From positions 124,001 through 188,000 of the forward strand of contig CAJNOJ010000119.1 of assembly GCA_905250025.1 (NCBI GenBank): a DNA stretch of 64,000 nucleotides, given 5' to 3'. Positions 1-64,000 of this stretch are shown here, piece by piece. The notes under the pieces were generated by a model. That model was not told the origin of the DNA. It did no database searches and was given only the letters and a program-made list of their open reading frames with translations. The position numbers and the translations under genes are program-made. The stretch's first letter is position 1. Each line of letters starts with the position of its first letter. The stretch is from Adineta ricciae. Taxonomy: Eukaryota; Rotifera; Eurotatoria; Adinetida; Adinetidae.

Positions 1-1208
1 GAAAGAGAGAGAGATTGTGAATATTTTTTCTTCATTTAAAATAATATAAATATACATATACGTCTAATCAGTCTTGAAATAACACTATGATCATAGAGGT
101 ATCAGCAACTGCTACGTTATTATTATATGTTGATCTCTAAATTTTATGTCTTTGAGTCTCAGACGATGTCACATGTTGAATTATATGTTATTCTAAATTT
201 GTGCTTGTAAGAAGAACGTACCGTCAGTCATTTCTGACTAATCATAGGAGCCAGTATATGAAGCAAATGAGAGTATTCTCTGGAAAATGTTACATATACT
301 TTTCGTTACAGCCTTATTTTTTTTTACAATTTGCTGTTGATTTAGAATAATTATGTATGAAAAGACGTAGGTTAGTCAGTATGATCACCGGAAAACTTTG
401 TTATGACACAAATAACGGACCTGAATAAAGACAAATAGAATGAATATCGTCACACGTCACTACCTTTTATTCCATGTATAGTTTCATCTTCGGAAAAGGA
501 TTGCAATTATCGAAGTAATAAACTATAAACTTAAAAAATAAGATCAGGCTTTCACTTCTATAAACATGAACTCCAACGATACGAATATACCTAGAAGGAT
601 ATCTTCATCATTCGTAGTCTTGCTGTGAGGTGTTGCTTATTTGAATGAAATATGTAGATGGTAATGGAATTAATAATGTTGCGTCGTAATATCAGTGTGA
701 GCCTGTCTGCAGGACTGTGGAGTGATGTATATGAAAAAAAGGGGAATCACGTCCCGTATACTGTGTCTAACACACATATATATACGAGCAAGAAAAGAGA
801 ACAGAGAGAAAGAATGGTATCGAAGATAGCATTCTTTCAAATGGGAGAGAAGAGCGATACGTGATCGCTAACAATCAGGAAATCTCGCGAAGAGATTTGG
901 TAGATGCTTTGTAATCTATTTTATACGTAGGGTTTAGGAAATCTCAAGCAAACAATGAGATTTATTGATTTTGATTTCAAAATTTTGGATATTCATATTT
1001 GATAATTACCTACTCAATTAATATTCTTAGATATGCAAACATGATTACTCAACACGGGAATTTTGCTTTGGGAAAAGGAGAGTAGGATTACTTGTGCTTT
1101 GCAGATTCCATAAATGTCAGCTGATGAATAATCGGATGACAGCATACTAGAATTATTTTGTCATATAATAGTACTTGCAAAGTTCTTTTGATAAAGTACA
1201 TTTGAATT
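1..1208. other. Intergenic upstream region
   Basis: AT-rich sequence before the first GPCR gene. It begins with a short GA-rich tract. I see no open frame with splice-site support and no domain-like translation. A 68-codon frame at 658-864 is probably chance. Confidence 0.5.
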
Positions 1209-2272
1209 ATGGCATCTTGGGCAGCTATTAGTCAATCCTATGCTCGGTACGTAGGTATACCCCAATTTTGTCTTGGTATTTTGGGCAATCTAATGAACAT
1301 ATGGATATTCATTCATGAACTAGTTCACCGTCGAACTCCCTGTACATTGTATTTGTTAATGGCCTCTTCAACTGGTTTAATACAGATGATGAGTGGTCAG
1401 ATTCCACGTTTTCTCATTCTTGGTTTCAATGATGATTTAACTCGAGTGTCGTTAGTCTGGTGTAAATGCCGTCAATTTCTTATTGCCACATTTGGTGGAA
1501 TAGCATTGACGTTTCAATGCCTAGCTACCATTGATCAGTTCTTAGTTACATCTCGCAGTGCTCACATACGACAATTCAGTCAGATCAAATGGGCTTATCG
1601 TATTTCAATCGGTGTCTTCGCCGTATGGATTTCTCAAGGCATTCCATTTTTAGTATTCAATCAAATACAGTAAAGTTATTCTTGTGGTCTTTCTTTCATC
1701 TATTCTACTTTTAATATCATAGATCTGGTACGTGCATCATTGGTAATTGGATTTTGAATATGTATTGGTCGTATGTTTACTTTCTTGGCCTTCTCACAGC
1801 TACATCTATTACTGTAATGGTAACTTTCGGTGTCCTTGCATATCACAATATGCATCTATTGAAAAATACTGCACGATTACATAGTGCTGATCAACAGTTG
1901 ACTACAATGATTTGTATGCAAGTGATTATTGTTGTAATTAGCATAGCAGCGTATGGTGGTTATAATGTTTATTCATTAGCAACAGCGAGTACACTCAAAG
2001 ATGCAGAACAAAAAGGAAAAGATTTAGTTGCTTTTACAGTGACAAGTCTTTCGGCTTTTTTGAATTATGGTGTAAGTGAGAGATGATTTCTAAAGTTTCA
2101 ATCACTTGAGATTGATATTTGTTTTTTGTTTTTTTTTTAGAGTAGTTTCTATGTATTTTTCGCTTCGTCAAGTCATTTTCGTCAGCAAACAAAAAAGTAT
2201 TTTTGTTGCTGCTGGAGATTTCAGCAAATAACACCAGCAGAAGTGGCCACTACACACATAACACGTCGATAA
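1209..2272 (+). CDS. Rhodopsin-like G-protein-coupled receptor
   Basis: Predicted seven-helix receptor of 313 residues, no close orthologue recognised. Three exons: 1209-1669, 1723-2071 and 2141-2272, all GT-AG and frame-preserving. Helix 1 carries the GILGNLMNIWIF motif typical of class A receptors. A cysteine (VWCKC) precedes helix 3. The usual DRY box at the end of helix 3 is replaced by ATIDQF, a form I associate with divergent rotifer receptors. A loop cysteine (GTCII) could pair with the helix-3 cysteine. Helices 5, 6 and 7 follow, and the tail is cysteine-rich (FCCCW), suggesting palmitoylation. Ligand unknown. The start is the first ATG before helix 1 and leaves a very short extracellular N-terminus. 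Bdelloid genomes carry many such receptors, so an orphan, probably peptide- or chemo-sensing, role is likely. Confidence 0.85.
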
Positions 2273-2314
2273 ATTTCTAAGTTGTGTAGTCAAATGAGAA
2301 TATACTTTTACATA

Positions 2315-2949
2315 TCAACTTGTTTCGTTTGTAGTTTTCGAATGTGATGAAGGGAAATAAATGATCGAGGATGCCTGTTCATCAGCTTGGCCTAGTTCAT
2401 CAACGTCAACATCGATTTCCTCGTTTCGAACAGATTCATTCGTATAATGTTGAGCCGAGTTTTTTTGTTCGTGTGAAGTTGAATACGAGAAATTGTTATT
2501 CCTCATATCCTTCTCAAGAGAAACGATCGTTTGAAAGATTTTCTTCATCACGGATAATCCTACTCACATGATCATCACTTTCAGAAGTTGATGATTCATA
2601 TAGAGCTGATCTCGATCGTGGCATAGCGGATGTTTCTTTTGCTGATTTAGTCTTTGGTTTTGGATCATGACAGACAAAGACAAAATCTATGACACTCGAT
2701 CAAAATCGATCGATTTCGAAAGATGATTTTACCAGAATAACAATTCCGATCGGCATCTTTAGCTGCAATCGGTAAAAGATCACCACTCCCTCGATAGATG
2801 ACAACACATCGTCCATGAATCAATTTAATTGTCTTTTTCAAAGCTTTTCGCTTGCATTTTACTGTTGTCCGGCAATATCTTGAATCAACCAAATATTCAC
2901 TATCAGATTCCGATGTTGTAGAAAGTTCGTTAAGATTATAAATATTCAT
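2315..2949 (-). CDS. Unrecognised 177-residue protein with acidic Ser-rich tail
   Basis: Three-exon model on the minus strand: 2949-2733, 2686-2568 and 2512-2315. Both junctions are GT-AG and keep frame. The N-terminal half holds a basic, cysteine-containing segment (SRYCRTTVKCKRKALKKT, then HGRCVVIYRGSGDLLPIAA) that may be a small fold. The C-terminal half is Ser/Glu/Asp-rich and looks disordered (STSESDDH, then EEIDVDVDELGQ). There is no signal peptide or membrane helix. I do not recognise the family. The intergenic stretch at 2950-3506 is shared with the divergent FN3 gene, so the two may be co-expressed. The gene ends 43 bp from the 3' end of the convergent GPCR. Confidence 0.6.
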
Positions 2950-3506
2950 AATGAAAACTTAGATTTCAACATGCATGTTTGAATAAAAAAGAAAGAAAGA
3001 AAAGCAAACAGTCCCGCAACTAGTTGTCAAGACAATCGAAAAGTACTGACATCTGTCAAAGAGAAGAAAGATGACATAATTCCAATTAATTAAAAGTGTG
3101 TTTAATGAATTCGAAAGCATCAGTGAATGTGGATTAGAATCGTAATTAATAGATTGAAGAATGGAAGATGTCATTAAATTATTGCTTAGCAACTCGGAAG
3201 AGAAAAAGGGAACAATGAAATAACAATCGAAAAAGAAAGTTAAAGAATCAGAAGAAAAATCACTCTTTTACATTTAGTTTTCTTTTGTTATTTGATCAAT
3301 CATATCTCACACTAAGTAATGAAAAGCTTTCTGTACATGAATCAGAAACTAGATCATTGATATTCTCTCGCTTCTGTGAGAAATCTCTCATGAAGTTCTT
3401 TTGATTTGTTTTAGACGAAAGAGTTGAGTCTGCGGAAGTTTTGCTTACACAATCGCTCTCTCACTTGTCTTTTGTTTCTATACTGATAGAATAAGAGACA
3501 GCCACT
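2950..3506. promoter_or_regulatory. Divergent intergenic region between the minus-strand gene and the FN3 giant
   Basis: 557 bp separating two start codons that face away from each other, so it must hold both promoters. No specific binding site is claimed. It carries A/G-rich tracts near 2990-3005 and 3180-3260. Confidence 0.4.
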
Positions 3507-6500
3507 ATGGGTTGTGGTGCCTCGGTTAAATCAAACGCTGATAAGACCAATCCTTCGAATTCTAATGGTCTAAAGAAGAAAACTGATAAACCAATTTCCG
3601 CAGGTTCGCTTAATTACTAAGGCTTCTTTCTTTTTCGCCATCGAAAATTTACATAATGCTACGTACAATATCTTAATTACAAATTTCTTTTCTTTTCTAG
3701 TTCCCAATCTTACGGTTTCACTACAAGGACACGGCTTCACACACAACGAACATGATGACACTGTTCTAATTCATGTGATCGAAATCATCAATGGATCATT
3801 TGCGGAAAAAGCATCGAAACTACGTATCGAATGTGACAATACCGTGGAATTCAAAGTCAACGGAAAAGACGAATACGATATCATCCAAGTTTATAAAGAT
3901 GGTAATGATTATTATCCAGTTAAATATGGTTGCCAGTTACTAAACATCAAAAATCGCACTGCGCCGAAACAACGGCGAATTCCATTTTCATTCGATTTGA
4001 ATCAACCGGAGATCGAGTTATATTTCTGTGTCATTCCTTCATCTCAACGTGAATCTATCATCAAAGGTCGGAAATATCCAAAGATCTACTGTGAAAAAAA
4101 TTGCCTTAAACTTCATCAAAACGATATTAAATTTCAGTTAACTGACGAAAGACAAAGTCAAAAAGTGTACATGCATCAAACAGATACTGTGCAAATCGAA
4201 TGGACATCTCAACGTCTTTACCGAATCGAAGAGAAGAAATATTGTCCGGTATCCGGCGGATTTTATACTGTTGAACAACCGAACGAGAAGAGATTAAATC
4301 GATTTTCAACAAAAGGAAGTTTTGTGAAGACATTCAATGACTTGGGCATGTCATTTCTCATTCGTTATACCGAACAAAACGAAATTCATGATGTCATTGT
4401 ATGTATTGTCAATGAAAAATACAAAGTGAAACATGTGGAAATAACGGATGAAGAGATTCAACCGAATATTTTGTGGATTGAACAAACAGATTGGGTAGTG
4501 TTTGATTGGAACACCAAACGGAAACATTCAATTGTTCAAATCGAACCATTTTCAGTTGACTCGAACACGAATCGATCGATTGAAGTTTGTTTTACTGTTT
4601 TAAACAAACAAGTTTGTTTCTCATGATACATTTTTAGCTTAAAACACCTGAAGAACACTTTTTCTGGCCAAATGATTCAACACGTCGAGGTTATATGCTT
4701 CATCAATTTAACGAAACGGGTGTTTTCTGCTATAAAACAACAAGTAATCAAATTGGTACGATTATTGTCGAAGCGCGTCAAACTTTGCATCAAATACCTG
4801 TCGTTCCCGACCAAGCAAGTAAAAGCGAAACTACGATTGTGCAAATTGACAGAGACTCTACTGATTTTGTCTTCTAGTTTATGAAATGAACACGAATGGT
4901 GTCGTACAATTCAATTGGTTAATGGATCCATCAGGTGACAAAACGATTTTATTCACTCTCGATCCACTGTCATCGGTTGCACCGCACGCAATTAACGGTG
5001 TCGATGGAGTATTCAAATGTGGTGAGTAAATTTGTCAGTTGTCATGATTCTCTTGAGTTTGTTAAGTAGCTAATTGATTTAATTTATGCCGAGAGATATT
5101 CAGTACGTGCTAAAAATATTTTATTATTATTCATAGTGTAAAATAAGTCAGAAAGAAAAACAGGAATGTTGTCCTTTAGGAGTACGTAGCGAAGAATCGA
5201 TTGTCATAGTAACTATATTGAGTTTTAAATGCTTTTACATTTTGATTGAATCGAATCGAAAAACGGGCTATTGTTAATAAAAAATAATAGTTACGGGTGT
5301 AAACTATTATAATCAAGTTTCCTTTTAACTTGTGAGTATATCTTTTGAGATATTTTAAGAAACTATGTCGACGTATGTTTACATCTCTTTCGGGCTTTCC
5401 GTTAGAAAAGAAAAAGATAAATATTGGCAAGCAGGAAATGACATTGAACAGCCATTGTCTGAATGAGTACACTAATTTGTTACTGTAACCTTGGAAATAT
5501 TAAATACATCCATAGTTACTCTTAATTATGTACATTTCTAGCTGCACATAAATGTGTTCGAGCTGACGCAGTGATTCAACGCTATCTGTATACATGTGAA
5601 ACATTACTTCTCAATATTCCTCAACATGGCCTTTATAATTTTGCTTATTCGGAAGATCCAAATGTGCCTCTTTTGAGTATCATCGTTGAAAACGACATAG
5701 ATGTAAGATATATCTAATTAGAAATCTATGCGTATATTGTTCTCGCTTTGATAGAAACATACGGTTGTCTATAATGAATTCAATGTTTTCGAACCTCCAA
5801 CGTTGATCATCAACCGTAATGATCAAGTTTGGTTTGAGCCATCATCATCAGCGAAAGTTGAAACAATTTATCAAACGGATGAATTCGGAGAGGAACTCGT
5901 AGTTGACCGACCAGTTTTCCGGCCTCAAGAAAAAAGCGTCAATTTCTTTATGAAATCATTTCCAGAGACGGGCATTTTCTATTTTTCCACGGCGAATGAT
6001 GAGAAAGACGAAACCCATCCAGTCGCGATCATTGTCTTACCGGACGTACGTTTTCATTATCGAACAGTCGGAAAGAACGCGTTCGATAACAAACCAATCA
6101 TAACTGATATCAATGACTTTATCATTTGGAAATTTGAAGAAACCATCTCTCATAATGTGGGATATATCCTATCAAATGATAGATTACAAGATTTAATCGC
6201 TTGCCACGATCGAGCTGTTCCAGGACGATATCGACAATGTCTTGGTATTGAATGTATTCAATCGGGAACATTCTTTTTCGCTAATCCAGGTTAGTTTAAA
6301 GGATGTCCGTTCTTGTGATATGCATTTGCTTTTAGATTTCGAACGTGTTACTGGTTCGACTGAGGTAAAAACTTTTTCAAACGAAAAGAACAGTGTTAAT
6401 TACGATGTTTTGTTAAAAGGATCGACTTGTAGCGACAATTATTGTTGAGCCACATTTTAGCCAAAATTGCCTTGTGGTTGGTAATTATGATTTCGTACCT

Positions 6501-9500
6501 TCTGTTCTCCATATAGCGGAAGTAAGGCGCATTGTTTATTTGCTGGACTCAGTAACACCATTGATCACTTTAGAATGATACTGTTTCATGGGTGTTAGCA
6601 AATCCTACTCAAAATGATCGAATCTATGTCCGATCGGTTGATGATAACGAAGAAATTGATGATGTAAATGTGAAATCGGATATTCAGCTCTCAGTAAACT
6701 TTTTTCTATTACTTTAGAACGCATTGATTAATCGAAATATCACGAAATTCATTCACAATGTTCAGCATTTACATACATTCCACCAAACAGGAGAGTACAT
6801 CGTTCGATCAAATCGTTTTCAACAAACAGCTACTGTCTTTGTGCATTCAGAAAAAACAATCAAAGATCAAAGTAAATGATGATTTGAAAGTCAAAATATT
6901 CTGTCATTCGCCTCTGGTTCCCAATAGAAAAACGCGTTCCGCCGCCGCAGTTCAACGAAGAACTCGATACGATCAGTCCACTCGGTGCACGGGTTCATCT
7001 CACTTGTCCTAGTCGACATGCGAGTATTTATTATACGCTGGATGGAAAACCTCCGACTCAGCGTACTGCAAATGTCCTTGTAAGCTTTTGTTCGATGAAG
7101 ACATCAATGATTATCGTTTGATTGTAGCGATACGACGACGATGAAGGAGTTATTTTGAATGAAAACGGTCTGCATGTTTTACGAGCGTGTTCAGTTGAAC
7201 CTCAAAGAATTTCAAGTTTAATTGTGACAAGCAGGTATGGAATTGTCGTTTGATTTCACGAACAGCTTTATAAATATTTTGGTTCGTGTTTCAGTCCAAC
7301 GTTTATACTGGATGAGGCAGAGAGAGATGAGCTGAACGTAAGTTTCTCTCTCGCGTAAACTAATTAGCACAAATCTTTTGTACATATTAGAAACGACTGG
7401 ACACACAATCATCGAGTGATCAAAATATTCCGGAAGATATACCAACTTCATACAAAGTTATTCTTTCTTCTGCATTGAAACATCCGAATAAATTATATGG
7501 AATGATTGAAATCGATCCAGCTGATTACATGAGACACATTGATCATTTCGAATTGTATATCAATGATGTTGCGCAAAAGGAAAATATTACAACGCGCAAT
7601 ACTCAATTTTCAGCCAGTGGCTTTGCAGCGGGAGAACAATACGAAGTTTATGTTGTTGCTCATCCAAAATCAAATGCACCCGACGGACGATCGATCGCAT
7701 CGAACAAACGAGTAACTCATCAATTTTCGTCTTAACTAATCACATGGTGATGTTTTAGACATTTGAAGTGCAACGAGAAACTCAGGACGGTGCACCACTC
7801 ATCAGTTTGGCTACATCGGAAAATCAAAATGGATTAACTGTCATGTGGGCACATATTCACGATCCAGTCAGTGAATATAATGTTTATATCAATGATACTA
7901 AAGCACAAACAGTACGTGAATTGGTATAGAATGAAATTTGCCTGTACTGTGTTTTCTTTTTCACTTTTAGATAACTAAAAAAGATTTCAACGAATTATAT
8001 ACTATTCGATTTCAAGACATTGAACATGGTCGAAAATATTTGATTTATGTTGAAGCAAAGATGGAAAGTATGATCGAATTGTCTGTTTTAATTAAGCTTC
8101 GCTATTTATCCGTTGTCTTTTTATTTAGACGGAAAAGAAATTCGTAAATCAAATATCATTCCTATTACTCCGCCGATCGAAACGACTGTCAAGGAGCCAA
8201 CCAAAGACCAATTCTTTCCATATATAATCACCGAATACGAACAAGCACCAGATGATGTTCCTCTTGAAAGTAAGTCTGTTGTTTCTGTCGAGTGTCTCTC
8301 GTAGCACAGAGGTTGTTCGCCATGCTAAGTAGATAACGCTTTTTTTCTTAAGTCCTATCCGTACACATTGACGAAGAGACTCGCAGGAATAGAATTGAAA
8401 GCACTGTTATGGTTGCTATCAAAACAAACGCTTTTTTTTGTCCATTTTCTAGAGGGTTCGAAACGGTTATCCACTCCAAAATTATCTGTTCAAAAATCTC
8501 CCTCCTCTACTTCTTCACCTTCTACTCCTGAGGTCTCTTCGTCACAAGGTACCCATTTAACTGATATGGTTAATCCAATAGTAAGCACGAGTGAAATCCG
8601 ACCTCAGAAAGATGATCAGATGACTAACAAAACTGAAACGAACGGAAATGATCAACGAAAAGCATCGACTAGTGATGAACTACTAACCAAAGAAACGTCG
8701 AAATCAGAACGAAAAAAGAGTGAACAACAATCGAAAGAAGATACGGAACCGGCACAAGTCAATGATCCATACCTTCAAGCAAAAATTCTCTTGAAAAGAT
8801 TAACAAAAACGATCGATGATCGTATCAAACAACGCAATCCAACCTATGCAGACGCAGAACCAGCACCAGTCGATCATCAAACTCTATCACCTGAAACTTC
8901 ATCAGCATCTGATACCTACACAACGAAACTTCCACCAAAGCCTCCACGTCGGTCATCTAAACTGAATAAAACTGCTCAAAAACATGATTACATTAAATCT
9001 AATGACGCTTCATAGTTTGACACTTCTGATTCCTCTTCTTTTTTTTTTCTTTTTACATTATCTAATCGCTTTTGCATCTATTAATTTCTTCGTACATACA
9101 TATAGCTTCATCGTATAAAGGAAATGCTTGAAATAACGAATTAAATCATGTTTATGCATGAATTTCTCTCATTTTTTGTTTCGCAGATGCTCCAAGTGCT
9201 GAACCCATACAAAGACGACCAGACTCGTTTCGATATGCAAGCGAACCAATTGTATGCAGTTGATCTTCAAAATCCAAATCTGTATTGTCATCTTATGTTT
9301 CGTTTAGGCTGCTGCTGTGGGAGATGCAGCTCCAACTGTATCATATAAGCCAAATCCTGGTGGTATTACTCTTTTCTGGAAGAAGAAATCCCCATCAGCG
9401 GATGATTCTGTGGAAAACTATCGAGTACGATGAAAACTACGCGTGATGTATAGATACAATATGTGTTGTTATTTAGATCGTGGTTGACAAGAAACCGTAT

Positions 9501-12500
9501 GGCGAATTAGTATCACCATTGGCTGATCCAAAAGTTCAAGTTAATTTACCATCAGGAAAACACGAATGCTATTTGGAAATTATTCCCAAAAATAAAAAAC
9601 ATGAAGGTTACACATCAAATATTCTCGTACGTTATTTTAGTATGTGCTTTCATGTGAATTTATGGATTTTTTTTACTAGAATGTGGAGGTTCCGCCTGGA
9701 AGTGGTTTGAAACATACTACAAAACAAAAATCAGACCCATCGGATGAATCCACTGATGTATGTCGATTGATTTATTTCTTCCACTCTCTTCATTATTTGT
9801 GTGTCAACAATATTGTAGAAAGCTGTCGTCGAGAAAGAACTTCCCATACCGAAATTGAACGTTTCTACCATCAGCGGAACAGCAATTCGTGCGAATTGGT
9901 ATGGAGATCGGCCACTTCCTGCTGGGGTGTTCACTGCAATCAATGAAGTTCACGTACGCGGTCCTGAATTCTCGGAAAATATCAAAAGTGATGAAAGGTA
10001 AGTCACCGACTATCTCTTCGTTCATTTTTTCTTTAATTATATTGAAATAGTTCAACTGATGAAGATTATGTCGAGCACATCTGGAATGTTTCGAATTCTC
10101 CATTGGAAATCTCTGGCATACTCGATCGACATGAATATTTGTAAGAAAATTCGACAAACCACTGACGACATGAAGATAAATTGTTCTATTCTAGGGTGTT
10201 TGTTCGAACTTATTATCATCTTCAAGGATCCAACGATACAAAATATTTGATAACAGAATCGAACAGAGTGAAAACTAAGCGAATTGATCCGTTGATCGAG
10301 TTATTACCAAGACCAGTATTGAAAGTTACCAAACTTGGTGTACAAACGGCGAATCTATCATGGAAACTTGATGATACGATCGATCCATCGTTAGTCAAAG
10401 GTTATCGTATTATTCTCAATTCGAAACCAACAGAAATTCTCTCAGCTACTCAACATGAATATGAATTGCGTAATCTTAAAGCAGGTAAAACTCCTTCGAA
10501 TAAAAATGGCCAAAAAATCACTATGATTTGTATCTGTAGGTTCAACAAATGAAGTTCAAGTTTCGGTCACATCTCATCCAGACTTTGTTGATGAAAAAAT
10601 CTCCGAACCAATCCGTATTGTATGTCCGAAACATCCTCATCCTCCAAAGATTCAGTCGGTTATTGCCGAGAAACCATTTTCAATTCGTATCCAATGGGAC
10701 GCCGATAGTCATGAAAACGATGATATTACAGCGTATCGAACATACCTCAATGGAAAACTTCATGGCGAAGTGGAAAACGACGGCCGACAAATATTCACAT
10801 ATGATTTTACGAAACTAGACGCTGATGTCAAATATTCGATTCATGTTAAATCTCTACTTGGACAGAAGAGATTAGAAGGAAATCGTTACCAATGTGATAT
10901 CGAATCGAATAGTTCCAATGAATTACGATTAAAATGTGCTGTACCACCCAAAGGAACAGTACCACGCGTCGAACGAATGCATTCCAATGGAGTTGATATC
11001 ATTTGGGAAGCACCGGAAGAATATGGAGATGTTAAACTCACTGTATGTTATTGAATTTCGTATCGATGAGATCGAAAGGAAATTATGATTTCTATAGGGT
11101 TATCAAATATTGAATAATGGCCGATCGATTGGCAAAGCATTGCCAGTTGACCGACGACGGGCTTCAATCAGTGATCTGGAACCGGGTCAACGGTATTCAC
11201 TACAAGTTGTACCAATAACAGATCAACCTGGTGGCGTTCTATTTCGAAAAGGAGAAGGTAAACAGAAAGAATTGATTTCCAATAAGTGGACTGAGACTAG
11301 TCTTATTCTTGAATAGAATACGATGCTGATCGTCATGGTCATTATTTGCCAAGTGAAAAACTTGAAATTGATTTTACAGATCTTGTTCAACTTCCTAAAA
11401 AAGTCTGGGAGGAACAGATCGCAGGTCGCTCAGCACTAATTTGTTGGTTACCAAGTAGGTTTTCCTTTTCCTTTCACAACAATCTTTCTTATCATTATTC
11501 TATTCAGTCGAACCATCAACTCCTGCGGAGTGTCAACCAGATGGCTACAAACTGATTCTATGGAATAATAGTGATCTACCACGTGATAAACCAAGAATTG
11601 TTACACTATCAAGTAAAAGATTTGATCAGATCACTAGAATCCAAGTATGAACTCTTCTTTGTCGTTCTTTCTTTTCAGAAGATCAAACTAGTGCACAGCT
11701 AAAAGACCTTCAATCAGATACAAGGTATGAATATCAATTAGAAGCATGTAAAAAGCGACGCCACACAAAAACGAAAGGTATTTTCTATCGTTTTCTAATT
11801 TCAGTATCTGAATGATAGAGAAATGTTTTCTTCGATAGATTCATACAATGTTCTCACAACTTCAGACATCGGATCTTTCACTACAGGCTCACCGCCTGAT
11901 CCACCGATGAATGTGTATATAATCGCATGCAAAAATGCCGATGTTCGTATTGGTTTCGATCCGTTTGTTGAACATAACGCGGAAATCAAAGCTTTACGTA
12001 TCCTATGTGAACCTGCTTCTCCAGAAACGAATGCAAGAGAAATCGTGCAGGATTTTATGCCAGATTCCACCGAATTCATTATTACAAACCTTGCTGAACG
12101 TACCAATTACAACGCGACCATCTATGGTATTACGCAGGAATATTTAGACGATAATCGCTGCCGAGATGTGAAACAATTGCCTAAAAAATTGAAACCATCC
12201 GAATGGTTACCATATAAAACCTTTCAATTCCAAACAAGTGGTTATGAACCGGCAAGTGATATCAAAGTTACTCAAGCGAACATCGAGGCGATTAAACTCG
12301 AATGGACTTTGGCGAAAGTTTATGGTTCAACTGAATGTGTTCAACAAGTTCTTCGTTGGCAGTTAGAACCGGGCGGTAAAGAACAGTCGTTAGACTTAGA
12401 TCGAAGCACAACCAAGGCAACGATACCTGGACCGTTAATATCGGGTTTATATAAAATCTGTCTAGATACAGTTCTTAGTGTAAAAATCAATCTGGAAGAG

Positions 12501-14979
12501 GGTGATGATGAATCAGATCGAAAAGAAACTCGTTTAACAAGTAATATATCAGCATCCGTACGTTTCCATGCGCCAGGAACGTGTGAACAACCAGAGATTT
12601 ACTTAACTGGCTATACAATGAACACAATTGACTTAGCTTGGAATAAACCGGGCATGTTTGACATTGTTGATCATCCGGAAAGAACGAATGAACAATTGAG
12701 AATTCATCGACGATTGATCGGATATCGAATTGATATAAATGATCGAAAACACAACGAATTAGATGAAGACCAACGGCAATGTGTTTTGACCGATTGTCAT
12801 CCAAGTGAAGAATACAAAATTCGACTAGTTGCACAAACTATTGTTCAACAAGCCAATATGGCAAATACGGTAGAAAAAGAAAAACTAAAATATATTCAAA
12901 ACTCTTGATGTTGCTTTTAATAGATCACTGATGGAGATAAGAAAGGATTTGAACCAGATGAAACCCCATCGAAAATATTGAATGTGCGAACATTGAAAAG
13001 TGAAGGTACGGCGAAAGGAGAAAAAAGAGATTTCATTATGAATTGTTTTTTTCTTAACTTAGATTTTCTTCGATCGCTTCGAGCTAATTTTGAATTTATT
13101 CACGATACTTCGATGAGCCGATCACTTGTAGATCCAAACAATCCTTCACCATTAGGAAAGATCAATGTTGAATGGAAGATCGGTCGTTCAAAGAATATCT
13201 CACATTTTATCTTACAATGGCGGTCGTCAAAAGATTTACGTATTCAAGAAAAAACCCTCGCTTGTAACGAAACGTCCGCTATCATCGGTAATTCATATTC
13301 TACACACATCTTCCAACAAAATCTTCTTTCTTTCAGACGCATGCGATGAAAAACATTTCTACGTTATCGATCTGATCATTGTGACAGATAACGGTAATCG
13401 ACATCAATATGAACAATTAACCGTACCTATACCTGGTGTACCCGACGCACCGAAATTGTGGCTTGTTAAAATAAATGATACGAATTTTACTGTCGAATGG
13501 TCTGAACCGAAATCGTATGGAATACCGATCATTGGTTATGAATTATACATCGAAGGAAAACGAAATGGCGATATGATCGAAGTGAAATCACATCAAATAG
13601 ACATACCATCACGTATCAATCGTACTTATCAAGTCAATGTTTGCGCAATTACAAATCATCCACAACGTTCACATTCAGTTATGTCTCAAACATTATGTGT
13701 AATAACGACACCAACAACCGATCTTGTGCCGACAATTTATTACAATAATGACGATGGCAATGCATTGACATTGGATCAAAATATCGCACGCATTATTCCA
13801 GTTCAAATCGAATCGATCAATGAGGAAAGACTTCATGTAGACTGGACATCATTTTTACATACACCGTCAATACGTGCTTACTACGTACACTATACTTGTT
13901 TGAACAATGGAGAAGTGCAAGCAATGAAAATTTCAAAACGAAATCGTCATGCTGTAAGTAACAGATAGAATTTATGGATGTGATCAAGAGATAACGGCAA
14001 TGTTCTTTTCCGAAAGGTACTGCGCGGCCTACGACCAGGTTTTACTTATGGAATTATGGTCATGGCTGTGGATAAAAATGGTGCAGTTTTATATACATCA
14101 GATAAGTCAACTATTCAAATGAATGCACCACCAAATGCACCAATCGTAGCGATACGGTAATCGATCAATAAAAGCCAAAGGCTTCTTATTTTTCCATAAA
14201 CTTTTCTTTTGTAGGGAACGAACACGCACTCGCGTGAAACTCGAATGGCGTGCTGCAACAAGTTACGGCGAGTTTACTGTTGTCGGTTATAAAATATTTG
14301 TCAACAATCGCTTAGCAGCTATTCTCTCACACGATCAGTTAACCTATACATTGACCAATGGTATACCATGTGATGTTTATACTGTACATGTTCAAGCATT
14401 GAGCAGTGAAAAGAATGTTGTTAGTCCAATGTCACGTGGCGTACAATTCACATGGCCGGGTATTCGAGCAGGTGCTCTCAGACGTGTTGACGATGGTCAA
14501 ACAGGAGCCGTTGTTGTTGCATGGGAACATCCACGATTAGAAGACGAAATGGAAAAATTACTTTCATTTGAAGTATGTGAAAATCTGATTGAATAAAGAA
14601 AGAAATTCATTTGTGGTGATTTTCTAGTTGTTTTCGAAAAATCTCATGACGAACATTGTTCAATTACATGGTAAATACGATCCTAGTACACATCAAGCGA
14701 CCATCAGTGGCTTACAAAATGGCAAATATACTGTTTGGGTTGAAATTCAAAGTGAACATTACCGAGTTCAATCTCGAGCTATCACTGTTCTATCAGGTCG
14801 ATCTCTCACCTTATCCAATCGTTCGTCAATGATAGAAACCGCGAAATGTTTCAATAAAAAGCAACAACGGTAAATTCAATCATAAGAAAGATCATAAAAA
14901 TCAATTAAACGTTTGTAGATTTCGTTCACCTGGACCGAATGCACCATCGAATTTGCTTCGACACACTCAGTACTCTTAA
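3507..14979 (+). CDS. Giant N-myristoylated cupredoxin-like/FN3 repeat protein
   Basis: One gene of roughly 35 short exons, traced through GT-AG junctions, coding for more than 2,000 residues. Exon 1 (3507-3601) starts MGCGAS, matching N-myristoylation (Gly2, Ser6) with Cys3 as a likely palmitate site. There is no signal peptide or membrane helix, so a lipid-anchored intracellular protein is inferred. The first third (to about 6890) has at least six repeats of a beta-rich unit ending in patterns such as ETGVFCYKTT...GTIIVEA and ETGIFYFSTA...VAIIVLPD. This resembles a cupredoxin fold without most copper ligands. At 6930-7210 there is a chitobiase-C-terminal-like domain (ASIYYTLDGKPPTQR). From 7390 on come about ten or more FN3 domains with WxxP/GYxIxxNG motifs. 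A Ser/Lys-rich linker lies at 8453-9015. Most introns are about 50 nt; one is 520 nt (5022-5541). I know no named orthologue. Confidence 0.75.
6517..6521 (+). other. Putative 5-nt microexon inside the FN3 giant
   Basis: The preceding exon ends at 6480 in phase 1 and the next clear exon starts at 6574. Joining them directly gives an immediate stop. A five-base exon (cggaa) with a perfect upstream AG and a downstream GTAAGG restores frame and adds V-A-E. The alternative is an earlier donor at 6477, which also keeps frame and skips the microexon. Confidence 0.4.
8453..9015 (+). other. Possible alternative terminal exon of the FN3 giant
   Basis: An exon opening at the acceptor 8451-8452 reads in frame through a Ser/Thr/Lys-rich, proline-containing stretch (e.g. 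LPPKPPRRSSKLNK, an SH3-ligand-like motif) to a TAG at 9013-9015. A phase-matching donor at 8549 (after SSSQ) would instead splice to the exon starting 9187 and continue into the FN3 array. Skipping the exon altogether (donor after 8269 to 9187) is also in frame. Two isoforms are therefore plausible: a short one ending in the linker and a full-length one. Confidence 0.45.
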
Positions 14980-15742
14980 AAGTAATCCATCGATGTGATA
15001 TTACCTTGATAAAACTTCTTCTCTTCCATCGAACTATCGAATCTTATCAATTCTTTCTTTTTTTTTCTTTCCATCAAATGTATTTCAACCAAAATAAACA
15101 TTTAGATCTCTTTTATACGAACTTTCTTTTTCAAAACATTTATTTTCGTAAATTATATCTTTGTTTGTGCCTTTGTTCGCTCTTGTACGTCTGAGTGCTT
15201 GTGGGCTGTCTTCTTATATTGTATTAACAACAATAAAAACAAACGCACCCAATTTTGATTCCAGTTCTCTGCCAACTCAGACCATGTTTCTCGATAAATA
15301 TCCAACAGATGTGTTGATTAGCTCAAAAGCATGTATACGGATTTGTCATGAATAAGTCACATCAGAGTTCAATGTACCGAAAGACTGTTGATGACTTGTT
15401 TAATGCCAGAGATTTATAACTACTTTCTTTCCTTCTCGCTCTTGGCATTGAGGGTGTGGGTAATGGAAAAGACTCGCCCTGTTGTTTATTTCTCGTTCTC
15501 TTTCTTTCCTTCTTTTCTTCCACTTTTTATTTGTTCTGTGTCGCTTTTTGATCATATATTCCAAGCGTAGTTACTGCAACTAACGTCTATTTCTTCAATC
15601 GTAGACAACTTTTTTCTTGCGGATATAGAACAACTAGCGACAAAAAAACATTTTCCAGCTGTGTTTCATCCAATGTAAGTTTGAGGATTCGTTCATTGTT
15701 AGTTCCATCATTCTGTTCTCTTCATTTGTAGAAAAACAAAAC
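14980..15742. other. FN3-giant 3' region and D-LDH upstream region
   Basis: No coding exon seen. AATAAA signals at 15093-15098 and 15232-15237 probably end the upstream transcript. An acceptor-like TTTGTAG ends at 15731, twelve bases before the dehydrogenase start. A GTAAGT donor lies near 15677, so a 5'-UTR intron or a trans-splice site is possible. Confidence 0.45.
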
Positions 15743-16836
15743 ATGACTCAACGTAAAATTCTCTTCTTTGATTCGAAATCGTACGATGAAAAAACGTTCA
15801 AAGACGCTCTGAAAGCATTGAATGGTCAAGACAAACTACATTTCACATTCTTGGAAAGTAGATTGAAAGAAGAAACAATTTCCGAAGCACAAGGTTACGA
15901 CGGGATCTGCATTGTCAACAGTGATGCACGAAACTCGAATGTTATGGATAAAATCCATGAAATATGCCAATCAGTGAAAATTATCGCCTTACGAAGTGCT
16001 GGCCACAGCGGTTCATCAGTGGAAATTGTCAAAAAACATGGCCTTCATGTATGTCAAGTTCCAACTTATTCGCCACACGCTGTAGCTGAACATTCAGTGG
16101 CACTTTTACTGTCATTAAATCGGAATATGCACCGAGCGTATTTTCGAACGAAATTGCACAATTTCAGTTTGGATGGTTTGGTTGGTGTTGACGTATTTGG
16201 TAAAACGGTGGGAATTATTGGTACTGGAGGCGTTGGTATGTGCGCAGTAAAGATTTTTCGAGGTTTTGGCTGTAAAGTATTGGCTTTTGATATTAAACCC
16301 GATGAAAATTTTGCGAAACAAAATGGATTTGAGTATGTTTCGATGGATGATTTGCTTCGACAAAGTGATATAGGTAAAATCTCGATTTCATTTTCAATAG
16401 AAGCATATTTATTCTTTCGTTTAGTTTCATTGTATGCTCCACTTAACGAATCAACCTTTCATTTAATTAATAAGGAAGCATTGGACAAGATTAAACCAGG
16501 GGCTATGTTGATCAATACAAGTCGTGGACCATTAGTCGATTCGAAAGCTCTTGTCGAATGTTTGAAAGCAGGCAAATTACGTGGTGCTGCTTTGGATGTT
16601 TATGAAAATGAGGAAAAATATTTCTTCAATGATTTTAGTCAACAAGTATGACGTCTGAATGCATTATTTCATTTGAATATGATCGTTTTGTTTAGGTTAT
16701 GGACGACGATACTTTGGCGTGTTTAATTTCAATGCCGAACACGATTGTTACATCTCATCAAGCATTTCTTACGGAAGAAGCCTTGAAAACCATTGCTGAA
16801 TCAATTGTCAAGAGTTTACTCGATTTTTTCAAATGA
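15743..16836 (+). CDS. D-lactate dehydrogenase, LdhA type, copy 1 (divergent)
   Basis: D-isomer-specific 2-hydroxyacid dehydrogenase that interconverts pyruvate and D-lactate with NADH, cytosolic. Three exons: 15743-16373, 16425-16645 and 16696-16836. It aligns along its length with the bacterial fermentative enzyme LdhA. Visible are the NAD-binding GTGGVG loop, the substrate tyrosine in VPTYSPHAVAEH, the catalytic Arg in NTSRGPLVD, Glu in DVYENE and His in TSHQAFLT. The conserved RCAGFNNVD block is altered to RSAGHSGSSVE, and the C-terminus is about 20 residues shorter than in copy 2, so substrate range may have changed. It sits 744 bp upstream of copy 2, with introns at the same two positions, so the pair is a tandem duplication. 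Resemblance to bacterial enzymes plus acquired introns suggests old horizontal transfer. Confidence 0.88.
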
Positions 16837-17580
16837 AACTTGAAGGAAGACGTCATCTATTCGCAAGTATATTTTATGAAAAACATATCCCTGTCTACTT
16901 AACATTTGGTGTATATACCTTTTAAATCTCAATCTGTAGCTGAAATCTTATTTAGACAATAAATTATTTATTCATCGACCATCTGTATATTGTTTTATTT
17001 TTTTAGTTTAAGCAAATGCCGTCGTGGAAATAAGAATTGTCTGTTATTTAAGCGAAAACATCGGAGTAGAATGAATCACCTTCGAGAATTCGATTTCAGA
17101 CAAGTCTTCATCATAGATCTCAATAGCAAATGTAATCGAAGACTTGAACAGGAGTACAGCACAACTGTTGATAGGAATGATAATGAGTCCCTCTTTTTGA
17201 CTTCTAATTCAGTCTTTCGTGATGTATTAGATTATCTCAAGATACCTTTCAGTTTAATTTCATTTTCTCACGAAGATGTTGTTTGCGAAAGAAAAACATT
17301 TCTTCATAGGATTCGTATACCATATGTAGGCCATGGTTTTTCTCGTTAGAGTGCTCTAACTCTATAGATACCGTCATTCTCTATGTTGAGTACATTTCTT
17401 TTCTCGTTCTTCTCCACAACAACTATTCTGTTTCGTGATGTTTTCAGACATGACGACAACATTTCCATAAACGACATCATCATCTTCCATTTTGGTAGTG
17501 CCACTAACTGTTCTCCAATAGCAAGCGAATGAGAGAACTCGATTGGTATGATTCATTTTCTTGTCTTGTAGATTAAACAA
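16837..17580. other. Spacer between the D-LDH tandem copies
   Basis: Holds an AATAAA at 16959-16964 for copy 1 and a TTGTAG acceptor at 17566-17571, nine bases before the copy 2 ATG. A 119-codon plus-strand frame at 16990-17349 has no recognisable domain and unconvincing codon use. I treat it as chance. Confidence 0.4.
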
Positions 17581-18730
17581 ATGTCACTTCGAAAAGTAAT
17601 TGTCTTCGATTCGAAATCGTACGATGAAAAAACTTTTAAAGCTGCATTAAAAAACTTGAATGGCCAAAATAAACTTCGTTTTACATTCTTGGAAAGTAAA
17701 TTAACGGAGGAAACTGTTGATGAAGCACTTGGTTACGATGCTATTTGTGTTTTTGTCAACGATATTGTTAATCAAAATGTTATCGAACAGCTACACAAAA
17801 CATGTGCCACAGTAAAGATGATTGCCTTACGATGCGCTGGATTTAACAATGTTCATTTGGAAACAGCAGAAAAATATGAGCTGAAAGTTTCACGTGTACC
17901 ACGTTATTCACCGTATGCTGTCGCAGAACATTCGGTTGCTCTTCTATTGTCATTGAATCGAAATATGCACCATGCGTTCTTTCGAACTAAACAACATAAT
18001 TTCAGTTTGGATGGGTTAGTCGGTATCGATTTATTTGGCAAAACGGTGGGAATTATCGGAACTGGTGGTATTGGAATGTGTGCGATTAATATTTTTCTTG
18101 GCTTTGGCTGTAGAGTACTAGCGTATGATATTTATCCAAATGAAAATGCAGCAAAAGAAAAAGGTTTTGTATATACAACAATGGACGAATTGCTGCGAGA
18201 AAGTGATGTCGGTATGGAAAATCGCCGAATTCGAATTTTACATATATAAAGACTTGATTCTATTTTTAGTTTCAATCTACGCACCATTACTTGATTCAAC
18301 ATATCATCTGATTAATAAAGAGGCTTTGGACAAGATGAAACCGAGAGCAATGTTAATTAATACAAGTCGAGGTGGTTTAGTCGATTCGAAAGCTCTTCTC
18401 GAATGTTTAAAATCAGGCAAATTACGAGGTGCAGCATTAGACGTTTATGAAAATGAAAAACAATATTTCTTCAATGACTACAGTCAACAAGTATAATCGA
18501 TAAATCTCTTCGAAAGTCTCCTGATCGTTTTTATCTTTCAGGTTATGGAAGATGATACACTCGCACGTTTAATTTCAATGCCGAATACAATCGTTACATC
18601 TCATCAAGCATTTCTTACCGAAGAAGCTTTGAAAAACATCGCTGAAACCACTGTACAAAGTTTATTGGATTTCTTCGATGGCAAACCATTGAATGAGAAT
18701 AACGAAGTTAAAGCACCGCCGAAAAAATGA
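17581..18730 (+). CDS. D-lactate dehydrogenase, LdhA type, copy 2
   Basis: Same enzyme family as the upstream copy and closer to the bacterial consensus. It keeps the RCAGFNNV block, the GTGGIG nucleotide loop, the substrate Tyr in VPRYSPYAVAEH, catalytic Arg (NTSRGGLVD), Glu (DVYENE) and His (TSHQAFLT). Three exons: 17581-18211, 18270-18490 and 18542-18730. Intron positions and phases match copy 1. The C-terminal tail ends in KAPPKK. Likely role: cytosolic pyruvate/D-lactate interconversion, perhaps in anaerobic or stressed conditions (inference). A poly(A) signal lies at 18915-18920. It is probably the functional enzyme of the pair, while copy 1 has drifted. Confidence 0.9.
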
Positions 18731-20598
18731 GAACGATTCATGACAAAACATCTTTTCTCACACTTGATCATCATTGACCGGCGTCAAGCATAACGAAATT
18801 TAGCATTTTTTGTTAACCTATCATAGATTTCGATTTGAATATCAAATACCTTTTCCTTTCTTCGTTAAGCAAACGATTTAGTTTTTATGTTCTATTTAAT
18901 CACAATGACACATTAATAAATCTTTCTGATGAAATTTATCGGATTTTCAATTCCCTGAAACAAGATGAAAGTCCATCCATTGAATTCAACTGAATGTTTT
19001 CGATATTCAGACTGCAACTTGATTGAAATAAAAAATAAAATCGTAGATGAGGATGGCGCATGAAAAATCGCTCGATTTGATAACATCCTATCAGTTTTAT
19101 CTTCGTCATGATAAGAGAATTCTGATATATTCAACAACGATATAGAAAAAAGAGAGTCGTTCTTGTGTCAATATGGTATAAATTGATTCATGTCAGATTC
19201 TTCAACTTTCTGACAGCGTATTTACCTTGATTTGACGATTTTTCTATTTCGTAGTTTAATATTAGAAAAACTAGATTGTGCGTGTATTTGGCTAAATCAA
19301 ATACGCATACCTGGAAATAATAGAAAGAACTACACACAACTCGATGATCTTCTAAATGAAGTAAGCATTCTACTTGGAGACCTTTTATGACATTGATCTT
19401 ATACTCACTACGAAGAAGTTCTATTGAAAAGTTCAGATTGAACTGAATAATTTCTCATTGGACCTAACGTACTTTCTATGAACTCAATTTTGACGTTCAA
19501 CATGAAGTTATAGAACAATATTTCACTTATTATCATTGATTTTCTCCCGTTCGCATCAAGACTACTTTTCTCGCCAGATTCTCGTAGAAAACCGATTGAA
19601 TAGCAGTGATTTTTTTCCTTTTTATCAAAAGTGGTTTCGAAAAAAATACTTTCTAATTATGTTTGTTGCTGAATATTCACTGACGATCAGAAAAAAACAC
19701 TTTTTTTGAATGATCGACGGCGCACACGTCGAATTCGATTTTCTTCGTAATATCGAAGAGAATTGTAAGCATGTACGTGCTGGAAAATCGAAATCGAATG
19801 TCGCAGAATGTATTCTTACTTAGTCACGGTAATCTTTAGTTACAAAAAGTTTGTTTTTGATTAGCAGAATGACACATTAGTAGGTAATATGAAAAGAAAA
19901 CAAATAATTTTTGCAAAATTATCTGCGCAAAAGAACTGGATTTTAATTTTCAACTGTTTTTTCTTCTTCATCATTGATAGAAATCAACATATTGGTTAGA
20001 ATTTGCATTAGCATTGGAAATTGATCGTGTTGACGAGTTTTTCTTTTTCTCTTTTCTTTTTCTGTGCTAATTTTATTCTAGTCGACTTTATCGATGCAGA
20101 ATTGGTTTGTATGTTGTAAAGTAGACCGTTCTCCTCGCATTGTGACAACATTCAACTGATTGTGTGAAAAAATTGAGACGAGAGAAGAGAAAGAAAAGTT
20201 TCGTATTTCAACTTTGTTGTTTTTCTCTCGTTCTGCTCGCATGCCAACCACGTCTATTGCCATGTATGTTCCACCTCGTCTCCATGTTCCAACGATTAAC
20301 TTTCAAAGTCACAATGATCATTTTCTCTTTTCGTGTAACTTCACTAGACATATTGTGATTTGCTAGACTACAGCAGGTTGATCGCCTGATTGAAATAGAA
20401 ATGTTATCACGCAGGAAACTTCTCATAGTTCAACATTTTTCTTCTTCTTTTTCTTCCTTAACACTCTCAAGCTTTTTTAAAATCATCAATGAGATTGTTT
20501 GCATAGGTTGCTATTTGTTTCTTCGTCGATAAGTATGTATATTTATATTTCAGATGTAGGTATTGTATAGAAAATAAGTTTTCATATGTATTTATATA
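18731..20598. other. Intergenic region with AATAAA and a small hairpin
   Basis: No supported gene. A poly(A) signal for the dehydrogenase lies at 18915-18920. Arms at 19279-19290 and 19298-19307 form a 10-bp hairpin with a 2-nt bulge. The stretch near 20400-20600 is T-rich and presumably promoter or 5' UTR of the ankyrin gene. Confidence 0.4.
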
Positions 20599-23313
20599 AT
20601 GGCGATTAAACGTAAAGATTTTCAAAAGACATCATCCATTATACTCGAATTTTTACTTAAACTACCTGATGAAGAAACAAGTTCACGTTTGCGCGATACA
20701 CTTCTACATGGTCTTCATTTTCTTCAACAATACTATTTGATCTTACAGAAACGTGATAAAGAACAAAAACCATTACAATGGACGATTGAACGTGGCCTCA
20801 GTCCTCTCACACCATTCCGTGAAGCGCCCGATAAATTCGAATGGCCATGGATTGACGTCGAATCTAATAAAGTCAAGCAAACATTGCCGAAACACTCATT
20901 AAATGATTTCGTTACCCTATCACCGATCATCATGGCTGTACGGGAAGGAGATTTACGCTATGTCAAAGAACTACTAAATTCGAAGCCGGAGTTAATCGAT
21001 CGTGTGGATGCATTCGGTCGGGATTTATTAACATATGCTGTTCAATATCAACAGATTAATATTCTACGTTACCTATTGTTAGAATGTAAACCATCACCGA
21101 ATATAAATACTCAAGCAAACGATGGTTCAACATGTCTACATCGGGCATGTTACAGCGATGAGACTCAACAATGCGATGTGGACATCGTTCGATTGCTATT
21201 GGAAAATCATGCTGATGTGACCAAACAAGATGTACATATGCGGTCACCATTGCATTGGGCTGTTCTCGCCGAAAATACAGATTGTTTGAGGCAGTTGGTG
21301 GGATTCAACGCTGATGTACATGCAAGAGATGCAGATGGAATGACGGCAGCGATGTGGGCTTGTCATCTCGATCGGCATGAACACTTCAAAGTAGGATTTT
21401 GACTTTGATGAAAATGAATTAAATCTCCTGTGACTAGGAATTATCACGACATATGAGTGGAAAACTAGAACAAGATAATGATGGTCGAACTTGGATTCAT
21501 CATAGTGTTCGTAAAACTGAACCATTGGAATGCTTAAGGTTGTTGTTATCGGCCGAATCGATGAAATTACGTGATAACGATGGACGAACATGTTTACATG
21601 TTGCTGCTGAACAGGGTTCAGTACATGCATGCCGACTAATCTTTGATATGAATGCTCAGTTTAATAACCCAACATCTATACACGATGGAGATAAGTACCG
21701 TCAAACGCCACTTCATTTAGCAACTAAAAACGGTCATGCACGTGTACTCAAAGAACTTTTAGATCATGGTGCTGATCCACATCTTCAGGGTGGGTGACAA
21801 CATTTAACAATAGATTCCATTTTTTATTTTTACTACTTTAGATATCCATGGTGTATCTGCGTTTGATTATGCGCAAAATCGTGGTCTTTACTTTTGTCGT
21901 AGTGTGTTTGAAGTTTATCTACGCGATAAGAATAACAACAATTATGACAGCCAATCTCTACCAACACGTAGTTTTAATAGTACTAGTAATAATGCTGTAA
22001 GGAGAAATGGATCTGATGTGGCACCAACGCCGCCTATGAATGGCCACGCAAGATTCATTCGTCACAGTAATCGTCGTCTGATGACAGAGTCATTGCCCCA
22101 ACCAATGCGCTCATCACCCACCCTTTCCAATGAACAATTTGCGCATACAACTACAGCAGCAACAATTCAACAGAATAGCCTTCCTAAAACCGTAATGTAT
22201 CTTGATGATGATGATGATGATGCAGATAATAACAATGCTGAAAATAACCATGATGTCAATCGACAACGGTATCGGCCACCTTCTTCGACTACAACGAATT
22301 CAACAATGGCACCTCCAGTGAAACCACGGAAAAGTTCGACAACACCAAATAGTTCACTTGTCAACACATCCAAACCACGACGAAAACAGGAGCATCACCA
22401 TCATGTTATAATCACATCTGCTCATTCCGATGGCGACGAACCAAACAGTCTCGAAGGTTATGCCGGTCAAAGTGACTTCGATGATGACAATGACGATGAA
22501 CCATGGCAATCCGCTTGGTCTGCTCGGCCTACTTCTCGTCTATCGTCACGTCACCACGATGATCGGTTACAGCAGCAACAACAGCATCAATCCAGTACAA
22601 CGTTTCGCCGACCACATTATAAACAATCGAAACAGGCCAATCGACCATCGATTCATGATGAATATCGTTATATTGAAGAACAACAACAACCACCACCACA
22701 GCAAGCTGTAACATCCGCAAGGACCAGACAACGAAACCGTTCAGCAGCCACAAAAGATTTTCCACAACCATCATCAGCTTATCTTGGATCTGGTAATAGT
22801 AATCCACCAGGAACAAGTCGATTAAAATCTGGCTCCAAAACAGGTTCGAATGAAACAAGTCCTACTCTCGATTTAACCGTCGCTGGACAAAAAGTTTTTC
22901 GAAATCGACAACAAATGGATACCTATTATTCACAACAATCTATTCCGCCGAGTAACATGCGGCCACCAAGTGGTCGTCTGAAACCGATTAGCAGTGCTAA
23001 ATCGACTTCGTCCTATACCGATGAGTTTTCACCCATGTCACCCAAAACATTAGAGGACGTTACGAATAATGTCAAACCAACATCAGCACTGCCGACCAGA
23101 GCACATCTTTATAAGAAACGACTTGCTCCATTGACGAATAGTAATGAATTAGTGAACAAAAAGCATGCAACTCGTTCGTCAATGGAACAACAGACGTATA
23201 TGATTGATGATGTACCATCGGATAGATCCGAAGAAGCAAGTGGTGGAACAAGTGCAAGCGGACGAGACATTCAGTCATTAAGCGGCAGTGATAAGCGCTC
23301 AAAACATCATTAA
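20599..23313 (+). CDS. Ankyrin-repeat protein with long disordered tail
   Basis: An 871-residue protein from three exons (20599-21390, 21438-21789, 21842-23313). The first 110 residues form a unique helical N-terminus. From about residue 115 to 440 there are roughly nine ankyrin repeats. Clear ones include DGSTCLHRACYSDE, HMRSPLHWAVLAEN, DGMTAAMWACHLDR, DGRTCLHVAAEQGS and YRQTPLHLATKNGH. The remainder (about 430 residues) is low-complexity, rich in Ser, Gln, Asn and Arg, with a poly-Asp run coded by a GAT repeat and proline motifs. The layout, repeats then a long disordered tail, resembles ANKRD55 or inversin-class scaffolds, but I cannot assign an orthologue. No membrane segments. Likely a cytoplasmic or ciliary scaffold. 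Confidence 0.85.
22202..22222 (+). repeat. GAT trinucleotide microsatellite (coding poly-Asp)
   Basis: About seven GAT units in frame inside the ankyrin protein tail, giving consecutive aspartates. It is prone to length variation between alleles. Confidence 0.8.
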
Positions 23314-23610
23314 CACTTATCTATTTCAACGCTCTTTTTTTCGTGTTCTGGCTTCGCTCTAAATCACCATCATAATAAGAAATTCCGTCCAAGTTTCTTC
23401 TTTTTGTATATGTATTTTTGATATGACTAAAAGCCGAATAACAATGAGTGAATCAAATGTGTGTTTTTCCTTCGTTTTTTTCTTCTTCTCTCTTTTCTTT
23501 GTATGACAGAATTTGAACAATAATAACAAACAACAACAAAATAAAATCTTATCTTTCATTTTTTCTCTCTCCTCTTCCTTTCTCCAGTTGTTTTTATCAC
23601 ATTGGTTATC

Positions 23611-26059
23611 ATGAATAGTGTACCAAGTAGTGCTGGCTTGTCTGCTGTACGCTGCACCGACGAGACACCGATATATCGTGCTAATCGTTCGTGTAGGGTA
23701 ACATCAAATTCAACGAATAACTATCAGCATTATTCTCATATACCCTCCACTCTCGAAAATACCCATTTATCGCAAAAGCAATATTCATATACTGTTAATC
23801 AACGTCGTGGACATGCTAATAATCCTAGGCAACACATAAATGTCGAGACAACCAGTCGTTTGTATGGAAAATCGTTTTCGACTGCGTATTACGATCGTGT
23901 TCGTGCACAAGTCTACCTAAATACGCCGATGCATTCACAATTGAAATCAGCCTTTCTTCCACCTAAACCTTCAACGCCACAGGAAACACCGCCTAAAACG
24001 TCTTCAGATAATGAAGATCCACCTCTTGACTATCCCAATTACACAATTGATTCACTTATTCAGCGATTAGTGCCAACGGACACTTATAAACCAAAAGTTA
24101 ATCCAAATATTTGAATTTTCTCTTCGCTACTTTCAACTCAACATGTCTCTTTTCTATTAAGGTGACCTTCATCAATCCAATGCTCATGTGTTCGAGATTA
24201 CATATTCGACCAAGTATACTGTTAAATAAATTAGCATGTTTATCGATAAATTCATTGAGAGAAAGCACTCATGTATACTTTCAAGTTAATGTTGAATGTG
24301 TATTATTTTCAAGATGTCCTTTTCTGTCTAGGACCAAGGTGTACGAATAATGACGAATTTTCTTGAGATATTATCGCACTGGACTGAAACTTTCCCGTAT
24401 GATTTCCGCAATGATGAAATGATATCTCAATTGGAAGAACTTCTACGAAAACTCAATTCGTACGAACCAAGTTTTCGCTCAATCACGAAACGTATTGATA
24501 AACAACTGCGTTCGGAAGTAAAACAACGAAAATAATCTATATGCATTGATTCAGTTTTTCTAGCTGAGCAAATTAGACGATTATGAAGATTACATTCGAC
24601 AATTGAACAAAATGTCTTCGAAATCTCTCAATCAAATGACTCTCAACGTAAATATTTGTTATTCAATGAGTTTTTCAGTTGCCCTTCACTTTTTTTTAGA
24701 CAAATATCATTGATCAATGTTCAACACCAATTCTATTCGCCGAACAAGTCACTCATATCGAACTGGTATTCATCGAAGTTAAATCCAACCTCATTTTCAT
24801 CTTCTTTTTCCTTCATAGAGTAGATTAAAAGCAATTGGAGCAGAAGAAATACTACAATACTTCATAACAAAATCTGCAAATGAAGATGCACGAGCAGAGA
24901 CTAAGGAAATAAAAGCATCAGGTCAATTAAAATCTTCACAAGTAGCTCATGACATCAAATTAACATTCAACTTCGAAACCTACATCCAATGGTTTAATCG
25001 TTTGACTTTCTTCGTCGCCACGGAAATTGTCAAACATACCCAACGACGTTTACGAATACAACTAATCACCTATTTCATCGATGCTGCGTATCATTGTTTA
25101 CTTTTAAACAATTTTAATTCCATGTTCGCTATCTTAGGTAAACAAAAGCTTCTTATTCTACTCCCATGACAAAATCACGACAGTCCGAGGTCTAAACATT
25201 TCATCAATGTTCTTAATGCACACTTTAACTTACCGGTCGTAGACAGGATATCGTGTTACTCATAAAGGGTAACACGCTGTCGACCGGAAGATCTCCGTCA
25301 TGTCATTATGGCTTAATTATTTTCGCCTCGTACTTATCTGGTCTTTTTCGTATAGGTGGTTTAAACATGCAACCGGTGAAGCGTTTGACACGAACGGTAA
25401 AGCTTGTCTGGTTTTTGTTTGTGAATGTGCTTGATTATGATTTGTAGTGGGCGAAAGTTTCACTGGAGAAATTTACTCAACTCGAACAATTTAAAAATGT
25501 TTCAAAGAATTTTACGTATTATCGTACTCAATTGAAAAGAGCGATGGAGAACGCACGAACTCGTCAATGGCAAGTCGATCGTATAGTCATTCCATTTACC
25601 AGTTTGGTTTCTCAAGATGTGTATTTTATTAAAACTCGTAGTAAAAACTATACAACCGAAGGTGGAATTAATTTGCAAGTATGTTTCGAGAGGCGAAAGA
25701 GGCGTATTTTGAACAACAATTTGCATCTTTTTTTAGAAATATTATTCAATATCGAAATGTGTTCTAGAAGAGTTTATACAATGTCAACAGAGTAATGTAC
25801 GTGCGAACATTTTATTTTGCTAAGGAAGAACGACAAAAACGTTTACTTTGTAGTGTTCATTTCAACGAAACGATCAAATTATTAATTTTATTATCACATC
25901 TCCGACATTCAGTGAAGATGGTATGGAAAGTCTTTTTTCTACTTTTGTCGTTTGACTATTTTCAATTTAGCTTTGATGCTTGCTTCATTCGAATGTGAAC
26001 CAGCGACAACAGCATATGAAATGAAGACACTAGCAGAACTTCAAAGCAAAAATCAATAG
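23611..26059 (+). CDS. RASGEF1: RASGEF1-family guanine nucleotide exchange factor
   Basis: Exchange factor for Ras-family GTPases (RASGEF1 proteins act on Rap2), cytosolic. About ten exons. Exon 1 (23611-24096) is mostly disordered but ends in SLIQRLVPTDTYKPK, the start of the RasGEF N-terminal module. It is followed by MCSRLHIRPSILLNKLA and LSHWTETFPYDFRNDEM, both strongly matching RASGEF1A/B/C. The catalytic CDC25 domain follows: LFAEQVTHIEL, TYIQWFNRLTFFVATEI, FIDAAYHCLLLNNFNSMFAI, then WAKVS and IPFTSLVSQDVYF. The 218-nt intron at 25138-25355 holds a strong hairpin. Near the end, a very short intron-like gap (about 25798-25825) and a one-base conflict at the last junction (donor 25921, acceptor 25970) make the final 30 codons uncertain. 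The end given assumes the reading LMLASFECEPATTAYE is coding. Confidence 0.82.
25233..25287. repeat. Imperfect inverted repeat / hairpin in a RASGEF1 intron
   Basis: Left arm 25233-25259 and right arm 25269-25287 pair over 19 bp: CCGGTCG with CGACCGG, ACAG with CTGT, CGTGTTAC with GTAACACG. There are 3-nt and 5-nt bulges on the left side and a 9-nt loop. It lies in the middle of the 218-nt intron, the longest of the gene. Confidence 0.75.
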
Positions 26060-27416
26060 TATCGAGTCCGATTATTCATCCGACTTCGATTTTCAATGTT
26101 ATTTGATAAAGAAAAACAACACATGCCAAGTCTTTTTTTTCGTACGAATCAAAAAAAAACCCAACGACCTATTTACTTTTTCTTTGTATATTTCATAAAT
26201 TTGCTCAAATGACATTCTATATGCTCTCTTCTTTCCTCTTGCTTGAATAGTTGATAAACTGCATTAGACGATTTTATAAGTCGGTTAGTGTTGCGTATGC
26301 GTACATAGTCGAAGTGAATTGCCTATTCTACCTCACCCGTCTCCTTTATAATACGCTGTGCTATTCAATAAACCGGAGAGAATACAGACGACGATTATTA
26401 TTCTGTCTTGTTCAATGGAATATTCGTTTTGTCAATACATGTCAATGTATGTATGTATGAGACGTTTGTCGCATTAAATTGAATGTTTAGGAACAATCAT
26501 GTAGTGGTCTTTTCATGTGTAAAGTATTGTTGACGAAAATAATGACGACCTATTGTGTCGAAAGAACGAGAGAACAATCCACCCATTTTTTTCTTCTTTC
26601 TCAACATATAAATATACATTAGAATAAAATTAATCGTTTTGAACCATATCCACAAAGAGAAAAAGAGAAGGACAGGGAGAGAGAGAGAAATCGTCAACAA
26701 TAATATATATATATATAAGACGGATCAGGTATGTGTATATATATTCATATTCGAGTAGTAAAGGACACCTTCTGTGATTGACAACAAATGTAAAGTACGA
26801 AATTTTCTTTTTCTCTCTTTTCAAGACTGTATTTGATAATGTTTATTGATGAAGCGAACGCAAATGTAAAACTTCGTTGAGTATATGCTTCCTCACCTTT
26901 ATCAAACCGTTATTACTTTCTTCACAGACGTGAGTGTGTTTTTCTCTTCCCGAAATCAACTTGATCGAATTGTCTCTTTGGTATTCAATCTCTATGACTG
27001 TTTTGTTCAATCTCATAAAGCTTGATTACCGGAGGATGATTCGAACAAAATAACGATGATTGCAAGGAAAATATGATTAGATAGAAGAGGAGTTTTTTTT
27101 CTTTTTCTTACTTATATACACTTAGACGAACGAAACACACATGAATATGGCAATCTAATATGAGATGAATGGTAGACACATTGAAAAAGAGAAACGATTG
27201 GCTTTGTTGAGATAAATATATTTTTTTGTAATGTTTTTTTTTTCTTTGCACTTCGACTTCTTTTATTATTTTTTCTCTCTCTCATATGATGATGATGATA
27301 CCTTTGGATCTTAGAGAATGATCAAAGCAAAGGATTGTTTTAAACATTGAACTTGTTGATTATAAAAATGATAATACATAGGTTTTGAAGTATAGATTCA
27401 TTTCTTCCGAAGAATT
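26060..27416. other. Intergenic region, AT-rich with short TA and GA tracts
   Basis: No gene recognised. It includes a GA-rich run near 26670-26690, a short (TA)n near 26702-26717 and T-rich tracts near 27230. The 3' ends of the converging RASGEF1 and secreted-protein genes probably lie here. Confidence 0.4.
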
Positions 27417-28505
27417 TCATTCAGTATCGAATGATGGAATCGAGTTGACCAACGAAACGTATGCTTGAATTTGTTGACAATATTGCGAATCGGGGTAAGA
27501 TTTGCAAAGAAGTTCAATTCGAGGAAATTGCTAGAGAGAAAGAAGAGTGAAGTCAATGAGAAAATTTCGCATTTCTCTTCTTGTTCTTACTCCTTGCTGA
27601 ATCTCTGAGGCTTTTCGTTCGCAGAACTGATTCATATCAACTGAATTCTTTCCTGTTTCTATTATACACATTTGCATAATCAATTCTTGTTCGAGCTAAA
27701 ACGCAGAAATGGCATTTATTCAACACTTTCCACATTCCTCGAATCGAGTACATACGTCAGGTTCGGTATTCAACTCTTGATCTTCATGAACAGTGCGTGC
27801 AAGTCGTCGAAAAAGAAATTTCTGAGAAAAAAAAAACGTTGATTTTCAAAATCAATTATCTCGTTCTCGTCGACATCAATCATGGAAATTACTTTAGCTC
27901 TGGCATTTCGATTGATAACCATTTGTCGATTGAGATCCTTGCAATATCTCATTCCGGCACCGCTTTGCTGGCAATAGTTGGTCAATGGTTGGAAGGCCTA
28001 GAACAAGGGAAAAAAAACGGTAGACAACAATTAGAATAATTAACTGCAAAGATGCATTTGTTAACGACAAATGAGGATTTCTGTCTTTCTCGAAAGCTCC
28101 GGGCATAGCTTTGCCAGAACCTGCAATCACGAGTGATTGCAGTGGAAAGAAGAAATAAAAACAACACTCTCCGGGATAACTTACACCCATAAGTGCCGAT
28201 CGTAATGTTTGATCACAGAGCTTCTGGAAAGGCTCAGCGGTATTGTCTGCTGAACATGTTTTGACAATGTAGTCGAATAACTATGTTAGAAGAAAACGAA
28301 ATCGCTGGGAGTAAAAGAAAACAGAAGCAAAATCAACATACAACATCTTCGGTTATTTCACGTTTAGAAAGCCGATACTAAGCACAAAAGAGAATCAGAA
28401 GATGAATAAATTGACATAGAAATTAAAATAATTTACTTGATGTGTTGGTTGAAAGAAGACAACGCCCAGAATAAGTAAAAGTACAGTAAATAATGGAGAA
28501 TTCAT
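27417..28505 (-). CDS. Secreted eight-cysteine protein (novel, seven exons)
   Basis: A 196-residue protein assembled from seven small exons, each too short to stand out as a reading frame: 28505-28437, 28377-28342, 28280-28185, 27997-27893, 27821-27756, 27695-27591 and 27530-27417. All six introns are GT-AG and all are phase 0, and every exon is open, which is strong internal support. Residues 1-23 are a classic signal peptide (MNSPLFTVLLLILGVVFF). The mature part has eight cysteines spaced in pairs (KTCSADN...KLCDQ, NYCQQ...RYCKD, QMCII...QFCER, LLCKS...QYCQQ), suggesting four disulfides in a helical fold. There is no membrane helix. I do not recognise the family. Probably extracellular or vesicular. 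Intron 3 contains a perfect palindrome. Confidence 0.78.
28121..28142. repeat. Perfect 10-bp inverted repeat with 2-nt loop
   Basis: CTGCAATCAC, then GA, then GTGATTGCAG. It sits in the 187-nt intron 3 of the secreted-protein gene, the longest intron of that gene. Next to it (28103-28116) is a second, imperfect palindrome around GGCATAGCTTTGCC. Confidence 0.8.
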
Positions 28506-29008
28506 GTCGACAGCAAAGATTTTGATGACGAAGTAATGATAATTATGATGAGGAAATAGAAATGCAAAAAAGGATGATGATGACCTATGATATAACAAGA
28601 TAACAAAACGTAGAAATGATAATTTTAATTATTTTGTTCAACATCAATGAAAGCTACTTTAACATGAAGTGAATAGACGTGTTTAACTAGGAGAAAGAAA
28701 GATATTTGATGATCATTTGTCAGCTAAAGTTCTTTCTTTTCTTGTCATTATATATTAAGTTACAAGTTCGAATTGATTAGCTTTCATAATGAGTTTTGCA
28801 AAGGAAAAACAAAGTGAATCAAACTGGAAAAACTTACCCAAGAAATAGCGATGATAAGAATCAACAGAAAAAAAAACGGTATTATGTTTTGGTTACTATC
28901 GATTCGAACACTGATTAGTTCTCATCGGTTGTTCTTTTGTCATTTGTGTTCGTGTTTAATGTTGTGTAGCAAAAAGGGAAAATGAGAAAACGGAAAGAGA
29001 TGAAAGGG

Positions 29009-29049
29009 AGAGAGAGAGAGAGGAGGAGAAGAAGAAGAAGAAGAAGAAG
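29009..29049. repeat. GA / GAA microsatellite
   Basis: A run of GA dinucleotides passes into GGA and then GAA trinucleotide repeats. It is a simple-sequence tract in intergenic DNA. Confidence 0.85.
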
Positions 29050-32000
29050 TGTGTTTCTTAGTTAGAACTATTTGTCAATTTAATCGACTATGTATCTTTA
29101 GTTACTCAAAGAAGATAAAGAATAATGGAAATTCAGGAAATTCATTAGTCTAAAAGTGATCTTCGTCAAGTAATGTTTCACACATACTTGCATATCAATA
29201 TAACAAAAAAAAACAAGAAAGAGATAGTCATATTCTTCTCACACATAGATCTTTTTCCTGTATGAAATTCTATTCTCTGATGCATCGAAAGAAGAAAAGG
29301 CCATATAAAATATTCTAATAATGATTAGAATACAACAAATGTATTCTTTTCTGCTTAACATACTAATATTTGGAATAACAGAGAAGACGATTGTATTAAT
29401 ATCCGATGTCGAACTCTCCTACGTAAACAATTGATGTGAAACTAGGCGAAAGTTGACGAGATTGAACTCGTTTCATAGAGAAGAGGGTAATCGATTTCTC
29501 TGGCAAAAATCAACTTCACCAGAAGTTATGGTACTTAACTGAAATATATGCTTTCGAAATTCTACTTGAGTTAACAATCAACTGTGAGACAAAAGCAAGT
29601 CAATATGTTTTCTTCTTTTCCTCGGCAAACGTTTTTGTCCGTTTCTAATTGCAACCAGGGAAAGTGTCTTAGCAGAAAGAAACAACTACACATTTCTCAC
29701 CTTTCTTTATTGTTGTGTCCTATGAGCAAGTCAATACTCGGTGAATGTCGTCTGTGGATTGATCTATCGAATTCTGTCTAATCATATATTATTCTTTCTA
29801 TGTTTTTTTTTAATAAATGAATATTAAGGGAATAGGACGAGTTGATCATAAATAAAAAATTTTCCATTATATAGGACATTTTTGTTTCCTTTCCTCATTG
29901 GAATTATCGTGGAAATTTGTAGGAGTACCTAAATTCATTGACCACAATGCAGAAAAAGAAGGCTACACAAATGTCGTGAGCTGTTCAGTAAGAGATAAGA
30001 TCGAATTCTCTCACGATTAATGGAATTAGATAAAAAACAAACAACAAGAAGAATATTTTAAAAGAACAAATATTATTTGCGCCGATAGGTTTACCTTTCT
30101 ACCTAATAAACTATTGATATTTATTGTGGGTGAACTCATTTGATCTAAGTGAATACTAACCTTGATAAAAGACAATGGAGATTAAGATGAAAGTGCGTAT
30201 TCGAATGATGAATTTCAATGAATACGAAGAGAAAAGAGGAGTTCCTAAACGGAAAAAAGTCTTAAGTACATATTTTTTTTGAAGAAGACGATGATTAAAA
30301 ACAAAGTTTTTTCTCTCTCTTGCTCCTGTTCTCAAACCGAAGATTCATCGTTGACATGACACGTGAGTAAGATGGATGAAAATATGCGCGACTAATTGGA
30401 ATTATTGTCATCATCATCTTTTACGTGCGTGCTTCAATGGATATCTGATTGTGCACGCGAATAAGTCGTCTTTGTCCTGCTGTTTCTTTGAAGAGAAATG
30501 TTTTTTCCCTCTCTTACTCAAAGGATTATCTTAATTAATATCACACAACCACAGACCATCTAAACACAACGAAAAACTTGAGATGTCTGAATGTATGTTG
30601 ACTGTCAATAGAGACAAATCAATTGTTGAATGATCATAGCACATGCTACGCAACCCTCGATGATTCTAGTCAGCGTAATAATGGCTTCCTGTTGTTTTCT
30701 TAGTAGTTATAACAGTATGATTTTGATGAATAGTTCCACAGATTTCAACTGTAGGATATGTGATGATCTCTCTCTCTATCTCTTTTTTAAGTATTTTGTT
30801 ATTATAATGACATGTTTTTCAAAGTGGGATAAACGCTTTCGATTATAGGATATCTTCAGTTGAGATTAAAAGATTTCCGGACTGAATTCTTGATATAGAT
30901 GAGATGACGCCAACGCGCACTAACACGAGTCTTTTAATAATTCTGTCAGAATGCACAAGTGAGCAGTTTACGCAACGTGAAATTCTCGAATAAGTTTATA
31001 AATAGACAAGAACGTTCTATGCAAATGGTCACTGCAATTTTGAAAAAAAGAAACGAGACTTTTCTCAAGTATCTTTCACATCATTTCTGCTTTGTACTCA
31101 TAAAAAACTCATTGATGTTTATTTTTGCCTTGTGTTTAAAAATATCCTTTTCATTGGATATTATGACGTCAAATTGCCACGCGCTGCTTAAAAATGCTGA
31201 AATAAAATCCAATTTAATTTCCATAGTACTGAATTTGAGACAGATATGATTTTGATAAAGCATCTTATTTCAGTTGCTATTGGCTGAAAATGTTTTTCAA
31301 GACTTGTCTGAATAGATGAATGAAATCTAAAATAAGTCGAGTTTTGAATCGTTTCGCACTCATAAGAAAAAGATACACAGCTCAATGATTACGATAATTG
31401 CTAGTAATGAAGTTTAATCATTACACGTAGAAATATATTTGTGTTAATAATTCGATGGTACATGCAAATTACGTGAAAGACTGTTAGAAATTCTAGTAGA
31501 ATTTAGAATAGTTTATTCTTTTGATCATAATCGGCAAAATTTAGGCGTAATTGATTTTTCGCTATTCTGCATTTTTGAGTAACGTGCTTATAAATCTTTT
31601 TCTAATCTAATTTTCATGATGAAATATAGAACTGCTCGTAGTATAATTAAGAATTTTTGATCTCTAATTAAATTAACGACCAGACGTTGTCTACGCAAAC
31701 TATTAGCAAAACGCTTGGAACATTTTATAAGCCGAAGAAGTGCGTTAAATCATAATTTCAATTATGAGAATAAATGTCAACAAAATGATCATTATGTTGC
31801 TGTTCAATGTTGCTCATCTTATAAACGTACTCCCACTCCATCCAGAAAACATCTGTTAGTGAGTGTTTTCCATCGAGAAAACATTTTCTTGAAATGTCTT
31901 TCAATATTAATGCGTTGGGAGACCAACGCTTTCGAGGGCTTCTTCATCTTATATTCCACAAGAACCTGTAAGCATAATTAGTCACTTGTTGACTGGTTAC

Positions 32001-32627
32001 TTCATACTGCTCAATGTTATGGATATATTCATAAAACAGTTCTGTTATATTACATTTACATGATTCGAGCTGTTTCTGTATTAATTAATAATACGATGTA
32101 CTGATATCGTATTATTTATGTATATAATGCTAGTGGTGGAGTGTATGGTCTCGCATTATATGGCACGATATTTTGTGTATTTACTCGCTAAGTTTTCTTT
32201 TAACTTCTTCGACGGTACATTCGATATAAATATTTTAGATGTTTGGAAAGAGTCTAATATCTTGAATTTCGGTGTCCTTTAAAATCATATCGTGTGACAT
32301 CACTAATCAGCAACTGATGAATTAAGTTTAATGATTAATAAGTTAAGGTGTAAGATTTCGCATAGGATATCTGTAAACAGAGATTCTGGCCTTTCGTAGA
32401 TCGAATCAGGTATGTTTAATACAAACCTAATATGAGAATAATTTATGTTCAGAAATTTAGTTGATTTAATTCATTCACTGGTTGATCTAATCTTTTATCA
32501 ATACATTGCTGAAGCGTTGTGCGTAGCTACTCGTTTTGAACGTTATGTTTACTACTGTAAATATAGACTATTTCCGGTTCTTGTCTTGAGGGTGAAAAAA
32601 ATGAGTATTCAAGAACTGTTCAGATAT

Positions 32628-32633
32628 TTTATT
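32628..32633 (-). terminator. Poly(A) signal of the STRA6-like gene
   Basis: AATAAA on the minus strand, about 36 nt past the stop codon of the STRA6-like gene. Confidence 0.6.
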
Positions 32634-32668
32634 TCATAATGAATAATATAATTCAATGCACAGAAGGG

Positions 32669-35643
32669 TCATTTAACATGATTATTTTGCCAAATCTGTT
32701 GTAAATCAATTTCGGATATAAGACTCGCTCGATGATAATTGTTTTGCGCTAATGATAATCTCTGACCGTCAGGTTTCAATGTTTCAATCTCTTCATTTTC
32801 TCCGTTACGTAAACTATGTTTTCTCAATGTTACAAACGATGGATTCCGTATTAATAACACTGCTAAATACCATTTTCGGCTTGCTTTTGACGAATATTTT
32901 TTCATTTCCCGTTTACCAGTTATTACTGTTGATGAAACTGAACTATTGAAAACATATTGTTCAGTTTTCATTCGTCCGTAGACATAACTTGCGAAAGCTA
33001 ACATAACTGGATTTCGATGAACAGCTTCGATATGAATGAAACCACAATAAGCAGCAAATCCTGCATCGAATGTTTCAAGTTTTCGTCCCATAGGAGAGTA
33101 ATCCAGACGAGACATGTATAAACATCCGCCAATGACACTTTTGATGATTCGGACAATTGATGAAACAAAGCCAAGGAATGCATCAAGAAAGAAGTTAAAA
33201 TATAAAAAGATCATTAAAATCCTCCGATTATTAATGGCTAAAATATCACCATAATACTGCAGAAACACATACCTCGCTAAAATATTATTAAGATATTGTT
33301 TGAATACGATTAATAACAAAATTGGAATGATTTTCTTGAGAATATTTTCGAGAAATCTCACACTGCCGTATGTTATAAATGCATCTATGCATATGTACAG
33401 AATAAATGCAAATGCTGCAGTGAGAATATAACCCCAGATAACATAACCAATAAAATATCCAGCAAAATGAAAATTGCCGGTTGTATATGATAAATATTTC
33501 GATTTATCTCGTTGAGGTATCTCGGAAACATCACCACGATAGATTTGAAATAGGTTTCGTCGAATACTTGCTAACAGAACCAATAGCTGAATTGTTGTTA
33601 CGACAAAGGCTGTTAAGATCGCCAGGAGATACGGAAGAAAAAGTTTCGGTATTGGAAAATCTCTTTGTGTCTTGTTTACGTCATTAAATTGAGTAATTGC
33701 ATCGATCAGTGTTTGAAGTGTGTTTTCCATTTCAGATAAATGCGGCACGACTAGAACGCAAGCTTGAATCGTTAGAAATATCAATAGAAGAAAAACTGTG
33801 GCGTAAACTGAAAAGATTCGCGATGAAAATCGAAAATCGTCTCGCCATTGATAGGCCATTTTCGGTATCAATCGCGCAAGAAACGATCTGGTTATTGAAC
33901 GTTGAGCTTTGGCTCGAAAAAGATTTCGAACATACCGCATTTCAACAGAATGTGGAACAGATGAATGTAGAAGAATCTTTTCTTCGCGAGTTAAACATAG
34001 ATTTCTTGAACGATTACCGTTTTTTCGTTGAGACCATTTATAAATTTTCTCAACTGACAACATCGGTAGTTTAATGAGGATATAAGACCAACATAGATAC
34101 TGAGGGAGATCATTGAAAATTTGAATAATAACTAAGTTCTGACCAGTACCATAAAAGGAAAACAATGTCATAAGATCTGTTCCATTTGTATCGCCGAAAT
34201 TGTCATTCGAAGGATAAAAATCACTTTGACATCTACTATAATGATAAACTGATACACAAAAGTTCAACCAAGCATAGAACGTTGCACAAATTAAGGCTAA
34301 AATCGTATCCATATAAGCTGCTGATAAAATTGGATAGTAACGAAGACCGATGACAAGAACGGATAAAATACGTAACAGATAAACGATGATTACACCTAAA
34401 TAAACAAACAATACTTTCACAAGAGAATTTCGAAGCACGAGTTTGTACCTTGATCTGATGGACTATTGCCCGTGATAACTTCCATAACAATCGACAAAAG
34501 TTCATCTGCAATAATCGCGAATATAACAGCAGCAAACTTTCTTTTGATATGCACATAAAAATCCAATGGTATAACTGGACCAATGTACCCTTTGAATTTA
34601 TCTCGTAAACATGACGTTCGCTTGGAAGAGATGATAAAAATCAGAACAAGAAAACAAGCGATTGGAAAGGTTAACATGTTGAAATTACTGAAATCGATTA
34701 TGTCACAAATAGGTTCTCTTTGATAGAATAAGGAATCATTGACATTGTATTTCTTAACTAATTCATTGTGAATCGGTTGAATTAGTAACCATTTTACAGT
34801 TAATGCAATGATTGTTAGAATTACCATGAGAACAGCGACAAAGCAGGAGGAACATCGAGCAGATTCTTTCACATTCGTTAGTGCAATTTCTTTTAAGTTC
34901 GAATTTGCACAGGTATTTTCATTGATTCGAAGGCTACATATACATACAAGAAAAACGAGTTAACCATCTCTATTCTTTTCTGATAGAAAAACTTCAATCT
35001 ACTTGGGCTTCTCTTTTTTTGGTTGTTGTCTCTTTCGACGAATTGAACAACCGATTGAAAGTCCGTAGAAAACTGCAATGAGAAAAAATACCAAAACACC
35101 AAGTGTTATCACCTGAATACCACTACTGCTTTCTAAATAAATGAACACTTAATCAGTTAAAAGAGCCATGTAAAATCATAATCGTTGACTTTCAGCACTT
35201 CTTTGAGTTTCCGACAATATATTTTTCTGTACGATTATACGTGACCTTTATCTGAAGACTCCTTAGTGAAAGAACCCATTTAACCTTGATAAAATAGTCT
35301 AAGCATTGTATGTAATGATGTTCATATTTGCTTTTCTCTCGCCCTCACAATAAACAAATGTCGACTGTTTATTTATTCATTCGATATGAAAGCTAAAAGC
35401 TTACGTTCAGTGCACACAGTTCCTGTCCACCAAAACTTGCATGTACATACTGCATTTCCATTCAGATCATCGCCACAATATCCATACGATCCGCATGGAT
35501 TGTAAGTTGAACAATCTAAAGGATTTGGTAGGTCTTCATAGATTACTACTGGACATTGCTGTTGTCATGTGCTTACTTTGCCCGGTGGTAGAGGCTAAGT
35601 ATAGGAATGGAAATAAAACACTTAATATCACAGTCAAGGTCAT
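32669..35643 (-). CDS. STRA6: STRA6-like retinoid receptor with N-terminal EGF domain and extra membrane helix
   Basis: An 839-residue model with five exons: 35643-35577, 35515-35405, 35132-35003, 34933-34449 and 34395-32669. Junction phases agree throughout and the total length is a multiple of three. Exon 1 is a signal peptide (MTLTVILSVLFPFLYLA). Exon 2 is one six-cysteine EGF domain (NCSTYNPCGSYGYC...VCTCKFWWTGTVC). Exon 3 is a membrane helix followed by a basic stretch (SIRRKRQQPKK). Exons 4-5 are a multi-pass protein aligning with STRA6, the plasma-membrane receptor that takes up retinol from retinol-binding protein: RDKFKGYIGPVIPLDFYV, NNRRILMIFLYFNFFLDAFL, LETFDAGFAAYCGFIHIEA, HRNPVMLAFAS and VLLIRNPSFVTLRK. 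Exon 3 would reach a TAG in frame if unspliced (34999-35001). A donor overlaps it and restores the joint frame. The alternative is two adjacent genes. Confidence 0.75.
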
Positions 35644-37346
35644 TATTTCAAACAGAAATTTCTTTTTGTGAAATTAAAAAATAGCCTTTTATGTAAAAGT
35701 GTCAGTCTTTTCTTTTCCTCGTTTCGCCGACAAAAACAATTGGAAGAGGAAAAAGGAAAAGTGAGATGACAATGACCTGAAAATGCCGTGTTCTCGTATT
35801 TTTCAAAACAGAAAATGTTATAAACTACACGTTAAGACAAAGGAGAAGAAAGACTTTTTAAACATAATCATGACAGAATTCTCCGTCGTTTTTTGAAACT
35901 CATTTGAAGAGAAATGACAAGTGTAAAATCTTATGATAGAGTATACTTATTAGAGAAAAAGCGTGGTTGAAGATAGTAGGCTAACCGTTTCGCAAGGATG
36001 TTGTTCGAGCTGTTAGTAAACGTTGTTAGGTTACTCTGGCGTGTATTCACACATGAATAAAGTGTGATACTTGTTGCGTTTTTTAAAAAACCTTTTTATA
36101 CAATTCAACATTGATTTCGATACCTATGACACAGTTTTCGTGATTATTCAAAAAGAAAGCCTAAATGTTAATAGAAGGTATTTTCAATCGTACTGAAAGT
36201 GTTGTGTTTTATTATATTTAATGCATATCTGAAACCAGCGGTGTGCGATATCGGTCAATTGTACCGCATTCCTATGTCTTCATAGAATGAGTCTTCTAAT
36301 AGTGGCAATTGTAACAAAAATTTATTATTTCTTAATATTTTATTCACATGGTTTGGATTCTTAATTATTTTTTTTATCGAAAACGAGATAGAGCTATAAA
36401 TGGGACCAGTAGATCAGCGTCAGTTTTTTATAAAATTAATCATGATCATATATAAATAATCAATTCGTGTCAAAAATTGGTCTAGAAGAACGATTATTAG
36501 CACATATTTCCTCAATTTTTCCTTCATCTTAAGTAATATTGCTGCTGAATGCAATGTATAATATACAAATGATTGAACACTTTTAGAACTGTGATTAGCT
36601 TTACCTGACTATTCATGATCATCCAAAAGGTACAAATCCACGTAATCATTTGCTTTTGCTCTCTCAAGCTCGATATCAATCGTACTGTTTAGAATTTTCA
36701 AAACTTTGAATCTGTTTAAGAACATTTATTCATTTCAAACCAGTACTACATTTCTTAATTTCAATAACTGAGATTTGAGGGTGGTTTTCGTGAAGTTGTC
36801 CAACGATGTGTATCAATCGAATAACATCGTGTATTCTTCAAAGATCTTTCGAAGCATGTGCTCATCAATATTCTTTGAAAAGCGAATCAACAAAATATAT
36901 AGATCAGAAAATGAATTAGAGTATATCCTGGAAAACCATTTAAAAAATATGTTTGCGGTACGGTATAATACTAAGAAAGACAGAAACATCGGCCTCTTAT
37001 GCATAATACTCATTTCAGTATGAATAGCAAAAGGTACTGTAAGCAATGTATTTTCCATGATTTTCTCTATCCATAGTTAAATGTTTTCAACATCTTATGT
37101 GATTATTTACAATAATCCAGTATTATCCAATTCATCATTCACTGATTAAATCAGATCGTAGCTTATGTCGAATTCTGATATTTGCAGATTGAGTACGCGC
37201 ACAAACATTCCTATAGATGTCGCGTTGCATACTCTTATAGAGGTACTTGTTTAGCAACATATTTTCATATACTAGCAAATGATGAATGAAACATGCAAAC
37301 ATCTAAGTCTAACTATTCGATAGGCAAATAGTTCCTATAATCGACA
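35644..37346. promoter_or_regulatory. Divergent intergenic region between STRA6-like and SPAG16 genes
   Basis: 1.7 kb, AT-rich, containing both promoters. An 82-codon frame at 36775-37023 overlaps an equally long frame on the other strand and shows no domain; I do not call it. No specific regulatory motif is claimed. Confidence 0.4.
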
Positions 37347-40102
37347 ATGGCTACAATGGCAGCATCGAATACACGTGACGTAGGCCCAAAAGATTTAGGA
37401 TTACGTAATAACTCTTCGACTAAAATTGATCTGGCGAATATTGCTGACGTTCCTTATTATGTTGAAAGTAATTTTGCGTTTCTGAGGTGTATCTTGTCGA
37501 CAAAGCCTTTGCTTGTAGAGCGATATGTTCGTGCTGTTGATGAAAACGGTGATGAATTTCAATATGAAGAAGTGCCTGTTGAAGAATTCTATGATGATGG
37601 TATTTATTTTAACAGAAATCGATTATCGACATCCGAAAAATTGATTTCGTTTTAGAAAAGGAAGAAACACTCGATGCATTGATTCGAAATGTTAAAGATC
37701 AACAACGCGAATCGCAAGTCATTCCAACTACAGTATGACAGCATTTTGAATATAAAATCGGTTACTTTTGAAAATTTCTTTTCTAGACTTCTGCATCGAT
37801 TTCTCGAGGTTCATTGACAACTGAGCCTGAAGCTGTTGATGATTTTGTTCGTAATTTTCTCGTTCGTATGGGTATGAAAAAGACTATGCAGCAGTTTCAA
37901 GTGGAATGGCATAATCTGTCATCATCGGGACGAATCAAAACCAATGAAGCTGGTTATTTACCAGATGTTGTTAAACACAATGAAGAATTGAGCGAAAAAA
38001 TGAGATTATTACAATCAGAAGTTGATCGTTATCGAAAATCAGCCGAGTAAGTTCATTGAAAGGATTCTAACGAATCATTCTTTCGATATTTCAGGAAAGC
38101 ACGAGAAGAATTTATCAAAATGAAGAAAGAACGTGACTATCATCGACAACATCACAATCGTATTGCACAAGAAAAGAATAATCTTGTCACTTTTATCAAA
38201 CGGTACCTACAGAAAACGTTCCTCGTATCGATACGTATATTTTTCTCTACGTCTAGATTGAAATCTCATCTATCGACTTATGAACCACAATTAGATGAAT
38301 TGAAAACGAAATACGATTCTGCCGTTCGAGAGAAAATGTTGTATAAATTGGAACGCGATAAAATGCAAAGTGAATTGAATGCTCTAAAATTATCCACATC
38401 AACGTCATACCAAAGTAAGACATCGTAGAATTTCGAAGAAATCGATTAGAGTATATCTGTTTAGATCATATAGACGGAAGTTTAGGATCAACACAATCGA
38501 AACTTCGAGAACTACGATTGAAAGAAGAGAAGAAGAAAGTTACAATAACTGATGCACAAAGACGATTAGAGGGCTCAATGGACGATACAAATCAATCGAA
38601 TGCACAAGTTAGACCACACATTTCTTCGAGATTTTGTTTTGAAGCAAATAATTTTTCCTAGGATTCGGAATTTCCAACGGATACAGGAAATAATCCGTAT
38701 TTAAATCGATTTGCTGAAGATGCTTTCCATCGTTCGACATTAACATTAGCGAAGGAACTCTTAGCACACGAAGGTCCAATCAGTTGGTAAGGAAATCGAA
38801 AGATTTGTATCAGACATTGACGATCATTTTTAAATTAGTGCTGCTATTCATCCACGTAAACATGTGGCTATAACTGTGAGTGAAACGAAAGTGTTCATCT
38901 CTTTTTGAACGACGCCTTGCTTCTCTTTAGGTTAGTGATGATCGATCATGGAAAATGTGGGCCATTCCCGAAGGTGATATGATTATGAAGGGTGAAGGAC
39001 ATGCCGATTGGGTGTAAGACGTTTCAAGATGAATAGTGATAAGCACAGAATTCCTTGGTTTTCAATAGATCTGGTGTTGATTTTCATCCAAGTGGAAATA
39101 AGATGGCTACGTGTTCGGGTGATACGACGGTTAAGCTATGGGATTTTTCGCAAAAGAAATGTGTTCATACGTTTACCAATCATCTTCTACCTGGTAAAAC
39201 GATGCTGTAAATGTTGGATACGAGTCTTTCATCTGTTTTGTTTAGTCTGGTCTGTCAATTTCCATTCATGTGGAGATTTTATCACATCAGCCTCTCAAGA
39301 CAAAACTGTTCGATTATGGGATTTGAATAGGTAGACATTTTTGCTTGAGAGTATATTTACATCTGTTTGTTGGTTTTAGTCTTCGTTGTCGAATGGTGAT
39401 GCGTGGACATCAAGATTCTGTTCATTCGGCTGAATTTTTAATGTTTTCCAATATAATTGTATCCAGTTCCGTTGATAAAACTGTCATGTTATGGGATGCA
39501 CGAACAGTAAATAATAAATTTCAAATGAACAATTCGACATTCACATTTGTTCTTTGATGATCGTTTAGGGTTTAGCTGAACATACTTATGCTGGCCACGC
39601 AAATGCTTGTAATCAAGCAACGTTTAATTTACGAGTAAATAATCTTTTGTTGCGATGAAAAGTTAAGACAAAACGATGAATTTTTATTAGGGCGATGCAA
39701 TTGCATCATGTGATACGAAAGGAGTAGTGAAAATCTGGGATGTCAGAACAGTTAAAAGTATTGTTACGTTAGATTTTGGACCATATTCAGCGAATAGTGT
39801 TTCATTCCATCCAGCTGGTAAGTAAACATTCATTTACCAGCAAAATCGATCGATTAATTTCCGTTCAAGGCCAATTATTAACCACAGCGTCTGGCGATCG
39901 AACAATTAAACTTTACAATATTAGCTCCGAAGAGGTGAGATTTGCTTATTGTTATTTTCTTCTTTACCCAAATTTCTCTCGTTTCTTTTAGTTAATTCCG
40001 TTAAGTAGTCATACTGATGAAGTTCAATATGTTAAATTTGATCTTAAAGGACAGTATATGATTTCTACTGGTCGCGATCGAACCCTACGTATTTGGTCTT
40101 AA
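37347..40102 (+). CDS. SPAG16: SPAG16/PF20 axonemal central-apparatus WD40 protein
   Basis: Component of the ciliary and flagellar central-pair apparatus, needed for motility in algae and vertebrates. Sixteen exons with introns of about 45-60 nt. The N-terminal part has the family signature (YEEVPVEEFYDDG, then AVDDFVRNFLVRMGMKKTM and FQVEWHNL). A coiled coil follows, rich in Lys/Glu (residues about 170-330: EEFIKMKKERDYHRQHHNRI). The C-terminal half has seven WD40 repeats, including TCSGDTTVKLWDF, ASQDKTVRLWDLN, SSSVDKTVMLWDA, CDTKGVVKIWDV, ASGDRTIKLYNI and STGRDRTLRIWS at the extreme end. Length and order match the vertebrate protein. A poly(A) signal lies at 40197-40202. Assignment is firm. 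Confidence 0.93.
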
Positions 40103-40559
40103 ATTTGTAGAATTTTATTTTGTTTCTTTTTTCTTCTTTGATAAGAATATATACAAAAGCACATTTATTCGACTATAAACTTTTTCTTTTTTCGAAAATA
40201 AACATTTCAATTCTGAAAAAGTACAACATCGACTTCTCTGTACTCTTCAGTGCATACAGTAGTGCACCGTACGCTGCCGATAGATAATCGAGAATGATCG
40301 ATACAGAAAATTTCGAGAATCAAATAGATATATTTCGTGTGCTTTGTCATTCCACATCATTCTCTATCGAGGGTTAACGAATATACGTAAATCGTATATC
40401 TCTCGTTCTATGTTTCTTCCTTTGTGTTCAACAAAGGGAGAGTGATAACTATAGAACTAATGTTGTTCGTTCATGAAGGCCTGGTCGACGATTTCGACAT
40501 TATAAATAGTGTTGCTGTGCGTTAGTTTACTTTACAACTCCTTTTCTTCAACCATAAAG
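40103..40559. other. SPAG16 3' region and TEP-like gene promoter
   Basis: 457 bp. AATAAA at 40197-40202 ends SPAG16. A TATAAATAG element at 40501-40509, about 50 bp before the next start codon, is a good TATA-box candidate for the strongly codon-biased gene that follows. Confidence 0.55.
40501..40509 (+). promoter_or_regulatory. Candidate TATA box
   Basis: TATAAATAG, 51 bp upstream of the ATG of the TEP-like gene. Its position suits a short 5' UTR and strong transcription. Confidence 0.45.
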
Positions 40560-43500
40560 ATGAATGTATGTATAGAAAGTCGATGATGTAGTTACTTGGA
40601 CGAAGATTTCTTTCTGTGTTCTAGTGGTCTTTGATCATTCTCGGTTTGGTTGCGTTATCAAGCGTAGCCATTGCTGAAAAGTAATCCTTGAATTGCAAAG
40701 TTCAACATTCAATAAAATCTTCTGATTTTTCTAGCTCGTATCTTATTATCGCACCTAAACTTCTCAAAGTTGGGTTCGACAATCAACTTTCCGTTTTTAT
40801 TGCTGCGGCTTCACAACCAGTTGAAGTCAAGTATGAATTAATTATCGGACAACAACGCGTCAGCGGTTCAACCACAGTCAAAGCCGGTATGTTCATTTCG
40901 ATTTCGAATTTCAGTTTTTCTCTCACGGTTCTCTTCTAGGTGAAACACGTAATGCCACCATTACCCTTCCAATGGAATTTCCAGTTGGTGCTGCTGAATT
41001 AATCTTCACAGCAACTGGCGGTATTCGTTTCGAAGATAAACGTGACGTTATTGTCTATGACAACCGTTATGTTCTTCTCGTTCAAACATCATCATCCAGC
41101 TATCGCCCAGGTGATGATATGGAACTGCGCCTCATTGCTACCAATGACGAACTTCTTCCACTTGAAAACTCGGCTGCTGAAATTGAAATCTACGATGCTA
41201 ACCTCAAACTTGTTGGTGAATTTCCAATTGTCCCAATTCGTTCTGGCATTTCAGACACAATTATCTTTCCAATTGGTGAATACTGTAATGTTGGTACATG
41301 GCTCGTTTCAGCCACCATTGGCAATACCACATCATCTGTTGAAGTAATTGTTACTCGTCCAATGACTCCATCATTTGATCTTAAAGGTATCTTCCAACGA
41401 TTCTTTCTCCGTACAGACAAATTCCTTCGTGGTGTTATTGAAATCGATAACGATAACAACGAACCAATCTTCGGTCGTGGTTTAATTGCCGTCGGTTCAA
41501 TCACTGAAGAAGATGTTCAAAACATGATGAAAGAACAAGCTGAAAAAGCAGAAGAAGCTCGTCGCAACCCATCACTAAAACCCAAACCAGAACCAGTTGC
41601 TGAAGAATGGCGCAAATGGAAATCACAAACCATGGACATTGCTGGCCGTATTGAAATCAACTACGATCTTATGACATTATTCAACGTTGATATCACAAAA
41701 GTCATTGCTGTTCAAGTTTACGTTCAAGTCACCGATCTTGAATCAGGCCAAGAACGTTTCATTCAACATGTCATTCCAGTGTTTTCACGTGATGTTGTTT
41801 ATGACATTCGTCCACTTGAATTCGAAGCTGGATTCGAAAACGAATTCGAACTTGTTGCCAAACGCCCAGATGGTAAACCAGCCAAAATGGAAGATGTCAT
41901 TGTCACACTCACAATGATGATTGGTAATGAACAAGGCAAAGTCCAAGATCAAAAAATGGTCGAAATCAAAGATTTCTACACACGGTATGAGTGAAGATTT
42001 CCTTCGTATCAGTTTATTTATATTGATTTCTCTTTCAGTGGTCGCAATGATATTGCTTTCTTCAATGTTGAAATCCCAGAAAACTGCATTGGTCTTCTCA
42101 TGACAGTAAGAAGCATTTACTTTCGGTGTTGCCATTTCTTATATTTACTCTCTTTCGCTTAGATTACACCATTGAGTGAAGATGGTAAAGTCCGTGGCTA
42201 TCGTACACATGCTATTCCACTTATGCCAAAACCACGACGTGGTGTTAGCGGTGGCAAATTGACAATTGAACTTTTACCAGGAATGACAGCTCCAGTTTCA
42301 ACTGATGCTTCAGTTATCAGCTCACAAATCTCAACTGTTGGTCGTACATCAAACTTCTACATTCAATTAGTTCCAGCTAAGACAATGAAGAAATTTGAAC
42401 CATTACCAATGTCCTTCGTTATTTTAACCAACGGTCGTATCACACGCACTGGTCAATTTTGGATCAAACCAACAAAAGAATGCGGATCAATGAAACGTGC
42501 TATCAAAACAGAAGAACCATCAGCTCCAATCTGTGTCTTCAATGGTACATTACCAGTCGAAGTTACACGTGATATGGTTCCATACTCAACTTTACTTGTC
42601 TATACCTTCCAACCAACATTCGGTTTCAATGTTGCTGAAACATACCGATTCTCAGTTGCTGGTCTCTTCCAAAGTACATTAACATTGAATGCTACAATTG
42701 TTCCATATTCATTCACAAATGCAATGGTTGGTAACAACAACGATGAATCAGTCGAAGATTTCAGTTCATCGGAAGATGTTGATCTTAACTCGGTTCCACT
42801 CTCCAAACTTGCTCAAGACAAAAAACGTATCGAACTTTCATTCGCCGGTACACCAGACTCAACTGTTGGCCTCAACGTTATGGAATACGATGCCGTTATT
42901 CAAGGTTTATCAACCCGAATGACCAAAGAACGTGTTCTCCAATATTTAACATCATACGAACAAGTACCTATTCTCGGTATGCCAACCATGACACCAACAG
43001 GACAAAGCGGAATGAACAAACGTGAAGATGGTGAAGGTGATCTAGAGGATGATGTGAAAAAACCAGAAACACGAGCTGTCTTAAGCGAAGAAGGTGAAGA
43101 ACGCAAAATGGTTCAAGAACAAATGGTATAGTTAAAATCTTGTTTTGCTGATTATTATTATTCGAAATCATTTCTTTTTTAGGGATACAAAGTTCGTTAC
43201 CCAGTCGAATGCATGATCTTCGGTGACTGCTCATCCCGTCAAACAAAGACAGTCGAAGGTGATGATGCATACACAACATCAAACATGGGACGATTATATG
43301 GTGATGTTCAATCTCGAGGACCACAATCACACTATCGCCGACGTGCTTTGAAATCAGGCCAATTCGATGCTATTGTTGATGACAACGCCTACGTTGTTGC
43401 TACAAGCACTCCACTTGTCTTCAAACCAACTCCAGGTGCTACACCCATGCGACCAGAAGAAGAACGACAAGATAAAGATGATGTTGAACTTGAACAAGGA

Positions 43501-43962
43501 CAATCGCGTCAACACGGTACTCCATCATGGTACGAAAAAATGCACAGCAAATTGACACCAATCACCCAAGAAGCATTCACCTTCATGCAATCAGGTTTAA
43601 CAGTTGTTTCTGACTTCTCTGCATTAAACCTTCCAGCTGAAATGCGACGAACAAACTTGACCAAATTATTCTCACAAATGCGTCAACGATCATTTATTGA
43701 TACTGAATCATTCAGCGTTCGCGATGAAGCTCGTCAATTACTTGAAGAATACCTCGCTGCATCTGACTTGACCATGATTCCACCACCAGCTATGCTCGAA
43801 GAACAATCCCGCACTGGTTATTACCGTTCAATCTTCTTCAACACAAGTCGTATTGAAGCTCAAGGTACAGGCAAAGTTGTTCTTCCACGAATCAAACCAT
43901 ATTCAACATGGATTGCTACTGGATTCNCAACACCACCACGTCCATCACCCCCCCGTGTTTAA
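40560..43962 (+). CDS. Alpha-2-macroglobulin/TEP-like protein, N-terminal half only
   Basis: Secreted innate-immunity type protein of 1,022 residues. Seven exons: 40560-40565, 40625-40680, 40735-40886, 40940-41984, 42039-42105, 42163-43125 and 43183-43962. Signal peptide NWSLIILGLVALSSVAIA. The N-terminal macroglobulin (MG1-MG4) domains are visible: SYLIIAPKLLKVGFDNQLSV, YRPGDDMELRLIATNDELLP and IEIYDANLKLVGEFP. A charged, protease-accessible stretch (MRPEEERQDKDDVELEQGQ) stands where A2M/TEP proteins have bait-type or anaphylatoxin-type inserts. RSIFFNTSRIEAQGTGKVVL and PYSTWIATGF match the region leading into MG7. The protein then stops within ten residues (PPRPSPPRV). The usual MG7, CUB, thioester (GCGEQ) and C-terminal receptor domains are absent. 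An ambiguous base (N) at 43927 and a following C-homopolymer lie at the break, so assembly error is possible. Codon use is far more biased than in neighbours, suggesting high expression. Confidence 0.82.
43927..43927. other. Ambiguous base (N)
   Basis: The only undetermined base noticed in the window. It lies in the codon right after IATGF, exactly where homology to the macroglobulin family ends. Confidence 0.95.
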
Positions 43963-44509
43963 CTGAGCATGCCGAATGATTCGAATGACTCTATTTTTTT
44001 TTCATCTGGTATGGAGAAGGAGTTTTTTATATGCATTGTAACATCTTGTCCTTTTTTTCTCTTTTAATTATCTCCTCTCCAGCTTAAATCGATCGATTTT
44101 CTTTTTCTAGTCTTATATTTATACATTTTCATCCGTCCACACTCATTCATCTATGTTTCTCTCTCTCTTCTTGTGTCCACGTCTTTTGTCTTGTCTTTCA
44201 TGTCATATGTTTTGTGTTCTCATTGTCCATCGTTCACTGTGTTCGTAGGAATGTGTCAAACTAAATGTCTTGTCCTCGTCCAATTCCACACTCCGTCTCG
44301 GAATGGGTGCTGTTAAGATCGGACTAAAAAGGATGATTAAACTATTTCTCTCCTTCTCAAACACTGCATGTATATTCAAAAAATAAAAATGTAAAAAAAC
44401 TAACAAAAAAAAAAGAATTTTTGACTGAAAATTGCACTTGTACCATCGGCGAATGGTTTAAAGATCAAATTTTGTCGATGGATTATCATCGTTTGTTTAC
44501 CTGTTGATT
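43963..44509. other. Convergent 3' regions of the TEP-like and CD2BP2-like genes
   Basis: T/C-rich sequence, probably 3' UTR of the TEP-like gene, with AAAATAAAAATG near 44380 as a poly(A)-signal candidate. No coding exon was seen. In particular, no GYF-domain sequence was found on the minus strand. Confidence 0.45.
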
Positions 44510-45195
44510 CTACAGATTCAATTTCGCTTTCAATTGTTCATAAGTTTCGTGATATATATCAGATCGACCATTAGATACAAATCGATCCACAAGACCAGTG
44601 ATTTCTTCAAGTAGATATTTATTCTTTTTCGATTCTTCTGAAGTTAAATCACTCAACAAGAACTGCCGTTGTGTTGCACGTTGTTTGAATCTATTACTAC
44701 AAAACACGATAGTTCAGTCAAAATCAAGATATAAAGAATTAGTTTACTTGGTTGCAGCTACTCGAAGACGTTTGATGGTATAAAGAATAGTTTCAGTCGG
44801 ATGCATGATTGTCAATAAAGATTTTAATGCAGTGATTTCGTTGAACTCATGATGATCATAATCTTCAATATTGTTGGATAAATTCGATTCGATAGAATCG
44901 TTTTGAATATAAAAGCGATTGTTATTAACATTCTAATCGAGAAGAAATCAACGTTTATGTTCACTAAACATATTTTTCTTACATATGGAGTTTTTCGATT
45001 GAGAGCTTCCATTCTTTCTAATGAATATTCTTGGTCCATTTCTTCGCTGGTATGAGTTTTTATTTGTTCATTTTGTGAGAATGTATTCCTGTCGAAAATA
45101 CTATGATGATTGGTTTGAAAATTTCTTTCATTGCAGTCAATAATAAATTTCTTCAATCTTTCATTGTCTTGATCCAGTTCACATTTTCGTTTCAT
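44510..45195 (-). CDS. CD2BP2: CD2BP2/LIN1-like spliceosomal protein lacking a GYF domain
   Basis: A 194-residue protein in three exons, first exon 45195-44983. The first part (EEMDQEYSLERMEALNRKTPY) resembles the EEMEEGHFD region of CD2BP2. The middle (ITALKSLLTIMHPTETILYTIKRL) matches its LLELLLPRETVAGALRRL segment. The end (LLEEITGLVDRFVSNGRSDIYHETYEQLKAKL) matches its RLSGLADQMVARG...YQETRERLAMRL segment. CD2BP2 is the U5 snRNP 52-kDa protein, whose C-terminal GYF domain binds proline-rich ligands. Here the frame stops right after the helical region, and no GYF exon is visible downstream. An acceptor (CTTTCAG) sits seven bases before the ATG, so a 5'-UTR intron or trans-splice site is likely. 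The absence of GYF could be real loss or specialisation. Confidence 0.7.
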
Positions 45196-46233
45196 ATTTA
45201 TCTGAAAGACAACGTAAATCAATCACATATTTCTACAAGGAAGTGTACTCAAATGATACTTCTTATACGGAAACGATGAATAAGCACTCATTCTAGAAAG
45301 AAAAAAGTCCTATGACTATGAGATATTGAATCGTGCCTGTCTCTTTCCCGGTTTTGCGAAATTGGGGGATGTGTTATTGGAAAGTCTTTCCTCCAATTAC
45401 TATAGGAAAGAAGGTGCTGTCATCTATTCTTGCTGAAAATCTGTTCTCCTCGACATAGATCGTACCGGTCACTAACGAAGTTTTGCCAATTTGTAATTAT
45501 TGCGAAAGTTTGCGTCATGAAATGATTGATTATTTAAATCATCAAAGTCAGTTTGTTTTCGCAAGTTGAATACATTGAAACTAAATCATAGCAGAACATA
45601 TGCTGCACGTTAACAGCGCGTTTTCAAGAAATGAAGTAGATCGAACTGAACAAACGCATTACACAGTATTTTCGAATACCAAACCGATTGATTAAACATT
45701 TTCAAAAGAAGATACCTTTCCGTGAATCGTTTATTTCCATATAGATTAAACAAAATATGACTTTATTCTGTGCTTCTTTTATATTTAGAAAGCAGTAAAA
45801 GTCTTCAGAAATAACTCGAAAATATTGGATTAACCTCTCGAGTGTGAATCCAAGTATGCTCCCTGCTGTTGTTTGTTTTATTGAGTCATAACATTGAGTT
45901 AAGTGTGAAACAACGAAAACAGCCGTGAGGTAGAGTTTGTTTATTCGATAAGTCATTTTGTTCTATGCCGACAGCAGAAAGGAATGTGTCATTAGAGAAG
46001 AAGAAGACAACAACGATTTCACGCTATCTCTTTTCTTCTGTTTGAACGTCTTCTTCTTCCATTAATACGCCTCGAACTAATTGTTTTTCAAGATTATCAT
46101 GCTTATTATTCCTGCTCATGTTTCCTTGATGAGTATCAAAAGCAAATGTATGTTTTTTTCTGCGATTTTATTTTTTATGAACAAAACAAAAATATACACA
46201 ATTCTACGAAATAAAACCATTCAAGAAAGTATT
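45196..46233. other. Intergenic region upstream of the CD2BP2-like gene
   Basis: About 1 kb. The only notable content is a minus-strand 84-codon frame at 45702-45956 (listed separately). The remainder shows no feature I can name. Confidence 0.35.
45702..45956 (-). CDS. Small frame with possible signal peptide, doubtful
   Basis: 84 residues, starting MTYRINKLYLTAVFVVSHL, which resembles a short signal sequence, followed by QTTAGSILGFTLERLIQYF. No domain, no supporting splice structure and no neighbour relationship. It may be a first exon of an unseen gene or chance. Confidence 0.2.
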   Translation of the reverse strand: MTYRINKLYLTAVFVVSHLTQCYDSIKQTTAGSILGFTLERLIQYFRVISEDFYCFLNIKEAQNKVIFCLIYMEINDSRKGIFF

Positions 46234-47110
46234 TCATTCTGTTTCATAACTAGCGGATTGATTTGGACTTGAATAAGACGAAGTCATCGAATGATACGCC
46301 GTCGGATAATAAGATGTTTGATATGGATCATACAGTGGATATGGATTCGGTGTTGAGGAACTCATTGAATGCGAATCTACGGACGTGTTTGGTGTCGAAT
46401 ACATTGCATGATAGGATGATGGTGGAGGAGGTGGAGAACACATGTAATACGGATGCGGAGGAGACTGATAGTAATTGGGAAGTGGTTGATGTGACGTGTA
46501 AGGCGATTGGTGCACTGGTGGAGATTGCATTTGTAGTTGTCGTATTTGTTGACGATAACGACGTCGACGAAAACGGCCTTGTTCAAATTCAACTTCCGCT
46601 AACTCATGAATACGCCAAACTAAACGAATATCTTTCCTTCATATCGGATTAATCAATTTTTGAAGTACTTACAATGACCTTTGCCATTATTTCCACGGCC
46701 AGCCTTCACAAAACATTCGTTTAATGATAAGTTGTGTCGAACACTATTTCTCCAAGATTTATTCACATCTTCAGCGAAATATCGATATCTAAAATAAGAT
46801 TTTCATGAATTTAGACATCTTCGTCAACAAATCAACATACTTTCGTTGAAAATAATCGTAGATTTCATACAATTGCATCATTCGATTCGGTGACTTCAAG
46901 ATCGCTTCAGCGATAATTTCCAAATAGGATTGACTTGGTTTCTTTGGACCATCGTTTTCATCTATAAATAGAATGTACAATCCAGAATTTCATTTCATTC
47001 GATTAATTCTTACTTGACTGATTATTAAAATCTTCTCCGATCGAACCCGTTTCATCCGAAAGACCTTCATCGACGATACCGGAATCATGAAGTTGATATT
47101 TATTACTCAT
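46234..47110 (-). CDS. FoxQ2: Forkhead transcription factor, FoxQ2 type
   Basis: Nuclear DNA-binding regulator of 239 residues. Four exons: 47110-47014, 46961-46841, 46788-46673 and 46619-46234. The forkhead domain spans about residues 37-125: [40 protein letters not shown] (recognition helix), [15 protein letters not shown], then [14 protein letters not shown]. The AGRxxNGKGHYW block and the FxxGxFRRRR wing are features I associate with FoxQ2, which patterns the anterior/apical nervous system in many animals. The C-terminal tail is rich in Pro, Ser and Tyr ([21 protein letters not shown]), as in activation domains. Introns interrupt the forkhead domain. The N-terminus is short and acidic. 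Forkhead identity is certain, the FoxQ2 class probable. Confidence 0.88.
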
Positions 47111-48129
47111 AACTAAATCGTATTCGCCGTGTGTTCGATAATAAACTACAAGAAATCAAATCAAACTGTGAATATTACATAACATTGTCCGATGCTCCTC
47201 GTTTACCATTGTTAGGAGTCGATTGCATTGTGTAAAAAGAAGATATTTCGCGTTCGATCGGTTAGACAACAAACTAGGTAAGATCAGAATGAGTAATGTG
47301 AATGTTTTCCTTGTTGAATATTTCAATATAAACAAAACAATTAAAGAGAGAAAGAGAGAGAGAGAAGTGACGAAAATGAGCATTCGTCGTTTAAGATAAA
47401 ACAGCGAACGATCGGAGCCAATGAAATTCGAAGAAACATTTTCTACTTAATTCGTTCAATTACAATCAATAGCCAATTAATCGGCAACTAATGAAACGAG
47501 CTTGTTCAATATCTGAGCTCCATTGCAAATCGAACGAAAGAATCGAAATTATTTTAAGCTAATATTAATCTTAGTTTTCTCAATGCTCGAAATTTGTTAA
47601 CCAGAGAAAACTTATCAAGAAATATCGTAGACAATTGTTATACAGCTTATGACACCTTTTTCGTATCACTTGAAAACATAGTCAATGGCAATTGTTAATT
47701 GTATTGACAAATGAAGGTTTTCCCGTAATGTGTTTAGAAGATTAATCTTCGATTTAGTGATCTGGATCGCGAAAGAAAAGTGAGAAGGTGAAGCTCACTA
47801 CAAACGATCAAAAGAACGATCGTATCATTTTGTCATGGGTGATGAATTCTAAAGATAGAGTTTTTTTTCTGCGTAAAACGCCCGTGTTTACGAAAATGAG
47901 TCATCTGTAATTCGTTTGTATATTGTAAAGGGTAATTTATTCTATGAAACAGTCTACCCAGTTCGTCGAATACAGCTGTCGTCGCCTTTTTTTTTCTTAC
48001 ATGGTATTATAAGCGGGCGGTAAATGAACTGTAAGAACCGAAAAAGTACATAGGTTACATGAATCACTATATATTCACATCACTGCCATTGGAATTGTAA
48101 CATAACTTAATGGTGATTTAGTAGTGCAA
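47111..48129. promoter_or_regulatory. Divergent intergenic region between FoxQ2 and lipase genes
   Basis: About 1 kb holding both promoters, as expected for a patterning gene. A GA-rich microsatellite lies near 47342-47366. No coding sequence recognised. Confidence 0.4.
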
Positions 48130-49437
48130 ATGATGTGGGCATATATTTTGGTCTGTCTTGTCTTATGTACGAATGGTGTTTCACCGAAATTATTCAGGAA
48201 ACTTCATGGTTTGGAAACGGAATTGAATCGATTGAAATGTGACATGCATGATTTACTTGTAAGGGATGAAGTATAATGAAAAAATTATGGAAAACTTCGA
48301 TGTTTTTTAGAATACATATAAAAATGAAATGGGAAAATCGCCTTTTCGAAATCGAAGTGTCGATGCGATCACCGCTGCGTGGCAAAGTACATTTCCCGAT
48401 GGAAATTATCGAACGAATACAAAAAATTCCATTCCATTTCGACAAATGAATCTCAGAGGTAAATAGTCACAACAAGTTCAAGCGAAACGATTCGTCTATC
48501 ATCTCATATCTAGATCCCGACACAATTCTTCGAATGGCTGAATATCAAGCAATGGTGTATTGCAAATCAAATATACTTAATTCACCTTCGGATATTTCAT
48601 CGATAGTAAAGATGTCGGGAAAAAATCTTCGTGTTGGTAACTTTACAATTGCAGCGACTGGTTTCGATAAATACAATGTGTTATATTGGTACATCGCTGT
48701 AAATATTCCTCAACAATCGATTCTTCTTGTTCATCGAGGAACACGATCATCGAATCGAGTATGTTTCATGCGAAATATTCCTTTCAAAGCTCATTTATTG
48801 ATGATTGTAGAACGATGTTTACGACGATCTCAATCGAGGTAGAATACATAATTCACACGGACAGCTCAGTGGTGATTTTCCTTATCTACTTCAATCGAAA
48901 GATGTTTATCTTGATAGTGGTTTTTATACAAGATTTCAACATGAAAAGATACCAATCGTAACTGCTCTTCGTAAAATTCTGCAACAATACTCATCTCCAT
49001 CATTTTCTTTCGTTGTCGTCGGTCATTCATTGGGAGCATCATGGGCGTTTCTCAATGCGGCATATTTCGTAGGTCTTAATGATATCAATTCACGTTTATC
49101 AGCGATTTATACCTTTGGCCAACCTTTACTTGGTTCGGCAAGCTTTGTCAATCAGATCACAACAAAATTCGATACACCAAGTCAACGTTACGTTCGTACT
49201 GTGAATGGAAACGATCTTGTTCCCCACATTGGCTGTGAAGAGTGTGTACAACCGCAATACTCCAACGAAAAATGGGTGATGAATACCACTCAAGTCATAT
49301 GGAAAGATTGTAACGGTGGTGCAGATCCTCAATGCAGCTCGGGCGTTCCGTGTAACCAACTTTCATGGGCAAATCACAGTGCAGTTGGCCGATTCTCTAT
49401 GCGCAGTGAATTTTGTCGAGTTGCAAGTAATCTATGA
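48130..49437 (+). CDS. Secreted class 3 lipase
   Basis: Alpha/beta hydrolase acting on acylglycerols, probably extracellular or lysosomal, about 365 residues. It starts with a signal peptide (MMWAYILVCLVLCTNGVS; a second Met follows at once). Exons include 48130-48258 and a later junction removing 48759-48864. That join gives RGTRSSNRLSGDFPYL and keeps frame. Class 3 hallmarks: HRGT (oxyanion region), the nucleophile elbow VVGHSLGAS, catalytic Asp in NGNDLVPHIG and catalytic His in WANHSAVGRF, in the usual order. YLDSGFYTRF corresponds to the HSGF block of fungal lipases. Four cysteines in CEECVQP...CNGG/CSSGVPC suggest disulfides. Similar enzymes occur in fungi, oomycetes and some animals, so horizontal origin is only a possibility. 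AATAAA at 49568-49573. Confidence 0.87.
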
Positions 49438-49567
49438 AATACTGTCATTGCATCATCCATGCGTCAATGTTTTTTTTTGCTTGTTCTTCTCATGAGTAGT
49501 ATATAAGTCATCATACGACAAACAGAGGTCGATTTTTGTAATTTTTTTTCTTGTGTGCGCGTGTTGA

Positions 49568-49573
49568 AATAAA
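49568..49573 (+). terminator. Poly(A) signal of the lipase gene, 12 bp before the next ATG
   Basis: AATAAA, 131 bp past the lipase stop. The next gene's start codon is at 49585, so cleavage would fall inside or just before that coding region. Confidence 0.55.
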
Positions 49574-49584
49574 CAAATTTACCA

Positions 49585-50863
49585 ATGTTATCAATAACAA
49601 ACGCGATTGAAAGACACCATGAACATAAAGATAATATGCAGCTAGTGAAACAATATGAACGACGACAATTGAAGCTAGGGAAACGATTAGCTTATATACT
49701 TCGATATGGAGCGGAAAAAGAAGGTTTACAAGTCGATGAAGGTATGTTAGAGTTTTTGTGAGAAATTTCGTTTCGATTGTGTTGACCTTTCTACAAGGTT
49801 GGATTTCCTTATCTGCACTTGCAAAAGTTCCACTATTGAGTGAATATACAGAAAATGAATTACTTGGTGAGATTCAAACATCGTATTCATACAGAAAAAC
49901 ACCGAGATATCAATGGGAAAGACGACCGAATGGAATTTATGTTCGAGCGGCTTATGGACGAAAATTTGAACGAGTAAAATTTCTCGAAGTTGTTTATTGG
50001 AGAAAATTGATTTTGATTTTTAGAATCCTTTTCATGGACAAACACAAATTCGTCGTCTATTAGACTTGGCGTTAGAATACGTTTGTCAGAATATTGATAA
50101 ATACGACTTCGAAGGATTTCCAGATGAATTTCTTATTAAGTAATTAGTTTATCTTGTCGAATAGAGGAAATACATTTGTCTTATATATTTACAGTGAAGT
50201 TATTCATCGGATTAAACGAAATGGAAAATTAACAAGCAGAACTTTACAAGGAATATTGTCAGGAACGATGGAGCATTTAGATCTCGATGGAATTTATCTT
50301 ACTGGTTCGTATTTCTTCGTTAGCATTGCAAAAAATATTCACTAAGATCATTTTTAGAATCAGGAATCCGAGCTGTGTATACCAAATGTCCAAATTTAAG
50401 GGTTCTTTCATTGAAAGGTTGTGGCTACATTCTCAATGACCATTATTGTGAACAACTAATTCGAGTAAATCTCTCATCTGGATCTTTACTGAAAAGAATT
50501 TTTCTCATTTAGAAATGTCCACTTATTGAATCTCTTGATCTGTCATATTGCCGGCATTTAACTGACCGTACATTGGATAATTTAACGAAATATTATTCCG
50601 AGAATCTTCTTCATCTGATCCTTTCGGGCAATCAGAATTACACCGGTGACGCCATCGTACGTCTCGTCTCTGGCTGTCAACATCTCAGACAATTAGATAT
50701 TTGGGACAATCCCAACTGTACAAACGATGTTCTAAACATTTTGATCGCATTAGGAAAATCGCGTAGCGAAGATCGTGCAATCACTATTGTACATAAACAT
50801 CTTCAACATCCAGCTGTTGCCCCAGCGAATCCTTGGGCTGTAGTCAGTGCAAAGACGGTGTAA
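49585..50863 (+). CDS. KptA/TRPT1 N-terminal lobe fused to leucine-rich repeats
   Basis: About 355 residues, six exons. Residues about 30-115 align with the winged-helix N-terminal lobe of tRNA 2'-phosphotransferase (KptA/Tpt1/TRPT1): LGKRLAYILRYGAEKEGLQV, then GWISLSALAKVPLL...YTENELLGEI and NGIYVRAAYGR. In active enzymes the first block reads LRH and the last reads IRANQGHS. Here the His is Tyr and QGHS is AYGR, and the NAD-binding C-terminal lobe is missing, so catalysis is unlikely. The rest is leucine-rich repeats of the cysteine-containing AMN1/FBXL kind: CPNLRVLSLKGCGYI, CPLIESLDLSYCRHLTDRTL and CQHLRQLDIWDNPNCTNDVL. No F-box is evident. The protein may bind RNA ends or act as an adaptor (inference). 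The domain combination is one I do not know from described proteins. Confidence 0.78.
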
Positions 50864-51174
50864 ATCAAGTGTGCCTAGATTTTGTTTATTTCGATTTGTT
50901 TTTAAACAACGACATACATTTATATGAATACTGGCAAGAAGAAAGTTGACGTTGAAACAAGCACCTGTCGTTCGTGATTGACGCTTCTAAGCAGAAAAAA
51001 AAACTCAGAATTCGTTAGTTTTTTTGCTCCTGTCGAAAAGAGTCGTTTTTATCATGAACTGTTCGATAAGATATCCGCTGAAACTACTAATCATATTGAT
51101 GGAAAGAAAAGAGAAAGAAGAAAAACGTTTTTTGGTTTTGTTATGCTTGTTGTTATCAAAGTGCGAATATTGCG
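50864..51174. other. Convergent 3' region
   Basis: 310 bp between the KptA-LRR gene and malectin, which point toward each other. It presumably holds both 3' UTRs. Nothing else seen. Confidence 0.4.
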
Positions 51175-52141
51175 TTAAAGACGACATAAACAAAAAATAA
51201 CAGGAATAACAGCAACTACTGCAGCTAAGAAAGGAACTAAGTAACTAGATTGATCTTCCGCATAGGGATCAACCACTTTTGGTCCGCTGGTTTTCAAATT
51301 TCGTTGAACTTTCGTTGCTTTCGCTGGTGGTTCATCATATTCTTCACGCACGGGTTCTTCTACTTGTTCCGGTTCAGGTATAGCGGGTAATTTCGGTATT
51401 TCTTAAATTAAAAAAAATGCAATCGAATGAGAAGACTATCTGAACAAGAAATATTCTATACGTACGATCGACTGAGCCCTTCCAAATGATCAGTGCATTG
51501 ACTTTGGGATTATCTCGATGGTCAAGCTTTTGAAAAGTAACTTTCAAAGTTCCTGAGTACGATGAACTACGAGTTTTAACAACTAGACGGCCGTTCTTTA
51601 TTTGAAATGGAATATATTCGTCATGTGCAGTTGCTCGACCAGCTTTGGAAAATATATCAAATTCCTCAAGAATAACATGTTCGTCGTTTAAGACAATTTG
51701 GAAAACCTAAATCATCCAAATGAAAAGATCGTCGTCGAGTTGATGAGAAACAAACTTTCATATTAGCTCCATTGAACCAAACTTCAGCGAATTTCATCCA
51801 AAGAACATAGTCACCATCATCAGCAAGCTCGATTTCATACGAAAACTGCTGTAAATCATATCGTTCAGTTTGATAAATAATCATATCTTCAACTGGAACA
51901 CGACTAATACTTAAACTTCGTCCATAGTCCGACGCAATTCCACTTTTGAGAAAATCTTTTCGATATCTTACGCCTAACCAAATGAAAAACATATTAATCA
52001 ACACTTGTCATCCTGTACAAGTATACCGTTCGCATCTATGTGTGCATCACCACCACAGTTCACCGCAAATATCACATTATCCATAATTCCTGCGGAATAA
52101 CATTGATGAATGATGAAGAATAACACATGAAGATATCGCAT
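51175..52141 (-). CDS. MLEC: Malectin
   Basis: ER membrane lectin that binds diglucosylated N-glycans and helps glycoprotein quality control with ribophorin I. About 270 residues. Signal peptide MRYLHVLFFIIHQCYSAG, then the malectin domain: FAVNCGGDAHIDANG, IYQTERYDLQQFSYEIELAD, GDYVLWMKFAEVWF and LNDEHVILEEFDIFSKAG. The domain ends near NALIIWKGSVD. A Glu/Pro-rich linker (IPEPEQVEEPVREEYDEPP) leads to a C-terminal membrane helix (YLVPFLAAVVAVIPVIFCL) with a few cytoplasmic residues, as in vertebrate malectin. Introns are GT-AG and frame-preserving. It is divergent from PDE6D. Confidence 0.93.
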
Positions 52142-52441
52142 TTTTGTCTTGATTGAAAGAATATGAATGATTTGAAAAAGAAAAAGTAAACAATCCATAT
52201 CAATGTTGCATGATATCAATGGTTTAACAAATAAACCAATAAAATCTAGCCTGAGGTCGCTCTCGAGTCAAAACTTGTCAATAGTGACACAGAATGAGAA
52301 GAACGGAAGAAGAAAAGACGGATGACAGGCTCAAACTCTTCTAAGGAAGTAGATGAATTCTATTTCCTAGGTGTTCTTGGAAGAAAAAAAAAGAATCAAA
52401 CAAATCAAATTCAGTTGAGTAAAGCGTGTCGTTCCTGTCAG
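52142..52441. promoter_or_regulatory. Bidirectional promoter region of malectin and PDE6D
   Basis: About 300 bp between the malectin start codon and the preferred PDE6D start. From 52322 an open frame in phase with PDE6D would add 40 residues if used. Such a short head-to-head spacing implies a shared promoter. Confidence 0.5.
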
Positions 52442-53039
<598 letters not shown>

Positions 53040-53556
53040 GATTTGTTCAGCATGCCAAATAAAACACTTATCCATTGATCTTTCTAAACGCGTAATAAAC
53101 GAGATTTTCGCTATTCAAACCGCGCCATTCATGAAAATTAAGAAGCATCGGGTAGATAAAGAGTCTTATATTTAAAAGTTGTCATGAAATAACTAAGATA
53201 AGAAAAATATATGAAAAGAATGTCATTTTACCTGACGAATATCACCATTGCATATTTATGAAATCTTTCTTAACTATGACCTTTCTCGGCGATGCCAAGT
53301 TCTAATTTTTCTAATGAATTTCTCTTTGTTCAGTAGACAAAATGTTTTCTCGACCTGTTATGGTAATACTCTATTTAAAAAGCTCAAAGATATGTGGATC
53401 AAACGATATAGTCTTATCATTTATATCAGAATGTCCATGTCACCTACAGATAAACAGATAGTGGAATAAGAAAAGAAAAGAAAACAGACTTGATAATAAA
53501 ACAAGTGAGCAGTCGACAAATAATATCGACATTTCGTTCTATACGAGAAAACAATC
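53040..53556. other. Intergenic region between PDE6D and the carrier gene
   Basis: 517 bp, AT-rich. Short frames here have no domain or splice support. AATAAAAC near 53494 could be a poly(A) signal. Confidence 0.4.
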
Positions 53557-54676
53557 ATGAAGGATTTTGCAGCAGGACTATTCGCTGGTAAGATTATTTT
53601 GTTAGCTGATCAAAAAAGAAGCTCTCAGTTGTTTTCAGGTGTGATTAGTACATTAGTTTCACATCCGATCGATACACTCAAAGTGACTATGCAATATCAT
53701 TCAACGCATAGTATTCCTGGAGCTATAAAATCGATTATTCAATTGAATTCTGTATGAGAAAGTATATACTTGGAAGAATATGATTTTGTTTTGCAAATTC
53801 CGTGTAGATTCAAGGCTTTTATCGTGGTGTCACACCACATTTATTAACACAATGTGCATCTCAAACGGCATTTTATGGTTCTTATGCAAGTTGTCTTCGT
53901 ATGTTGGGTTGTAATCGAGATAATCGTGCAGCAATAACATTATTTGACAATTTCGTTGCTGGTTCCTTCGGTGGATTCGTTCAATCCTTTCCTTCAAGTG
54001 TTTTAGAGTTACTCAAGATTCGTCTTCAGACAACAGGTAAGATTTGTTTTGAGAAAACATTCATTTTTTGCTCTTCACTTCGTTCAGCTCACCAACAGGA
54101 AGCAAATTTTTATCAAGTACTTCGGCATGTGCTTCAAACAGAAGGTATTCGAGGTCTTTCTCGTGGTTTACATGCAACTATTTGGCGCGACACACCTACG
54201 TACGGTAAGGATTCAAACTTACTTTCTTATCAAAGGGAAGAAGGATGTTTAAGACTAAAAAAACTTATTATTTTCAACAAATCTGCCAAATTAATCGAGC
54301 TTAGTTGAGTTTATCACAATTGACACCCTCCAAAGCAATCATCATATCTTTTCCAGGCATTTACATGATGATTTACGATCCATTACGAGACTATTTACAC
54401 GAACTACTCAGTAGTGAATTTCTCGGTGGATTCATCTCAGGTGGTACCGTCGGAGTAATCAGTTGGACATTGGCCTGTCCAGTTGATATATGTAAAAGTA
54501 AACAACAAGCTGGCTACACAAATAAGAACTTAGGGCAATGTCTCGTGGAAATCTATCGAATAGAAAATGGTATACACGCGTTCTATTGTGGCTGGTCAGC
54601 AATAGCTACACGTGCGTTTCTTTTAAACGCTGTTTCACTTCTTGTCTGGGATCATAGTCGGCGTTGGTTTGGTTAG
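53557..54676 (+). CDS. Mitochondrial carrier family protein (SLC25, A45/A48-like)
   Basis: Six-helix inner-membrane transporter of about 270 residues, made of three tandem repeats. Exons are short with GT-AG introns. The PxDxxKxxxQ signatures are SHPIDTLKVTMQ in repeat 1, SSVLELLKIRLQ in repeat 2 (proline and acidic residue shifted) and ACPVDICKSKQQ in repeat 3. Each repeat ends in the GxxGFYRG-type motif (IQGFYRGVTPHLL, IRGLSRGLHATIW, HAFYCGWSAIATR). The short size and RDTPTYGIYMMIYD resemble the acyl-carnitine-like SLC25A45/47/48 group, but the substrate cannot be told from sequence alone. It follows PDE6D on the same strand; its 3' end is 88 bp from the end of the convergent GPCR pseudogene. 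Confidence 0.85.
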
Positions 54677-54764
54677 AAAACGCGGCGAATATCCGTTAGA
54701 ATTTTTACCATTTTCTGTCTCTTTGATCCATATAAATATTGAATACCAGGTTGAATTTGAACAA

Positions 54765-55736
54765 TTATCTTTGACTTGAGATCATTGTTGGCGACGAAGT
54801 CGATGTGCTTATTGCAGACGCTTTCGTTCGTCGTCTGTTTCTATGGTGATGGACTTTTGGTTTTGCCCAAATATTCGGAAATGCGGACATATTTAAGAAC
54901 GATGAGAAACAGCAAGGGACATACGTAAATGCATCGGAAATTTGGACACACCACGGCGAGTTCATCAATGGGCAAAAATTGTGTAAGAAGTTCAAATTTG
55001 TGAGAACATATGGCACGAGACCGACGAGATAAATCGAGGAAAACAGTAAAATTTGTCGTGCTAAGTGTTTACATCGACGCCAACGTTTCGGGGGTAAACG
55101 AAGAACTGTTAAGCGTAAACGAATGATCCTTACGACTAAGAAAAATGTCACGAATATCGTCAGAAACAACGGTAATATCAAACTTAAAATTGTATCGATT
55201 AAAAAGACAATATTGTGATTTTCAAAGCACGGTCGACATTCAAGTGTTTACAAGAGCGTTCCTTCGTATGTACATGTGGACGCAAGTATTGAATACCATA
55301 GAATTGGCAAACTTATCGCCAGAAAATGCGGAATCAGTTTAAATCTCAATGTCGATTACCGTTTTGTCAAATGAATTGGGCCGAAGATGAGTATATGGCG
55401 TTGAATTGGTGTCCAACAAACGAGTAAACCAAGAGAAACAATCGATGGATAATCAAATATTAACTTGATTTTACATAGAAGCGACGAAAAGAGAAAATAT
55501 AGGCTAAAATACAGTTCAAACAGAAACAGTGGTACACATGTGCAATTTGTGAATAAACAAACATAAAGAATGAGACGAAATGTAAAAACACTTGATTTTT
55601 TGTTGTAATTCAACCGATATAAAGCAAAAAGATTAATAAATACGCTTGGAATAGCTATACCAATAATCAGAATAAAAAGAATTCGACTGATAAGAAAACT
55701 TAACACTGAAGATGATTCATTCAGCGAAACAAACAT
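54765..55736 (-). pseudogene. Rhodopsin-like GPCR pseudogene with two in-frame stops
   Basis: A single reading frame covers all seven helices of an intronless receptor but is broken by TAA at 55356-55358 and TAA at 55248-55250. Before the first stop are helix 1 (LFILIIGIAIPSVFINLFAL), helices 2-3 and a (E)RH-type motif, QRHILIF. Between the stops lie helix 4 (LIPHFLAISLPILWYS) and the start of loop 2. After the second stop come the loop cysteines (ECRPCFE), helices 5-7 and a basic tail. Sequence stays in phase across both stops. No splice choice removes both without deleting helix 4. Each TAA is one C-to-T change away from CAA (Gln), so recent nonsense decay is the simplest reading. Confidence 0.8.
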
Positions 55737-57073
55737 TCAGTATCGGTATTGATTCAACTAAATAGATCTCTTTCTGGTTTGAATCATCGTTCATATTCTC
55801 ATCTTTTGATCATAGGGATTTCTCTATAGAATACTTGAGTATTTAGATAGAAATATAAGCAAACATTTTTCTCTTCGTGTCCAATGTCATCACACTCCTT
55901 TGTTGACAAGAATAAAATACATTTACATGTTCATTCATTAGTGCACAAGTCTTCACACAAACAATCGATGTACTAGATTCGAAGTCAGGGAATCTTTTTC
56001 CAGAATTAGTACCAGTCTTATTTCAAAATATAGAATTCAAGATCGTTTACATATGTACTATCTACTCCCTTCACAGCATGATGGTTGTTCGTGTCATTGT
56101 TATGTATACGTGGTTAAAAGGATTTTTGTTCTTACTGCTTTCTGATACTTCATTAAAATCTACTTGATATGTAACAAGACTTTGCTCGACAGATGGACGA
56201 ACGCGGTAAAGATTTTAGTGGGTCTGACCCTTGTGTGACTGTTTGAAAATATTGATCAATGTGTGTGTGTAAATGTTTGTGATTTAATCTGTATCGATCC
56301 AATGAAGAAGGATGATTGAACAGATTTGTTTTGATGATTCTCGTTCATCAAGCAACAATTGATAAAATCAAACGCGTTACTTGAGAATAAACGTTCGTTA
56401 TAGATCGAGAGTTAATCACATGAAAAATATGTCAAAAAATGTTGACATAAGCGATTCATCTTCGGTTAACAAAGTACCATAAACGTTCGATATGTTCTAA
56501 TTAATTCGTAAAAATAATTTCATTATCGTATTATTTTCTAATCTGATTACGGAAAACAAATTACAGTTCAGCCGGGTGAACTTTTGCGTAGTTGGGAATT
56601 TCAGCACGACTTCTAAATACCTATTCAATAAGCAAAGCAAATTTGCTGACATTACACGGCATAAAATTGCTTTTTTTCATTTTGATATTTAATGTATGTG
56701 AGTTCAATGTGAAAATGTCCATTAACCTTGTCGTTTTGCTCTATGTCTGTTCTAAACGTTTGGTACATAGACATGTATATCTACGAGAGATACGATCGTT
56801 GATGACACTGATTCTCACTTACGGTGATCGATGACAAGCGAGATTTTTTTCTCTTTCAACGATTTTTCTTTTCGAAATGGGTGTAACCAAGCGTGACCAA
56901 GTGGGATTGATGAGAATTGATTGGCTAGACACCTCGAGAAGAAATTCTCGTCGTTTGTCTTGATCTGTTTGGGTTTATGTTTTGTAATGAAAATTTTTAA
57001 TTGTTGCATTCATTTGAAAACTTGATTCATATAACAGTCGATTAGATCGAGGAGAGTAACAAGTCATTCAGTG
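55737..57073. other. Intergenic region
   Basis: 1.3 kb of AT-rich sequence with a short TG tract near 56260-56275. No coding exon recognised. It holds the promoter of the PTB/proline-rich gene near its right end. Confidence 0.4.
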
Positions 57074-59107
57074 ATGGCGTCACGTTTTCTGGATTTAGAA
57101 CGGAAACATTTAGTTGTTCAATTTGTCTCTGTTGAACCATTGAAATTCCATTCAACAGCCGATGGCACTGATCTTGTTCAAGACATTCTTCGATCGCAAC
57201 TATCGCGATCAGACGAAGATATCTTCGGTCAAGACGGCGCTTTGTCCATTGATGAACAAGGAGAGTTTCTCGCATTCGAACCGCACGATCCCAAAAACCG
57301 AACGTTACATTTACCAGTCGAACATTTAGCGTATTGTGGTGCATTGAGACGAATGCTATACGATAAATTCGATCAACGCAATCCTGATCAAATTCAACGA
57401 CGAGAGTTTGAAAATGTCGATTTAGCTAATCGATTTGCACAATATATCACGGGTCCGCCGATATTTGTCGCTGTTTTCCATGGATTTGATAATGCACTAT
57501 GTTACACATTTCTCACGCAAAATTCCGATGATGCTTGTCTCTTAGTGATGAAATTGATGCGTGCTTTTAAATTACACGAACAACAACTGGAGCAGCAAGG
57601 ACAAGTCGATCAAGGTTCTCCTTCACTTCCTTTGCTTCACGGTAGTGGTAGGTCGTCATCGTCGATCGACATTCATCGAAACAGTCCTTTAGTTCAACCA
57701 ATACAGCCATTACCAAATTCATACGTTCAAGATCCAAGACATGACGAACTAGTTCAACAACTGTTAGCAAATCCGAATTTACAACTTATCAGTCCACCAT
57801 TACAATTTGGTTCTTTGCGACTTAATGATATATCAATGAATACATCAATGGTAAGTGCCGTTGGATAGAATTTTCTCTCTAAACGTACTTAAAGTAGTGA
57901 CAAAATCTTTCTATTTCTTCATTTACTATTTAGAATCAACGCTCATCTCCAATTACAGTTAACAGAAGTGCCAGTTATCATAATGATATTCCTTTGGCAG
58001 ATCGGTCTTCACCACAGTTTATGCGCCCGCCTTCTCCACCTATTTTTGGCCTTTCTGGAACAAATAGTGCGCATGACTTATCAATGAGTGGAAATAATCC
58101 ACAAGTAATTTATAAACCCAATAATCGAGAAGTTGTTTATAAACAAAATATCATGGTGCGCTGGTTGCAACCTCCAACTCCACCGCCTCCAGCACCAATT
58201 ATTATTCGAGGTAAATTTACCGTCAATCCGCTTTTGTTTTCTATTTTAAATCTCTGAAATTCCATCGATAGAAATTCAAGCACCAGTTCAACCTGATCCC
58301 CCTATCGTCTGTCGACAATTACCTCGATGTCCACCGACACCACCTCCCATCATCGTTCGGTAATGACAAAGACTTCTTATAGCAATTTCATTCGACATTG
58401 TAACTTTCTTTTCTAGAGAAAAACCACCACCATGTCCACCCTGTGGTCAACCATTGATTATAGAAAAACGCATTCCATCCGTCACACTTCCTCGACAAGG
58501 TAATTTTTTCCTTCTTAAACTAATCTCCTATAGAATTCAAATCTTCTTATAGTCATTGTTGAACGATATCCTGCGCCACCTCCAAGACCCCCTACTATAA
58601 TTTATGAAAAATATCTTCCATCTGCTCCTCCAGGACCACGTCAAGTCATCGTCAAACGTGAAATATGTCAACCTGGCGCATATCCAGTCATTCGACAACA
58701 AGTTCCAGGACGGCATCTCGTTCGACAAATCGTTCGACAAATTCCTCAGCCAGCACCCGTTGCCCAGCCAGCATTAGTTTGTGTTCCACAACAACAGCAA
58801 CAAATTATCAACCAGCCGCAAGCTATCCAACAATTAGTGCCGGTTTTCGCAACACGACAAGTAAGTCTCGCCGCTCGATAAGTAGGAAAAGCTCATTTAA
58901 TTATGTCAAACTAAATTATGCCTCGACTGTCTTTCATATCCATTAACGCCGTTCGATATTTTTCAGCATGTCGTGCAGCCAAGAGGTGTTCGTGTTATTC
59001 GACAGGTTATTGGCCCAGCGCAAGGTTCAATTCAACAGCCTCAGCAAGTCTTCTCTCCCAACGGCCCAACTCTGATCCAAGCAGTGCCGAACGGCTTAAT
59101 CCAATAG
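57074..59107 (+). CDS. PTB-like domain protein with proline-rich VIVRE-type repeats
   Basis: About 570 residues, six exons. Residues 1-175 look like a PTB/PID fold: HLVVQFVSVEPLKFHSTADG, EFLAFEPHDPKNRTLHLPVE, then IFVAVFHGFDNALCYTFLT and a final helix DDACLLVMKLMRAFKLHEQQ. A Ser/Gln-rich linker follows. From about residue 310 the sequence alternates proline clusters with short hydrophobic-charged strands: PPTPPPPAPIIIREIQ, CPPTPPPIIVREKPP, PLIIEKRIPSV, RQVIVERYPAPPPRPP and RQVIVKREI. Then come VRQ repeats and a Gln-rich end. This beaded pattern recalls alveolin/articulin-like cytoskeletal repeats, but that is only resemblance. No signal peptide or membrane helix. Likely a cortical or cytoskeletal adaptor; no orthologue recognised. 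Confidence 0.72.
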
Positions 59108-60915
59108 CTTGTTCATTATTAATTGTATCGTTTGCTTTTATTATAGAAATTAGATATGCTCGGTTTTGTTCCTCAATATATGTTGATACGCGAGATCGCT
59201 TCTTCTTCTCTTGGTTTTCTATCATTCTGACAAACAAATATAGATAATCCTTTGATGACCCTTCAAAAGATTTTACCAAAAAAAGATTTCAAAATGCGCA
59301 GTTGCCTACATTTATATAACACCATCGGCAAGAGAAGCAACGTAAAAGAAAAATAAGCAGAAGGAAGTTTTTTTTTTTGAAAAAAGAAATGTAAGACAGT
59401 GATGGAAAGGAAATGAGAGAATACAAGGAGAAATTATCTATTTTTCTCACTAATTTGATAGTGCGACAGGTCATCGTACAGAGTCTTTGATAACCCTCGT
59501 TGGAAAAACTGTAAGTAGTTATCTATTAAAATACAGCACGAACTTCTCAGTTCTGCGTGACATTGACACAGATTTCCTTTTGAATATCTTCGAGCGAACT
59601 CCTTGATTTAGTTATAGAGGAAAAAGGCTCGATCTCTCTTTCTCTATCTTTTGTTCACAATGACAGGCCATTCCACTTCTTGTCGAATGTGAAGTATCTC
59701 AAACGGAAACACAGAATTGATGGAACTGAATAGAAAAAAACGAAATAATTTCTATGCAAAAACCAACCGTAAAAATTTCCTAATGAGTGTTATTGTTTTT
59801 TTGTTTTCACATTCCATGAATAAACAAGCGAATATATCATTTGAACAATCTTGTCCTTTACTTGAATAATTGATAAATTAAAATGATAAAAATTAATCAA
59901 TGCTCCACTTCACACGAGAAGCCAACCTATTCCTTGTACTGAAAAGAACCTTCTCCTTCATTGAGTCACGCTTCTCAATGACCCGTATTAATGTTTTCAA
60001 TGACAAAAAGATTAGTTTCGTCACACGTTGTGTGAAATGCAATGTAAGTGTGAGGAAATTATCTATTCTTTTGAAATTAATCAATGGAAGTTCTGATGTA
60101 TTAATGATTTTCTGACTGTGATGATGTGTTTTTCGCTGAATAATATACCATCGGAACCGAGTCTCCAAATGTGCTCAAGTAGAAAGATGTCGTGAGGAAA
60201 AGAAAAAGAATAGTAAATATATGATTACATAAATTAGCGTTCATTTTTATTCATGCATCCCGTTTGCATTCTGCCGTTCTTTTCCAGGAGTTAATATATC
60301 AGCTAGTTCTGATTTTTCTCTCGAAACTCTTGTATTTTCCTATTCACAACTCATGATTGACACTTGACTAGAGACGCATTCTGACTCGTGCAGATCTGCT
60401 TCGTGTGGAAGACAGATTTTGCCTTATCAGCGTGAAGTATTCACAACAGAAACGACATCGTCAATTCTTTCTCTCTTCGTATCGATGAATCGTTAATCTC
60501 ATACGTCAGCTTCTTCAAATCCCTTTCTTCATCAGTTTTGCAAGTACGTACCGAGTAATTCGAGGAAAATCAATAGATAAGCACACTAATAACTGACAAT
60601 GGTAATCAGAATTATCTCGTCGTTTCTCTTTTTCTCATCACGTTTTAAGTGCAGATTTATTAATGGTGAAGCGGATGACAAACACTAGATGTATCTGACA
60701 CACACAATGTTGTTCAAACAACAAATTACTCGAGCACGAACGTCAAATGACTTAAGTGTACCTTTTTTATTAATATTTTTTAAATTATCTTCAACTTGTT
60801 TTCTCATTGAAAACATTTTATTAACCTTTTTTTCCAGATATAATTAAAAAAGAAATCTCTCTAATCTTTTTCTTCATAAAACAGAAAAGAAACTGTCCCA
60901 TCAAAGACAACTTCC
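59108..60915. other. Intergenic region
   Basis: 1.8 kb without supported exons. Short frames at 59007-59279 (-) and 59893-60168 (-) show no domain. Part is 3' UTR of the upstream gene and part is promoter of the GPCR gene. Confidence 0.4.
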
Positions 60916-63900
60916 ATGTCGCCGATTATCAATCCAACACATTCAGCCATCTTATTCGCACAATGTGAATTCGTTCAATCATATTTACCCAATCGATCGT
61001 TTTCGCCATCTACTCAATTGGATATTCTGGAATTGTTGGCTAAACGCAATTTAACATTTCACAAAACGAAGACAAGGGAAGAATGTGTCGCTCAACTCGA
61101 ATATCTTTTCGATCAAATGAATACAACGAACAATTCTTATAAGAAATCGTCTTTAACATTTGGAATCGATGAACATTCACGTTCATTATTACTCTTCGTT
61201 TATCTAATTGCATTTGTTTCTTTTATCTCGATTATTGGAAATCTATGCTTAGCAAAAGTTTTGTATACAAAACGTCTTCGTCTATCACAAACCGATCGGA
61301 TTGTTCTATGTTTAGCGATAAGTACGCGAAGGATTTACGATTTTCCGGATTCAATTTTCACTGATTGATTTGTTGCTTGTTTCAGGTGAACTTTGTCTTG
61401 TTTCAGTAGATTCACCAACTGAAATCTATCGATTTCTGTCATATTCCTTCTCGGTCACATGGTTGTGTCACTTTCATACATTTTTCGAATCATTCTTTTC
61501 ATCGTGCATTATCTTCTACCATCTACTAGGTACGTGACACGTTCTTGTCTTTCTCAATCAACGTTTTATTTCCCCTGAGATGTCTAAGTTTTCATCTGGT
61601 ACGAGTGAGTAGCATCAGTCATTAAGAATAAGCAAAGTTCATGAATATTTTCGTCTGAACGAGAGCGTGACTTGAAGAAATTATCGAATTGCATATGTTT
61701 GATTCCATTACGAGATTGTTGCTTCCATGTGCGGTGGATATCTGTTTAATTAGAAATATGAAAGTCAATTTCGTCGTATTTCCTGTGCTTTGTTTCTACG
61801 CATAATTGAGCGAGTCAGTATACGTCTATTTAGAGACGGAAACTTGACTTGAGAACATGTTGAATGCGAGAAAGGGACTTCTGTGTTTTAATTTAGTGCT
61901 TGAAGAGAAAAGGGAATTGAATATGAAAGTATAAAGTCATGATCTACAGCCGATTGTGATATAGGTGGGAAAAGCATGCTAGAGATAATTAGACATGTGG
62001 TGTGTCTTGGAGTAGATACATTTATTTTCGACGTATGTCAATGATGTTATCATTGAACACCTGTGAGATACTTGCTGAAGACCTAGTAGAAATATTTAAT
62101 GGGTTATTCAGTGATCCGAATGAAATTACTTGAGGAACAGTCTTCATTCTTTTCATTTATTCGGCTGAGTGACGTATATTTGAAACTGACGTTTTATAAT
62201 ATATATTGAGAGCCGAGACTATCATGTGTTGTATGTTTGCAACCATTGCTCATAATTACGTCGAAGTGTTTCTAGTCCTTTGCATAGAAAGCTTATAAGA
62301 TATACGAACAAGGTAAACTCAAATGAGCTTTTCTAGATTAACGATGTAAAGCACTTTCTTTAAGTCTATAACGAGTGACGTGTTCTTTCTATTACAACGC
62401 ATTCCTAGTTCTTAAACTCGAGCTTTTTGAGTAATAACTAATTACAATATTCATTCTATTCAAGCAAAAGAATATCGTCATAACTCAGTTTTTATCATAG
62501 ACAATTTCCTCGATTGTTTCTAATACGAATAGACTTCACATGTTTTGACACGTGACATATGAATCGTTCTTCTAATCATGTTTTATTCAAAAGAAGACTT
62601 TATCATTGAGTATAAATTTTGTTAAACTAACTGAAACAAAGAAACATAAACGTAGATGTTGCATTTCCCTTGGAATGAAAGTGCGATAATTCGTGTATCA
62701 CCTTTGATATATTAAAGCAAATTCATGATTCGAATGAATTATTAAATCGCTGTGCTGCGTATGGCATTATTTGTGCGACATTCATGACGAAAGCTGCACT
62801 TCGATCGAGGTTTAGTGTAGACGTTTATCGATTAAGTTGTTCGTTTCTTTCGATCAATCGTTCGATGAAAATAGATACGATCATTTTGAGTTCATTTAAG
62901 TAGTAGTGAAGAGATATTTTTACCGTAAATTGATCCTCTATTGTATATTTATTTGAGCATTATCTATGCTTCTTTTACAAAGAAACGCGATATTTTAAGA
63001 CGACGAATATTATTAAGAGCGAATACTAAGTAATCTAAATATAACCAGACATACTTAGACGACTTGTCTGTATTGATATATTCAATAGAAATTTTCAATG
63101 GACTTCTCACGCATGATTATTTCAAAATATCGGATCTTTCTCTAATTCAGCACGTGCAATTGAGCACGCAAATCCTGTCTTGGCGTCATGTATCTGAGCT
63201 CTGATCTTCAGAACATCTGATCTGTTCAACTTATTATGGAAATGAGGGACAGAAAAATCAGAATTTTCTACTGATTGGAATGTCGGTGACCTATGATTAC
63301 GGTGAAAGAAATAGAAAACACCTCACGAACGGATATATGACTTTATTGTAATTCACAGTAGATTATAGAAAGTTGCGCCAAATAAGTGGTTACACGCAAA
63401 TGTACCTAAAAGTAGACTCTTATTTTTTTTTAAAAAGCCCAAAATAGTTTAAGTATGAAATTATCATGAATTTTCGATGGAAAAGAAATTTCTGCAAAAA
63501 CGCATTTCCTTTTCGCTTCCTCTCTTATTAGTAAAAAATATTTCGGGAAATAATAGATATTTTATAAACAATCAATGGTTAATTGATGAATTTGCTTAAT
63601 ATAGGAAATACTCGTCCTCGTCAAGAAAACCAGTTCATATCAAAGTTGTCTTCACCTCGAATTTAAATAAATAAAAATTCATATGACGTATTTAGGAATA
63701 ACTTAACGAAGCACGTGCTTAAGTTTGCTCATCAGGGTCTATATTTGAATCTGCTTTTAAAATCTAACTGTCAAAGACAAAGATACTGACATGAAGATAT
63801 AGAATACGACGATTGCTCTTGACTTGTAAATGGTTTTTTAACCTCTGAGTACACAACAACTGTAATGATTTTTATTCTACTTGATATTTAGGAGCATTTG

Positions 63901-64000
63901 ATCGTTTCGTTTACATCCATGCTCATACATCTGCTTCAATATCAACATGGTCAATATGGTGTCGACGCATATCAACCAAAACAGGTTCCAGCATACTTCT
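60916..64000 (+). CDS. Rhodopsin-like GPCR, 5' part (runs off the window)
   Basis: Partial receptor gene with exons 60916-61321, 61386-61528 and 63892 onward, phases matching. The N-terminal about 95 residues are extracellular with possible N-glycosylation sites (NRS, NLT, NTT, NNS). Helix 1 carries the class A motif ISIIGNLCLAKVL. Helix 2 holds RLSQTDRIVLCLAISELCLV. Helix 3 region: WLCHFHTFFESFFSSCIIFY, with the conserved cysteine. The third exon begins GAFDRFVYI, a DRY-type box, then the second intracellular loop. The receptor therefore has a normal DRF motif, unlike the receptor at the left end of the window. The intron between exons 2 and 3 is 2,363 nt. Ligand unknown; helices 4-7 lie beyond the window. 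Confidence 0.8.
61529..63891 (+). other. 2.36-kb intron of the GPCR gene
   Basis: GTACGT donor and TATTTAG acceptor. It is some forty times longer than typical introns here. I see no reading frame over 60 codons, no tRNA and no obvious repeat inside it. Confidence 0.7.

What the first reader, a model, noticed from the sequence alone, without database searches (positions are those of the whole stretch)
3507..14979. Giant membrane-anchored cupredoxin-like plus FN3 protein with no described counterpart known to me
The start MGCGAS predicts myristoyl/palmitoyl anchoring, and the protein lacks a signal peptide. FN3 arrays of this size are usually extracellular, so a lipid-anchored intracellular one with repeated cupredoxin-like units and a chitobiase-type domain is unusual. 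It could be a large scaffold at ciliary or cell membranes.
Basis: partly seen in the sequence, partly recalled or inferred. Interest (0 to 1): 0.75.

Follow-up and report, generated by a model that had tools for sequence, protein, structure and literature searches.

The report
Lipid-anchored giant cupredoxin/FN3 rotifer protein
A bdelloid rotifer gene encodes a giant chain of about two dozen small beta-sandwich domains, probably pinned to the inner face of a cell membrane by fatty acids on its first residues; it belongs to an unstudied animal protein family also found in a sea slug and an orthonectid worm.

Summary
Positions 3507-14979 (+) are one gene: 38 exons, 2871 aa, every intron GT-AG, in a genome identified here as Adineta ricciae or a very close relative. 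The second haplotype copy keeps every splice site and has no frameshift or internal stop. A public A. ricciae protein matches that copy at 99.95% over 2078 aa without gaps. The protein has seven cupredoxin-like domains without a copper ligand set, one GH29D/CHB_HEX-type domain, a low-complexity linker and about 15-16 FN3 domains. By hydropathy it has no signal-like or membrane-spanning segment. MGCGASV is identical in Adineta steineri and Rotaria socialis although the rest of exon 1 diverges, and the Aplysia (sea slug) relative starts MGSGAS: the pattern of ancestral N-myristoylation, with a palmitoylatable Cys3 in rotifers. The other bdelloid duplicate clade lacks this start. Uncharacterised relatives occur in bdelloids, an orthonectid and a mollusc; the mollusc one (and, by eye, the orthonectid one) adds a thioredoxin-like C-terminus. 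Most likely it is a cytosolic, membrane-anchored scaffold or tether; partners, cellular site and the acylation itself are untested. Nine paper searches found no description of it.

The parts
3507..3603 (+). exon 1: N-terminal acylation motif MGCGASVK (3507-3530) plus a variable, low-complexity tail
   Evidence: MGCGASV identical in P0001 and P0002, MGSGAS in Aplysia P0016
3739..6852 (+). seven cupredoxin-like domains, aa 46-786; boundaries approximate, set by eye
   Evidence: coordinates; boundaries judged on the alignments
6945..7232 (+). GH29D / CHB_HEX_C_1 / Fn3_assoc-type domain, aa 799-878
   Evidence: PF13290 25 bits (cutoff 22), PF13287 23.5 bits (cutoff 23); coordinates
7517..8057 (+). 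two FN3 domains before the linker
8269..9188 (+). low-complexity Ser/Thr/Lys-rich linker, aa 1131-1296, mostly exon 8453-8947; its splice donor (8948) is the least certain junction
9347..14744 (+). C-terminal FN3 array: 13 units found in the window protein, a further one only weakly in A. steineri
14745..14979 (+). C-terminal tail and stop TAA
3492..3494 (+). in-frame TAA 12 bases before the ATG, against a continuous upstream coding frame
   Evidence: the allele has a 2-base deletion beside it

Best explanation
A cytosolic, peripheral membrane scaffold or tether. Shown: one gene with a constrained N-terminal acylation motif, no hydrophobic signal or membrane-spanning segment, and a chain of seven cupredoxin folds without a copper ligand set, one GH29D-like fold and about 15-16 FN3 folds, broken once by a low-complexity linker; the same order in a mollusc and, more loosely, an orthonectid. 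Inferred: glycine 2 is myristoylated and cysteine 3 palmitoylated, holding the N-terminus at the inner leaflet of a membrane; the rest extends into the cytosol as a long jointed arm whose domains bind proteins, linking the membrane to a filament, axoneme or protein complex. After a duplication in early bdelloids one copy kept the anchor and the other lost it, giving an anchored and a free form.
For: MGCGASV identical across Adineta and Rotaria, while exon 1 as a whole has 8 nonsynonymous and 1 synonymous difference between alleles, none in MGCGASVK; MGSGAS in Aplysia. No hydrophobic segment. In Aplysia the window's cysteines are kept at the background rate (9 of 36; overall identity 25.6%) while 27 of 32 tryptophans are kept; N-glycosylation sequons at chance (25 against 22.6 +/- 4.2). 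Aplysia FN3 units match Pfam's RIMBP2-like model at E 4.1e-26, A. sp. clade B P0003 at 7.8e-11; RIM-BPs are cytosolic (recalled). dN/dS 0.172.
Against: Acylation, location and partners are untested. Clade B (0 of 6 sequences with their own start) and Intoshia lack the motif as read or annotated, so the anchor is dispensable to part of the family. Within bdelloids cysteines are kept somewhat above background (26-31 of 39-40 against 49-60% identity; 22 in all seven bdelloid rows), and in Intoshia 9 of 34 against 21%, so some structural cysteines are not excluded. The window's own RIMBP2-like match is below cutoff (21 against 27 bits). No expression data. A scaffold role is the default guess for such arrays, not a shown activity.
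Confidence: 0.55

Rival explanations
1. Ciliary version of the scaffold: the protein ties the ciliary membrane to the axoneme.
For: Rotifers, orthonectids and sea slugs are ciliated (recalled); the orthonectid, with a reduced genome (recalled), still keeps it; one Foldseek row is a mouse sperm central-apparatus chain (rank 17, E 4.7e-6).
Against: No expression, proteome or co-occurrence test was possible; the paper search with cilia found nothing; that Foldseek row stands among 46 of 50 multicopper-type rows, has TM 0.17 and rmsd 23 A, and may be a generic beta-sandwich match.
Confidence: 0.2
2. Short isoform or two genes: the frame runs on from exon 18 to a TAG at 9013-9015 that both alleles share, which could end a protein of roughly 1300 residues made of the cupredoxin half.
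For: Both alleles keep the stop; the stretch after 8947 resembles coding sequence in P0001 and P0002 (RSSKL/RSSTL); the Didymodactylos prediction P0013 (partial) begins after the linker.
Against: P0012 joins the halves across the equivalent of 8947|9187 with 0 gaps; clade B, Aplysia and Intoshia predictions also run through. All of these are gene predictions, so an additional short isoform is not excluded.
Confidence: 0.15
3. Extracellular FN3 protein whose signal peptide lies in an unseen upstream exon.
For: Large FN3 arrays are commonly extracellular (recalled); a CAG at 3499-3501 could be an acceptor, so an upstream exon is not strictly excluded; cysteines are kept somewhat above background within bdelloids.
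Against: In-frame TAA at 3492-3494 and a 2-base deletion there in the allele; MGxGAS start in five sequences from four species; cysteines and sequons at chance against Aplysia.
Confidence: 0.07
4. Copper or redox protein: the cupredoxins carry electrons or buffer copper.
For: Cupredoxin fold; a thioredoxin-like C-terminus in Aplysia and, by eye, Intoshia; a CxxHxC motif in the fourth unit of bdelloids.
Against: Two ligand patterns were sought in the cupredoxin parts of window, Aplysia and Intoshia: aromatic-x-C-(2 to 4)-H found once in window and once in Aplysia, both off the ligand strand by eye; C...H...M found 0 times. Aplysia's thioredoxin-like part reads WCLSSQ, without CxxC, and bdelloids lack that part.
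Confidence: 0.05

Closest known systems
Uncharacterised LOC101845075 isoform X2, Aplysia californica (P0016, 3383 aa)
   Same: MGxGAS start; seven cupredoxin-like units (by eye), PF13290/PF13287 domain, low-complexity linker, 16 FN3 units
   Different: extra C-terminal thioredoxin-like region; Ser, not Cys, at position 3; 24.5 and 27.5% identical over the two BLASTP segments
A3Q56_02948, Intoshia linei (P0008, 3004 aa)
   Same: cupredoxin, GH29D-like and FN3 order
   Different: no MGC start as annotated; C-terminal extension that looks like Aplysia's thioredoxin-like part by eye; about 21% identical
Single-domain cupredoxins (plastocyanin, halocyanin, amicyanin)
   Same: fold and sequence profile
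   Different: here seven in tandem, without the ligand set, in a probably cytosolic FN3 protein
RIM-binding proteins, titin and other intracellular FN3 proteins
   Same: FN3 units of the family match RIMBP2-like and titin FN3 sequences; fibronectin, contactin and receptor phosphatase FN3s are matched too
   Different: no SH3 domain found; cupredoxin head and acylation motif
Ephrins
   Same: animal cupredoxin-type fold tied to a membrane (PMC6485061, passages seen); an ephrin chain is rank 30 of the structural comparison
   Different: ephrins are extracellular with one such domain; this protein has no signal-like segment and an FN3 array

Membership tests
FN3 protein (PF00041) | scores above the Pfam gathering cutoff | tested here: met
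   124.8 and 131.9 bits against 25
CHB_HEX_C_1 / Fn3_assoc | scores above the Pfam gathering cutoff | tested here: met
   25 against 22 and 23.5 against 23 bits, both narrow; 31.4 and 30.1 in Aplysia
Cupredoxin fold | matched by structure and by sequence profile | tested here: met
Copper-binding cupredoxin (type 1 site) | His-Cys-His-Met ligand set | tested here: not met
   patterns in the cupredoxin parts of window, Aplysia and Intoshia; positions of two partial matches judged by eye
N-myristoylated / palmitoylated protein | MG start, small residue at position 6, Cys3 | tested here: met
   MGCGASVK by inspection, conserved in Adineta and Rotaria; the rule is recalled
N-myristoylated / palmitoylated protein | the modification itself | not testable with these tools
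   needs labelling or mass spectrometry
RIM-binding protein | SH3 domains beside FN3 | tested here: not met
   no SH3 hit in Pfam scans of the window pieces, P0001, P0003, P0008, P0016
Multicopper oxidase / ceruloplasmin | paired cupredoxins with trinuclear copper ligands (HxH motifs) | tested here: inconclusive
   46 of the 50 Foldseek rows shown are laccases, other multicopper oxidases, nitrite reductase or relatives, but with TM 0.16-0.23 over the whole model; no type 1 ligand set; HxH motifs not searched

The most novel reading that the evidence does not exclude
An ancient spiralian, perhaps animal-wide, family of giant cytosolic membrane tethers in which a blue-copper fold lost its metal and was multiplied into a seven-domain membrane-proximal rod ahead of an FN3 arm, with a dead thioredoxin-like tip in molluscs and orthonectids; in bdelloids an ancient duplication split it into lipid-anchored and free forms.
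Probability: 0.4. Interest if true: 0.6.

Novelty: new variant of a known kind. Interest (0 to 1): 0.45.

Why it matters
Among animal proteins known to me (recalled), cupredoxin folds are mostly extracellular or enzymatic (ephrins, ceruloplasmin relatives); a tandem, metal-free, cytosolic and lipid-anchored array would be a new use of the fold. Because bdelloids keep one duplicate with and one without the acylated start, what the anchor does can be tested by comparing natural copies.

Tried and rejected
Continuous reading of 3507-14979: rejected, many stops. First gene model (37 exons, 2724 aa) missed a 29-base exon at 6336-6364 and began the next exon late; corrected from P0001. Linker donor at 8549 given up for 8948 because P0012 and the allele agree with 0 gaps. 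dN/dS over the linker ORF does not tell the frames apart (0.52 in frame, 0.36 and 1.16 shifted).

The protein search with alignment A2 returned only its own first row, so the lack of other animals there is no evidence of absence; no survey of vertebrate, insect or nematode proteomes was possible. Pfam and NCBIfam gave no cupredoxin hit for the rotifer pieces. The exon-6 model has mean pLDDT 57 and is weak support; the exon-2 model has mean pLDDT 69.6 and pTM 0.45, and its last part (residues 240-294) is mostly below 50. Paper searches without a description of the family, judged by their listings. Rfam and tRNA scans of the window: nothing. P0005 (near-duplicate of P0003) and the allele were left out of the tree, which used only the part after the linker. 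Multicopper-type rows fill the Foldseek list, so other folds were barely tested for the rest of the model.

Full report
What is there. The window is G000:C119:124001-188000 of a 130 Mb genome. Positions 3507-14979 on the + strand are one gene. The final model has 38 exons and 2871 aa; 34 of its 37 introns are 46-97 bases long. The other haplotype copy (contig 91) keeps GT/AG at 37 of 37 introns (the donor at 8948, adopted later, is identical), has 0 gapped codons and only the terminal stop, and dN/dS is 0.172 (on the 2738-aa model); exons are 95.5% and introns 89.7% identical, the linker intron left out. One search repeats the stop check on the 2871-aa model. A public protein named Adineta ricciae (P0012, 2078 aa) is 99.95% identical to the allele's translation with 0 gaps and 94.2% to the window's. 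This identifies the animal as A. ricciae or a very close relative, and the splicing of the last 72% of the protein, linker junction included, agrees with an annotation made by others.

The N-terminus. MGCGASV is identical in the window, its allele, A. steineri and R. socialis, and Aplysia begins MGSGAS. Between the alleles exon 1 has 8 nonsynonymous and 1 synonymous differences, none in the first eight residues. That is what an acylation signal on a free tail should look like. An in-frame TAA lies 12 bases before the ATG, and the allele has a 2-base deletion there; an upstream coding exon could join only between 3495 and 3506. Hydropathy shows no signal-like or membrane-spanning segment. In Aplysia the window's cysteines are kept at the background rate (9 of 36) and tryptophans well above it (27 of 32); sequons are at chance. 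Less favourably, within bdelloids cysteines are kept somewhat above background (26-31 of 39-40; 22 in all seven rows). On balance this speaks for the cytosol.

Family history. Eleven bdelloid rows form one clade apart from Aplysia and Intoshia (100/100, part after the linker only). Within it, clade A (window, A. ricciae, A. steineri, R. socialis; 93/99) has the motif in 3 of 3 rows whose start is held, and in the allele. Clade B (six rows, 100/100) begins about 37 residues later, at MASxxxx or MMISTEN. Of clade B sequences with their own start, 0 of 6 have the motif: P0003, P0004, P0005, P0006, P0015 and the genome's own copy on contig 32; P0003/P0005 and P0015/contig 32 are near-duplicates, and only contig 32 was checked in DNA. 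There, no MGC exon is seen in the roughly 600 bases up to a gene that looks like a homeobox gene by eye. P0007 is fused to an unrelated N-terminus; P0012, P0013 and P0014 lack theirs. Since Aplysia has the motif, loss in clade B is simpler than gain in clade A, but Intoshia also lacks it as annotated. The split before Adineta and Rotaria diverged fits the ancient bdelloid genome duplication (recalled). Aplysia's C-terminus is thioredoxin-like (Pfam Thioredoxin E 0.00075 on the fragment, below the cutoff); Intoshia has a similar stretch by eye; bdelloids lack it. Long branches of Intoshia and Aplysia make the outer tree uncertain.

How it likely works. I commit to a membrane-anchored cytosolic scaffold. 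Shown: gene, domain order, conserved acylation motif, no hydrophobic signal segment. Inferred: acylation happens; the arm binds partners; the linker acts as a hinge. If the roughly 23 domains extend at 3.5-4 nm each (recalled), the arm would reach some 80-90 nm. A ciliary site is attractive but untested.

Comparison and novelty. It is a real FN3 protein with a cupredoxin-fold array, but it fails the copper-site and RIM-BP tests. Nine searches of an open-licence library gave no paper on it, judged by listings; of PMC6485061 I saw passages only. Three protein searches were made, with limited reach, so how widespread the family is remains open.

Noticed in passing
window 15743-18727 (+): Two tandem D-isomer 2-hydroxyacid dehydrogenase genes. 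The first scores best with D-lactate dehydrogenase models of NCBIfam, far below their cutoffs; that library holds only bacterial and archaeal models, so this does not show a bacterial origin. The same kind of gene is fused to the Didymodactylos prediction P0013, so the neighbourhood is shared by two bdelloids.
   Followed up: partly
window 8948-9015 (+): The reading frame continues past the chosen splice donor to a TAG kept in both alleles and resembles coding sequence of other bdelloids (RSSKL); possible alternative short isoform.
   Followed up: partly
window 5012-5555 (+), spanning the intron 5022-5541; aa 433-440: A CxxHxC motif (FKCAAHKC) in the fourth cupredoxin-like unit is kept in the bdelloid sequences read but not seen in Aplysia; possible bdelloid-specific metal site.
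   Followed up: no
window 32672-34438 (-): ORF matching the retinol binding protein receptor family, E 4e-50.
   Followed up: no
window 40972-41991 (+): ORF with weak alpha-2-macroglobulin MG2 and bait-region matches, below the Pfam cutoffs.
   Followed up: no
window 20599-23310 (+): Ankyrin-repeat ORF, followed by a long low-complexity ORF without Pfam hits.
   Followed up: no
window 875-16000 against L004/L005: The other haplotype copy aligns over 875-16000 at 93.7% DNA identity, and an older copy lies on contig 32 (L006/L007): the paired structure expected of bdelloid genomes.
   Followed up: partly
P0007 (Adineta vaga): The public gene model is fused to an unrelated N-terminus with PF02373/PF02375 (JmjC/JmjN by recall), probably a prediction error.
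   Followed up: no
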